Below are positions 1 through 64,000 of a DNA stretch of 64,000 nucleotides, piece after piece (the first letter of the stretch is position 1; the number at the start of each line of letters is the position of its first letter). The DNA comes from Diphasiastrum complanatum (taxonomy: Eukaryota > Streptophyta > Lycopodiopsida > Lycopodiales > Lycopodiaceae). Made by a program: the position numbers and the translations under genes. The notes below the pieces were generated by a model. The model saw only the letters and a program-made list of their open reading frames with translations. It was not told the origin of the DNA and did not search any database. The stretch lies in contig CM055113.1 of the NCBI GenBank assembly GCA_029204225.1, forward strand, positions 29,121,252 to 29,185,251, given 5' to 3'.

Positions 1-525
1 TTTATCGACACTTCTGATAAGGAAAGTGACTTTATTGATGTAAATACTGATTCTCTATTGTATTCTTTTATTGGCCAAAATACATCTGCTGATGAATCCA
101 ACCCTATAGAGGAGTCTAAATGTCTATTCAATTTGCCTATATATTATATTAATGACGATGTATATTTTACTACTGCTAATTTATGTAAAATTTTTTACTA
201 TTGCAAAGACGAGGTTCTATGTTTATTATCCGCCACAATTTCCAAATTCTCCGACTTTGTAGATTTTGAAACAGATGACCTTGTTGCTGGTATTGATTTT
301 GATTATGAGGAGGGACTTATGACCGGTGAAGAATGCCTGACTAAGACTTTATTAAATATAGCTGAGGATGGGCGAGGCAGACCATCCGATGAAGAATTCA
401 CGGCATTTCAATCCCAGATGGGCTTCCCTCATCCATCATTATTGCATTTCACTGATGATTCCACTTCAGTACATGGTCATTATATTGATCATCCTGATCC
501 GGTTGCTGCTGATGGTGAAGAATGT
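1..525 (+). CDS. Gene X copy A, exon 1 (5' end outside window), unknown protein
   Basis: The reading frame is open from base 1 and ends at a consensus donor (GAATGT|GTAAGT), with exon 2 at 7093-7530. It corresponds to the C-terminal half of exon 1 of copy B. I do not recognise the family. The visible part is acidic and rich in Asp, Glu and Ser, with no signal peptide or membrane segment. The intron (526-7092) is 131 bp in copy B but 6,567 bp here because a Copia element sits in it. The exon 1 end, intron position and exon 2 start are also kept in a divergent paralogue at 11.3-12.4 kb, which supports a real spliced gene. Three residue differences from copy B are visible: A for T and N for D in the TTxxLCK segment, and Y for D before EEGL. 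Confidence 0.75.
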
Positions 526-559
526 GTAAGTGTTTAAACTTCCTTGCATTAGAATGTTT

Positions 560-1214
560 TGTGAAAAATACAGATCCTAAGTGGATCTAAACTCCAAGAT
601 CATTGGCTTGAATGCTTGCACTCCAAACTACATAAGCTAGGAATTGGCAACACATTCTATGCTACCTAGAATGCAAAGAACTTGATCAAAAAGCATTTAT
701 CACAAATGGAAACTTCCATAAACATCAAGTGCGGCCCAAAATAGCATTATACAGTCCATAATACATCAGCCTACCACTTTTGGAAAGCACCTAAGATCAT
801 ACACAATAGCTTGAAGACAATACACACAACAATGCTCTCAATGGAGGAAGAAACAATGACAATGATCTATTGATCTCAATGAAGCATACAAAAGGTTTCT
901 CCAACCTGTTCTCCACGACTTCCCTACTATTTATGGATGAGGAAGATGACTCTCTCTCCTCTCTCTAGAAGGTACTTGACCCTAGATATTCCCTATATAG
1001 GAAAAATAGCTAAAAATGGCTTATATGACCAAAATACATCAAAATGGTCTCATTTTGAAGGGTATGAAGTTTGACACTTCATCATACTGAAAAGATATAG
1101 TAAATAAAAACATTGTGGCCTGGTTCACACGTGTGAAACTCCAGAACCAAAACTATTTACAATTTTAGCCAATTTAGGCCTCAAACTAGCTAGGAAATGT
1201 TGACAATTTTCACA
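560..1214 (-). repeat. 3' LTR of the intronic Copia element
   Basis: It reads TGTGAAAAATACAG... to ...CAATTTTCACA, as does the right-hand copy. A TATA-like CCTATATAGG lies at about 991-1001. The 14-bp palindrome TTCACACGTGTGAA (G-box core) is at 1124-1137. A purine-rich stretch (minus strand GAAGAGTGAG, about 1215-1224) abuts it and is the likely polypurine tract. Confidence 0.95.
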
Positions 1215-1215
1215 C

Positions 1216-4200
1216 TCACTCTTCAACATTGGATGCTAGTTTCAACATAGTCTTTGAGCACATTCCAAGATTAGATCTATGCATTAAATATAGGTCCTTT
1301 CCCAATGGTTTGGTGAAGATATCAGCCACACACTCCTTTGAAGAGACATGTTGAAGCTCCACCTCTTTGGCAATGACTTGATCTCTCACAAAATGGTGAG
1401 CAATCTCAATGTGCTTGCTCCTTGCATGAAAAACAGGATTGCTTGCCAAGCTTTGGGCTGAAAGGTTATCACAAAGTATGATTGGAGTCTTCTCTGGTTC
1501 CAGCAAGTGAAGATCCAATAACATCCTCTTGATCCAAAGAATCTCCTTGGTGCATGTTGTTAATGCCTTGTACTCGGCTTCGATGGAAGATAGAGAGATA
1601 GTTGGTTGCTTCTTTGATAGCCATGAGACCACTCCATCTCCAAGATAGATTGCAAAGGCACTTGTTGACTTCCTATCCATTTGATCACCTGCAAAATCTG
1701 AATCTGAAAATCCACAAAGGTTAGGTGTAGTACCTCCATACAAGATGCCAAAATCTCTAGATCCCGAGATGTATCTAAGTACTCTCTTTCCTAGCTTCCA
1801 ATGAGCCTCACTAGGATCTTGCATAAATTGACTTAGTTTACCAACCACAAAGCTTAGATCAGGTCTTGTGATGGTTAACCATATAAGAGATCCTATTAGC
1901 TTTCTATAGAGAGTAATGTCCTTGAAGGATCTTTCATTACTTCTTGTAGTTAGCTTTACATTTGATTCCATAGGAGTAGAAACAACTTTACAATCTTCCA
2001 TATGAAACCTTTTTAGAATAGAGTTAACATACTTTTCTTGACATATGAATGTAGATTTAGAAGTTCTAATAATCTCTATTCCTAAGATATAATGAAGTTT
2101 ACCAAGATCTTGAATTTCAAACTCTCTTTTGAGTGCCATCTTGATTTCATCTATATCTAGATTGTTACCACCACTTAAGATAATGTCATCAACATAGATC
2201 AAAAGTAAAGTGATATCATTTTCATTCAATCTAAAGTAGAGAGAATGATCATACTCACTCATAACAAAGTTTTGAGAAAGTAAGAAGGAATTGAGCTTAG
2301 CATACCAACTCCTTGGTGCTTGCTTTAGCCCATACAAACTCTTTTGGAGATAGCACACATGATTAGGCTCATCATGTGAAACATAGCCCTCGGGTTGCTC
2401 CATGTAAATATCTTCTTCAAGATCACCATTCAAGAAGGCATTAGTAACATCCATTTGCCACATATCCCAATCATAAAGAGTTGCAAGAGAGATTAGGATT
2501 CGAATAGTTACCATCTTTGCCACGGGTGCAAAGGTCTCATCATAGTCAATACCATATTCTTGAGCATACCCCTTTGCCACCAACCTTGCCTTGTACTTGT
2601 TGATTGATCCATCTTGATTTGTCTTGATCTTGAAGATCCACTTACAACCAATTGCCTTCTTGTCCTTTGGAAGCTTTACCAACCTCCATGTGTTGCTTTT
2701 GATGAGTGCTTGATGCTCATGATCCATGGCTTGGATCCATTCCTTCTTTTGAATTGCTTCACCTACACAAGTTGGTTCATCAAAAGAGGTAAGAAAAGCA
2801 AAGTTAGAGTTGTCCACCACTTGCTTTCCTTTTTCATCATAGGTTAGCCTTGATGGCTTAGCCCTTTGCCTTTGAGTCTTCCTTGAAGTTTGCTTTGGAG
2901 TGGCATCTCCATCTTCATCCAAGACATCTTGCACATCATGATGATTAGTAGGCACATCAACATCAACATCAACAACATTGGAAACATTCTCTTCATGAAA
3001 GATGACATCCCTACTTATGACAACTTTCTTTGTAGAAGGAATGTACACTTTGTAAGCCTTGCTTACTTCACTATAGCCAACAAACACACCCTTCTTTGAT
3101 GAAGGATCTTCTTTAGTTCTATCATCAAGTGTGATATTGACAAAACATGTACATCCAAAGATCCTACAATGCTTGACACTCGGCCTTCTACCATAAAGAA
3201 CCTCATGAGGAGTTTTACCATCCAAGGAAGCACTTGTCCATCTATTACATAGATAGTTAGCACATGCTAAAGCTTCCCCCCAAAAAGACTTAGCAAAATT
3301 AGCATGTAGTCTCATTGCCTTGGCACATTCACAAAGGGTTCTATTCTTCCTCTCGGCCACTCCATTCTGTTGTGGAGTCCTAGGACTAGACATCTCCCTC
3401 TTAATCCCATGTGCTATACAAAAGTCTTTGAACCTATTTGAGGTGTATTCCCCTCCATTATCAGATCTTAAGCATTTGATCTTTGTATTGAATTGGTTTT
3501 CCATTTCATTCTTGAACTTGACAAATGCAGCAAACACTTCATCCTTACTTTTAAGAAGATAGATCCAAGTATACCTACTAAAGTCATCAATGAAAGTTGC
3601 ATACATCTTTGCCCCACCATTGCTAGTTGTACTAGAAGAATGAATATCAGAATGCACAAGTTGAAAAGCTTCTTTAGATCTAGAAGTAGATCTAGAATAA
3701 GCAAGTCTATGAGATTTGGACAAGGCACAATGTTCACAAACACTATTGTTTGCAACAAGACTTTTAGGGAGACCAAGAACAAGTTCTTTCTTTGCCATTA
3801 CCTCCAAAGATTTGAAGTTGGGATGGCCCAACCTCTTGTGCCAAACTTCTTGGTTTGTCAATTGCTCCCTAGCCATACATCCTTCATGATTAGAGATCAC
3901 ACATGCATCAAGCTTGAAAAGTTTACCATGCCTCCTACCTTGAGCAATCAAGGATCCACATTTACTTATCAAACATGCATCTCCAATGAACTCCACATCA
4001 AGTCCTTTGTCAATCATTTGACTTACACTAAGCAAATTCTTAGTGATTGAAGGAATGTACAAAACATTTTCAAGATTTGCTTTCCTATTTGTTGAAAGGG
4101 AAATAGGAATAGTGCCTATGCCTTTGATGTCACATTGACCATCATTTGCAGTGTAGATGATGTTACCTTCTCCCTCATAAGACAATAAGGATGTAAAGTA

Positions 4201-5163
4201 TTCCTTATGTCTTGTCATGTGAGATGAGGCTCCACTATCAATCCACCAAGGATCATTATCATCTATGTTGGCTAACAAACTTGAAGTCATAACAAGTGAT
4301 TCACATGTGTTATGTTCTTCCTCATCTATTGTAAGATTTCCTTGCCTCTCTCCTTGCTCTCTTTTCTTCTTATAACATTCATTTGCAAAATGACCTTTTA
4401 TCCCACAATAAAAGCACTTGAACTTTGACTTATTGTTCTTAGTAGAAGAGGAAGAGGAAGAGTGATCATCATGATCAAAGTTACCACCTTTGGACCATTT
4501 CCCTTTGCCTTTACCTTTGCCCTTGAATTTGCCTTTTGTGAAGAAAGCCTCTTCACCTCCACCTTGCAAGGATGCACCATCAAGCTTTGATTGCAACCTA
4601 TGTTCTTCAGCCAATAAGATTTCTTGCAAGTCAACCACACTTGGCAAGACTCTTTGAATGGCAAAACTTTGCACAAGGTTAGCATGTTCATTTAGCAAAC
4701 CATTCAACATAACTTGGACTATTTCACCATCTTTTATGTTCTCATCAATGCATGCTAAATCATCACTTAGGGACTTAACTCTCAAGATAAATGCATGAGC
4801 ACTTTCACCCTCTCTTTGCCTACTAGAAAATATTTGTCTCCTTAGGGTCAATACCCTAGATGTGGACTTTGATTCAAAGAGCTTCTTTAAGGCATTCCAT
4901 GCCTCACTTGCACTTTGACACTTTCCAACTTCCTTGAGAAGTTCATTTGTAACATTCATTTTAATGATATGAAGAGCCCTTTTGGCCTTCTTATCAAACC
5001 TTTGTTGCTCTTGAAGTGTGAGAGGTCTCTCTTCAATTTCTGCAACTATGTCCATGAGTTCATTCAACTCAAGTAAGGACTCCATCCTCACTTTCCAAGT
5101 AGAGTAGTTTGATGAACTCAACCTTTCACTAGACTCTAGCATGATCCCACCATTGGAAGCCAT
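1216..5163 (-). CDS. Ty1/Copia gag-pol polyprotein, intact, 1315 aa
   Basis: A single ORF encodes every Copia domain in the usual order. Gag (UBN2-like) covers residues ~1-200. A Lys/Gly-rich basic stretch (~208-226) precedes a CCHC zinc knuckle at 250-263 (CFYCGIKGHFANEC). The aspartic protease has DSGASSHM at ~309. The GAG-pre-integrase/HHCC zinc site is at ~441-479. The integrase catalytic core has D at ~505 and ~568 and E at ~604. Reverse transcriptase begins at ~838, with YVDD at 990-993. RNase H ends in ADIFTKPL (~1290-1297). The length is normal for Copia and I see no stop or frameshift. The start ATG at 5163 lies downstream of a long leader. The protein would make the virus-like particle, cut itself, reverse transcribe and integrate. 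Confidence 0.97.
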   Translation of the reverse strand: MASNGGIMLESSERLSSSNYSTWKVRMESLLELNELMDIVAEIEERPLTLQEQQRFDKKAKRALHIIKMNVTNELLKEVGKCQSASEAWNALKKLFESKSTSRVLTLRRQIFSSRQREGESAHAFILRVKSLSDDLACIDENIKDGEIVQVMLNGLLNEHANLVQSFAIQRVLPSVVDLQEILLAEEHRLQSKLDGASLQGGGEEAFFTKGKFKGKGKGKGKWSKGGNFDHDDHSSSSSSTKNNKSKFKCFYCGIKGHFANECYKKKREQGERQGNLTIDEEEHNTCESLVMTSSLLANIDDNDPWWIDSGASSHMTRHKEYFTSLLSYEGEGNIIYTANDGQCDIKGIGTIPISLSTNRKANLENVLYIPSITKNLLSVSQMIDKGLDVEFIGDACLISKCGSLIAQGRRHGKLFKLDACVISNHEGCMAREQLTNQEVWHKRLGHPNFKSLEVMAKKELVLGLPKSLVANNSVCEHCALSKSHRLAYSRSTSRSKEAFQLVHSDIHSSSTTSNGGAKMYATFIDDFSRYTWIYLLKSKDEVFAAFVKFKNEMENQFNTKIKCLRSDNGGEYTSNRFKDFCIAHGIKREMSSPRTPQQNGVAERKNRTLCECAKAMRLHANFAKSFWGEALACANYLCNRWTSASLDGKTPHEVLYGRRPSVKHCRIFGCTCFVNITLDDRTKEDPSSKKGVFVGYSEVSKAYKVYIPSTKKVVISRDVIFHEENVSNVVDVDVDVPTNHHDVQDVLDEDGDATPKQTSRKTQRQRAKPSRLTYDEKGKQVVDNSNFAFLTSFDEPTCVGEAIQKKEWIQAMDHEHQALIKSNTWRLVKLPKDKKAIGCKWIFKIKTNQDGSINKYKARLVAKGYAQEYGIDYDETFAPVAKMVTIRILISLATLYDWDMWQMDVTNAFLNGDLEEDIYMEQPEGYVSHDEPNHVCYLQKSLYGLKQAPRSWYAKLNSFLLSQNFVMSEYDHSLYFRLNENDITLLLIYVDDIILSGGNNLDIDEIKMALKREFEIQDLGKLHYILGIEIIRTSKSTFICQEKYVNSILKRFHMEDCKVVSTPMESNVKLTTRSNERSFKDITLYRKLIGSLIWLTITRPDLSFVVGKLSQFMQDPSEAHWKLGKRVLRYISGSRDFGILYGGTTPNLCGFSDSDFAGDQMDRKSTSAFAIYLGDGVVSWLSKKQPTISLSSIEAEYKALTTCTKEILWIKRMLLDLHLLEPEKTPIILCDNLSAQSLASNPVFHARSKHIEIAHHFVRDQVIAKEVELQHVSSKECVADIFTKPLGKDLYLMHRSNLGMCSKTMLKLASNVEE

Positions 5164-6322
5164 GATTCTAATGTTTCTTCAACTTTTAGGTTCTGTCCTA
5201 AAGCACTTAGCACTCACTTTTCTCTCAACAAATGATAGATAAAGAGATCTATGAAGATTTAGGACCCTAAAACACTTCTATCTTGAACCTAGATGGTTTC
5301 CAAGCATAGAAAGGAAGATTGAAACACATGCAACACTTTGCACACACTAAGAATGGATTACAAAATCAAACCAACCTGAACACACTCTTGCTTAAGCTCT
5401 CAAACTTTCCAGCAAGTGACCAAATCAAGTTATGGTGTGAAGAGTTACTTGCATTCTTAGAAAATACCCAAAACTAGGATGCCAAGATTACCTAGTAATG
5501 AACAAACTTGATCAACATATGATCAACACACTAAGATATTGATTCAACCTGTAAAACCACATGTAAACCACACTTCTAAAAGTTTATAAACTCCAGCAAG
5601 TGATAAATACAAGATTTAGAGGTGAATGAATGAGCACACTTAGTGAATCACAAGACTAGCTTCACTATCTTGTCAAATCTTGGTGTTTAGATGTAGATCT
5701 AAGATCACTTCACATGAGAATGTTCCTCAACCTGTTAAGAACCTGAAAACACACTTGCATAATGGTTAACACCTTCCAGCAAATGCTCCAATCAAATTAC
5801 ATAAGGAGAGTTACTTACATGCTCAACAAAGTACACCAAAATTTATGCCAAAATTGATGACAATCTTTACAATATGCTCTTCACAATGGAGCTTACAATA
5901 TGTTCACCCAAAAAAGGGGATCTTTCATCCAAATGGGAGCTTTGCTCAGCCTTTAGGAGAATTACAACTCACTCAAAAGAGCATTTGTCATCCACTTAAG
6001 GAGAAGTTTCATCCACTTAAGGAGAGTGTTCATCCAAGAATGGAGATTGTCAACAATAGGATTGAAAAGAACATTGTTAGTATTGAATATGCACAAGCCT
6101 CACAATCACAAATGATTAGGTGTTATGATCTGATCCAAAATAGTTTCTTTTCAGCCTATGATCTTCAATAGACCTGAAATATGCTTTTGATCCACAAGTT
6201 CAACTCACAAAACAAAGGTTAGTAAGATTTGATCAACAAAGCAATGCAAAATCATGCTAGAACTTGATCAAACATCCAAATATCACCAAAAATGGAATAC
6301 TTACTGTAAATAGAAGCCAACC
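5164..6322 (-). other. Untranslated leader of the intronic Copia
   Basis: About 1.16 kb separates PBS and gag start. It has no convincing ORF on the coding strand. Short imperfect repeats of a CATCCACTTAAGGAGA type unit occur near 5990-6040. A 108-codon plus-strand frame at 5845-6171 has no recognisable protein features and is taken as chance. Confidence 0.7.
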
Positions 6323-6335
6323 AGCTCTGATACCA
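6323..6335 (-). promoter_or_regulatory. Primer-binding site, tRNA-iMet type
   Basis: The minus strand reads TGGTATCAGAGCT immediately inside the 5' LTR, the classic plant Copia PBS complementary to the 3' end of initiator tRNA-Met. Confidence 0.93.
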
Positions 6336-6990
6336 TGTGAAAAATACAGATCCTAAGTGGATCTAAACTCCAAGATCATTGGCTTGAATGCTTGCACTCC
6401 AAACTACATAAGCTAGGAATTGGCAACACATTCTATGCTACCTAGAATGCAAAGAACTTGATCAAAAAGCATTTATCACAAATGGAAACTTCCATAAACA
6501 TCAAGTGCGGCCCAAAATAGCATTATACAGTCCATAATACATCAGCCTACCACTTTTGGAAAGCACCTAAGATCATACACAATAGCTTGAAGACAATACA
6601 CACAACAATGCTCTCAATGGAGGAAGAAACAATGACAATGATCTATTGATCTCAATGAAGCATACAAAAGGTTTCTCCAACCTGTTCTCCACGACTTCCC
6701 TACTATTTATGGATGAGGAAGATGACTCTCTCTCCTCTCTCTAGAAGGTACTTGACCCTAGATATTCCCTATATAGGAAAAATAGCTAAAAATGGCTTAT
6801 ATGACCAAAATACATCAAAATGGTCTCATTTTGAAGGGTATGAAGTTTGACACTTCATCATACTGAAAAAATACAGTAAATAAAAACATTGTGGCCTGGT
6901 TCACACGTGTGAAACTCCAGAACCAAAACTATTTACAATTTTAGCCAATTTAGGCCTCAAACTAGCTAGGAAATGTTGACAATTTTCACA
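6336..6990 (-). repeat. 5' LTR of the intronic Copia element
   Basis: It has the same length and almost the same sequence as 560-1214, followed by the second TGTTT. On the minus strand it supplies the promoter. The palindrome TTCACACGTGTGAA is at 6900-6913. Confidence 0.95.
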
Positions 6991-7092
6991 TGTTTTTAAT
7001 CACTGAATGTATTAAATTTTTTTTAATCATTTAATGTATTAGAATGTTTTTAATTACTGAATGTTTTATTGCTAACATATTTCCTATTGCAG

Positions 7093-7530
7093 GATGCTCT
7101 CATAATTGATGATTTTGCTGCGAGACCAGGTGGTTTCAGACAACATGCATTGTCGTTCCAGAGGGATAGTGGACTTGGCCACTATCTTAGACATCTCCTG
7201 AAGAATGAGATCTGCATTGCTCAATCCAAGCTAAGCCCAGTCGGGGAGAGTCTTATAATGGCAGTTAAAGCTTTATCATTTTACCTAGGAGGACATAAAT
7301 TTGTAAAGACAAATAAGATCATTTTTGTCAAAAGATCTTATGTTTTGAACATTTTAGGCTTTACTGATGGGAATGATCCTTTAAGGAGCTCCCATTATTC
7401 ATTGTATTCCACTTATATTGAGCTTAGTGGAAATAAGGATAATGCACATCTATTAGATGCATACGCTAGCAGAGAATTTCTTCATGACAATACTGCCATA
7501 GAATCTGACACAAGATCTGATGATGAATAG
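7093..7530 (+). CDS. Gene X copy A, exon 2, unknown protein C-terminus
   Basis: The exon starts after the acceptor CCTATTGCAG and keeps phase 0 with exon 1. It encodes 145 residues to TAG at 7528-7530. Visible features are the start DALIIDDFAARPGG, a hydrophobic helix-like stretch around LSFYLGGHKF, and an acidic end (SDTRSDDE). The distant paralogue at 12,296 keeps the pattern D-x-x-x-x-DxFA-x-R-x-G ... HYL/YYL...KNNEI, so this part is under some family-level constraint. No function can be named. Confidence 0.72.
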   Translation, partial: DALIIDDFAARPGGFRQHALSFQRDSGLGHYLRHLLKNEICIAQSKLSPVGESLIMAVKALSFYLGGHKFVKTNKIIFVKRSYVLNILGFTDGNDPLRSSHYSLYSTYIELSGNKDNAHLLDAYASREFLHDNTAIESDTRSDDE

Positions 7531-8026
7531 TTGACACTTTGTGTTTTGGTATAATACAATCAATACATTTACATTGAGTATTTCTCCTTCCTTGTTCAAT
7601 GAATTTGCAAAGAAATTCTGAACATGTCATGATTTGATGACAATGATGATCTTCTACTCAACAATCATCTAACTTTCTCTTCCTGTATGAACTTGCATGC
7701 TTTTCTAAACTTGTTGTATTGTGTGGACTTTGTTATATGTCGAATCTGAACTCTGCGGTAGAACCATTGAAACAATTGACAAATGTAGTTTCATTTTTCA
7801 TTGGTTCCTCCATGTTGTGTATTTCAATGAAATGTTGCTCGTGCTTGCCAATGTGACTTCTCCATCCCTTGTGATGACCATACACTCAAGCTTCCATATG
7901 TATTTGCAAAAAATGTTGTATGATCTCTTAGGATGTGCTGCATACGTCAAAATCATAATGTTATCCTTATGTTTGGATCTAAATATATATGAAAATTTGA
8001 AAGCATTTTGAAAATTTTATACTAAC
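7531..8026. other. Convergent intergenic spacer, copy A
   Basis: Between the gene X stop and the last visible exon of the transposase-like gene I see no convincing gene. A 96-codon plus-strand frame (7721-8011), kept in copy B simply because the copies are alike, has no recognisable features. Confidence 0.5.
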
Positions 8027-10110
8027 CATGTAATGAGTGATGTGATCTTCTCCCCATGCTTTTGATACTGCATTAACAAACTCAACACAAGTCCTTTGGA
8101 CAGCCTTCTTATCAATATCAGAGTATTTTTCTTTTCTTAAAATAGCAATCATACTATCAAGCTTTTTCCATACATCAACTTTTAGTACTTTGGTTTTGTC
8201 GTCTTTCTCGAAGTCTTGAGTGGCAGCAATAATATTTGTCTAGACTGAGTGTTGAATATTAGAAGCCTTACCAGTATGATTTGATAGGAAACGACGTGCT
8301 TTTTCTCCTCCTATGCTTGGCTTAGTTGGCATGTTCCCATTCTTTCCTGAAAGCTTTTCATCTTTTTATATTTTGACATGTCCTTTATGGAGTCCTGCTT
8401 TTGATAAAACATCTTCTAATCGAGAGATAGCTTCCTTTGCTAATGATGCTGGCTTAGTATTCCAAGCAAAAACTACATGAAGATAAATGATCTTTTCTAT
8501 TAATCTAACTTTTGCATGAAGAGTGCAAACATGCACATTTTTTAAGGGAATAGACAACACAGGCTTCCAGTTTGGATCTGCATATTCTCTAGTAATTCAT
8601 GTACTCCTAGTTACATCTTTTGCCATTTTCATGCAATACAAACAAGGGGGTTTTGATGTAGCACCATGAGAGACATTATACATACATTTCAATGTTTTCA
8701 AATCACCTGCTAAGTGCCATTCAACATTGAAGTCTCCAACTCCTGGAACATTGAGAAGTCCTCCATCCATATGGTCTTGGATGATCCTAGGATAAGATGT
8801 CCTTGAGAATATCCATGATAATATATCATGATCCTCTTTTAGCACCTGTCTACAGAATTAATCAGACTTAGTTTACAATGTATTGATACTATTCAATGAA
8901 TGTAATGTAATAATGAGGCTAGTTACCTGAAACGCTGCCAACCACCATATATCATTTTCCAGCTGGACACTGAATCTGAAATCTTCTTGGTTCTCTGTTT
9001 GTGATAGAGCATCATTCATGAGAGTTATACTAACCCTCTCCATCTTCTGCCCTTTCAAAATTTCTGACTCATCTAACTTAAGTACTATGATTATTTTGCC
9101 ATTCACCTTTTCATTGGTTATATCATAGAATGTGACGATGTATCTCAGCAAGTAATTTAGATCAACAAATAAATTGTTTGATGCATTATAGAATGTCGAT
9201 CTTCCATCATTTCCATACACCTCCTCAATATGCAATGGAGTTCCAGTGATCATATGCATACCTATGTTTAATGTATCCCTCTCTTTCTTCAAGTGATATG
9301 TCCTAGGGATTGGGACTTCTCTAATTTGAACTTGCTTAAAAGCTTCTCTAATTAGTTTAAATATTGGTGCATATTCTTCCCTGCTAATACCTGCAAAATC
9401 ATAAGCACCCTGAACTATAGTCTTATCTAAAATTTTTTGAATGTCCACCATCAAAGACTCTGCTATTTTACACTATACATTTGAAATCCTATTGTTCGTC
9501 ATCATACGCTCAGTGGATTTGCAAGTCAATATTGTGCCCAATGACATTCCTACTGAAGCATTGTCTTTAATATTCCGAGGAGCTACTAATGCAGATTTGC
9601 AAAAAAAACAGATAGTTAACAGAATATCACCATAGCTGAAATTAAATCCAAATGTCATTGAAAAACTTACAAAAATCAGAATATGCTTATTTGAATGCAC
9701 GGATCCTTCTATTTTGATAACCTCTTTTTGAAAGCATTTGAATATCCTTGCAACTTTGTCACTTTCGCTTCATCCATGTAAGTAAATGAGTTATTGAAGA
9801 GAATGTGGGATGTGTCAAAGTGCTTGGATCTTGTGGATATAATGTTCCATCTATCTACAAATCCAAGTTTTTTTTTCCTTCTACCTTGTAACGAGAACGA
9901 TCCTTAGCAGATATACGAATTCCTTTGCCTCCTCTTCTCTGCAAAGGTGCCAAATCAATAGGAATATCCACATGTAGATGATACAATGTCATCATCAAAA
10001 AAATAGTAGAGTAATCAGTTGCATCGAAGTACTGTGACTAGATTCTATGAAGGAAAGCAAAGTACTCATCTTTGATTATATTATATACTATGTACGATCA
10101 ATCCAATCTC
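8027..10110 (-). pseudogene. Transposase-like multi-exon pseudogene, copy A
   Basis: Reading leftward, coding blocks are ~10,110-9671, 9585-8927 and 8845-8027. They are joined by plausible introns 9586-9670 (GTAAGT...AG) and 8846-8926 (GTAACT...CAG). Conserved-looking pieces include WHLAGDLKTLKCMY followed by CLYC (a CxxC), then VCTLHAKVRLIEK, and near the end VWKKLD...AWGEDHITHYM. A GD-x-K / CxxC / C-x-LH-x-x-x-R layout recalls RNase-H-like transposase-related proteins of repetitive eukaryotic elements, but I cannot name a superfamily. At least five in-frame stops (after RI, NNRISNV, DVTRST, GHVKI and IQHSV) are shared with copy B, and a frame break lies near 9770. It was therefore dead before the duplication. 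It converges on gene X. Confidence 0.6.
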
Positions 10111-10439
10111 CATGCTTGTATGCTTGATTCAAATTTGGAAATGCCGCTCATTTTTTCATTCCAATAGGTAGTTGGCGCTCATATTTCCATTCCAAAGTGA
10201 TGATGGCGTTCATAATTGGAGATGGCACCCATATTTCCATTCTTGTGGAAGGAATGCATATGTAAACATTTTGCAATTTTTTCTGATTCGAATTTGGGGA
10301 TGGCAGTCATATTCTAGATCTAGTGAAAATATTGCTCTTTTCGTAACCAATGGAGGGAATATTTTTGAAATTAGTCAAGTTATATTGCAAGCTGTTAACA
10401 GTTCTTAATTGTGACTATAGACACTCGTCATAAGGATAA

Positions 10440-11047
10440 ACAAAAAGCAGTAAGGTAGGATATGCAGAGTGAAGATTTAGGACCAAGCACGAGCCACATG
10501 TCCAACATTGATGTGGGTCGGTCATATGGCTACGATTACGTAGGAGGCACTGCACCAATTACAGTAGAATTAGGGGCCCAACTCTTCTCATGAATTGGTT
10601 GATATCGTAGCTGATCAGATTGTTGATTTTATTAGCAATCATAAGTTACAGTTTACAGTGGGATAATTGATCCAGATTGTGCCTTATTTGGTGGATTTAA
10701 AATGCTCTAAGTTACATGGATATCAACAACCTACAAGATTACCTTTAGTGCCGGTCAATACTATTGTACAATCAACAGAACATAATATTGTTCCGACATT
10801 AAAAATCAAAATCCAAGATCTTAACATTGTGGGTGTACAGATTTATGGTGGGGCAAGTGTGAAGATCATTTTTTGAGAAAACATATCGTAAACTAAAAAG
10901 TATGCATTTGCAAAAAAAAAAAAGTCTACTCGTCATACGAATGGCTAATCATACACATGATTCTCCAGTAGGAGAAATTTGTAAGGTTCTGATGTGCATT
11001 AAAGGATTAAAGTTTTTATTGACTTTTGTAGTTATGAGATATGACTG
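10440..11047 (+). pseudogene. Ty3/Gypsy gag-protease fragment, copy A
   Basis: Broken frames recover a retropepsin pattern. IQDLNIVGVQIYGGASVKIIF has Y where the catalytic Asp is expected. After an A-run, a shifted frame gives MANHTHDSPVGEICKVLMC...FVVMRYD. It is not functional. The end of the segmental duplication falls at the end of this scrap. Confidence 0.65.
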
Positions 11048-11238
11048 AAGACATGACAAGGAGTACATCAACTTGCCTACTCAAAGCAGAAGTTTGGAAG
11101 AAGCTTGACAACATGGTAAAATATTTAATAAAATATAAGTTTTCAAATACTGATGTGCAAATGATACTGAAAGCAACCAGCGAATTTGTTGATGCAGTTT
11201 AGAGTGCATGGGGAGCAGATCACATAACACATTATATG
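11048..11238 (+). pseudogene. Divergent transposase-like C-terminal exon (paralogue C)
   Basis: Translation gives VWKKLDNMVKYLIKYKFSN...FVDAV*SAWGADHITHYM, plainly related to the minus-strand exon of copies A and B (VWKKLDSMIAILRKEKYSD...AWGEDHITHYM). The exon ends at a conserved donor position (ATG|GTAAGA here, ATG|GTTAGT in A and B). One in-frame TAG is present. It lies on the same strand and just upstream of the gene X paralogue, an arrangement unlike copies A and B. Confidence 0.7.
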
Positions 11239-11306
11239 GTAAGATTTTGAAGTAGTACACAATTCCATGATACTATAGTATAAAATTGATATTTGTTATT
11301 TTTTAG

Positions 11307-12420
11307 AACCAATGTTATACATTTTGAGAGAAATGTCTAGGTTTGAGACTAGCCATTTCTCCTTTGGAGTTATTGATAATATTGACTATTTCACGTCTAT
11401 CGTTTTTCCATTTCTTTTTGTTTTGCCGTTTGTCACCGAAGGGCCTAGACGTGGAGGCCTTTTCTAAGACTTATTTTAGATTCAAGTCTTCTCAGAATAA
11501 GGATATGATACACTATCAGGACTTGATGAACATTGACATGAATAAATATAAAGCCAAGCTTGAGAGGATGTTTTACAAAGTTGCATGATGATTTGTCAAC
11601 TTTTGTTTGTTATCTTTTGTTAAACATTGAGGATGATTCTAATAATGCTTCATCATCTACTTTCGAGGCCGGTTCCTCAAGTAGTGTCAGAATTGAGAAG
11701 TCCAACCTGCTGATTTGGATTCATTTCTTCAAGATACAAATAAATAATGATGATTGTACAAATTTTGACCCTATCGAAATAGGGCTTTATTTATAGGTCC
11801 TTAGTCTACTACATCTCTTCCCCCTCATTACAAAACTTTGATTACCCTCCCTACGTATAATGTCAATAATGATTCTTTTTTGACATTATCAAATATATAA
11901 GATCTTTTTTACTTCACAGAGGCTGAAGCCCTTTGTATTTTGAGCACGGAATTAGATGACTTTTCTGATTTGAATGATTACGAGATTGATGATCTTCTCC
12001 CTGGAGTGGATGACCCAGTCAACGTGAGGAAAAGATTGCTTGAAGATAGCCGTTGAGCAAGTACATAGAAATGAAGCTGATCTTCCTAGTGAAGATGAGT
12101 TTCTTAGAATTCAAAATCAATTTGACTTTCCAGAGCCATCAATATATTCTCCAAGCTCTTCGACTTCGAGAGGAGGCCACAATGGACAGTCATAAATGGA
12201 GACAAAGGTGAATGCGTAAGTTCTTGTTTGAATTTTACTAGATAATATGTGATGCTAAAATTATGTATTTGAACTCACCTTTGTTTCGATTTCAGAAAAC
12301 TCTTTATGTGGATGAGTTTGCAATTCGTCGAGGACACAGATCTTCCGGCCGGTGAATTTCTAAGAGATCATGCATTGGGTTATTATTTGAAGTCCTTCAA
12401 GAATAATGAGATAAGTGGCA
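11307..12420 (+). pseudogene. Divergent gene X paralogue C, decayed
   Basis: Block 1 (11,307-~11,590) gives FGVIDNIDYFTSIVFPF, matching FGITENLDYFHSLFRPY of copy B. Then, after a frameshift, it gives a segment ending KYKAKLERMF (copy B FRHRLDRMFTKLF). Block 2 (~11,920-12,215) has SEDEFLRIQNQFDFPEPSIY, matching SDEEFTAFQSQMGFPHPSLL. The donor AATGC|GTAAGT (12,216) and acceptor TTTCAG (12,295) sit exactly where copies A and B have theirs. Exon 2 gives KTLYVDEFAIRRGHR, then, after a stop and shift, EFLRDHALGYYLKSFKNNEI. Several frameshifts and stops make it a pseudogene. It shows gene X is an old multicopy family with a conserved intron. Confidence 0.75.
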
Positions 12421-13320
12421 TCACCTTCTCTACCTCTTTTGCATAAATCAAATTGGATCACCTAAAAACAAGAAACAAGTAAGCAACTACTACAATCCAA
12501 ATTACAAAGAAAACCAACTATAGAACATCTCTACACATAGTAGGTTTTCACATTTTTAGGCATTTTCCAAGGAAAAGGACCCATCCCAAGAATTATAAAG
12601 TGTGCCCTACAACTAATTTTGAATGTACAAATGGCCAACTAATGTGAGCATACCTTATGATTGGAAAACAAGATGTAACTACAAAAGTGAGCAATCTACG
12701 GGACATGAGGGCTTAGGTGAATGCATATTTTTTTTGGAAAGTAATGCTCAACTACCATGCCCCACGTCAAAAGCACCCAAAATCACCATAAAGTAATGAA
12801 CACATGGCAATTTTTCCCTATATTTCATATTACGTGAAGCCCACTAGAGTCCAATTGTTGAATTCAAGGAGAAAAATGGAATACTCAATGACATACCACT
12901 CATAGGAGGACCTGGAGGGCGACTTATTGATTGATATATGCAAGGACATGGGGCTCAAGCTATCCACACAATTTAAAGCAAAGTGCATACAACTCAGGTT
13001 TTTGAGGGCCATGGTATTGTTGTGGTTGGGGACGGGCGGCTTGCCCTCTCTTCTTATCCATGTGTATTGTACAATAGAAAGGGACTCGGACACCACATGT
13101 AGATAATTTTATCACCCACTTTTTGTTGTTAACTAAATAATTCAAGTTTAAGTTTGAACTTCGTTGCTGCACACTGCATGAACAGTGTTGAGTATTGACT
13201 CGAATTTTAAAATGTGGGTCAGCTGATTGAGGATTGGAAATCAAACAGCTTATGTAACAGTGATGATCCAGTTTAGTATCAATCAAAGCAAAGTCTTGGA
13301 CACTATGCTAATAATAGAGG
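12421..13320. other. No recognisable gene
   Basis: AT-rich sequence. Overlapping short minus-strand frames at 12,830-13,286 have no recognisable domain. Nothing else was supported. Confidence 0.4.
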
Positions 13321-13321
13321 A

Positions 13322-13790
13322 TTGTCAAAGTTGATTCATACTTGGACATGTGCTTTCACCACACTTACAAGTCTCAAGACAAAGCACGTGGAACTGCTTC
13401 GACTGTGGGTGATTCACTGGTATACGAAAGGCGTCCTATATGCAGATCATCCAACGCTGATCACGAAGCAACGGAGACGTGGTGCTTTATATGGTATGAT
13501 GGGGAAAGCTTTACCTTTCATGACCTAAAATATGAATTTCTTCAGTTTGAGAAAGAGACGCATCGGACCTGGCGAATGCCAGGAAAAAGCGAAACTTACA
13601 GATGACAAACAGCAGGATAGGCCATGCAATCGCTTGGACGTGTGGTCAATCGATAACCCGCAAGTGCTAAAATGGAAATTACGCAGCTCTTCCTTGGGTC
13701 GGAAAAAACCGCACGCACGAAATACTTTCTGTATGACGCAAATCAGTCACCAGGAGTATACATTCATCACATAAACCTTAAAACACATGC
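13322..13790 (+). other. Coding-like fragment, unrecognised
   Basis: GC content and amino-acid make-up rise locally. One frame (13,342-13,605) reads ...TWCFIWYDGESFTFHDLKYEF.... After a stop another frame gives FLGSEKTARTKYFLYDANQ..., which also looks protein-like. This could be the remains of a spliced or frameshifted gene. I do not recognise the family. Confidence 0.3.
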
Positions 13791-14484
13791 AAATTGTAAT
13801 TTGATATGTTTGATCAGCTGATTTTAATATTCCTTAGATCACTAATTTATGGTAGCAAAGTAGAGATTGATCATTGCAAATCCCACTTGTTAACAGGGGA
13901 GGTGAAAGACCACTTTGCTCACAGTTTAAAGAGCATTCAATGGGAAGAAAATGAAACTAGCTACTAGCTACGCAATTTTGTCCCGATTCGAGTCAAACAA
14001 TCATTGTAAAAAGCGAAGCGCATGTTGTAATTATAATTGAATTTTGTATTCGATTTATCTGCGTTTCATATTTGATCTATGCATGTTTCATATCGTTATT
14101 TTGTAGTTAAAAAAAGTTGCATTTTAAAAAGAGACATGAAATAACAAACTAGAAAAGCATGATTTATGTGTGATCAGATAGTTACTAATTACAAAAATGT
14201 GTTTTGCGATTTTTTTACAACATAAAAACATTTCAAATGGAAGCTGATAAAGAACAATGTCGGAATTGGAACAATTACTAACTGATTATATATTGTAAGT
14301 AATTTCCAGTGCTAATGGCAATGTTGTTCAATTGAGTTTGAAAGAAAAAATACGAAGTTATTCAAAATATCGTACAAGAATGCATAGGTAGCTGAACTAA
14401 AGATATGAATTTATATTAAGATTGGAAATTGATAAAATGTGCCAAAAAATTTCAAATATTTGATCGACGTTTCAAATACCAATA
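13791..14484. other. No recognisable gene
   Basis: AT-rich sequence without a supported gene or repeat. Confidence 0.4.
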
Positions 14485-15963
14485 TTTACGCGAGAGCGGT
14501 GGACGATTGAACTTCTCTCGATGCTGCTTCCCATATACACAAGATTCGCACATCGATTTCAAGTGATCTTCTATGGTAAGCAATCATGTTACCATCTCCA
14601 ATTTTCTCATCAAACTGAGGCTTCCCAAGTTCAAGTGACCAAGCCTCTTATGCCACAACTCAGTTTGCGATGGAATGGATGATACAAGTCCATGTTGCCC
14701 CTTGATTGTAGCATTCAACCTGTACAATTTTGTATTGGGCTCCCTTACTCCATCTGCAATAACTTTGAACTTTTGGTTCACATCCTTCACAAAGCAATGA
14801 TCATGGGCGAATTCTACTTTCAACTTTTGATCAGTAATGACTCCAATAGAAAGTAGATTTTTCTTCAAACTTGGTACATAAAGTACCTCCCTGATCATCC
14901 TGCTTTTGCCATCAGGTAGTTGGATTGAAACGGTGCCTATCCCCTTGATCTTGCACACCTCACCATTTGCTTGTGAAACGGACGTTCCATTATCCAACAC
15001 TTTCAAGCTACTGAACCAATTCTTTTTACCTGTCATGTGTCTTGTGGCTCCCGAGTCAATATACCACGCTTGATCATCTTGATTAGATGACAATGCAGAT
15101 ATGAAGATGCTAGAGTCTTCAATCTCACCCTCATCGACAAGGTTACCTGATTGTTTTGGTCTCCCCTTGCCTTGTTCCACCAGGAATTTGTGACATTCAC
15201 TCTTCCAATGGCCCTTTTTACCACAATGGAAGCACTTGCCTTTCTTCTTAGTCTTAATGGAAGATCCCTCGTCCTCCTGAGACTTGGCAAATTGTTGTTT
15301 AGACTTCCTGTTGCCCTTGCCCTTGCCTTGTTTTTGGCGTGTCGCAAGTGCATGATCATCAGTATTTTGACGTCTAGATTTTACCATTTCTCGTCGTTGC
15401 TCTTCCTGCATCAAGATTCTTGTGAGCTCGTCAAAGGTTGGCAATCTTTCTCTTGATGCTATTCCGCTCACAAACATCTTATAGGGTCCTGCAATGCCGC
15501 ACAATGCATTGTGCACCAGCTCCACATTGCGTATGTGCTCACCAATAGAATGTAGTTTATCCCTCATTGTCTTGATTCTGGTCATGTATGTCAGAATGTG
15601 CTCTCTTTGTTCCATTCAGGCACTATTCAGCTTTGACTTCAGAAACATGATTCTTGACGGATTTGACATCTCAAACTGCTCCTTTAGCACATCCCATGCC
15701 TGTCTGGGTGTAACAGCATCACAAATGTGGGTAATGATGTGATCCTTCACTGACAAGTTAATGAAGGTCAAAGATTTTCTCATCTTTTGGTCGAACACTT
15801 TGATATCCGCTTCATTTGGCAGCCTTCTCTCATCACCTGTGACGACTTCCCACACGTCTTTCTCCATCAGTATGTTTTTCATTTTGAATTTCCACACTGC
15901 ATAGTTGGAAATCTCGTCCAATTTGCTACTTTCACTCAAAATGGACTCTCCCATGTTTGCCAT
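14485..15963 (-). pseudogene. Copia gag-protease-integrase N-terminus, broken (element 2)
   Basis: Gag starts at 15,963 (MANMGESILSESSKLDEI) and contains WKFKMKNILMEKDVWEVVTG and the QAWDVLKEQFEM helix. It is interrupted by one in-frame TGA at 15,616-15,618 and resumes at once as a 343-codon frame. That frame holds a CCHC knuckle (CFHCGKKGHWKSEC), protease WYIDSGATRHMTG and the pre-integrase LWHKRLGHLNLGSL. After 14,584 the frame shifts: CESCVYGKQHREKF (zinc CxxC) is read near 14,490-14,560, then similarity ends. Integrase core, RT and RNase H are missing. The lineage differs from the intronic element. Confidence 0.88.
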
Positions 15964-17267
15964 TGCAAAACTCCTTGAAACTTCTACCGTAGGCTAAAAA
16001 CAGTATGCCGAGGCCAACAGTGATGTCAAAAGTTGAAAATAATGACCTGCACTTTTTCCCTTACCAGGCCACTCGCCACTTTTCCACCAATTTGAAAGCC
16101 AAATTGGCATCGCCTTCCGAAATGCACTCAATCATCAACTCCCAACAACGTGCCCAGTGGAATGGTGAAATCACTTCTGGCGCACTCCGAACACTTTATC
16201 CGCTGCAATCACTCTGTTTTGCTATACTGTACTTGTAGGTACAGTCCGGGTGTCCTTCGTTTGGAGGTTATAGCCTTTCGTTTGGGTCAAAACGGGCAAA
16301 GGACCCAAAAATAGGGATTTTCTTTGTTTTTGAACTGTTTCTTCACCTTGAAGAAACTTCGATCTTCACTTGTGAAGGGACCCAACTCAACTTTCACTTT
16401 GAAAATTTTTAATGAAGTTGAAGGCCAGAATGCACTTCAATTCTTTAGGGCCCTCTTCAATGCTCTTCTAAAAACAATCCACTGGTTCTCTTGGGTCCGA
16501 TGGTCCAAATTCTTTGCTAGAGGTTCGATCTCTATCGTTGATCATGATGGACACTAATCCGACGATTCAGCACTGTCTTCACTACTTGCAGCCATTGGAC
16601 CACCTTAGAACGCTAAGAGGAGACTCCTCTTCCGCGCGCGAACAGACCCGCGACCTCCTTGTCTACGGCCGCGCCTCCCCAAGCTACATGTTGCTTGATC
16701 AAACTCGCCTACGGATCGATTTGAGCACAATCTGAGGCCTGGAACAGAGTTGCCCTACTAATACCAAATCTGTAGAGTGTTTGATCATGAAATTCCGTGG
16801 AGAAACAGTGATTTAAACTCAACTTGACAAAGTGGCTTTTTTTTTTCACCTTTTACCACAAATCTACTAGGTTAACTATCTGGAGACAAATCTCGACACA
16901 AACCTCAAAATATCTCCATGGCTGGTTGACAATGTAGTTAGCTTCCTTCCTATCCTTACGGCATCCAAAACGGTGCACAAACAGCAAAGAAATCACCAGT
17001 TATGTGTAGAAAACCGTAACCCCAAACCCAGTTTCAATTTGCAACTGGCTTCGAAATTGTCAAATTTTCACTAAGTTTTACCCTGTCTGATGCTATGCAC
17101 AAGCTATTAATCCCTCTACTGAGCTTGGCAAGCCTCTATAATCTAGAAACCGTGCACCAGTGCTTCTCTTTCCGTCTTCAACCCGTCGTAAACCCCAAAC
17201 ACTCAGAAGACAATTCTCTCGAAGCTTTCTTCAACGACGATGTTGTACTGTGTACACTCCCTGTACG
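15964..17267 (-). other. Leader of Copia element 2
   Basis: About 1.3 kb lies between gag and a PBS. A local GC-rich patch (16,560-16,740) is unexplained. No ORF with recognisable features was seen. Confidence 0.45.
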
Positions 17268-17279
17268 ACTCTGATACCA
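17268..17279 (-). promoter_or_regulatory. Primer-binding site of Copia element 2
   Basis: The minus strand reads TGGTATCAGAGT, matching initiator tRNA-Met. It places the 5' LTR to its right. Confidence 0.75.
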
Positions 17280-17570
17280 ACTTAGAATTTGCTTTGCACA
17301 GAAACACAGATCATGCTACACAGTAACACAGACAAAAAACAATCTCCACAACAAGATCACATAGCAACTGTATTTCTCAAAATGAAATTACACTGTACAT
17401 ATAGTTGTTCACTCAGGCAACCCATGCATGACCCAAGTTGTCGTTGGCGGGACACGTGTCCCGTCGACTTGCCTCATGGTGAGGCCAACTAATTCTTATC
17501 CACTAATAGGACCCACAGTACAGTAACATAGTGATTCTACTTTAATTCTAACTCAATCAACGTGAGATCT
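17280..17570 (-). repeat. Probable 5' LTR (remnant) of Copia element 2
   Basis: The sequence right of the PBS begins AACTTAGAATTTG rather than canonical TG. No partner LTR is in the window to set the outer edge, so the right limit is approximate. Confidence 0.45.
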
Positions 17571-17589
17571 TCAACTCCTACACGCCTTA

Positions 17590-18560
17590 CAACACAAAGA
17601 AATTTGTTCATCTTGGTGACAATAGTACTCACACTATTGAAGGTGAAGGTACTGTAAGATTGTGATTCCAACATGATCAATTCAAATAACTATCAAAGAT
17701 CTTAAATGTTCCCACACTCTCTACAAATCTGTTATCAGTAAGTAGAATTACAAATTTAGGTCATAAGATAGAATTCGAATCTGGTCAATGCAAAATTGTT
17801 GATAGGAGTAATAAGATCCTTGCACTCGGCAAGAGGCATGGTTACTTATATAGATTGGCACGTTGCTATTTGGAGTCTAGTCAAGCCTTGAAAATTTCTA
17901 TTTTAGTCAATAAAGCATTACTATGGCATCATCGCTTAGGAAACTTGAATTATGCATCTGTTTTGAACATGTCCAGACAATCCATGGTTCTTGATCTCGA
18001 CTATCCTTCTGGTAAGGTTGATCTCCCTGTCTGTCATAGCTGCATCTTTGAAAAGTAGACTAGGATTCCTTTTAGATCAAATCATAGGCATGCAGCAAAA
18101 GATTTGTTAGATGTTGTTCATACAGATATATGTGGACCTATGCAAACTCCTTCTTTGCTAGATGCAAAGTATTTCATTACCTTTATTGACAAATTCTCCA
18201 AAAGAACAGTTGTTTATTTCATTAAATAGAAATCAGAGGCTTTCATCAAATTCAGATAATTCAAAGAGCATGCTGAGAATCAAACTAACAAACAAATAAA
18301 AGCACCGAGGTCAGATAACGAGAGAGAATAGATCTCCAATGAATTCAAGGAGTATTGCCTTAACAACGACATTGAGCAACAATACATTACCTCCTATTCG
18401 CCTCGGTCAAATGGTCTTGTTGAGAGAAAGAACAGAACCTTAGTTGAATTGGCAAAGTGCATGTTATCACATGATACACTTATGAATTGCTTCTAGGTTG
18501 AAGCTGTTTCAATAACAACCTATATTCAAAACAGATGTCCTACTAAAGGCCTCTCAGACA
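17590..18560 (+). pseudogene. Copia protease-integrase remnant (element 3)
   Basis: Degenerate frames give the post-protease region, the zinc site ALLWHHRLGNLNYASV...CHSCIFEK, then VVHTDICGPM (first D), RSDNERE (second D region, GGEY lost) and SPRSNGLVERKNRTLVEL (E). Multiple in-frame stops occur, including TAG after FEK and FIK. It ends at an LTR beginning at 18,564. Confidence 0.85.
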
Positions 18561-18563
18561 AAA

Positions 18564-19180
18564 TGTGAAAGATTCAACTAGTTTCATCACATTTTGCTAT
18601 ATTTCCATATTTGGCATATTGAGGCCAAAACTTGTTTTAGACTTAGAGGTTGACTTTTCAAAGTTCATTAGTCTAAATTTCATCTGAATAAACACTTTTT
18701 GAAAGTGTGGAAAAGTTAGAATGCGAGTTTGAGTAGATTCAAATTTGACTAGTTGGGTACATTGAATCTAGACCCAAAATTAGTAGGGTTAGCATTTTGG
18801 TGAGAAAGCCAAGTCGCCAAATAGGGTTTGTACCTGCTATAAAAAGATGTAACTCATGGAGAGAGCAATCTTCTCTCTTCTCTATCTCGTTATACATGGT
18901 TCTCTTGGGTTCTATTATCCATTGGTGCACTATCTTGGTGATTGCTTGCAATTCTATGTGTAGAATGATCTACATTTGCTATTTTTGGATCCACACGTGT
19001 GAAATATAGTAGCTTTCTGGTTTTGTATGGACAACAACTATACTTTTTTATTTCATTCAAGTTTTATCAAGTTCTATTGGTGTTTGCATCTCATTTTATC
19101 TGTAGATGCTGATTTTTCTACATTGGTGAGATTAGTAGTGTATTTCTCTTTCTAACCAAATATCATTCAAGTAGATTGGA
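18564..19180 (+). repeat. LTR related to that of the gag-only element at 58 kb (solo or truncated)
   Basis: It begins TGTGAAAGATTCAACTAG and is similar, as reverse complement, to about 57,920-58,565. Shared landmarks include CCACACGTGTGAAATA (18,991-19,006) and GATGCTGATTTTTCTACATTGG. No coding region of that family follows, so it may be a solo LTR. The right edge is approximate. Confidence 0.7.
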
Positions 19181-19860
19181 TCTTAAGGATTTGAAATCTT
19201 ATCTATGCTCTAATGGACCTAAAATTAAAAAGGACCCAAGTAATCAAAATTGCAATTTGGCTTACAACTTTTTAGAAAGTCAAGTTCTTATGGCACATGG
19301 TTTTGGGTGCACCAAAAATCCTAACCCTAGGTTTATCTATATAAGGGCATGTGACACCATTTTGCAATCACTTTTCATTGTCAAGAATAGAGATTGAGAG
19401 AGAGAGAGAAGCCTCCTCCTACCATTCTTACTTTGTGAAGCCCTCTTTTTTACTTGTGTATGCTTACTTGTGGATGAATGAATGTTTGACTATTGTTGTT
19501 TAATCATGCTATCACATTCTTGAAAGATCGTTAGTCATTCATCCACAAAATCACACTCAAAACAAAATAGGTGCTAGAAAATTCCCTTGAAAGAGATCAA
19601 TAGGACCTATTAGGTAGGCTCTATTTTCAAAATCCTATTGGCTAATATTCACATTGATCCTATTCATTCATCTTGGACCCAACTTGATCTAAGGGTCCAC
19701 AAAAAGTACAATAGAAATCACAAGATTCATGTGAGTCCGAAATTGGACCCAACTCTAGAAAAGTGAACTCTAAGATTAAAATTGACTTTGGGCCTCAAGT
19801 TTTATTTTAATTACAAAGGGGCCCAAGTCTATTATTCTATTTACAATTCAACTTGCATGC
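19181..19860. other. LTR-like or promoter-like non-coding sequence
   Basis: TCTATATAAGGGC near 19,333, followed by a GA-repeat (19,391-19,410), looks like a promoter with start region, perhaps from another LTR. No gene was seen. Confidence 0.35.
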
Positions 19861-19864
19861 TCAT

Positions 19865-21594
19865 TGCGCCATGGGCTTATACGCGTAGGATGCCATGCCC
19901 TTGCAACACATTTTACTGACCGATATTATTTATTTACAATTTCTCGGGAATACCCCCAACACCTTCATAGCAGAACGTGTTGCTTGTGCATCTGCTACGA
20001 CCTCGTCTCGTTCGGCAGTAAGTTGTGTGATAACAGTCTGATGGTGGGAGATTTTCATTTCGAGTTGGTTCGGGAGGTGGCTGAGCATTTGTTGTTGTTG
20101 TTGATTATAAGCAGTGAGGTTCCGGATCTGCTGCTACTGTTGCTTGCTTTCCTCCTCCAACCTTACTTTTTCTTTCTAAAGATCTGCCAGAATGCCATCG
20201 TCAAACTGCCTCATGGTATATTGGCCCCTAAGTTTCGAATAAGTTATATTAGGAGCTCATTTACCAACCAAACCGCTTTTTGGGCTGTGAGGGATAGTTG
20301 CTCCCAAGGGCCAATATTAAGAACTATGCGGGTATAGTTGGGATATGGCATGGGATTAAATGGGAGAAAATCTGGAATTGGCAGAGAGCTTGGATTTTGA
20401 GAAAAGATAGGAAGTGGTGATTGAGGGATGAGAGGGGATGTTGGTGGGGGTGATTGTTGTATGAGAGGTGGCGAATGTGGTGGTGACAGAATGCGTGTGG
20501 GGGATGTGTGGATCGGAGGAGTTGTGATGGTGGGGATGTAGTCTATGTTAATAATTGCAAAGCAAAATCATCTACATTGATTGTAGAGTCAAGTAGGGTG
20601 GAAGATTGTATAGGTGAGGACTTTGGTCGAATTGTGGAATCAAAGCCCATGTTGAGTGTGAATGACGGGGTGGATGTGGTAGTAAATGGTGGTGGTAGTG
20701 GTGGAAGAGAAGTTGTGGTAGTAGGTAAGGAAACTGGAACTGTGGAAGTTGGCTGAGTGGACAAAATCACATTTATTGAACCCGAACTTGAAGCTCCGAC
20801 ATCCAATGAACTGTCTGCTCCGGCTATGGCTTGTCTACGTTGTTGGGCCTATTGGAGTAAGGCCTCCTGCTACGCTAGAACCTCCTTTGGGACTTGAGGT
20901 TTGGAGTTGGACATATCCAGAGGCAAATATCTTTTGAATGACATAAGGTCCTTGGCCAGAAAATTTCAGTTTTCCTTTGAATGCTTTGGCTTGGTATAAC
21001 ATGACTTTATCTCCGACCTGGAACCCTCTAAGTTTTAAGGATCGATCATGCCATGCCTTTTGTCGACGTTTGTGGACTTGTTGAGCATGGATGCTGATGT
21101 GATGTATTTTACACAGTTGTTCCAGATGAAATAATCTATTTGCTAGGATCTGTCGATTATCCAGCTCAAGATTATAGGCTACTCAAAGAGATGGGGTATG
21201 TAATTCTACATGCATAATGGCTTCTTGGCCATATACCAGTTAGAAAGGGGTTAAGCTTGTGGCTCGCTTCGAGGTAGTGTGGTAGGCCCATAGAGCAGCA
21301 TGAAGTTTTAGTTCTCAATTCGATCGGCTGGACTCGACGATTTTGGTGAGAACACCACATAAGATTTTGTTCGTGGATTCTGCCTGGCCATTGCAGCGTG
21401 GATAATACGAGAAACTTCTGTGATGTTTCGGAAAGGAGATTTGCTATGACAGAGTGAAGAAAATGTGTACACCTATCGTTGATAAGTTCTAGAGGACATC
21501 CGAAACGAAAGATAACCTGTTCATAGAGAAATTTTGCGGTAGAACAAGTTTCAACATTGCGAACAGCTCTTTCTTCAGCCCATTTGGTACAATA
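19865..21594 (-). pseudogene. Gypsy element 1: integrase C-terminal half plus long Pro/Thr- and Gln-rich extension
   Basis: From 21,594 leftward: CTKWAEERAVRNVETCS, ELIND (second catalytic region), a broken central part (WPGRIHEQN, then LNPFLTGIWP), and the C-terminal domain (HDRSLKLRGFQVGDKVMLYQAKAFKGKLKFSGQGPY). Beyond it lies a Ser/Thr/Pro-rich stretch (~20,806-20,350) and then NYTRIVLNIGPWEQLSLTAQK and a Gln/Glu-rich coiled-coil-like run (~20,180-20,040). Several stops and shifts are present. It is continuous with 24,706-26,874 once the insert between is removed. Confidence 0.8.
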
Positions 21595-22240
21595 TGTCAG
21601 AAATTGTGAGCTCCTACAACTTTGTCATGAAGCAAAGCGAAGTGGAGCGAAACGAAGCGAAGTGAAACGAAACGAAGTGAAGGTCAAAGGGCGAACGATT
21701 TGCGAAAGTCAAACATACCTCAAGGACCAAAAGACTCGAAACGAAATGAAACGAAACGAAAAGAAAACAAAAGAAAACAATTTGTGCTGCAGTTGGCAGC
21801 TCGACGAGCATGGTGTCTTGTACTTCACGCTCAGCTGAAGAGTTAGCGATAACGGAGAATAACTAACTAGTAAACTCCACGTAGTGGAGATATAAACATG
21901 ATTTTGGATCAACGCAAAAATTAGAGCAAAAAAAGAAAAAGAACAGAATAGAAAAACATAGAGACACGAAAATAGTTGTGCATGAAAGTCCACCAACAAG
22001 CAGAACACAGTGATAGAGCTGAGTGTCAGGCCGTCAACGAGCGAGACACTGATCATCTCGCTCCAAACTCAAAAACTGATAATACAGTTGCTCTATCTTG
22101 CCCATCTCTTTGATTTTTGTTGTCTTGATTGCTATAATGATTTATGTTCTATCATCTGTGGTCGCATGCCTAGGACCGTGAAAGCTTCCACAAAAGAAAA
22201 CTGAACGAAAAAGAATCTGTTCGTGAAACCATTTGCGACA
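21595..22240 (+). repeat. LTR of Copia family A (complete)
   Basis: It runs TGTCAGAAATTGTGAG...to...TTGCGACA and is followed directly by a PBS (TGGTATCATAGC). Its U3 carries arrays of GAAGC/GAAAC pentamers (about 21,630-21,775). Shared blocks (CTCCACxxAGTGGAGATATAAAC, CGCCAACGAGC) link it to LTRs at 24.2, 26.9, 48.2, 51.1 and 54.2 kb. Confidence 0.9.
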
Positions 22241-22255
22241 TGGTATCATAGCACT
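22241..22255 (+). promoter_or_regulatory. Primer-binding site, family A
   Basis: TGGTATCATAGCACT matches the iMet-type site with one mismatch in the core (T for G). Confidence 0.8.
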
Positions 22256-22305
22256 GAGGTTATCACTGCGTGATATCTGAACAGTGATTCTCTAGGAAAC
22301 ACAAT

Positions 22306-22770
22306 ATGGCTACAACGATCGATATGAGAATAGCAATTAATCTTGATAGCGGAAACTACAGAGTATGAAAATTCAAAATCAAAACACTTCTAAAGGGTGA
22401 AGGCATCTGGTCGGTGACTGAAGTCACAGAGGTGCAGCCTCCAGAGGGAGACTCAAGGAGACCTGAGTGGATCAGAAAGGATAAGCGTGCAATGGCAATC
22501 ATTGTATCATCCATCATTGAAGAACTACTCATGCAGATTGAAGACTATGAAAGCAACCATGCAGCATGGAAAAGACTAAAATAGAAGTATAAAGTGAGGA
22601 CTGTCGCTTTAGTGATGCATCTTGACAATCATTTGCAATCCATACGATGGGATGGCAACCAATTGGATCAGTATGTTGAGAAGATCAGAACGATTATCGC
22701 TCAACTGCATCAGGTCAGGAACACCAGGTCCCAGCACCACAACAATTGATGTACTTTATGAAATCTCTAC
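22306..22770 (+). pseudogene. Copia family A gag N-terminus, broken
   Basis: It starts MATTIDMRIAINLDSGNY and contains KFKIKTLLKGEGIWSVTE, WIRKDKRAMAIIVSSI and NQLDQYVEKIRTIIAQL. TAG replaces W after NYRV, and further stops follow. It ends where the inverted block begins. Confidence 0.88.
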
Positions 22771-23195
22771 TTGCATTCCATATTGCCATCGAACAGAACT
22801 CGAATTCCAAGATCTGCCATCTTGGAGACTAATAGCAGGTCTTTTCTCAATGAAGATACGTAGAGTGCTCCTAGCAGCTCTGCTTGACCTGACAGTGTTC
22901 ACAGTTGTAGAGTCCTGATGTTCTTGACATCGTGTCGGCCCCCATCACCTAGAATCACTGCTCTGTCGTTTTTGAGTTCTCTGAAGTCGATCAAGATTCT
23001 TTTGTTGCAGGTGATGTGTGAGTTGTTGCTCCTGAATCAATGACTACATCATAGTCTTGTTCAATGTAGTTTGTTGAAGCTTCATCGAGTATTGTGAAAG
23101 CTTCATCACCTTTGTCTGCATCCTTGGATGACTCTTTCCTTCTGTACATCCAACTGTCAGCAATTTGTTTGTTGTTTTCTCGATCATTCGGCATA
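22771..23195 (-). pseudogene. Inverted protease-region block inside family A element
   Basis: Minus-strand translation gives ...DEASTNYIEQDYDVVIDSGATTHTS..., the protease active site, in opposite orientation to the gag before it and the integrase after it. The same segment is plus-strand in the element at 55.7-56.1 kb. Plus orientation resumes at about 23,196. Confidence 0.82.
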
Positions 23196-24168
23196 ATCAA
23201 CAATTCTGATAGCATATTAAATGCATCAAAAAATGAAGATCAGCTCTGGCACAGAAGAATGTATCATCTGAACATGAGAAGCCTGTATGACATCTACAAG
23301 AAAGACAGTCACAGGTATGAAGATATCCATACTCGATATTGAGTTCTGCAAAGCCTGTCAAAAAGGCAAACAATATCGGAATCCATTCACACATGAGAGA
23401 AGAAGAGCCAAAGAATTTCTTGAGCTCGTCCACTCAGATGTCTATGGACCAATGAAAGTGGATTCGCTCTCAAGATCGAGGTATTTCCTGAAGCTCATTG
23501 ATGATTACAACCGGATGACAACGATCTACTACTTTAAGAAAAAATCTGAAGTGTTTGACTCTTTCAAGAAGTTTGTGGCATTTGAAGAGAGACACACCTC
23601 AAAGAAGATTCAGATAATTAGATTTGATAATGGAGGTGAATACAAGAGCACAATTTTTTTTAAATTCTGCCAAGAACAGGGGATAGAGCATCAATTCACT
23701 CCTGCATACACCCCCGAATATAATGGTATTGCAGAACAAAGAAACAGGATGCTAGTCGAAGGAGCCAGATGCATGATGTCACAGGCTCGATTGACAAGTC
23801 AATTTTGGGCTGAGGCAATAGTTGCAGTAGTACACCTGCAGAACAGATCAACAACGACAGCCTTGGAAAACAAGACACTGTACGAAATGTGGACAAGTAA
23901 TCTGTCATACGTGCATGTATTTGGATGTGCAGCATACAAGCACATTCCAAAAGAAAAAAAACAAACTCGATAAAAAATCAGAACAAACAATCATGGTCGG
24001 ATACTCGAACGGATCACAAGTGTACAGGCTCTACAATCCAACCACGAAGAAGGTCGTTTTGAGTAGAGATGTGAAGTTCGATGAGTCCACATTCCCTGGA
24101 CTGAAGGATGAAAAAGGCCATGAGATCTTCACACTGATGCCAATTCAAGAGGGAGATCGAGAAAGTCT
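23196..24168 (+). pseudogene. Copia family A integrase, near-complete core with frameshift
   Basis: HHCC region LWHRRMYHLNMRSLYD...CKACQKGKQYRNPF, then LVHSDVYGPM (D), IRFDNGGEY (D, with F for S) and YTPEYNGIAEQRNRML (E). A shift near 23,915-23,975 is followed by VGYSNGSQVYRLYNPTTKKVVLSRDVKFDE (GKGY/C-terminal domain). It stops abruptly at an LTR fragment. RT and RNase H are absent. Confidence 0.88.
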
Positions 24169-24587
24169 AGTTGATTAGCGTTAACTACTCTTGTAATTCT
24201 CTGTTTAGCTATCTTGTAAACTCCACACAGTGGAGATATAAACACAATTTTGGATCAACACAAAAATTAGAGCTAAAAAGAAGAAAAAGAGTAGAATAGA
24301 AACACACAAAGAGACGAAAATAGTTGTGCATGAAAGTCCGCCAACGAGTAGAACACAACGATAGAGCTGAGTGTCAGGCCGCCAACGAACGAGACATTGA
24401 CCATCTCGCTCCAGACTCAAAAATCGATAATACAGTTGCTCTCTCTTTCCCATCTCTTTGATTTTTGTTGTCTTGATTGCTAGAATGATTTATGTTCTGT
24501 GATCTATGGTCACATGCCTAGGATCTTGAAAGCTTCCGCAAAAGAAAACTAATAAAAAAAAAATATGTTTGTGAACCATTTGCAACA
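24169..24587 (+). repeat. U3-truncated LTR of Copia family A
   Basis: It starts inside the LTR (TTGATTAGCGTTAACTACTC) and ends TTTGCAACA before a second PBS-like TGGTATCAAAGC (24,588). A second gag start (MATTIHTRIAISLDGGNYD, 24,653 on) follows and is cut at ~24,705. Confidence 0.85.
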
Positions 24588-24705
24588 TGGTATCAAAGCA
24601 CTGAGGTTATCACTGCATGATATCTGAACAATGATTCTCTAGGCAACACAATATGGCTACAACAATCCACACGAGAATAGCAATCAGTCTTGATGGCGGA
24701 AACTA

Positions 24706-26874
24706 CGACATAGCGAGATTGAGTGTGTCTAGCAGCGGGACTAATGGGTCCAACATAATCAATTTCCCATTTCTGAGTGACAAGATGTAAAGGCATATCC
24801 TTGAAGAGAGTTGGCCACCAAAATTTGGCCAAGAGGATTTTTAAAGTAGTGATTTTGGAAGAGAAATGCCCTGCTCCAACACCTTCATGAGTGAGGGAGA
24901 TGATAGAGGGTATTTCACCTTCAGTAAGACAACATCGGATAATTCCATCTAACCCTTGTTTGTAAAGTTGGCCTACAATTAACGTATAAGGTTTGGTTTT
25001 GAGGATCAACACATGTTGTTTGGGTTTAGATAAGGATGGATTCCTTTTTCCTAAAGTTAAATATTCTATGATTTCCTTGGCCCAAATGGGTGTAGAGTCA
25101 ACCTAAAATAAGATGGCATCGGGTAAATCATCGTTGACGCCTTGATCTGGGGTAGGTAGGTTAGGAATTCGAGATAGATGGTCTGCTAAAAAATGTTGAA
25201 CTCCCTTTTGAACCACGATCCTAAACTCAAATTCTCACAGTAAGAGGATCCATCGAGTGATACGACCAGTGGTGCAAGTCTTGTTGATGAGATATAGGAG
25301 TGCTTGATGATTAGTGAAGAAGGCAAAAAAATTTCCTAGAAGATAATGGCAAAACTTCTAAACCGCATATACCATTTCCAAAGCTTCTCGTTCGGCAGTG
25401 GTATAATTGACTTCAGCAGGTATCAATTGTCTACTGAGAAATCGGATTGGATAATCCTTTTTGAATTCTCCCGGTTGGATGAGCACTACTCCAATGGCAT
25501 ACTTGGATGCATCGGTATGCACATGGAACTCTTTGGAGTAATCAGGAGCCCGGAGGATAGGTGCATTGGTAAGGGCTTCTTTGAGTTGATTGAATGTGAT
25601 GCGTTGTTCATCAGTCCAATTGGGGACAACAACTACTTTGTAGATTAATCATGCTTTATTAGCGAAGTCAAAAATAAAGCACCGATAGTAGTTGGCGTGG
25701 CCAAGGAAAGAATACACTTGGCGGATGGTATGTGGTTCCGGTAGATTTTGAATGATGAGGATCTTTTCTGGGTCAATTGTGATGCCATCTTTTGAAATGA
25801 TATGGCCTAACACAATACCATGTGTTACCCAGATCTGGCATTTTTCAAGGTTCATGGAGATGTCGAATCGTTGACATTGGATAAAAAAGATAGATGTCGT
25901 GATTCTTCTGAATGTGCACCTAAATCATCCAAGTAAACTTCTAGGGTGTCGCCCATCTGTTGAGAAAAGACAGTTTGCATAGCACGTTGGAAGGTGCAAG
26001 GGGCATTACAGAGACCAAAGGGCATGACTTTCCAACAAAATGTTCTCCATTCTATGGCAAAAGCAATTTTATGTTGATCTTCATCAACAATTTGGATCAT
26101 ATTATATCCGCTAAAGCCATCTAAGAAGGAGTAGGCCTCATCTCCTGCTCGATTATCTAGGATGGATTCTCCGAAAGGTAATGGAAAATGATCACGTTTT
26201 CTAATGGCATTAAGTTTTTTAAATCGACACAGATCCGGAGTTTTCCATTTTTCTTAGGAACGATGACAATTGGGGAGACCCACTCAATATGTTCGATTTC
26301 AAGGATGAATCTTTCATCTAACAAGAGTTGGAGTTCTTCTTTGATTTTGGCCTTGTATATTGGATTGCATAAGTAGGGACAACTAGCAGTTGGCCTCGCA
26401 CCTAGTTAAGGGTAATACAATGCACAACTACTTGGGGGGAGACTCATTTCATGTCTTTATAGGACCAAGCAAAGACATGTCTATATCTACACAGGAGCTT
26501 TTCAAGTCGTCTGCGTTGTTCGCGATTGAGATGAGCCCCGATGTGGACAATGTATTCGTTACTTTCATTTGGCTCACTCAAGGAAAGAATGATGGTTTGG
26601 GCAGGGCCTTCATAGGGCGAATTACCATTTGGCTCACGTTGAGCTTGGGGTAATTGGATTGTCACATCCTCGATCGTATAGTCCTTAAACTATTCAAGCA
26701 CATTATGTGTTGGAGATTTGAGGGGGGGCTTGTCTTTCAACTGTCTGCATGGTGATTTTGGAGGTTCGGAGTTTGGTGTAGGAACATATGCAATCTCAGG
26801 AACTTCCCTAGCAGTGGTAAGGTCATCAGGCGGCTGAATCAAAAGAGGTTTCTTCATCTTTTCCTTCATGGTAT
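24706..26874 (-). pseudogene. Gypsy element 1: RT, RNase H and integrase N-terminus
   Basis: Reading leftward: pre-RT sequence with EPNGNSPYEGPAQTI and RHVFAWSYKDM (26,650-26,445), RT with PFGLCNAPCTFQRAM and EVYLDDLG (YLDD at ~25,930), the post-RT SFLGHANYYRCF, RNase H (about 25,640-25,150) and integrase zinc region THEGVGAGHF. The second half of the zinc site (CxxC) is deleted: MPLH joins directly to KWEIDYVGPISP (first catalytic D). Many stops and shifts are present. A family A LTR cuts it at 26,875. Confidence 0.88.
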
Positions 26875-27642
26875 TGTTAGAAATGGTGAACTCCTGCAAC
26901 TTTGCCGCAAAGCAAAAGTCAACGAGCCTTGACTCGAAGGTCAAACGATTCGCGAAAGTCAGCGTTCTTCCGGGACAAACGAAGAACGAACGATTTGTGA
27001 ATCATTCGTGAATTGTAAACATACCTCTAGGACCGCAAGAACCGCAAAGGGACACAAAATGAAAAGACATGAAAGAAACGAAAGGAAACGAAAGAAATGA
27101 AGGAGAATCCTTTGTGCTGCAGCTGGCAGCTCAACAGGCTTGGAGTCCTAGACTTCACGCCCAGCTGAAATGGGTAGCAACTGATTAGTTGATTAGTGTT
27201 AACTACTCTTGTAATTCTGTGTTTAGCTATCTTGTAAACTCCACACAGTGGAGATAAAAACTATATTTATGGATCATAACGAAGACTGTAACATAGAGAA
27301 TGTGCGTGAGTAGAGCAGAAAAGAAAAACATTAGAAACGAAAGAGTTGTGCATAAAAGTCTGCCAAGGAGTAGAACACAGCGAAAGAGCAGAGCGTCAGG
27401 CCGCCAACAAGCGCGACACTGATGATCTCGCTCTTAAAATCAAACTGATAATTGATTGTTCTATTTTTGTGCATCTCCTTGTCTTACGCTATCTTGATTG
27501 CTAGAATGAAATCTATTCTGTTGCTAGAATGGAATCCGTTCTATGATGTGTAGTCGCATGTCTAGGTTCCTGTGAAGCTTCCGCACAAAAGAAAATTTCA
27601 AAGAAACAAAATTGTTCGCGACAACGAAATGAAACCAGTTTC
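26875..27642 (+). repeat. LTR of Copia family A, inserted in Gypsy element 1
   Basis: It begins TGTTAGAAATGGTGAACTCC and carries the ACGAA-like pentamers, the CTCCACACAGTGGAG block and CGTCAGGCCGCC. It ends about where a PBS-like GTATCAGAGCACAC (27,643) follows. The Gypsy ORF stops being readable exactly here. Confidence 0.85.
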
Positions 27643-27705
27643 GCGTATCAGAGCACACAGGTTGTCAAAACTGATATCTAAGCAGTGATTCTCTAGACAA
27701 CACAA

Positions 27706-27990
27706 TATGGCTACAACAATCCAAACAAGAATAGCAATCAGTCTGGATGGTGCAAATTACAGTGATTCAAGATCAAAACACTTCTGAAGGACGAAGGCAT
27801 CTGGTCGGTGACCGAACTCTCAGAGGTGCAGCTTCTAGAAGGAGACCCGAGGAGAGCTAAATGGATCAGAAAAGATGAGCGTGCAATGGCGATCATCGTT
27901 TCATCCATCAATGAAGATCTACTCATGCAGATTGAAGACTATGAAAGCAGCCATGCAGCGTGGGAAAGATTAAAACAAAAGTATGTTGAG
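27706..27990 (+). pseudogene. Copia family A gag N-terminus, truncated
   Basis: It starts MATTIQTRIAISLDGANY. After a small deletion (a W codon region) it reads KTLLKDEGIWSVTELSEVQ...IRKDERAMAIIVSSINEDLLMQIEDYESSHAAWERLKQKY. It then joins, head to tail-end, the reverse-oriented element at 27,991. Confidence 0.88.
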
Positions 27991-30010
27991 CGGCTTCGTG
28001 AGCAGATCTGCAATCATGTCTTCTGATTTTATGTATTGGACCTGGAGCTCTCCTTTCAAGATTAAATCTCAAATGTGATGGTACTTTAGAGGTATGTGTT
28101 TTGTCTTTGAATGGAAGACAAGAACCTGGGACAGATAAATGACACTCAGAGAGTCCATCATCATCATGCATGGCCCTTCTTGTGGTATCCCGATTGCTTC
28201 CAACATCATCTACAGCCACACTACCTCGTTCGCCACCTTTAAAGCTGCGATGTATTCAGCTTTGCAAGAGGATTGAGCTACCAAGGTTTGCTTTTTGCAT
28301 ATCCAGCTGATTGCAACTCTGCACACTATGGTACATCCTCCAGTTATGGACTTGTTGTTATCTTTGCAGCTCGCCCAGCTAGCATCACTGTAGTGATGCA
28401 ACTCAAATCCCTTTCTTTCGTTCTTAGCTCTGTAGGCTAATCCCATATTTTGGGTACCCTTCAGATACTATAGGATTCGTTTTGCCATTTGCCAATGTGC
28501 CATGCTAGGATTGGAAGAGAATTGGCTTAAAGCATAAACAGAGAAAGCTAGATCGGGTCTAGTACAAATTGTAAGGTACATCATACTACCGATCAAGTTT
28601 TGGTAGGGTATACCTGCCATCTTTTGTTCTTCCTCTTCTGTTTTTGGTCAATCCTGCTTCGTCAGCTTGGCTCCAACTATCATTGGTGTGGCCTTTTCTT
28701 TGGAGTCCAACATGTGATACTGCTTAAGCCCTTTTCTGGCATATTCAGAATGACTCAAGTGCATTTCGCTCTTTGTTCGATCTCCTTTGATCTCCAGCCA
28801 GAGGTATTTTGTTGCTTCTCCAAGATTTGTGATTTAATAACTTTCAAAAATGTGACTCTTCATGTCTTTGATCAGCATCAAGGAATTTCCTATCATTAGG
28901 AAATCATCCATGAAGATAGTCAGTATTACAAAATCTTTTCCTACTCTTTTTATGTAGACATTACAGTCTGGTTCTGTAGGATTGAAGTCTAGAGACTTCA
29001 GAAGACTATCGAGCTTCTTATACCAATCTCGTGATGCTTGTTTTAGACCATAGATGCATCTCTGCAACCGACAGACATATTGTCAATTGTCGGCGTCTTC
29101 AAATCTTTCAGACTGCTTCATGAAGATTTTCTCCTCTAGATCTCCATGGAGAAAGGTTGTTTTCACATCAATCTGGTGCATTTCCAGATTGTGCTGTGTG
29201 ACTTATGCAAGGAGTAGTCGTATGCTTGTCATCTTGACCATCAACGAATATGTGTCGAAATGACTGATAGCAGATCTTTTCTCAATGTAGGCATATAAAG
29301 TACTCCTGGTAGCTCTGCTTGCCCTGACAGTGTTCGCAGCTCTAGAGTGTCGATGTCTTTGACATCATGTCTGCTCCCATCACCTAGAATCACTGCTCTG
29401 TTATTTTTGAGCTCTCTGAAGTCGATCAAGATCTTTTTGTTGCAGGTGATGTTGCTCTTGAATCAATGACTACATCGTAGTCGTGTTCAGTGTAGCTCGT
29501 TGAAGCTTCATCAAGTATCGTGAAGGCTTCATCACCTCTATCAGCATCCTTGGATGACTCTGCAACATTAGCCTTTTCAGCTTTTTTTTTTCTTTTTGGG
29601 TTGAATCTGCAATCGTATGCAGAGTGCCCCTTCTTCTTGCAGTGCATGCAAGGTATTGCTAGATTGAACCAGCATTTCTTGGTCGTATGGCCTGGTTTGT
29701 GACAATGATCACAGGAAGAAGATTGTTGATTCGAGGACTTCGTCTTCTCAAATCTTGGCTTGTTCTTGTTCTTCTTCTTTCCTTTCGTGAAGAGGGCCTT
29801 CTCTTGATCACTACTTCCCTCTCCTTCGTCTCTCATCAGTCTCTCATCAGTGACAAGACTGACTGCTTTGTCGAATGTCATATCTGGTAGACTCAATATG
29901 AGCATTCTCAGCGGCTGATAGGACGTCGGTAGAGACTTCATAAAGTACATCAGCTGCTTTGGTGCTGGGACTGTCAAAATATTGAAAAATCTATGTAATG
30001 TTGTGAGTAT
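27991..30010 (-). pseudogene. Copia family A gag-protease joined to RT-RNase H, integrase deleted
   Basis: Leftward from ~29,990: gag MKSLPTSYQPLRML..., zinc knuckle with CxxC (SCDHCHKPGHTTKKC) and a second knuckle CMHCKKKGHSAYDC, then a protease where the active-site Gly is lost (VIDSRATS), then LRKDLLSV. At ~29,260 the sequence jumps to RT (IYGLKQASRDWYKKLDSLL, with FMDD in place of YVDD) and RNase H (ATSCKAEYIAALK-like, 28,210-28,446). Integrase is missing. The last RNase H codons join the plus-strand gag at 27,990. Confidence 0.85.
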
Positions 30011-30239
30011 GGGTCCTAAAAATGCCAAAGATGAATTGAGCTCTTTTGGCTTAGTATAAACCCATCTTAGAATAAAATATTCAAGGTACGTAGAAGTAGA
30101 AACTCGAGCTACCGTAGGAAACTTCTATTTTAGTAGGCTTCACTTAGGCCTAACATAATATAGCAAGGACACCTAATTTTTAATGCAGCCAAAAAATCTA
30201 AATCCAATATAACATCTATTTTTTCAAGCCCTTCAAAAT
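30011..30239 (-). other. Short coding-like tail downstream of the H3-like region
   Basis: The minus-strand frame 30,130-30,336 reads ...MNFEGLEKIDVILDLDFLAALKIRC.... It may be the original continuation of the frame ending LLVLSNFEG at ~30,467, because NFEG recurs on both sides of a GC-rich insert. This is inference only. Confidence 0.3.
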
Positions 30240-30845
30240 TCATCTTTTTAAGCTTAGAATGAGTGAAAAGAGGGCCCGATATTTCCTTGGGCCCCCATTT
30301 TGAAAAAAAATAAGGGGGAGGGGGATGGGAGTACACCTCCCCCCCCGTACCCTTGTACCCCCCCCCCCCCCCCCCGGTCTCTCTCTCTCTCCCTCGGGGC
30401 CAGCTGGCCCGTCAGGCCCCACCCACCCCTCCGACCCTCCGGGCCGCTGGCCCTCGAAGTTACTCAGCACCAGCAACTCATTGGATGAACCTCTTGCAAT
30501 GTCATATTGCAAGAGTGTCAGCCCAGACTCTATCACAGGATCATTGATAGAAGTCCGTCTGTCTTTGAGATCCAAGCAATCTAGAACTCCAAAATTAATA
30601 CTAAAATCAAGTTCATCTAGTCTAAAACAAAAAGGAGTACCAATTGTATTTATGGCATCAGATATGTCTTTCTCAAATTTAAGATAATCATCTGAATCTA
30701 TATATGTATAAAAATTTGGAGGAAGAGGAGGAGGTGGATGTGTAGTATCTACAATAATTAAAGGGGTATCCAAAACAAATGTAGCTATATTTACAACATT
30801 ATCAACAACAACGTTATCTACAATTGATTTTGGGTCAGGTTTCAT
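30240..30845 (-). CDS. Acidic unknown ORF, likely continuation of the H3-like gene in another frame
   Basis: The frame overlaps the end of the H3-like ORF by 11 bases. Read upstream of its ATG the frame stays open and gives PPRAKKVKRVDTTDS, a basic stretch like a nuclear localisation signal. The body contains a PPPPLPPN run, an acidic patch (YIDSDDYLKFEKDI) and ends, after LLVLSNFEG, in a GC-rich Gly/Pro-like stretch that looks foreign. Two readings fit: a separate overlapping gene, or, more likely, a C-terminal domain of the H3-fold protein separated by one frameshift near 30,880-30,940. I recognise no family. Confidence 0.45.
   Translation of the reverse strand: MKPDPKSIVDNVVVDNVVNIATFVLDTPLIIVDTTHPPPPLPPNFYTYIDSDDYLKFEKDISDAINTIGTPFCFRLDELDFSINFGVLDCLDLKDRRTSINDPVIESGLTLLQYDIARGSSNELLVLSNFEGQRPGGSEGWVGPDGPAGPEGERERPGGGGGGTRVRGGRCTPIPLPLIFFQNGGPRKYRALFSLILSLKR
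30290..30470. repeat. GC-rich low-complexity insert with poly-C tract
   Basis: A run of about 18 C at ~30,358-30,375, C-rich runs before it, a CT-repeat, and a block such as GGGCCGCTGGCCCTCG stand out from AT-rich surroundings. The homopolymer is also a likely site of sequencing error. Confidence 0.7.
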
Positions 30846-31359
30846 AGAATCTGTGGTGTCTACCCTCTTTACTTTCTTTGCTCTTGGGGGCTGTCTGCTT
30901 CCTAGGATGCTTCGTAGGAAGATCAGTCCTATCTAGAGGAGTTGGTCTGGGAGCAGCAGGCTGAGATACGTGTAACCTGCAAAACCTCTCCCTCATTCTC
31001 ATCAAGAGCTGAAAATCCTTGGGAATTATGGTAACTCTCTTGGAATGGATGGCAAGCAAAAATGAATCTTCAAAAAAAAAACTAAGGTAATCTTCAGCAG
31101 CCTCCTGAAGGCACTGAAGAGCACTGGGTGTAAATCTGACCAGCTTTTCGAGATCATTTCTTCTTATGTTTCGGACAGCATGGTAGAATGGAGCTCTTGG
31201 GATCAACAGAGCAGTTGATCTCTGATACTTGCGTATCTCAGAGAGCCACCTGTTGCAGTTGCGCATTCTAGGTCTAGCAGGAGGTGAAATGGCAACCGCA
31301 GGGGCTGAGGATGAGCCAGGAGAGAAGAAGTCCCTCCTTGTCTGCTTTCTCCTATCCAT
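30835..31359 (-). CDS. Divergent histone H3-fold protein, 174 aa
   Basis: The ATG (31,357-31,359, context ATCCATGG) starts a protein with a short N-tail (RRKQTRRDFF, echoing the KQT of the H3 tail). The H3 fold follows: alphaN with EIRKYQRSTALLIPRAPF (41-58), a short alpha1 with an altered loop 1 (NDLEKLVRF), alpha2 with SALQCLQEAAEDYL (79-92) and FFEDSFLLAIHSKRVTI (95-111), and alpha3 from PKDFQLLMRMRERF (113-126). These match the H3 family at the diagnostic LQEAxExYL, LFED, AIHxKRVT and PKDxQL positions. Tail and loop 1 are unlike canonical H3, and ~48 extra residues follow the fold, where H3 normally ends. It would be nuclear and might enter nucleosomes or act as an H3 variant. It is transcribed away from gene X. 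The C-terminus may be altered by a frameshift. Confidence 0.88.
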   Translation of the reverse strand: MDRRKQTRRDFFSPGSSSAPAVAISPPARPRMRNCNRWLSEIRKYQRSTALLIPRAPFYHAVRNIRRNDLEKLVRFTPSALQCLQEAAEDYLSFFFEDSFLLAIHSKRVTIIPKDFQLLMRMRERFCRLHVSQPAAPRPTPLDRTDLPTKHPRKQTAPKSKESKEGRHHRFYET

Positions 31360-32186
31360 GGATGTGTACTATGCAATAGCGGACTTGTGCATGACGGCGA
31401 GGATGAGCAGGGAAGGATGATAAAGATCTCGCAGAGGACCGATATGTACAGACAGAATGTACAGTATGTCGGACCTGTGCGAGTTGAATATATGAAAGAG
31501 CGATTAGTTTTGAAGAAAGACGCACAAGTGCGATACGGGGGGACACGTAGGCAGATGTATCGGACCTGTGCGCATGGAAGGCGGTAGGTGGAATTTCGAT
31601 TGTGAAGGACGCGCACAAGTGCGATATGCAGAGCGAAAAAAAAAAAGTGAAAAAAATTCATCGAAGTTTGTGATTTTATATCGCGGTAGGAAATAATGTC
31701 CTATCACACGTGTGGGAGTTGTACGGACAAATGAGAGAGCAACATGTGTCACCCTATCACTTTACACATGTGGGATTTGTACGACCAAATGCGAGAGCGA
31801 CACGTGTTGTCGAGCAAACGAATGAACACATGACACATGTCCAGGTGTCATTTCACATGTGTCCAGGTGTCACCTCACACGTGCCAGTGCCTGTAGTCGA
31901 ATCAAAAGTAGACACATGTCCATTGACCATTGACCACACATGCAAAAAGTTAGTATAAATGTCACAAAAACCAATTAATTTTTTTACCTTTTTCATTATC
32001 GAAATTTGCAGCATATCGCCCTTGTGTGCACGCATTGCTTTCCGTTTGCTTTCAACGACACCTATTTGCACACAAGTACGATATTCGATATCTGCCTGCC
32101 ATACATATCCCTCTTGTGCGCCATCTTGATAGTTAGTTTTGTTTCTGTGCTCCCTCGCGCACAAGTGTGATATTCACTTTACTTCC
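31360..32186. promoter_or_regulatory. Divergent promoter region with nine copies of an 18-bp motif
   Basis: Consensus near GCGCACAAGTGCGATATG. Plus-strand copies: 31,521, 31,611, 32,068, 32,156. Minus-strand copies: around 31,374, 31,465, 31,556, 32,011, 32,105. Five lie within 270 bp of the H3-like start and four within 180 bp of the gene X start. Between the clusters are several CACGTG/CACATG boxes (31,704-31,880) and TAGTATAAATG near 31,951. These could be binding sites of a shared regulator or a transposase. Confidence 0.7.
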
Positions 32187-33188
32187 ATGGCCTCTTCCTC
32201 AAGATCCTCATGAGATTCAGGCTTGAGTTCATTTCTTAGTGAATTTGGGATTACTGAAAACCTAGACTACTTCCACAGCCTATTCAGGCCATATTCACAT
32301 ATTTTCAGGACTGCACGACCAAATTCTGACGTTTTTTATGAACATTATGTTAGATTTAGAGATATACTTAGTAAGCATGTTTTCTCCATAGGTTCACTCC
32401 AGTACATGCATTATACTAATCTTGTTCATTTCTTCCCAGCTTTCAGACATAGACTGGATAGAATGTTTACCAAATTGTTTGATCTTTTCAGAAGCAGTTC
32501 ATTGTGTCCTTATTGCAACAAGAAATGTCGATCGGTTGAATATCAGAGTGGTTTCATACTTTTCCTGTTAGTTCAAATCCCAGATGATGAGGAAGTTTCT
32601 GTTGGTGACTCTCCTTTTGCATCATCCTCTGTTCAGTCAGCTATTAAAGATATCAGTCACTTTTTTATCGACACTTCTGATAAGGAAAGTGACTTTATTG
32701 ATGTAAATACTGATTCTCTATTGTATTCTTTTATTGGCCAAAATACATCTGCTGATGAATCCAACCCTATAGAGGAGTCTAAATGTCTATTCAATTTGCC
32801 TATATATTATATTAATGACGATGTATATTTTACTACTACTGATTTATGTAAAATTTTTTACTATTGCAAAGACGAGGTTCTATGTTTATTATCCGCCACA
32901 ATTTCCAAATTCTCCGACTTTGTAGATTTTGAAACAGATGACCTTGTTGCTGGTATTGATTTTGATGATGAGGAGGGACTTATGACCGGTGAAGAATGCC
33001 TGACTAAGACTTTATTAAATATAGCTGAGGATGGGCGAGGCAGACCATCCGATGAAGAATTCACGGCATTTCAATCCCAGATGGGCTTCCCTCATCCATC
33101 ATTATTGCATTTCACTGATGATTCCACTTCAGTACATGGTCATTATATTGATCATCCTGATCCGGTTGCTGCTGATGGTGAAGAATGT
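32187..33188 (+). pseudogene. Gene X copy B, exon 1 (one nonsense codon), unknown protein
   Basis: The ATG at 32,187 (TTCCATGG) is in frame with the long open frame from 32,214 but is followed by TGA at codon 9 (32,211-32,213), probably CGA to TGA. No other in-frame ATG lies near, so this copy is likely silenced unless it initiates elsewhere. The rest is open to the donor at 33,189. Visible features: an N-terminal aromatic-rich part (FGITENLDYFHSLFRPY), a Cys cluster CPYCNKKCRS resembling half a zinc site, a Ser/Asp-rich middle and SDEEFTAFQSQMGFPHPS conserved in paralogue C. No known family was recognised. It shares a motif-rich upstream region with the H3-like gene. Confidence 0.72.
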
Positions 33189-33319
33189 GTAAGTGTTTAA
33201 ACTTCCTTGCATTAGAATGTTTTTAATCACTGAATGTATTAAAAAAATTTTAATCATTTAATGTATTAGAATGTTTTTAATTACTGAATGTTTTATTGCT
33301 AACATATTTCCTATTGCAG
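33189..33319 (+). other. Gene X intron, copy B, with empty Copia target site
   Basis: 131 bp, GTAAGT...CTATTGCAG. It contains TTAGAATGTTTTTAATCACTG, the uninterrupted form of the site that holds the Copia element in copy A. Confidence 0.88.
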
Positions 33320-33757
33320 GATGCTCTCATAATAGATGATTTTGCTGCGAGACCAGGTGGTTTCAGACAACATGCATTGTCGTTCCAGAGGGATAGTGGA
33401 CTTGACCACTATCTTAGGCATCTCCTGAAGAATGAGATCTGCATTGCTCATTCCAAGCTAAGCCCAGTCGGGGAGAGTCTTATAATGGCAGTTAAAGCTT
33501 TATCATTTTACCTAGGAGGACATAAATTTGTAAAGACAAATAAGATCATTTTTGTCAAAAGATCTTATGTTTTGAACATTTTAGGCTTTACTGATGGGAA
33601 TGAGACTTTAAGGAGCTCCCATTATTCATTGTATTCCACTTATATTGAGCTTAGTGGAAATAAGGATAATGCACATCTATTAGATGCATACGCTAGCAGA
33701 GAATTTCTTCATGACAATACTGCCATAGAATCTGACACAAGATCTGATGATGAATAG
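33320..33757 (+). CDS. Gene X copy B, exon 2
   Basis: 145 codons and TAG, phase 0 with exon 1. It differs from copy A at a few residues (GLDHYL for GLGHYL, IAHSK for IAQSK, GNETL for GNDPL). It ends with the acidic SDTRSDDE. The exon itself is intact, but the copy carries a nonsense codon in exon 1. Confidence 0.72.
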   Translation, partial: DALIIDDFAARPGGFRQHALSFQRDSGLDHYLRHLLKNEICIAHSKLSPVGESLIMAVKALSFYLGGHKFVKTNKIIFVKRSYVLNILGFTDGNETLRSSHYSLYSTYIELSGNKDNAHLLDAYASREFLHDNTAIESDTRSDDE

Positions 33758-34253
33758 TTGACACTTTGTGTTTTGGTATAATACAATCAATACATTTACA
33801 TTGAGTATTTCTCCTTCCTTGTTCAATGAATTTGCAAAGAAATTCTGAACATGTCATGATTTGATGACAATGATGATCTTCTACTCAACAATCATCTAAC
33901 TTTCTCTTCCTGTATGAACTTGCATGCTTTTCTAAACTTGTTGTATTGTGTGGACTTTGTTATATGTCGAATCTGAACTCTGCGGTAGAACCATTGAAAC
34001 AATTGACAAATGTAGTTTCATTTTTCATTGGTTCCTCCATGTTGTGTATTTCAATGAAATGTTGCTCGTGCTTGCCAATGTGACTTCTCCATCCCTTGTG
34101 ATGACCATACACTCAAGCTTCCATATGTATTTGCAAAAAATGTTGTATGATCTCTTAGGATGTGCTGCATACGTCAAAATCATAATGTTATCCTTATGTT
34201 TGGATCTAAATATATATGAAAATTTGAAAGCATTTTGAAAATTTTATACTAAC
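33758..34253. other. Convergent intergenic spacer, copy B
   Basis: Equivalent of 7531-8026. No supported gene. Confidence 0.5.
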
Positions 34254-36335
34254 CATGTAATGAGTGATGTGATCTTCTCCCCATGCTTTTGATACTGCAT
34301 TAACAAACTCAACACAAGTCCTTTGGATAGCCTTCTTATCAATATCAGAGTATTTTTCTTTTCTTAAAATAGAAATCATACTATCAAGCTTTTTCCATAC
34401 ATCAACTTTTAGTACTTTGGTTTTGTCGTCTTTCTCGAAGTCTTGAGTGGCAGCAATAATATTTGTCTAGACTGAGTGTTGAATATTAGAAGCCTTACCA
34501 GTATGATTTGATAGGAAACGACGTGCTTTTTCTCCTCCTATGCTTGGCTTAGTTGGCATGTTCCCATTCTTTCCTGAAAGCTTTTCATCTTTTTATATTT
34601 TGACATGTCCTTTATGGAGTCCTGCTTTTGATAAAACATCTTCTAATCGAGAGATAGCTTCCTTTGCTAATGATGCTGGCTTAGTATTCCAAGCAAAAAC
34701 TACATGAAGATAAATGATCTTTTCTATTAATCTAACTTTTGCATGAAGAGTGCAAACATGCACATTTTTTAAGGGGATAGACAACACAGGCTTCCAGTTT
34801 GGATCTGCATATTCTCTAGTAATTCATGTACTCCTAGTTACATCTTTTGCCATTTTCATGCAATACAAACAAGGGGGTTTTGATGTAGCACCATGAGAGA
34901 CATTCTACATACATTTCAATGTTTTCAAATCACCTGCTAAGTGCCATTCAACATTGAAGTCTCCAACTCCTGGAACATTGAGAAGTCCTCCATCCATATG
35001 GTCTTGGATGATCCTAGGATAAGATGTCCTTGAGAATATCCATGATAATATATCATGATCCTCTTTTAGCACCTGTCTACAGAATTAATCAGACTTAGTT
35101 TACAATGTATTGATACTATTCAATGAATGTAATGTAATAATGAGGCTAGTTACCTGAAACGCTGCCAACCACCATATATCATTTTCCAGCTGGACACTGA
35201 ATCTGAAATCTTCTTGGTTCTCTGTTTGTGATAGAGCATCATTCATGAGAGTTATACTAACCCTCTCCATCTTCTGCCCTTTCAAAATTTCTGACTCATC
35301 TAACTTAAGTACTATGATTATTTTGCCATTCACCTTTTCATTGGTTATATCATAGAATGTGACGATGTATCTCAGCAAGTAATTTAGATCAACAAATAAA
35401 TTGTTTGATGCATTATAGAATGTCGATCTTCCATCATTTCCATACACCTCCTCAATATGAAATGGAGTTCCAGTGATCATATGCATACCTATGTTTAATG
35501 TATCCCTCTCTTTCTTCAAGTGATATGTCCTAGGGATTGGGACTTCTCTAATTTGAACTTGCTTAAAAGCTTCTCTAATTAGTTTAAATATTGGTGCATA
35601 TGCTTCCCTGCTAATACCTGCAAAATCATAAGCACCCTGAACTATAGTCTTATCTAAAATTTTTTGAATGTCCACCATCAAAGACTCTGCTATTTTACAC
35701 TATACATTTGAAATCCTATTGTTCGTCATCATACGCTCAGTGGATTTGCAAGTCAATATTGTGCCCAATGACATTCCTACTGAAGCATTGTCTTTAATAT
35801 TCCGAGGAGCTACTAATGCAGATTTGCAAAAAAAACAGATAGTTAACAGAATATCACCATAGCTGAAATTAAATCCAAATGTCATTGAAAAACTTACAAA
35901 AATCAGAATATGCTTACTTGAATGCACAGATCCTTCTATTTTGATAACCTCTTTTTGAAAGCATTTGAATATCCTTGCAACTTTGTCACTTTCGCTTCAT
36001 CCATGTAAGTAAATGAGTTATTGAAGAGAATGTGGGATGTGTCAAAGTGCTTGGATCTTGTGGATATAATGTTCCATCTATCCACAAATCCAAGTTTTTT
36101 TTTCCTTCTACCTTGTAACGAGAACGATCCTTAGCAGATATACGAATTCCTTTGCCTCCTCTTCTCTGCAAAGGTGCCAAATCAATAGGAATATCCACAT
36201 GTAGATGATACAATGTCATCATCAAAAAAATAGTAGAGTAATCAGTTGCATCGAAGTACTGTGACTAGATTCTATGAAGCAAAGCAAAGTACTCATCTTT
36301 GATTATATTATATACTATGTACGATCAATCCAATC
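34254..36335 (-). pseudogene. Transposase-like multi-exon pseudogene, copy B
   Basis: Same exons and introns as 8027-10,110 (blocks ~36,335-35,898, 35,812-35,154 and 35,072-34,254). It carries all five stops shared with copy A plus one of its own: TAG in KCM*NVSHG (near 34,904). The best preserved block encodes MMVDIQKILDKTIVQ... to ...WWLAAFQ before the intron. The first block, 79 codons at 36,225-35,986, includes LDLWIDGTLYPQDPSTLTHP. Superfamily not identified. Confidence 0.6.
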
Positions 36336-36666
36336 TCCATGCTTGTATGCTTGATTCAAATTTGGAAATGCCGCTCATTTTTTCATTCCAATAGGTAGTT
36401 GGCACTCATATTTCCATTGCAAAGTGATGATGGCGTTCATAATTGGAGATGGCACCCATATTTCCATTTTTGTGGAAGGAATGCATATGTAAACATTTTG
36501 CGATTTTTCCTGATTCGAATTTGGGGATGGCAGTCATATTCTAGATCTAGTGCAAATATTGCTCTTTTCGTAACCAATGGAGGGAATATTTTTGAAATTA
36601 GTCAAGTTATATTGCAAGCTGTTAACAGTTCTTAATTGTGACTATAGACACTCGTCATAAGGATAA

Positions 36667-37274
36667 ACAAAAAGCAGTAAGGTAGGATATGTTGAGTGAA
36701 GATTTAGGACCAAGCACGAGCCACATGTCCAACATTGATGTGGGTCGGTCATATGGCTACGATTACGTAGGAGGCACTGCACCAATTACAGTAGAATTAG
36801 GGGCCCAACTCTTCTCATGAATTGGTTGATATCGTAGCTGATCAGATTGTTGATTTTATTAGCAATCATAAGTTATAGTTTACAGTGGGATAATTGATCC
36901 AGATTGTGCCTTATTTGGTGGATTTAAAATGCTCTAAGTTACATGGATATCAACAACCTACAAGATTACCTTTAGTGCCGGTCAATACTATTGTACAATC
37001 AACAGAACATAATATTGTTCCGACATTAAAAATCAAAATCCAAGATCTTAACATTGTGGGTGTACAGATTTATGGTGGGGCAAGTGTGAAGATCATTTTT
37101 TGAGAAAACATATCATAAACTAAAAAGTATGCATTTGCAAAAAAAAAAAAGTCTACTCGTCATACGAATGGCTAATCATACACATGATTCTCCAGTAGGA
37201 GAAATTTGTAAGGTTCTGATGTGCATTAAAGGATTAAAGTTTTTATTGACTTTTGTAGTTATGAGATATGACTG
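36667..37274 (+). pseudogene. Ty3/Gypsy gag-protease fragment, copy B
   Basis: Duplicate of 10,440-11,047, with the same catalytic-Asp loss (QIYGGASVKIIF) and the same A-run frameshift. Confidence 0.65.
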
Positions 37275-38408
37275 GAGTTGATGCGTATCTCATACTTTTG
37301 GAAAGACCCTAGTTGATAGCTGCATAAGTCGTGCATGATTGGACGACGAGATTGTCATGTGCCAAATCCGAAAATAATAGCACTTACAATGAAGTAAAGC
37401 TAATAGCAAGAAAAGTACAAGACTATCATGATAGCAATACTATCCATAGAAAGCTAGAAACATGGAGAACTGTTAAAATTTTGTTAGGATCTAGTGTAGT
37501 ATGAAGATCACATCAATCAATCACCATAGACACTCCTAAAAAGCTCTCAAAGATGGCACAACAAAAGCTAGTAGATTACAAAGAAACATTGTACATACAG
37601 AGTAATTAGAAACTGCATGAAAAGGCAGGTGTCCTAAAATTGGCCTACCACCTGTCAAACTAAGGTCCGGGCCTAGTATGGCCAAATTCGACCAACAAAC
37701 TTGGGACATGCCCCCAAGTATAGCAAGTACTATATATAACTCTGTACATACTAACTTTTTCTATGTGTGGCTACTCGGCTAACCCAAGTAGCCGGCTACG
37801 GGATCAGTGCCAGATCAATATATCCTAATAGATCACATCCCGATCACAACCATATACAGTAAACCAAATAGACTGTACACTAATTACATCATCACATTTA
37901 GAGCTTATACTAATGAATAAGATCAAAATTGATTTCTAACTCTCTCGCTTAAGCTCAAATGTGATAAGAGTGAAAAGCAATAATTTGTAGCAATGTCTGG
38001 AGTGTCCAAAAGATGTTATGCATGTCCTGCTACTCTGTACTTGACTCACACTTAAGCACACCAACAAACCATCAGGTTTGACTCACAAAGTAACATGTAC
38101 ACACAATGCTCATATAGAGAGTCTATTACACTCATGACCAACTGACTCGTCCCCATCCAACTTGAAGAGAAGTGGACCACATGAGCGACATGGCTCAAAC
38201 TGAGGAGATTCCACTGCCACCATGAGACTTACATCCTCCACCTAGCTAGGCTGATATCCTATCAGACACTTACAAGCACAGACTTGTAAAGCTGACATAA
38301 ATGAGCGACTGAGGCTCAACCTGAGGAAATCTTACTGCCACCATAAGATTTCACCCTCACTAGATAGATAGCTAGTAGACAATGGCAAGTCAATGAGCAT
38401 AAAAATGA
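37275..38408. other. Probable LTR-element non-coding sequence
   Basis: No ORF was recognised. CTATATATAACTC (37,730) looks like a promoter. An imperfect repeat with spacing ~118 bp (CTGAGGA...ACTGCCACCAT at ~38,198 and ~38,320) is present. It is probably the remains of an LTR and 3' region, unassigned. Confidence 0.35.
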
Positions 38409-39955
38409 CTACTTCATTTCAAACATAGAAAATGCACAACCACATACAACTACTTCATATGGTATATTTCCTCCAAGAGCTCCAGCACTCCTCAAAGCTT
38501 TGATCTTCAATGAGAATTCCATCTCAACGTATGCTTTGAATAATAGTAAATAATCATGCATCATAAATCTTGAAGAAAGAAGAAATGTGCACCTTGTGTG
38601 ATCCTCCTCCTTTGAAGACTTGGATATATAAGCAACCTCAAGAGATTTTGCACTCTCTCTTGGGTTTAATTTGTAGATTCCTCCATATCTAGATCCATAT
38701 GCAAGGATCTCACCATCCTTCTTGATCACACAATTGTCAAGATGGAAATTGACATCAAGCCCACCATCAAGTAATTTGCCAACACTTATAAGATTCTTTG
38801 TAATCTTGGGAACAAAAATAACCTCTTGAAGAGATAGAACTTTTGATGATGCAAGCTTCAAGGGAATAGTCCCTACTCCTTCTATTTTGCACTCTTGGTC
38901 ACTCGCAATATATATGGACTTCTTGACTCCTCCATAAGGCATAATAGTTGAAAAGGAATCCTTGGAGCTACACATATGTGAAGATGCTCCACTATCAATA
39001 TACCAAGAGTCAACCATCTTGAAGGTGGAAAAGGAGAAATTTGATGGCATAAGAGAGCATTCTCCATCACTTGCAATAAAGTCTTCTTTCTCATGAGAGA
39101 TGTTGGCTTGCTTGAATTGATTCTTCTTCTTGAAGCAATTGGTGGCATAGTGGCATTTCTTGCCACAAAAGAAGAACTTAAGTTATTTTTTCTTCTTCTT
39201 TGAAATATATTGAGAGGAATCATCATCCTCTTCATCTTGGTCTTTTGCTTTGCCCTTAGAGAGGTGTTGGTGTTGCTTTTTGCTCCTCTCTTTGTGCTTG
39301 GCAAATAAAACTTTGTCTTCACCATTATGATTGAGTGACAATTTGTCCAGCCTTAATAGCTTGTTCTCATGCCTTGATTATTTGGCCATTAGTACTCCTT
39401 GAAAATCCTCCAAAGTAGGTAGCTCCTCCTTGATGGCATAGGATTGGACAAGGTTCTCATACTCATCTCTTAAGCCATTAAGTATGACTTGAACTAGCTC
39501 ACTTTGATTTATGGATCCTCCAATACAAGCAAGCTCCCTATGAGTATCTTTCACTCTCAACACATAATTAGTTGCACTCTCATCACTCTTTTGAGAACTT
39601 TGAAAGATTTGATTTCTAATAGTGAGGAGCCTAGAGGTATTTTTGGCTCCATAGATAGCTTTGAGAGTATCCCAAGCTTGCTTGGCCGAGTTGCAATCAC
39701 CAATCTCTCTGAAAATCTTATTAAAGACATTCATCTTGATAAGGTGGAGAGACATTCATCTTGATAAGGTGGAGAGCCATCCTAGCTCTCTTCTTGTACT
39801 TTTGTACTTCTTGAAGGACTTGAGGCTCCTCCTCAATCCCAAGTACAATGTCCATCACATCTTGGAGTATCAAGATAGACTCCATTCTAACCTTCCAAGT
39901 TGGAGGTAGATAGTCTTTCACTAGATTCCAATAGGTAGGAACCCATAGATGCCAT
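38409..39955 (-). pseudogene. Copia gag-protease remnant (element 4)
   Basis: Gag starts at 39,955 (MASMGSYLLESSERLS, close to the intronic element). It shows WKVRMESILILQDVMDIVLGIEEEP, a frame break at a 25-bp tandem duplication (39,726-39,775), then MNVFNKIFREIGDCNSAKQAWDTL, a zinc knuckle with one substitution (CGKKCHYATNC), protease WYIDSGASSHMC and the following ITKNLISVGKLLDGG. It ends at ~38,409, before integrase. Confidence 0.88.
39726..39775. repeat. 25-bp perfect tandem duplication within gag
   Basis: The 25-bp unit (GACATTCATCTTGATAAGG plus TGGAGA) occurs twice without spacer and shifts the gag frame. Confidence 0.9.
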
Positions 39956-40699
39956 GTAATAGTGAAGACTCCTTGTAATGAGACACTAAAATGTTGCTTC
40001 TCTCTCAGTATAGGATCCTTTAAAGGTGTACTACCAAATCCTATGCAAGATCTTGCAGCAAAGTGAGGTATTGACCTCACTAGCTTTTCTAATCTCTCTT
40101 AATCTAGATCACTCTCATCTCAATTGATGAAGTGTGGGCTAAATTTGGGTCAAGCTATATTTGGCACGTGGGAAACACTCCAAGAATCCAAAAATCACTC
40201 AAATACAATCCAATTGTATGATAGAATGTGGCTATGACCCCAAATTGATACCTAGATCTCAAGAAAGTGTGATTGGCAAGCCCAGAAGTATGATTTTTTA
40301 TTAAACAAGCATAAGGGAGTCATAAAAAAAAGTGTCCAACTAGGTTGGGTGCCCTACCCACCTTGATTCAATTGACTATAACTTTTCATTGGGAGATCCA
40401 ATCATTATGAAGTCGATTGCTACACAAACTAGACTCAAATAGCTTTCAATTAGCTATCAAGCACCAAACTTGGATCACACACGGAAGAGAACCACCAAAG
40501 TGAATTGGGATGTCCTTCACACGTGTCTAAGCAGGGAAATTTGTACAATATCAGAAATGGTTCAATCCTTATGATTATGAGCCCTTTTGATCCAATTTTG
40601 CTTGAGATAGCATGGGAGATGCAAAGTAGTCTCTCTAGATCTTAATTTTCAAGGAATTTTTGGAACTTTGGATGAAACAAGCATCAAGAGCTTAGGTAG

Positions 40700-40711
40700 G
40701 CTCTGATACCA
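40700..40711 (-). promoter_or_regulatory. Primer-binding site of Copia element 4
   Basis: The minus strand reads TGGTATCAGAGC directly inside the 5' LTR. Confidence 0.88.
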
Positions 40712-41415
40712 TTTGAAATTTCACACGTGTGGAATGTCCTAAAAGTGTGTGAATGATCTCCTAAGCAAGCTTATGCACTTGTTGATGGATGCTAGATTGA
40801 ATTCCAAGATCTAGATAAAAAAACTAAGGCATAGAGGCAAAGATGGATGCATATGTTGATAACCAAAGTACATACACTTCGAAAAACTTGATCCTTGAAA
40901 AAACTAAGTAAAATTAAGCTCCTCTCCTCAAGTAGAGAGAGAATAGGAAACAAGCAAATGTCACCAAACTCAATGTCTGACTCAAAACTCAACTTAGATT
41001 ATGATTCACAAATGGAATACATATAAAACTCATGGAGAATCCTCCTTGCATGCTATTGGACCCCTAATCCTAGCCTCTCTAATGCTATTGGATGAGTGAT
41101 GCATCCATCCTACAATTCTATTGGACCCTTCTTCAAGATTTCTCAATTCCTATTGGAGCCCTTGACCAAAGCCAACACTTTGACTTCATCGCTCATCAAA
41201 CTACATTAATACAAGTGTCACAATCCTATTTACTAGCCTACATAGCTCGCGTTTGCGTCACAAATGACTTTTGGCTCAATAGCGGCATTACATGTGGATT
41301 TGACCAATTTGCCAACTATGCCAATTTTGGCCCTATCACAACTCTACACAAAGATGCTTGACATAAAACTTTGTCATACCCCTAAACTGAACATCATAAA
41401 CTATTTTTGACTTTT
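40712..41415 (-). repeat. 5' LTR of Copia element 4
   Basis: It starts TTTGAAATTTCACACGTGTGG (first bases mutated from TGTGAAAT) and aligns with 46,752-47,497 over most of its length (for example TCTCTAATGCTATTGGATGA). The outer edge is approximate. Confidence 0.8.
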
Positions 41416-41621
41416 TCTACATGTGGGAACATGCTCCACAATGTGATCTTTTCCTCACAAACAAAAAACATAAAACAGCCAAGATAGATTTTGACCATTT
41501 TTTCACATCGATGAGGTGTTCTTGGCATATTATCATCATCCATATTGTATCAAGCAGATACTCCTTGAAAGAGATCATACCAAAATGCCTTCCAGTCATA
41601 TGGATTGTGATGCCACGAAAA

Positions 41622-42875
41622 TGTTAAATATTGAATATCAACATAAATATGACATGATATACTCAAAAATGAAGATATGAGCTAGATAAGTATAAATCAT
41701 GAAGAGGCCTAAGTCATTTTTCGGGAATATATCTCCTAAGTACTTGTCTTGTAATAAAGGACAAGACCTTTTAAAGGAAAAGACATTGTCTTGGACAACC
41801 TTTACTAGGTTGTCCATATGAAACGACTAAATATGAAAAGGCATGATAAACTAGAGTAACTTTAACTCATAGTTAAGTATACCTCCTATGGTATAGGTGA
41901 ACGTATTTTCAGTCTAATCGTTAACTAGACCCTTTCGCGGGAGCGACACACTTGTTGTTTTAGAGGTGTGTTTGTTCGCCCCGTAGAACATATATTGATC
42001 TCACACTTCAGTGTCGATCATCGAGAGAGAAGAACTTATGCTTATGTAAGAGATTGAAGAAGTGAATAGAGTTCTGTGAGTTATTATCTCTTATCTCTGT
42101 TCTCCGCACTGTTGAGTGTGAGTGATCTGGAGTCTGCTAACAATCTCTAACACATTTCATGAATTTCTCTCTGATCAGATAGACACTCTAGTGCATTATA
42201 GTCGTTTGCTATGTTTTCGTAAGGCATGCTCTAATGAACTGTCTTTAAACCATCTTATTCGTCTGTCGCGAATACTTCCTTTTCGGCACTCGAATAACGA
42301 CTATCTTTGGTACAGTCTAGCATGATCATTGAATAAAGTTGTATGTATACATATGAGATGACAGTCCCTCTCTGAAAAATTAAGTCTCTGATCTGTCTTC
42401 CTGATTGGCATTGACATAAGTTTCTAACGTATTCTAAAACTCTTCATGTTATTTAACCATTAAGTTGTACTTTAGTTGTTGAGGACTTTTGTCTAGAAAT
42501 GAATAGTTTGTGAACGCGATTAATTAATTGTCTGAACAGTCGCGAATACATCGAACAATTCTTGATTATCTGTTGACACCTTAATCATCCAGAGTGTAGT
42601 ACCGTTGTACTACTCTGATAACATCTCATCTGTAGAACACGCTTCATCCAATTCGATAGTGGCCAGATTGTTGTTCTGAATTTATTAACACTACCCATTC
42701 CAAACATAAGTAATACTGGTTACTTTTTAATGTCTGTTGACAACCAGAATAACACTCGAAACCACTTGCCATAATTGTACCAAAAACATAATTTTCTAAT
42801 GTTGTCCTCTGTGGCAACGACATTATTTACTATAAAATCTATATTAACCCTGTTGGTATAGTACGACATATACCA
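41622..42875 (+). repeat. Probable 5' LTR of Gypsy element 2
   Basis: It begins TGTTAAATATTGAATATC and ends TATACCA a few bases before a tRNA-Asp-like PBS. No partner LTR is in the window, so the start is inferred from the TG and the PBS spacing. Confidence 0.5.
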
Positions 42876-42880
42876 ATTTT

Positions 42881-42900
42881 TGACATCGTTGCCGGGGATA
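42881..42900 (+). promoter_or_regulatory. Primer-binding site, tRNA-Asp type (Gypsy 2)
   Basis: TGACATCGTTGCCGGGGATA matches the plant Athila/Tat-type Asp PBS in its CGTTGCCGGGGA part. The CG positions upstream have decayed. Confidence 0.75.
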
Positions 42901-42949
42901 GTTTAGAAAAGTTATATTTATCTGACAAATCCATTTCCATCTCTAGTGT

Positions 42950-44375
42950 ATGTCAGATAAAGAATCCAGATTAGAACGATACGTAAGCTTAGAGAGGAAT
43001 TTTTATGAAGACAAAGTGAGAATACTAGTCGAAGAAATCTAGACAAAATCACTGTCCAGTTACTTGAACTCCTAATTAGCTTCAGTATGGAGGTCCTGCT
43101 ACATGTTTCACTTCTAACTCCAAAATTAAATATGATTATTTTAAAAGGACTTCTTCCGATGATGCAGATAGCTATGTCTCACAATTCGAGTCAATTGCTA
43201 ATGCGAATAACGAGGAAACTGACGTAGACAAACTACGAATTTTCCCTAGTCTGCTAAGAAAGCAGACGCGCATATGGTACAGTCAAGTTGAACCAGGCCG
43301 TGTAGGAACCTAGTACTTGCTGAAAGATGCATTTCTGAACCAGTTCATAGAGATGGAGAACTGAAGGATGTCACTGTCTACATTCAAGCCAAGCCATTCA
43401 CAATGAATTTCATTGTTATCAAACCACTCAGTTTGTCATCTTATTCTATGCTGATTGGACGACCTTGGCTTTATCAATCAAATGCAAGTGTACATTGGAA
43501 ATCTAGAGAGCTGAGATTTCAAACTGGTGAGACTAATAACCGAGGTAAGCTAGCAGAACAAATCATAACCTGGAGTCGTGACAATTATGAAGGTGAAACT
43601 CCTTTGTCCAACACCAGCTTTACATCAGAAAAATCTTCGTATGCCTTGAATATTTTTTCCAATGGATCTGATATTGAAGTGCGGTACTTTGAATGTTATG
43701 AGAATGCTGATGATGAAGAATTCTTCGATGCCTGCGACGCTGAAGTGGATGTTTTGTATGAAGAAATTAACGTTGCAGACACAAATCGAAAGAGTCTAAC
43801 GATTTGAGTGACGAATCTGAACACAAATTTGGTAACAAGAACTAGGTTGACGACAAAAAAAACATTTGTGGAGTCAACCATGCGTGAAATTCATGGCCAT
43901 ACCAAGGCTTGTATGACATAAGGTATCATTTTATCCAATTCTACTGAACTAATTGAACTTGCACCTGGCAGATTTGTGCATGTTTCGAAGTCACTTGGAG
44001 AATCGGAGTTAGTGGAAATCACTGAACTATTGAAGGAGTATCAAGATGTTTTTGCCTGGTCGCTCGACGATTTGAAGGGTATACCTGCAGAATTTGGAGA
44101 GCACCGAATTGATCTTAAGGAAGATGTTGTACCTATTCAACAAAGACAATATCGTCTCAATCCTAAGTACTCTCTCATGGTTAAGGACGAACTTAACAAG
44201 CACCTTAAGGTAGGTATAATCTATCCCGTCTTAAGTAGTGAATGGGTTTCACCCATTGTTGTCGTCCCAAAGAAGAAGACTGGCAAAATACAAATATGCT
44301 AGGATTTCCGCAAACTCAATGTTGCCACAAGGAAGGACCATCATCCTCTGCCTTTCACTGATTCCATTCTAGATC
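42950..44375 (+). pseudogene. Gypsy element 2: gag, protease and RT N-terminus
   Basis: Gag starts at 42,950 (MSDKESRLERYVSLER). It shows DSYVSQFESIANANNEETDVDKLRIF and RIWYSQVEPG, then a TAG. A deletion joins it to the end of protease (MLIGRPWLYQSNASVHWKSRELRF, 43,450-43,515). From 43,976 a 108-codon frame gives YQDVFAWSLDDLKGIP and WVSPIVVVPKKKTGKI, the RT start, with TAG before DFRKLN. Similarity ends abruptly at ~44,375, before the catalytic motif. Confidence 0.87.
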
Positions 44376-44690
44376 AGAAACATCTACAGGAGGAGCAAAT
44401 GACAAGATTAAAGACAGAAGCTGCTTTGTCCCTGATCACCACTGCAGGGTCAATCACTGTCGATCTGATGAAGCTGAACCAACTCCAAGGCCAGATGCTT
44501 GACAGTCGAGTTCTTACAACCGCTCGAGGATGCGAATGCTCTTGTCGAGGAAGAGTTGGCGGAGCTGAAAGAGCTCTCCAGTGATGCCACCCCATCTTGC
44601 AATGGGCCCGATGCACACGATGACTATCTTCAGACCCTGCTGCAAATTGATGAACTTACATAGCAACTCCAAGCTGTGCCTGCTTGCACC
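44376..44690 (+). pseudogene. Coding-like fragment, possibly a captured cellular sequence
   Basis: Composition is richer in GC than its surroundings. Two frames joined near 44,505 read ALSLITTAGSITVDLMKLNQ and then PLEDANALVEEELAELKELS followed by DDYLQTLLQIDELT, with TAG at ~44,660. The acidic, Leu-rich heptad-like pattern suggests a coiled coil. It does not look like gag, pol or LTR, and lies between Gypsy RT and Copia RT. Family unknown. Confidence 0.4.
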
Positions 44691-45170
44691 GGAGCCTCAG
44701 ACCATCCAGAAGTCTTTATGGACTTAAGCAAGTACCAAGATCATGGTATGCTAGACTCAATCCTTTTCTTGTCTCACTAGGATTTATCCTAAGTGACTAT
44801 GATCCTTCCATGTATCTAAAGTTTTATGTTAGTCATATTGTCATTCTTCTAATTTATGTTGATGATATTATCCTAAGTGGAATTTAAATCAATCCAGTTA
44901 AAGAGAATAAAGTTGCAATTGGAAGTGAGTTCAAGATGCAAGATCTTGGAGAAATCCACCACATATTAGCCCTAGAGATTGACTTTCATAATGATAAAGC
45001 CGTTACATGTCAATCTAAGTATGCTCTTTCAATGTTGAAAAAATTTAATATGATAGATTGTAAGGGCATTGACACTCTTATGGAGCAAGTTGTAAAAGAT
45101 CCTAATAAGGGAGATGAAAGATCCTTCAAGAAAAAGCCGACATCATTAACAAATTGTTGAAACCAAGTCA
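44691..45170 (+). pseudogene. Copia RT fragment (element 5)
   Basis: SLYGLKQVPRSWYARLNPFL, then LLIYVDDIILSG (catalytic YVDD), a TAA, then MQDLGEIHHILALEIDF and CKGIDTLMEQ. It lacks the RT N-terminus and RNase H. The stop after SGI and the broken 3' end make it dead. Confidence 0.88.
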
Positions 45171-46014
45171 CCACAATATCCTATGCTATGGCTATATGAG
45201 AAGAAAAGTTTAGTTTTCTTTTAATCATATGCTGAGCAGGACAAGTTCTTTTATTTTGCATAGATTTACTATGCTCAGCATAGGAAGATCTCTTTCTCTC
45301 ATTAGGGGATATTAGAACTCAAAATGGGCCCTTTATCAAGATGCTTTTTTTTTACTTCGCATGCTTTCAACACTTAAGTGGCCCAATCAATCGTGTCCAT
45401 CTGTGATGAATTGTAACAGTGGTGGACGGACGGAGATTGCTTTTGTCTTTCCTAGCCAAATTTTGGTGATTTTCAAAAATCCCCCCCGAACAGTACAAAC
45501 GATTGTGATTGGACCACAAATACTGCCCGAATACTCTTTTGCTGCCCGTATTTGTACACTCGAGGTTGATTTGACGTAAATAGTTATAAACTGTAGTTAA
45601 CTAATCCCTGTAGTTTAGGAACTTCTTGTCATTCTTAGGTATACCTCTCATTCTCTTTGTTCTCAATCATACTCAACTTCCATAGAGATATTTTGGACTA
45701 ATGACGACACAGAGACCAAGAGGAACCATTGATGCAGGCCAGAGCAGTTTGTTTGGTGTGGGCCATGCGATGTCCTAGTATCGAATCAGCGCGCATGTGT
45801 ACAGATCAACAGTGAGGCAATATAGGAGGCGCGCGCCGTACCGATAACCCGAGTATGAAAGCCCCAAGGTTTTCAATTTCTTCTTGTTTTTTTTTTTTGG
45901 AAAGAGCTCGATGAGAGCTTCGCAACGGCATCAGAATGATCTCGTTCAGAGTTACGGTTTAAACGTTATAGGCAGTCAAAGTTTTGGGGCAGAAGGAAAG
46001 AAAAACGTGGATTT
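45171..46014. other. No recognisable gene
   Basis: Includes GGCGCGCGCC near 45,830 and a T-run at ~45,886. No supported feature. Confidence 0.4.
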
Positions 46015-46105
46015 GTGAATAGATGGAACATTACATCCACAAGATCCAAGCACTTTGACACATCCCACATTCTCTTCAATAACTCATTTAGTTACATGGA
46101 TATGC
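46015..46105 (+). pseudogene. Third fragment of the transposase-like gene
   Basis: About 90 bp match, in reverse orientation, the block at 9776-9865 (copy A). They encode IDGTLHPQDPSTLTHPTFSSITHL. It shows the transposase-like gene is dispersed beyond the segmental duplication. Confidence 0.8.
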
Positions 46106-46179
46106 AATGGGCATAGTGGATTACTAGGATATTGGCCCAAAACTTTATACAGAAGAGAAGCCTGAAGATGACACAACTA

Positions 46180-46740
46180 AATCAAAATAAAAGTCGAAGG
46201 ATGGTAAAGCCTTCACGCTTATTATTCTCAAATTATCAGACACTCAGATTGGCCACATACCTGAAGCTCAAACTTTGAAAGAAGTATGGCACATTCTGAG
46301 CTCACTATATGATGTGAGATACGTAACTTCTAAGTTACATCTATGAAGAAAATTCTTCACTCTCAAGATGTCGAATGGTGATTCACTTCAGAATCACGTT
46401 AACTAGTTTAAGAATCTCTTACAATAGATGGTCATTGTCGAATCATCAGTCATAGATGATCAAGACACGATCATGACATTGCTTTCAAGCTTGCCCTCTA
46501 CATATGAGAACAGGGTGATGATCATATTGACACACTCAGATTTAACTCTTACCAGAGTTATCACTATGTCGCTGCAGGAAGATAATCGAAGAAGTCACGA
46601 TGCTTTGTCGACTTCATCATCTCAACCTCTATATGTCAACAAAGAAGCTCTAAGCAATCTGCCTCAAATCAGAAACCGACTTAAAGTCAAGAACAATTAT
46701 CAAATCCACAATTGAAAAAGAAGATGTTTAGTAAGTATTG
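46180..46740 (+). pseudogene. Copia gag remnant (element 6)
   Basis: EVWHILSSLYDVRYVTSK, LKMSNGDSLQNHVN, VIDDQDTIMTLLSSLPSTYENRVMII follow the Copia gag (UBN2) pattern, with several stops. It is cut by an LTR at 46,752. Confidence 0.82.
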
Positions 46741-46751
46741 CAAGTGCACTA

Positions 46752-47497
46752 TGTGAAATTTCACACATGTGAAAATGTCCTAATGTGTGTGAATGATCTC
46801 CTAAGTCTAAGCTTATGCACTTTAGATCAATACTAGAGTGAAATCCAAGATCTAGATCAAAATCTAAGGCAAAGAGGCAAAGATAGATGCGTAGATTGAT
46901 AACCAAAGTGTTTCTACATGTAAGAGAAGTACTCCATGAAAAAAAAAACTAAGGAAAATTAAGCTCCTCTCCTCGGATAGAGAGAGAATAGAACAATTGT
47001 TCTCATGTAGAGAGAGAAGGTAATACTCACAAAAACTTGATTACACTCAAATTTGCTCAAAATCTCAATTGCATAATGATTGGTAGAGAGAGTACATATG
47101 AAACTCGTGGAGAGCTTTTCTAACTTCCTAGTGGACCCCTAGTCCTAGCCTCTCTAATGCTATTGGATGACTGATGCATCCATCTTGCAATTCTATTGGA
47201 CCCTTTATGAAGATTCCTCAATTTCTATTGGACCCCTTGACCAAAGCCAATACTTTGACTTGATCACTCATCAAATTACATTAACACAAGTGTCACAAGC
47301 CTATTTACAGGCCTAACTAGCTCGAGATTGCATCATAAGCTACTTTTGGCTCAATAGAGGCATTACATGTGGATTTGACCAATTTGCCATCTATTGCAAT
47401 TTTTGACCCTATCACAACTCTACACCAAGATGCTTGACATAAAAACTTAGGAAACCCCTAAAGCTATGATAGATAGCTTTTTATGATTTTCAAAATC
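46752..47497 (-). repeat. 3' LTR of a Copia related to element 4
   Basis: It begins TGTGAAATTTCACACATGTG and aligns with 40,712-41,415. A polypurine tract (minus strand AAGGAGGA, ~47,498-47,505) and the end of pol lie on its right, as expected for the 3' LTR of a minus-strand element. Confidence 0.83.
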
Positions 47498-47517
47498 CTC
47501 CTTAAAAGATATCTATT

Positions 47518-47770
47518 CTAAAAAAACATTGATCTTGGAATCATTCCAAGATTGGATCTATGTTTGATGAAGGAACTCTTGAATAGAGGCTTGGTGAGTA
47601 GATCGGCAATACAAGATGATGAATTAATATGCTGCAAATGGATCTCTCCTCCAATAAGTTTATTTCTCACAAAGTGGTGTGCCACTTCTATGTGCTTGCT
47701 TCTTGCATAAAAAATTGGATTATTTGCAAGTGCTTGGGCCGAAATATTATCACAATATAACAATGGTAGA
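47518..47770 (-). pseudogene. Copia RNase H C-terminus
   Basis: LPLLYCDNISAQALANNPIFYARSKHIEVAHHFVRN and IADLLTKPLFKSSFIKHRSNLGM form the last ~85 codons of a Copia pol. The rest is missing beyond 47,770. Confidence 0.9.
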
Positions 47771-47789
47771 GTTAAAATAACAATGATCA

Positions 47790-48149
47790 ACTTATACAGT
47801 GCTTTCTAAATTTGACGGTACCACGTGTGCCCAGTTCTAGAATTATCAGGCCATCTTTCTTTTGTGAGCCCTTTGAGTGCTCTTAAACAACTTTATCTTT
47901 GTACTTGTAATGATTTGTGAATACACAATTTATGGGGAGCTATTTCGTCTTGTCTTGTCTTGATACGATGTGTTGTGGTGATTGATTAAATCGTATTCTC
48001 AACTTGATATCAGAGCCCTTGGTGGCTACAATCACTGGACAGGAACGAAGAGTCATGAATTCACGGACAATTTATTGGCTTGGAAGCACAAAGCCACTGT
48101 TGTTCAAATATGTGTTCCACGGTACAGGTGACCGTTCAAGCTTGTCATA
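47790..48149 (+). repeat. Copia LTR end and PBS, truncated
   Basis: TTGATATCAGAGCCC (48,003-48,017) is a slightly decayed iMet-type PBS on the plus strand, preceded by LTR-like sequence ending TCGTATTCTCA. It is interrupted at 48,150 by a family A LTR. Confidence 0.5.
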
Positions 48150-48732
48150 TGTCGTAAAACGGTTTCGTTTCGTTGTTGCAAACGATTTTGTTTCTTTTGA
48201 AATTTTCTTTTGTGCGGAAGCTTCACAAGAACCTAGACACGTGACTATACATCACAGAACAGATTTCATTCTAGCAATCAAGACAGCCTAAGACAAGGAA
48301 ATGCACAAAAATAGAACAATTAATTATCAATTTGATTTTTTAGAGCGAGATCGTTAGTGTCTCGCTAGTTTGCAGCTTGACGCTCTGCTCTTTTGCTGTG
48401 TTCTGTTCATTGGCAGACTTTCATGCACAGCTATGTCGTTTCTCTTCTTTTTTGTTTTCCACTCTACTCTCTATGTCTCACTGTATCTTACAGTATTACA
48501 GTCTATTTTTTTTTCTATCCAAAAAGGATAGTTTATATCTCCATTGTGTGGAGTTTACAAGATAGCTAAATAGAGAATTACAAGAGTAGTTAATGCTAAT
48601 CAACTAATCAGTTACTGTCCGTCGTTGCCACCCGTTTCAGCTGGGCGTGAAGTTTGAAAATCCAAGCCCATTGAGCTGCCAACTGATTCGCGAATCGTTC
48701 AACCTTTGAGTCAAGGCTCGTTGACTTTCACA

Positions 48733-51032
48733 TTCCTCTTGAACCTTGCAGCTTTGCACATTTAATCCAATTGTCTTTCTTTGCTTGGAAAAGAGTGGCT
48801 TGTCGAGCGGCTTCGTGAGCAGATCTACAATCATGTCTTCTGATTTTATGTGTTGGACCTGGAGCTCTCCTTTCAAAATTAAATTTCGAATGTGATGGTA
48901 CTTCAGAGGTATGTGTTTTGTCTTTGAATGGAAGATAGGATCCTGGGACAGATAGATGGCACTCCAAGAGTCCATCATCATCGTGCATGGCCCTTCTTGT
49001 GGTATCCCGATTGCTTCCAGCATCATCTGTAACCACACTACCTCTTTTGCCACCTTTGAAGCTGCGATGTATTCAACTTTGCAAGAGGACTGAGCTACCA
49101 AGGCTTGCTTTTTGCATATCCAGTTGATTGCAGCTTCGCACGCTATGGTACATCCTCCAGTTATGGACTTGTTGTCATCTTTTGCAGCTCGCCCAGCTTG
49201 CATCACTGTAGTGGTGTAGCTCGAATTTTTTTTTTTTCGTTTTCCATTCTGTAGGTTAATCCCATATTTTGGGTACCCTTCAGATACTGTACGAATCGAT
49301 TTGCCATTTGCCAATGTGCCATGCCAGGATTGGAAGAGAATTGGCTTAAGGTGTAAACAGAGAAAGCTAGATCGGGTCTGGTACAAATTGTAAAGTACAT
49401 CAGACTACCGATTAGGTTTTGGCAGGGTATACCTGCCATCCTCTGTTCTTCCTCTTTCGTTTTTGATCTTCCTCTTGAATTGGCAGCAATGTGAAGATCT
49501 CATGGCCTCTTCCGTCTTTCAGTCCAGGGTCCTGTCCACATTTTGTATAGTGTTTTATCTTCCAACGTTGTCGTTGTGGATCTGTTCTGCAGGTGTACTG
49601 CTGCAGCTATTGCCTCAGCCCAGAATTGACTTGGCAATCGAACCTGTGCCTATGTCTTTCTTGCACATGTCATACTAGCTCCACATGTTCAGATGATACA
49701 TTATCCTATACTAGAGCTGATCTTCATTTTCTAATGCATTTAATATGCTACTAGAGTTGCTGATTATTTTGGCCTGGTAGAGGTTTCCTTCTCTGCATCC
49801 GACCGTCAGCAACTTGTTTGTATTTTTCTCGATCATGCGGCATGGGTTGCCATCGAACAAAACTCGCATACCAAGATCTGCCATCTTGGAGACTGATTGC
49901 AGATCTTTTCTAAGTGAAGGCACGTAGAGTGCTCTTGACAACTCTGCTTGACTTGACAGTGTTCGCAGCTGTAGAGTGTCGATGCCTTTGACATCGTGTC
50001 TGCTCCCATCACCTAGAATCACTTCTTTGTTGTTTTCGAATTCTCTGAAGTCGATCAAGATTTTCTTGTTGCAAGTGATGTGAGACGTCGCTTCTGAATC
50101 AATGACTACATCATAGTCTTGTTCGGTGTAGCTCGTTGAAGCTTCATCGAGTATCGTGAATGCTTCATCACCTCTATTAACATCCTTGGATGACTTTGCA
50201 ACATTTGCCTTTTCAGCTTTGTTTTTTCTTTTTGGCTTAAATCTGCAATCGTATGCAGAGTGTCTCTTCTTCTTGTAGTGCATGCAAGGTATTGCTAGGT
50301 TGAACCAGCATTTGTTGGCTGTATGGCCTAGTTTGTGATAGTGATCAGAGAAAGAAGATTGTTGATTCGAGGACTTCGTCTTCTCGAATCTGGGTTTGTT
50401 CTTGTTTTTCTTCTTTCCTTTCGTGAAGAGAGCCTTCTCTTGATCACTGCTTCCTTCTCCTTCATCCCTCATCAGTCTTTTATAAACGACAAGACTGATT
50501 GCTTTGTCGAATGTCATATCTGGTAGACTTAGTATGAGCATTCTCAAAGGCTAATAGGACGTTGATAGAGACTTCATGAAGTACATCAACTGTTGTGGTG
50601 TTGAGAGCTCGTGCTCTATCTTGATGCAGCGAGTTGAGCGAAGATAGTTCTAATCTTCTCAACATGCTGATCTAATTGGTTGCCATCTCATCGTATGCAT
50701 TGCGACTGATTGTGAAGGTGCATGACTGAAGCTGCAGTCCTCACTTCATACTTCTGTTTCAATCTTTTACATGCTACATGGCTGCTTTCGCAGTCTTCAA
50801 TCTGCATGAGTAGATCTTTGTTTATGGACGAAATAATGATCGCCATTGCACGCTCATCTTTTTTGATCCATTTAGCTCTCCTCGAGTCTCCCTCTAGATG
50901 CTGCACCTCTGAAAGTTTGGTCATCGACCAGATGCCTTCGCCCTTCAGAAGTGTTTTGATTTTGAATTTCCAGATTCTCTAATTTGCGCCATCAAGACTA
51001 ATTTCTACTCTTGTCTGGATTGTTGTAGCCAT
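48733..51032 (-). pseudogene. Internal coding remains of the family A element
   Basis: Gag starts at 51,032 (MATTIQTRVEISLDG). Then come ATG-poor broken gag, KCWFNLAIPCMHYKKKRHSAYDC (knuckle with C to Y), protease VIDSEATSHIT (catalytic triplet DSG changed to DSE) and LRKDLQSVSKMADLGMRVLFDG (49,711-50,547). A small integrase scrap follows at 49,500-49,690. RNase H (49,386-48,770) has INWICKKQALVAQSSCKVEYIAASK, DSWSAIYLSQDPIFHSKTKHIPLKYHHIR and VDLLTKPLDKPLF. Confidence 0.88.
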
Positions 51033-51083
51033 ATTGTGTTGTCTAGAATATCACAGCTTAGATATCAGTAGTGATAATCTGCC

Positions 51084-51096
51084 AGCTCTGATACCA
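51084..51096 (-). promoter_or_regulatory. Primer-binding site of the family A element
   Basis: Minus strand TGGTATCAGAGCT directly inside the 5' LTR (which starts TGTCACAAAACGG on the plus strand). Confidence 0.92.
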
Positions 51097-51653
51097 TGTC
51101 ACAAAACGGTTTCGTTTCATTGTCGCGAACGATTTTGTTTCTCTTGAAATTTTCTTGTGTGGAAGCTTCACAAGAACCTAGACACGCAACTACACATCAT
51201 AGATAGATTTCATTCTAGCAATCAAGACATCGTAAGACAAGGAGATGCACAAAAATAGAGCAACAAATTATTAGTTTGATTTTTTAGAGCGAGATCGTCA
51301 ATGTCTCGTTCGTTGGCGGCCGACGCTCTGCTCTTTGGCTGTGTTTTACTCGTTGGCAGACTTTCATACACAGTTGTGTCGTTTCTCATCTTTTTCATTT
51401 TCTGCTCTACTCTCTATGTCTCACTGTATCTTACAGTATTACAGTCTATTTTATTTTTATCCAAAAAGGATAGTTTATATCTCCACTGTGTGGAGTTTAC
51501 AAGATAGCTAAATAGAGAATTACAAGAGTAGTTAATGCTAATCAACTAATCAGTTACTCTCCGTCGTTGCCACCTGTTTCAGCTGGGCATGAAGTTTGAG
51601 ACTCCAAGCTCGTTGAGCTGCCGAAATTTGAAGCTGATATAGTGCCGTTTTTG

Positions 51654-52062
51654 TTAGTGCCAAATATAATGTCGCACATCCATTTGATGAACCCTATAAT
51701 GGCAGGAGCCTTTTATTTTCTGGTAAATAGAATCCCCACCTTCAGACAAGTCAAACCAGTTTTCTAGCAACGCCGAATCCATTATCTTTTTCGCTTTCTT
51801 GACAGAACCTACAGTTAGTAACCCAAAACATTCCGCAAAATCTTCGATGTTTAGCTCAACAACTTTGTGATGCACTGAAAAGTAGCACACATTTTCTCTG
51901 ATGCTGACACTATCTGCCATTTCATTACAAATTTCAGTAAGTAAGAGCGAATTGTCTTTGTATTTGATTGTATTCAATTTGAACAATTATGCTCCAACTA
52001 TCCATTCTTCATAAGGGATTTCGGCTCTAGCCTTCCATACTCTGGTGGATTCCATTTTGTTT
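51654..52062 (-). pseudogene. Unrecognised ORF with one stop
   Basis: Starting at ~52,053: MESTRVWKARAEIPYEEWIVGA, TAA, then 109 codons containing SIRENVCYFSVHHKVVELNIEDFAECFGLL and GSCHYRVHQMDVRHYIW. This looks protein-coding and lies beside Gypsy element 3. It may be the N-terminal ORF of a retroelement or a host gene piece. I cannot assign it. Confidence 0.4.
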
Positions 52063-52399
52063 GTAGAACGGAGATAGAAAATTTCACAACAAAATCAGAG
52101 AATGAAGGAGTCAGAAAATCGCTCGCGGAATACGCTATGGCAAAGTGAAAAATATGGCAAGTAAATGAGACATAAATCACTTCTAAATTGGATGACGTCA
52201 GCCAATGATGGAGGATATTGTTGTTGTAATAACTGTTGGAAAAATTAATAGTAGGCGTACGCCAACCATATAATTAGAAAATATGAAGGATCAATTTTTT
52301 TCAAAGGGTCGAAATACAGATTTGAAATTGCTTACATAAAACCAAGAGTTTATTTGTAAATCAATTCTATGGTTGATTGTACTTCTTAAAACAAGAGCC

Positions 52400-54150
52400 A
52401 TTTACTCTTGTATCAAAAAAATTTCCTTCAAGATCAGCTAGCTGGATCGAATTGTTGGAAAATACTTTAATTACTTTATAAGGCCCCATCCATTTTGTAT
52501 GTAATTTTCCAAGAAAATTTTATATGTCTGTTGTCATATAAAAGTGCCAAATCACCAGCTTTAAGAGAAATTTTTTTCAAACATGTATCATAATGTTCCT
52601 TTCTCTTCTTTTGTACCACTATTGTTTCCTCCAAAGCACAGAATCAATCTTCCTCCAATCGAGATATCTGATGTAGTCTTTTATCAATAATGTTATGTGA
52701 TTCTTCACGATCTGCATGTTGAATTCGATATGTTGGAATTTCGAATTCGATTGGGAGTATTGGGTACATTCCATAAACTAAATAATATGGAGTTTTTTTA
52801 GTTGTAATCTTTTCAGTATTCCAATATGCCCAAAGAACTGTTGGTTTTTTTATATCCCAATCAGTGGAATGCTGATTTGTGATTTTATTCAATATTTTAC
52901 ATAAAATACCATTCGCTCATTCAGTCAATCCGTTTGCTTTAGGATTATATAGAGTTGTCCTTCTATGAATTAATCATATAATGTTTCAATAATTCTGCAA
53001 TAGTATTATTTGTGAAATGAGTTCCTCTGTCACTGACAAGTTCTAAAAGACAGCCATATTTTGTAATTATATTAGCATATAGAAAATTGACAACAGTCTT
53101 TGCATCATTTTTTTTTTGTAGGCTCAACTTCGACCATTTTTGTACAATAGTTTGTTGCTATTAATATATATCGGTTTTTCATGTGTCTTGTAGTTGGCTT
53201 AATCGGTCCCACAAAATCGATACCCCATTTTTCTAATGGTGCCAATGGTAAGATTGGTACCAATGGCCAATTAGTCGATCTTGCTATTTTATCCATTCTT
53301 TGACATGGATCACAGTTTATAATGAACTTATGCACATCTCTGTACATAGTGGGCCACCAATATTTGCCATTCATGATTTTTCAAACTATGTTCTTCAATG
53401 CATAGTGTTCTCCAGCTTTTTCTTCATGAAAAGACTTCATCATTATTTGAATTTCTGCTAGTTCTAGACACCTTCGGAATTCATCATCACCTCCCAATTT
53501 AAAAAGCACACTAGATATAATCATATATGGTGCTACTTTTATTGAAAGACATTCTTCTCTTCCCGTGTCATTCCTTCCGGATATAACAATGTTTGCAAAT
53601 ATTGAATGATATCACCTTATATAGAATTTTTGTTATTTATCAGCATTAATTCTTCGTCAAATAGATTATCCGATATTGGGTCCTTGGGTTCAGTTGTTTC
53701 TAATCTCGACAAATAATCCACATTTGCATGGTATTTGTCGGGTAGGATTTCCACTGTATCATCAAATTCTGATAATAGAATAATCCACCTTGCTATTCGA
53801 CCTGATAAATCCGGTTTCTTGACCAGATATTTTATTGCATAATGGTCTACATGAAATGTAAATGCATAACTCAATAAATAATGTATAATTTTTTTTTATT
53901 GAATATATCATTCCCAAGGTCTCTCTCTCAGTAGCAGAGTAATTCTTTTTCGATACAGATAATTGCCTACCTGCATAATATATAGGATAATCTTTCTTCT
54001 CATCAGCTTTCTGACTTAGAATGCTTCCAATAGCAAAGGAAGAAGTGTCCACATAAACATGGAATTTCCTGGTCCAATCGGGGGGTCGTAATATCAAAAC
54101 AGTCTTCAACTTAGATTTCAATCCTTCAAAAGACTTTTGACGGTCTCTCA
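52400..54150 (-). pseudogene. Gypsy element 3: RNase H and integrase
   Basis: Leftward from 54,150: RNase H with FHVYVDTSSFAIGSILSQ, YSATERETLGMIYSIKK and FTFHVDHYAIKYLV, then the integrase zinc site [17 protein letters not shown] (D), and STDWDIKKPTVLWAYWNTEKITTKKTP with the C-terminal part to ~52,400. The DDE centre lies in broken sequence (52,900-53,100). Several shifts. RT is absent because a family A LTR cuts the element at ~54,152. Confidence 0.88.
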
Positions 54151-54151
54151 A

Positions 54152-54805
54152 AAACTCTGAGACACGAAACGAAGCGAAACTCGAAGGTCGAATGATTCGC
54201 GAAAGTCAAACATGCCTCCAGGACCAAAAAGACATGACACGACATGAAACGAAAAGAAATGAAAGAAAATCTTTCTCGCTGTCAGTTGGCAGTTCAACGG
54301 GCGTGGAGTCTTAAAGTTCACGCTCAGCTGAAACAATTAGCATTAACGAAAAGTAACTGATTAGTTGATTAGCGTTAACTACTCTTGTAATTCTCTGTTT
54401 AGCTATCTTGTGAACTCCACACAATAGAGATATAAACTTTTTTTTGGATCAAAAGTAAACACAGAGAATGTGCGTGAGTAGAGCAGAAAAGAAAAGAAAT
54501 AGAAACAAAATAGTTGTGCATGAAAGTCTTCCAACGAGCAGAACACAGCGGAAGAGCAGAGTGTCAGGCCGCCAATGAGTGAGACACTGATCATCTCATT
54601 CTAAACATTAATATGATAATACAGTTGATCTATCTTGTGCATCTCCTTATCTTCCACTGTCTTGATTGCTAGAATGATATATGTTCTGTGATCTGTAGTC
54701 GCATGTCTAGGGTCCTGCAAGCTTCCGCATAAAAAAATTCAAAAAAAACAAATTCGTTCGCGACAAACCAAACTCGTTCGTGATGAACCAAACTCATTCG
54801 CAACA
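54152..54805 (+). repeat. 5' LTR of Copia family A, left edge truncated
   Basis: Begins inside the LTR (GACACGAAACGAAGCG), ends CGCAACA and is followed by PBS TGGTATCAGAGCTACAGG (54,806). Carries ACGAA-type pentamers and the CTCCACACAATAGAG block. Confidence 0.85.
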
Positions 54806-54868
54806 TGGTATCAGAGCTACAGGTTATCACTACTGATATCTGAACAGTGATTTTCTAGACAATACAAT

Positions 54869-56880
54869 ATGGCTACAACGATCCAACCAAGAGTAGCAAT
54901 TAGTCTTGATGGTACAAACTACAAGATATGGAATTTCAAAATCAAAACACTTCTGAAGGACGAAGGCATCTGGTCGGTGACCGAACTCTCAGAGGTGCAG
55001 CCTCCAGAGGGAGACCCGAGGAGAGCTGAATGAATCAGAAAGGATGAGCGTGCAATGGCGATCATTGTTTTGTCCATCAACGAATATCTACTCATCAGAT
55101 TGAAGACTGCAAAAGCAGCCATGCAGCATGGGAAAGATTAAAACAAAAGTACGAAGTGAGGACTGCAGCTTCAGTGATGCATCTTCACAATCAGCTACAA
55201 TTCATACGATGGAATGACAACCAGTTAGACCATCACGTTGAGAGAATCAGAATGATCTTCACTCAACTCGCTGCATCAGGACAGGAGCACCAGGTCCCAA
55301 CACCACAATAGTTGATGTTCTTCATGAAGTCTCTACCTACATCCTATCAACTGTTGAGAATGCTCATACTGAGTCTACCACGTATGACATTCGACAATGC
55401 AATCAGTTTTGTTGCTGATGAGAGACTGATGAGGGATGAAGGAGAAGAAAGCAGTGATCAAGAGAAATCTCTCTTCACGAAAGGAAGGAAAAAAAACAAG
55501 AACAAACCCATATTCGACAAGACGAAGTCCTCGAATCAACAATCTTCTTCCTATAATCACTGTCACAAACTAGGCCATATAGCCAACAGATGTTGGTTCA
55601 ATCCAACGATACCTTGCATGCACTGCAAGAAGAACGGGCACTCTGCATACGATTGCAGATTCAACCCAAAAAAAAGAACAACAATTAGAACGCAAATGTT
55701 GCAGAGTCATCCAAAGAGACAGATAGAGGTGATGAAGCCTTCACAATACCTGATGAAGCTTCAATGAGCTACAATGAACAAGACTACGATGTAGTCATTG
55801 ATTCAGGAGCAACATCACACATCACCTACAACAAGAAAATCTTGATAGACTTCAGAGAACTCAAAAATAACAGAGTGGTGATTCTAGGTGATGGGAGCAG
55901 ACACGATGTCAAAGGCATCAGAACTCTACAGTTGTGAACACTGTCAGGTCAAGCAGGGCTGCTAGGAGCACTCTACGTGCCTTCATTGAGAAAAGATATG
56001 CTATTAGTCTCCAAGATGGCAGATCTTGGAATTCGAGTTTTGTTCGATGGCAATACATGTCGCATGATTAATAAAACTACAAACAAATTGTTGACGGTTG
56101 GATGCAGAGAAGGAAACCTCTATCAAGCCAAGATAATCAACAATTCTGATAGCATATTAAATGCATTAAAAAATGAAGATTAGTTCTAGCATAGGAGAAT
56201 GTATCATCTGAACATGAGGAGCTTGTATGACATGTGTAAGAAAGACATAGTCACAGGTCTAAAGATATCAAGACCCAATACTGAGTTATGTGAAGCCTGT
56301 CAGAAATGCAAACAACATCGAAATCCATTCACACATGAGGGAAGAAGAGCCAAAGAGGTTCTTGAGCTTTTCCACTCAGATGTCAGTGCACCGATGAAAA
56401 TGGATTCACTCTCAGAATCAAGGTATTTCCTGACATTCATAGATGATTATAGCCGGATGACTACGATCTACTACCTAAAGAAGAAATCTGAGGTGTTTGA
56501 TTCCTTCAAAAAGTTCGTGGCATTTGCAGAGCGACACACCTCAAAGAAGATTCAGATCATCAGATCTGACAATGGAGGTGAGTACAAGAGCAAAGAATTT
56601 TCAAAATTCTACCAAGAACAAGGGATTGAGCATCAGTTCACTCTTGTGTACACATCAGAATATAATGGTGTCGCAGAAAGAAGAAACATGACGCTAGTCA
56701 AAGGAGCCAGATGCATGATGGCACAGGTTCGATTGCCAAGTCAATTCTGGACTGAGACAATAGCTGTAGTTGTACACCTGTAGAACACATCAACAATGAC
56801 AGCGCTGGAAAATAAGACACCGTACGAAATGTGGACAAGTAGAAAGCCTGATCTATCATACGTACATGTGTTTGGATGTG
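54869..56880 (+). pseudogene. Copia family A gag-protease-integrase, frameshifted and 3'-truncated
   Basis: MATTIQPRVAISLDGTNYKI starts gag. A TGA follows RRAE and frameshifts follow near 55,090. From 55,312: MKSLPTSYQLLRMLILSL, knuckles (NHCHKLGHIANRC, CMHCKKNGHSAYDC), protease VIDSGATSHIT (intact DSG, near 55,800), GAG-pre-integrase and integrase with FHSDVSAPM (D), IRSDNGGEY (D) and YTSEYNGVAERRNMTL (E). It ends near 56,880 with loss of RT and RNase H. Best reference in this window for family A coding order. Confidence 0.9.
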
Positions 56881-56883
56881 CAA

Positions 56884-57900
56884 ACAGACTGTAAAGGACC
56901 AATTTTTACCGCGTATCAGTAATCAATTTCTGAGAAGGAACTGGATGAATGCCAACGGACTCCGACCAACTGGCAGTCGAATTTGAAGACCTGATTACTT
57001 AGTATAAATCAGTAGTTCATATATCTCATTATCAATGATCAAGATCTGAAATGTTATTGTGAATTGTGAAGGGGCTAAGTGTTATTCATTGCTTCATTTG
57101 TTTATGGTTTCTTACACTTCATATGGATCTACATATAAATTTCAATCTCTATGGTCTTTGAAAATTATTTCAATAAACCAAAAGAGTGATTTTTATAGGC
57201 TCATTTTTATTGTTTACATCTAGTGAGATGGTGTTAAGCTTCTCTTATTAGTAGCATAGGTGAAATATGATTCAAAAAGCTCTTTGTTCATGACCTTAAT
57301 GTCTTGAAATATTGGTTTATACTTTTTTATGCTATATTATCTTCTTTGGCCTCACTTCTCAGATTTCTCAAGAAAAATGCTAATTTTTTGAATCTATTAA
57401 ACCAGTAGCCCAACCATAAATTTCAAATTTTATAACATATATGATGGTTTGATGGTTTGATGGATCTACCATCAAAATAAAAAATGGTTTTGGTAATTCT
57501 ATATTTTTTTTTCATAAGTAGATCAAAATTCTCATTTGCATCTTTTATTAGTTTGGTTTGTTGGTTTTGATTTCTAGTTTACTAGTTTGATCATGGTCTA
57601 CTATAAAAAACCAATAGTTTCAAAATCTTTAATCTCAAATATCTTTGTTTCAATATTTTTGAAACTAATCTTGTATAATAGCTATTATGGTAGTTTCCTC
57701 CTTTGTTTTCTTGTTAATGGAACTTGGGAGGATTTGTCTATTATATTCAGGGTACCCGGGCACCCGGGCATTAGTGTCGATGCTCATGCCCGGGTGCTTG
57801 AGAAAAAAATCGAAAAAAAATGTGTCTGTCTAAAATTATGAAGCCTAGTGTCTTCAAGTGTGGCATTTGGAAAGTAGATGCATAATAAAATCACATTTGT
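56884..57900. other. AT-rich sequence, no gene; one hairpin
   Basis: No supported coding region. A 12-bp perfect inverted repeat GCACCCGGGCAT/ATGCCCGGGTGC (57,760-57,771 and 57,786-57,797) with a 14-base loop is preceded by another CCCGGG copy. Confidence 0.5.
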
Positions 57901-57919
57901 AGTTTGATTTATGTGAAGG

Positions 57920-58565
57920 ATTTTATATCATTCAAGATCCAATCCATGTCCCTGATCTTTGGTTACAATAAGGAACAAACCAACAATCCTGCCAATGTAG
58001 AAAAATCAGCATCTACATACAAAATGAGATGCAAACTCTAAGAGATACTGATCAAACATGAACAAAAATATAAAATATGTTTTCTGTCCGTACAATTACA
58101 GTACCCTACTGTATTTCACACGTGTGGAACTGAAAATAGCAAAATATGAGCATTCTACACACAAGATTGCAAGATATCACCAAGATAGTGCACCAATGAC
58201 TAGTAGAACCCAAAGAGAACCATGTATAATGATAAAATGAGAGAGAGAAGAGAGAAGATATGTCTCTCCACGAGTTATATCATTTTATAGAGTGTCCAAA
58301 CACTATTTGGCCACTTGGCTTTCCCTCCAAAATGTAAACCCTAGTATTTTTGGGTCTAGATTCAATGTACCCAAAGTTCAAATTTGAATCTCTCTCAAAC
58401 TCGACTACCATCTTTCCCACACTTTCAAAAAGTGTTTATTGAATGTATTTTAAACTAATATAACTTCAAAAAGTTTATCTCTAAGTCTAAAATGAGTTTT
58501 GGCCTCTTATTGACAATTTACCAAAATATGACTAAACTAGACTAAACTAGTTGAAATCTCTCACA
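57920..58565 (-). repeat. 3' LTR of the gag-only Copia element
   Basis: Minus strand starts TGTGAGAGATTTCAACTAG. It is similar to 18,564-19,180. TTCACACGTGTGGA at 58,115-58,128. The left edge is approximate. Confidence 0.75.
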
Positions 58566-59278
58566 CTCCCTCTTCAACTAGTTTTGGCATAGTTTTGACA
58601 ATAGAACTTTGATCCAACTTTAGAATGATCTCCATCCTAAGTATAGATATCCTTTCTAAGGTTCTAAAGTGTCTTTCATAATTGATATAGAGAATAGTGT
58701 CCAAATTGGATGCTTCACTATTTCTTACATCAATTTTACACATCAAGATATAACTAGAACATGAAGAACCAAATAGAATGTAAATGAAATAATTCCTCCA
58801 TGCTTCAAACTTTGAACTCTCTGGAAAATTACATCAACCAAACAATAAATGTGAGTGATGACCATTTGCTTGCTTGTCTCCTCCAACTTTGTCCTTTCTT
58901 GATATGTCTCCACCATAAAACTCCATGAATGAGCCTCCATCTCCATCTTGCCACAAGATATCATCAACACTTGATGACTTGGCCATGAATGAGTGACATA
59001 ATGAACCTCCATTAGCTTCATTTACATCAACAAAACCAACCAAGAATGCTAGTAAAACTCCAACAATAAGATATTGCAAGACAATGTAGCTAGTTTGTCC
59101 TTATCTTGACAATTTGCACACATCCACATGAAATAGCTCAAACATGAGATAGAATAAGTAAAGTAAACTTGAACAGCACTTTCTTGCTGCTCCTTTGACC
59201 TTACTTGAGTCTTCATACACCTGCAAATATAGATCCATAACATCTTTGCCAAATTTAACCTTCCTTTGATGCTCTTGA

Positions 59279-60109
59279 CTAGCTCCAAATTGCCACCTTT
59301 CCTTTTGTGTTGTTGAAGCCCTTTGAGACCAACATCTTGATCTTCAACTTGACCATCAAAGTAATTGAACAAAATTTGTTTTCTAGATCCATTACTTGCT
59401 TTTCCAGTATGAAAACCATGAGCGTCTCACCTTGATCTTGCCCTTTAGGCCATTTGCCTTTTCCTTTGCCCTTGCCTTTCATGGACATAGCCTCCTCTTC
59501 ATATTGAGATGTTGATGTAGATCCATCTCCTCTTGATTGAAGCCTATACTCCTCATTCACCAAGATTTCTTGCAAATCCACAATACTTGGCAAAGTCTTT
59601 TGAATAGCAAAACTTTGAACAAGATTAGCATGATCATCCAACAAGCCATTAAGTATAACTTGAACAAGTTCTACTTCCTTAATGCTTTCATCAATACATG
59701 CTAACTCATCATTGAATGCTTTAACCCTAAAAACAAAAGCATGAGTACTCTCTACCTTCTTTTGCAAACTTTGAAAGATTTGCCTCCTAAGAGTAAGCAC
59801 TCTTCATATAGACTTGGATTCATAAAGCTTTTTCAAAGCTTTCCAAGCCTCCAAAGATGATGTGCACTTACCAATCTCCTTGAGAAGTTCATTGGTAACA
59901 TTCATCTTAATCATGTGTAGAGCCTTCTTTGCTCCCTTGTCATACCTCACTTGATCTTAAGGTGCTTGAGGCCTCTCCTCCACACCTGCAACAATCTCCA
60001 TCAACTCATTCATCTCCAATAAGGACTCCATCCTCACCTTCCAACTAGAATAGTTGATTGAGGTAAGCCTATCATTGCCTTCCAACATGAATTCACCACT
60101 TGTAGCCAT
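59279..60109 (-). pseudogene. Copia gag of the pol-less element
   Basis: MATSGEFMLEGNDRLTSINYSSWKV starts at 60,109. TAA follows ERPQAP, then ALHMIKMNVTNELLKEIGKC, a TGA before RVLTLRRQIFQSLQKK, and a Lys/Gly-rich GKGKGKGKWPKGQ. It is clearly the same lineage as the intronic element (shared WKVRMESLLE, NELLKE, LTLRRQIF). The zinc knuckle is lost after the Lys/Gly stretch. Confidence 0.88.
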
Positions 60110-60221
60110 GTTGCAATGACCTGATCTTCTTCTTTCAACCTGTTCCAATGCACAAAGCACTCTCTTGAATGTGAACAAATGAACTCAAGAAGAAATCACA
60201 AAGATATGGCTTGAAACAAGC

Positions 60222-61223
60222 TCCTTGTGCTTGGTATGGATACATTGATAAGTATTTCATAAGCCATAGTTTAATGCATACTTCATCATATTAGGGATGG
60301 CTCTGTACTCTTGATTGTACTTTATGTGGATGATGTAGTCATTGCTAGTAGTCATGATAATCTAGTGAAGGAAGTCAAATTAAATCTCTGTAGGAAATTT
60401 GATATGATAGATCTGGACATGATGCATTACTACTTAGTGTGTGGAAGTCTAGCAAAATGGTCATGGATTTTCACTTACCTAGACAAAATATGTTGTCGAG
60501 AACTACTCAAGAGATTTCACATGGTAGATAGTAAGGTATCATCAACTCCCATCAAAGTTGGTGCAAAACTCTTAAAGTATGATGATAGTGATTCCTTTGA
60601 TGCTATTGAATATCATTTGTTAGTGAAAATTCTTATCTATTTCTCAACTACTAGAGCAGATATTTGCTATCTTGTGGGTTAATAAGTCAATTTATGCATA
60701 CACCAAAGCAGTCACATTGGAAAGCCGCTAAGCTTATTCTTAGGCATGTGAAAAATACAACAAAATTTGTCTTATTCTCATAATGGTAATACTGTGAAAC
60801 TATTTGAGGGCTATGTCGATGCATATTGGGATGGAAACATGTATGACAAATGCTCTACTTCAAGTTATGTTTTTTATGTTGGCAATGATTGTTTTTCATG
60901 GTTCAACAAAAAGTAGAATATAGTGGCTCTATCTACTACTAAAGATGAGTACAAAGCTTTAGGAAGTGTTGTACAAAAGGTTTGGTTGAGATAGTTGCTT
61001 GCAAAGATTGGATTTCAACAAGATTACGGGAGTATCATTTTTTGTGATAGCCAGTGGTATACAGATTGTCAAAAATCTACTTCATGCTAGGACTAACCAC
61101 ATAGAGGTTAAGTACCACTTTATACATGATCATGTGCTTAATAATGAGGTTAAAGTAGTACATTGTAGCACTGTCGATCATATAGCTGATTTTCTTAGAA
61201 AACCGTTAAGGACAAATTTGTAA
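60222..61223 (+). pseudogene. Copia RT-RNase H remnant (element 7)
   Basis: CAWYGYIDKYFIS, then VLYVDDVVIAS (YVDD intact), DLDMMHYYL, LLKRFHMVDSKVSSTPI, TTRADICYLVG, a stop, then GYVDAYWDGNMYDKCSTSSYVF, LSTTKDEYKALGS and finally HIEVKYHFIHDHVLNNEVKVVHC, IADFLRKPL. Several stops and one frame change. A likely 3' LTR begins TGTTGGATTTGAAAGC at 61,250. Confidence 0.9.
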
Positions 61224-61249
61224 CATTCAAAATAAACTTAAGCTTTAGG

Positions 61250-62841
61250 TGTTGGATTTGAAAGCTTAGGTTTACTACGACGGTAGAAATCTGTTAGTAC
61301 AATGACTTGCTATTCAAGGTGGCGGTTGTCAGTGCATAGGATGGTTTCTGTTTCTGGGCTGTTTTTTCTGGTTTCTTTCTGTTTTTTCTGTTGTTCTTAC
61401 AAATCAAAGAAGCTGTGGGTCCGAAAAGTCCGATTTTTGTTGTGAATTCAAGTCAGCATCTGTGAAGCTATGTTTGGGCATGAGATTGTACTCCATTCAA
61501 ATCACATCCTTGATAGTGTCTTCCAGTTGTGCATTTTCCTGTACCTTTCAATCTTTGGTATGGAGTTAATTGTACATAGTGGCAAATACATATTTTCTTT
61601 GCAGATGCAAACCGATTTCATATTTGCTTGCCTCTGCTTTAGGATTTGCCTTCACACAAACATTTGGATACTAAATTCTAGATCAAGTTACTTGTTGGAT
61701 TGGCTTTTTAAACGTAGTCGCTTTGCCAAAAACATGGGAGAATGTGCTTTGAGAGAGTTGCGAGCCTAACGACAATTAAGAACTCTTCTAGTTTTTCTCC
61801 CCACCCATTCGATTCTTTGAACCTTTTCTTCACCATTCATTCGATAATGACATCCCTGCTTTTCTCCCCTGCCAATTTGTTTAATAGTGCTTGCAACAAT
61901 CTTTACTTTTGCATTGCAGTAACAGAAAACTAGAGCCTTTTCAAAGAGTGCGAACTAGTATTTCTAGGCAAATGTAATAAATGCAAGTAGACCCTCTTAA
62001 AGAAAGTAGAGTGAGCCACCTTTTGATGGTGACCTCTAGTGGAGAGCATTATTCCACTTGTAATTTGTGAAATGTCGAAATTCTACTAGGATGCCACCTA
62101 AGGAGCTCTCTTGCTTATTTAAGAGACTCCCTCTTTGTGAAGAGGAGCTTTTTGTGTATTCTATCAACTCCATGCTGAAATGAGAAGAGCCTCCATGAGT
62201 TAGATGCATCCATTGAGCTCCTTGATCCTTATGGTTTTCTTGAGTGATGCCCCTATGATCATGCCCTTCCATTCATATTGTGTGTGGTTGTGGATCTAGA
62301 GTGGATTAGTTTTCTTGCTTTCCTAGTTGTGGATTAGATTTCATGTTTTCTTGTGGATTAATGTAGGAGCCAACATTCAAGTAAACTAAATAGGCTAGAA
62401 ATTTGGCATAAATCTTGCATATTCTCTAACATTCTAGCTCTTGATGTTCTTGGGATGTCCAAGAATCAAAAGACTGGTTAGTTTCTTGATTCTTGGACTT
62501 CTAACATGCTGTGAATTAGTTCTTGTTTCTTGTTTTGTCAATTTATGCAAGTAAAGTAGTGTAGGATCTGATTTTAGTTCGTTTTGCAGCAAAGTAGAAG
62601 TAGGAATCCATCGTTGTTCAACTGAGCAGTAACGTAGATCATTTGTTGAACACATTGGCTTGCATTTTGGTTGATTATGCATGTGCATTCAGTTCAAGAG
62701 TGACCCATCCGGATGTCCTCTGACAGACAGGACAATACTACAATGATTATCAGTCCCTTCAGTCTAATCTGGGCCTTAAAACAAGAAAGAAACAAAGAAG
62801 ACTAGTAAACAGATTCTATAGGCTCTAAAGATGTCAACAGT
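61250..62841. other. Probable LTR start, then no recognisable gene
   Basis: TGTTGGATTTG after the RNase H end fits a Copia 3' LTR start, but there is no partner to set its end. Short frames in this stretch have no recognised features. Confidence 0.4.
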
Positions 62842-63938
62842 ATGGAAATTATCGGACAAATAAAATGTTGTTCTACATGTGGAAGTACAAATTTCTTCAA
62901 GAAAGAACATGATAAGAAGTTTCAAAATTCGAATGAAAATGTCCCACCTTATGCAATAGCTAATACTTTTTTATGGAAATATACATATACAAATGAGGAA
63001 CAAAAACAGTGGTATACATGCGCTTTATGTAAAACTTATCCAGATCGAATAAAATACATAGTATTTTCTTCGCCTACGTATTTACGTTCTCTTTTTAAGA
63101 TTGACATGTCACATTTACAATTGTTATCCATAATAGATATTTTAGTAGATGTGACTCGACACATAAACTCATTCGTGATAGGATAACTTGAAAAAAGATC
63201 GCTTTTCGACAATCTGATTGCTTGCAATTCGAATAGATATACGAATGATAAAGAAGAATTAGAAAACGTGTTACACCAGAATATTTTGCACAATTCGATA
63301 TTAAGAACTTTTTTGAGCATATATGAATATAGTGCCGAAACTCAAGTGTTACCGTTTATACCTTAGCTTCGTGTCAAGAAATGTTAAAAACTGAAATACA
63401 TGCATTCGAAAACATGGAAATCGATCCATTCGAACGACTATATATATTATTGCAAGACATAACGCCCTGCAGCAGAAGACAAAATATCCAAAAAGATGAC
63501 ATATATACATATTCAAATTTACGGATTAGAACAAGAACGCATGAACGAAAAGAAACATCGATGTTTAGAACAAAAGTTTCTGGATTGCCGTTAATGACTG
63601 AACAAAAACAATTCATCACATTAAAAAATGCAATTTTCCCATTTATGTTTTCATTTGGTCACGGTTATTACGATGGGAAAATACGTTATATCGATTACAT
63701 AAAACTGAGAGTTTCTTCATTGTTTTCTTCATTTACACTATATCCACCATGTTTACTTATAATGTATCAAATACGACAAGCAATCTTGATAACAACAAAT
63801 GTGTCATCTGTTGTTTTGCAAAAAGACATTATCGAATTCGTTAATAAACATCCAACTACAAATGAAGAACAGATTTTTAGAAATGTTTTGAAATTCACTT
63901 TCCCACGCGAAATGCCATGGCATAGACGGAATTTTTAA
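62842..63938 (+). pseudogene. Probable Helitron replication-initiator/helicase N-terminal region, frameshifted
   Basis: Frame 1 (62,842-63,186) has two CxxC pairs (CSTCGSTNFF and CALCKTYP), then FKIDMSHLQLLSIIDILVD. After a stop and a frame change near 63,350, frame 2 (63,363-63,938) reads LPLMTEQKQFITLKNAIFPFMFSFGHGYYDGK...YIDYIKLRVSSLFSSF...LIMYQIRQA. This resembles the Helitron-like N domain (LFPxLFPxGxGG ... YxxxRL ... FxxxxFNxxQR). Rep HUH and helicase motifs would lie outside the window. A T-run (63,931-63,936) closes the frame. With one T fewer it would stay open. Confidence 0.55.
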
Positions 63939-63970
63939 AGATCCATCATGGCATAGACGGAATTTTAAAG
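63916..63970. repeat. 24/25-bp tandem repeat at 31-bp spacing
   Basis: CATGGCATAGACGGAATT followed by TTTAAAG or TTAAAG occurs at 63,916-63,940 and 63,947-63,970. It lies inside the Helitron-like frame. Confidence 0.9.
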
Positions 63971-64000
63971 TTTTGAAAATGATTAGCTCTAACGTGACAA

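Follow-up and report, generated by a model that had tools for sequence, protein, structure and literature searches.

The H3-like gene and its neighbours

The window, by which we mean the whole stretch of DNA analysed, comprises 64,000 nucleotides of Diphasiastrum complanatum contig CM055113.1, and its features are collected in Table 1. An open reading frame encoding a histone H3 fold was located exactly where the original prediction had placed it, and the assignment itself was borne out: the frame matched the Pfam family PF00125 (Histone) at 90.5 bits against a cut-off of 26.4, and its best relatives in the PDB were H3.1/H3.2 chains (E 8.7e-23, residues 16-123). With an H3-type alpha-N helix and H3 as best match, the protein belongs to the H3 class by its fold. 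The tail, which had been described as non-canonical, does depart from H3 but is really a degenerate H3 tail, MDRRKQTRRD against MARTKQTARK. A canonical tail with K4, K9 and K27 is absent; residues 1-8 are kept or degenerate, an Asp occupies the K9 position, and the remainder is not H3-like.

The gene in the window is a remnant of the first exon of a longer H3-Ulp1 gene. Element similarity ends at 30457, and no match to gene 4 or to an Ulp1 exon, both described below, was found in the window copy of the H3 gene. A frame shift near 30859-30890 means that the last residues of the 174-aa frame are off-frame. A C-rich and simple-repeat stretch occupies 30280-30456, where the gene is cut off. Rfam returned nothing at gathering score on the window.

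Gene X lies divergently beside the H3 gene, and in many of its other copies exon 1 is open over 355 aa. The claim that gene X and a transposase-like gene (gene T) recur in at least two near-identical segments was confirmed by self-matches of the window at 99% (1-560 with 32664-33223, and 6990-11047 with 33217-37274), which define copy A. A Copia element nested in copy A (560-6990) has identical ends (560-859 and 6336-6635, 100%) and a 1315-aa open frame. Copies A and B and the loci L010 and L011 are approximately 98-99% alike and lie within 29.12-29.55 Mb of contig C22, so that the element region is duplicated locally. No H3 fold was recognised in the decayed relative at 11044-12413, beside copy A.

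Table 1. Coordinates of the features in the window.
Feature	Position	Strand	Remarks
Open reading frame, 174 aa	30835-31359	-	histone H3 fold
Exon 1 remnant of H3-Ulp1 gene	30457-31359	-	frame broken near 30859-30890
H3-tail-like N-terminus MDRRKQTRRD	31330-31359	-	Asp at H3 K9 position; kept in other copies
Histone H3 fold with alpha-N helix	30970-31263	-	Pfam and PDB matches
Divergent intergenic region, H3/gene X	31360-32186 (analysed as 31360-32187)		six GCACARGT
Gene X exon 1	32187-33197	+	TGA near start in window copy
Gene X exon 2	33284-33757	+	whole gene X 32187-33757
Gene T, transposase-like, several exons	34221-36215	-	stops in window copy
Copy A, near-identical copy of gene X (part) and gene T	1-11047		Copia element inside at ~560-6990
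Decayed divergent relative of element	11044-12413	+	T-like (48%) and gene X-like (42%) fragments
Copia fragment, paralogous empty site for element C1:60101101-60110116	18072-18237	+	flank alignment

A repeated four-gene element

We searched the genome (1.745 Gb in 5176 contigs) for further copies. With the H3 protein of the window as query, the best 150 of 7249 first-look candidates were scored and all 150 matched (E<=1.8e-82); the corresponding figures were 122 of 122 scored candidates for gene X (from 9496 first-look candidates), 150 of 150 for Ulp1 exon 2 (the best of 4474) and 150 of 150 for gene T (the best of 10263). As only the best candidates were scored, the true copy numbers of all four are larger. 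Ordinary host H3 genes were also found in the genome (L001, L004 and L006). The H3-like frame is thus neither a single occurrence nor an ordinary host CENH3 locus, two possibilities that the original prediction had set against itself; a host CENH3 locus or a single gene is ruled out by copy number.

Linkage was examined at 30 H3 loci (L009-L038). Gene X, proposed as the divergent partner of the H3 gene, was divergent and upstream at 28 of them, in places truncated, and Ulp1 exons 2 and 3 were present at 28 and 26, respectively. DNA elements of about 9 kb with terminal inverted repeats carry four genes, one of which comprises an H3-like tail, an H3 fold and, through predicted splicing, an Ulp1/C48-type protease domain; the unit at L056 reads gene 4, H3-Ulp1, gene X and gene T between its terminal inverted repeats. 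At L057, gene 4, gene X and gene T are present without the H3 fold.

The ends of L057 form an exact 35-bp inverted repeat (708-742 and 7998-8032), the right end being common to L056 and L058, and with inverted repeats at both termini the unit has the ends of a TIR DNA transposon. Genome-wide, a 32-base end occurred 2417 times (1177+1240) at up to 3 mismatches, and a reversed-pattern control gave 0; left-specific ends numbered 399+378 and right-specific ends 554+617. The joined flanks of the element C1:60101101-60110116 align without gaps to the Copia fragment in the window at 152 of 166 positions, which for this one insertion indicates clean integration without target duplication. Among 10 independent flank pairs (four C3 pairs being entered once as one duplication), a 3-bp match (TCA) was seen in one and no match in the other nine. 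The terminal inverted repeats and the empty site together support the mobile repeated unit of H3, gene X and gene T that had been inferred from the window.

Exact left ends were bunched on contig C1, with 22 of 46 in 95-100 Mb and 13 of 46 in 64.9-66.8 Mb, and exact right ends were rare in those regions. Two opposed element ends only 1.2 kb apart (C4:68089672-68090887) may mark a short non-autonomous derivative.

Exon structure of the H3-Ulp1 gene and the nature of gene T

Elsewhere in the genome, the H3-Ulp1 gene has a first exon of approximately 338 codons, which is followed by the Ulp1 exons. At L041 a GT-AG intron leads into NDHWSLNLI and a second intron into SPQQN; the joining of H3 and Ulp1 exons is predicted splicing. 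PF02902 (Peptidase_C48), for which the cut-off is 20.7 bits, was matched by the spliced exons 2 and 3 of L039 with a score of 30.6 bits (E 3.9e-7), exon 3 alone giving 20.5 bits. The HW and QQN...CG motifs of the C48 (Ulp1) class are present, with the catalytic Asp lacking a certain placement, but they vary between copies: the spliced exons of L041 fell under the cut-off at 18.3 bits, and their Cys is replaced by Phe. Alignment to yeast Ulp1 was weak (E 0.043), and Ulp1 exon 3 alone had no match in the PDB.

Pieces of gene T had no match over a Pfam cut-off, weak unrelated ones apart, and none in NCBIfam; a profile of T exon A gave unrelated PDB hits only (E 0.16 and 1.1). Since gene T has no match over a Pfam cut-off and no useful PDB match, its role as a transposase is putative. 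A T-like layout may also occur in some animal and fungal proteins. When T pieces were compared with Pfam down to E 10, with filters that drop most weak matches, no hAT dimerisation domain or DUF659 appeared, and an 8-bp target site duplication, the other hAT trait, was likewise absent. No MULE transposase or DUF1985-type VANC was found among the Pfam matches of T, X and gene 4 pieces; the Ulp1 domain, a trait of MULE/KIU VANDAL elements, is present.

The lysine-9 position and a motif array

An Asp at the K9 position was found in 31 of 32 distinct family-1 places, family 1 being the one represented in the window, with Gly in the remaining place; the K4 equivalent was kept in 30 of the 32 (two Arg). 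Most of these places had been selected for their resemblance to the window H3, and all 4 family-1 places outside the similarity list keep both the Asp and the K4 equivalent. Of 12 copies of a second family, described below, 11 have D and one has N at the K9 position, and 11 have K at the K4 position. Host H3 has K9 at the position where both families mostly carry Asp. Family 2 has an in-frame ATG four codons ahead of the MARTKQTAR ATG, so its tail may not be free at the N-terminus.

The intergenic region between the H3 gene and gene X carries an array of the motif GCACARGT, 4-6 times in each of five such regions (L040 and L041, which are near-copies, both among them) against 0.06-0.12 expected from 200 shuffles. 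In the window it occurs at 31383, 31473, 31522, 31564, 31613 and 32159 (0.09 expected). The spacing is in part about 91 bp, and the motif is absent (0 occurrences) from the remaining 4.9 kb of L056.

Further H3-like families

At least three further H3-like families accompany family 1 in the genome. Nine further Pfam matches yielded the 8 loci of family 2 and L082, which represents family 3; family 4 (L115) emerged from a search with family 3. A search with the family-2 fold gave matches for 150 of the 150 best candidates scored, and in the family-3 search identity dropped from 100% to approximately 50%, where other families start. In the family-2 copy on C156 a single open frame runs from MSEEMARTKQTARDPRV to the fold, with which the protein ends. 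Among the best 50 of the 150 folds, a family-2 tail was found upstream in at least 31, at a distance that is a multiple of three in 18 of the 31. In the stretch L087 a family-2 H3 gene is accompanied by a gene 4 relative (E 4e-20) and by a relative of gene X exon 2 (E 3e-12), both E-values being those of single comparisons; gene X exon 1 was matched there at E 5e-4 only. No T or Ulp1 relative was recognised in the 7 kb of this stretch, so the H3-Ulp1 fusion may be a feature of family 1 alone.

The fold is 45-67% identical between families and 49-57% identical to host H3, the value for family 1 being 57%. Families 1-3 formed one clade in two trees (bootstrap 94 in one; 87 with SH-aLRT 95.5 in the other), and plant CENH3 weakly adjoined them (bootstrap 65 and 59, with SH-aLRT 90.8 for the latter); the reference sequences were entered by hand, and the trees covered families 1-3. 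Loop 1 has a single extra residue in family 1 and none in family 2.

Selection and decay

Across the 32 family-1 places dN/dS was 0.30 for the fold, 0.53 for the tail, 0.55 for the linker and 0.42 for gene X; for gene T it was 0.47 and 0.69, the latter for exon B. On the 4 places outside the H3-similarity list the fold reached 0.58 (0.55 when a near-identical fifth was added) and the tail 0.42; stops occur in all 4, and in one the fold also contains a frame shift. The fold of family 2, on 8 loci found by histone search, gave 0.32. Within family 1 the sign of constraint is moderate and varies with the copies taken. Exon 1 has a stop in 20 of the 32 family-1 places, and the origins of stops (CAG to TAG 21/503, CGA to TGA 8/110, CAA to TAA 6/216, repeated places included) are suggestive only.

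Between families, with one copy of each, the fold showed pN of 0.20-0.39 and pS of 0.70-0.90, silent sites being saturated or nearly so. Persistence of the fold over such divergence is a stronger sign of long-term constraint than the dN/dS within families, although a conserved host H3 captured on separate occasions would leave a similar picture. Because the between-family result offsets the weaker constraint within families, our weighting of the explanations considered below was unchanged. Neutral decay, which the original prediction had named as a possible objection, is real for many single family-1 copies, while the fold is kept between families.

Comparison with known elements

Known transposons counter silencing with DNA-binding proteins, or carry host genes passively. 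The closest precedent for the element is found in Dothideomycetes, where, according to PMC6710886, hAT transposons of approximately 9.5 kb in P. fijiensis carry an H3 coding sequence; the copies number hundreds in that species, where they are inactivated by RIP, and 26 in Pyrenophora tritici-repentis, where they are potentially active. Like the Diphasiastrum element these are multicopy DNA transposons with an H3, so that H3 in transposons is already known, but they make an 8-bp target site duplication and carry a retrocopy of a host H3, whereas the Diphasiastrum element has neither a target site duplication nor a hAT match (PMC6710886). New here, relative to the fungal elements, are a diverged and long-conserved H3 that is fused to Ulp1 exons in family 1, its occurrence in several families in a plant-like host, and the lack of a known transposase match.

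A second likeness is to the VANDAL/KIU MULEs of Arabidopsis, multi-gene plant DNA elements with non-coding motif arrays and Ulp1 in one gene, in which the anti-silencing protein VANC binds to arrays of motifs within the element that encodes it, Ulp1 being carried by the KIU versions (PMC5735166, PMC13317346). Anti-silencing has been demonstrated in VANDAL/KIU, whereas in the Diphasiastrum element it is proposed from sequence; moreover, the latter has no MULE or DUF1985 family among its Pfam matches, and the word "histone" has 0 occurrences in the main text of PMC13317346. The element protein shares the alpha-N helix, the H3 fold and the Pfam Histone match with CENH3 and canonical H3, and differs from both in its Ulp1 exons (family 1), its replaced K9 and its multicopy, mobile nature. 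Among the papers listed by searches of the open PMC library, and judged by title and start of abstract, none was recognised as describing a plant transposon with a gene for a histone or for a histone-Ulp1 fusion.

Interpretation

The odd histone is almost certainly a gene of the element. Taken whole, the best explanation of the data is that it is a working element protein, as opposed to cargo, that acts on chromatin to oppose silencing, a reading that we favour tentatively. The protein would pair with host H4, become part of chromatin or of chaperone complexes, and shield element copies from silencing; the product of gene X, gene 4 or T might direct it to the motif arrays that separate the H3 gene from gene X. 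Protection from silencing is proposed because the tail Asp replaces the methylatable lysine 9 and because the Ulp1 domain could remove SUMO from proteins that act in silencing. Replacement of K9, a domain of the SUMO-protease type and the motif array fit such a role, and they parallel the VANC/KIU elements. An anti-silencing function as such is possible, and we put it forward a shade more cautiously than the whole explanation; more speculative again is the fullest statement of it, in which an undescribed lineage of plant DNA transposons would build its own K9-less H3, joined in one family to a SUMO protease, into or through chromatin against heterochromatic silencing.

The strongest competing explanation is that the protein serves transposition as a tether or through chaperones, with the H3 fold docking the element complex on H4/H3 chaperones or nucleosomes, for nuclear import or choice of insertion site, and with the protease processing element or host proteins, so that anti-silencing would not be the principal function. 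That the H3 residues of the dimer and DNA faces (H113, R116, D123 and R83) are mostly kept speaks for it, as does the bunching of exact left ends on contig C1; as this bunching comes from a single contig and the Asp at the K9 position is left unexplained, we regard a mainly transpositional role as rather unlikely.

Less probable still is passive cargo, in which the element would have picked up a host H3 copy and multiplied it without benefit to itself, the fungal hAT elements being a close precedent (PMC6710886). It would account for the exon 1 stops in 20 of 32 family-1 places and for the fold dN/dS of 0.58 on the 4 places outside the H3-similarity list, and host H3 genes captured independently several times could likewise show saturated silent sites between families. 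However, the fold is kept although diverged (57% to host H3 in family 1) with silent sites saturated, families 1-3 group together in a single clade to which host H3 does not belong, the H3-like tail retains the same Asp and is followed by Ulp1 exons, and a second family has the same gene 4 and gene X.

Derivation of the element histone from CENH3, with targeting to centromeres, seems improbable: the trees place families 1-3 beside plant CENH3 and not canonical H3, but the bootstrap values of that grouping are weak (65 and 59), its references were entered by hand, and loop 1 is longer by only one residue in family 1 and not at all in family 2. Fragments of an endogenous virus, suggested by the several genes of the unit, its protease and its lack of a match to any known transposase, are very improbable given the terminal inverted repeats, the gapless empty site, the lack of a relative in two viral-contig scans (the second with two short patterns only) and the weakness of the PHROGs matches of single pieces (E 0.0084 and 0.43).

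The duplication-free insertion suggests a transposition chemistry worth study. If the anti-silencing explanation is true, a histone that the element has retained over a long time, and in which the residue used for silencing is exchanged, would represent a novel strategy in the conflict between transposons and their hosts. As a natural K9-substituted H3 it would offer a tool for asking whether H3K9 methylation is required to keep plant elements silent, and it would give reason to check expansions of the "histone H3" gene family in plant annotations.
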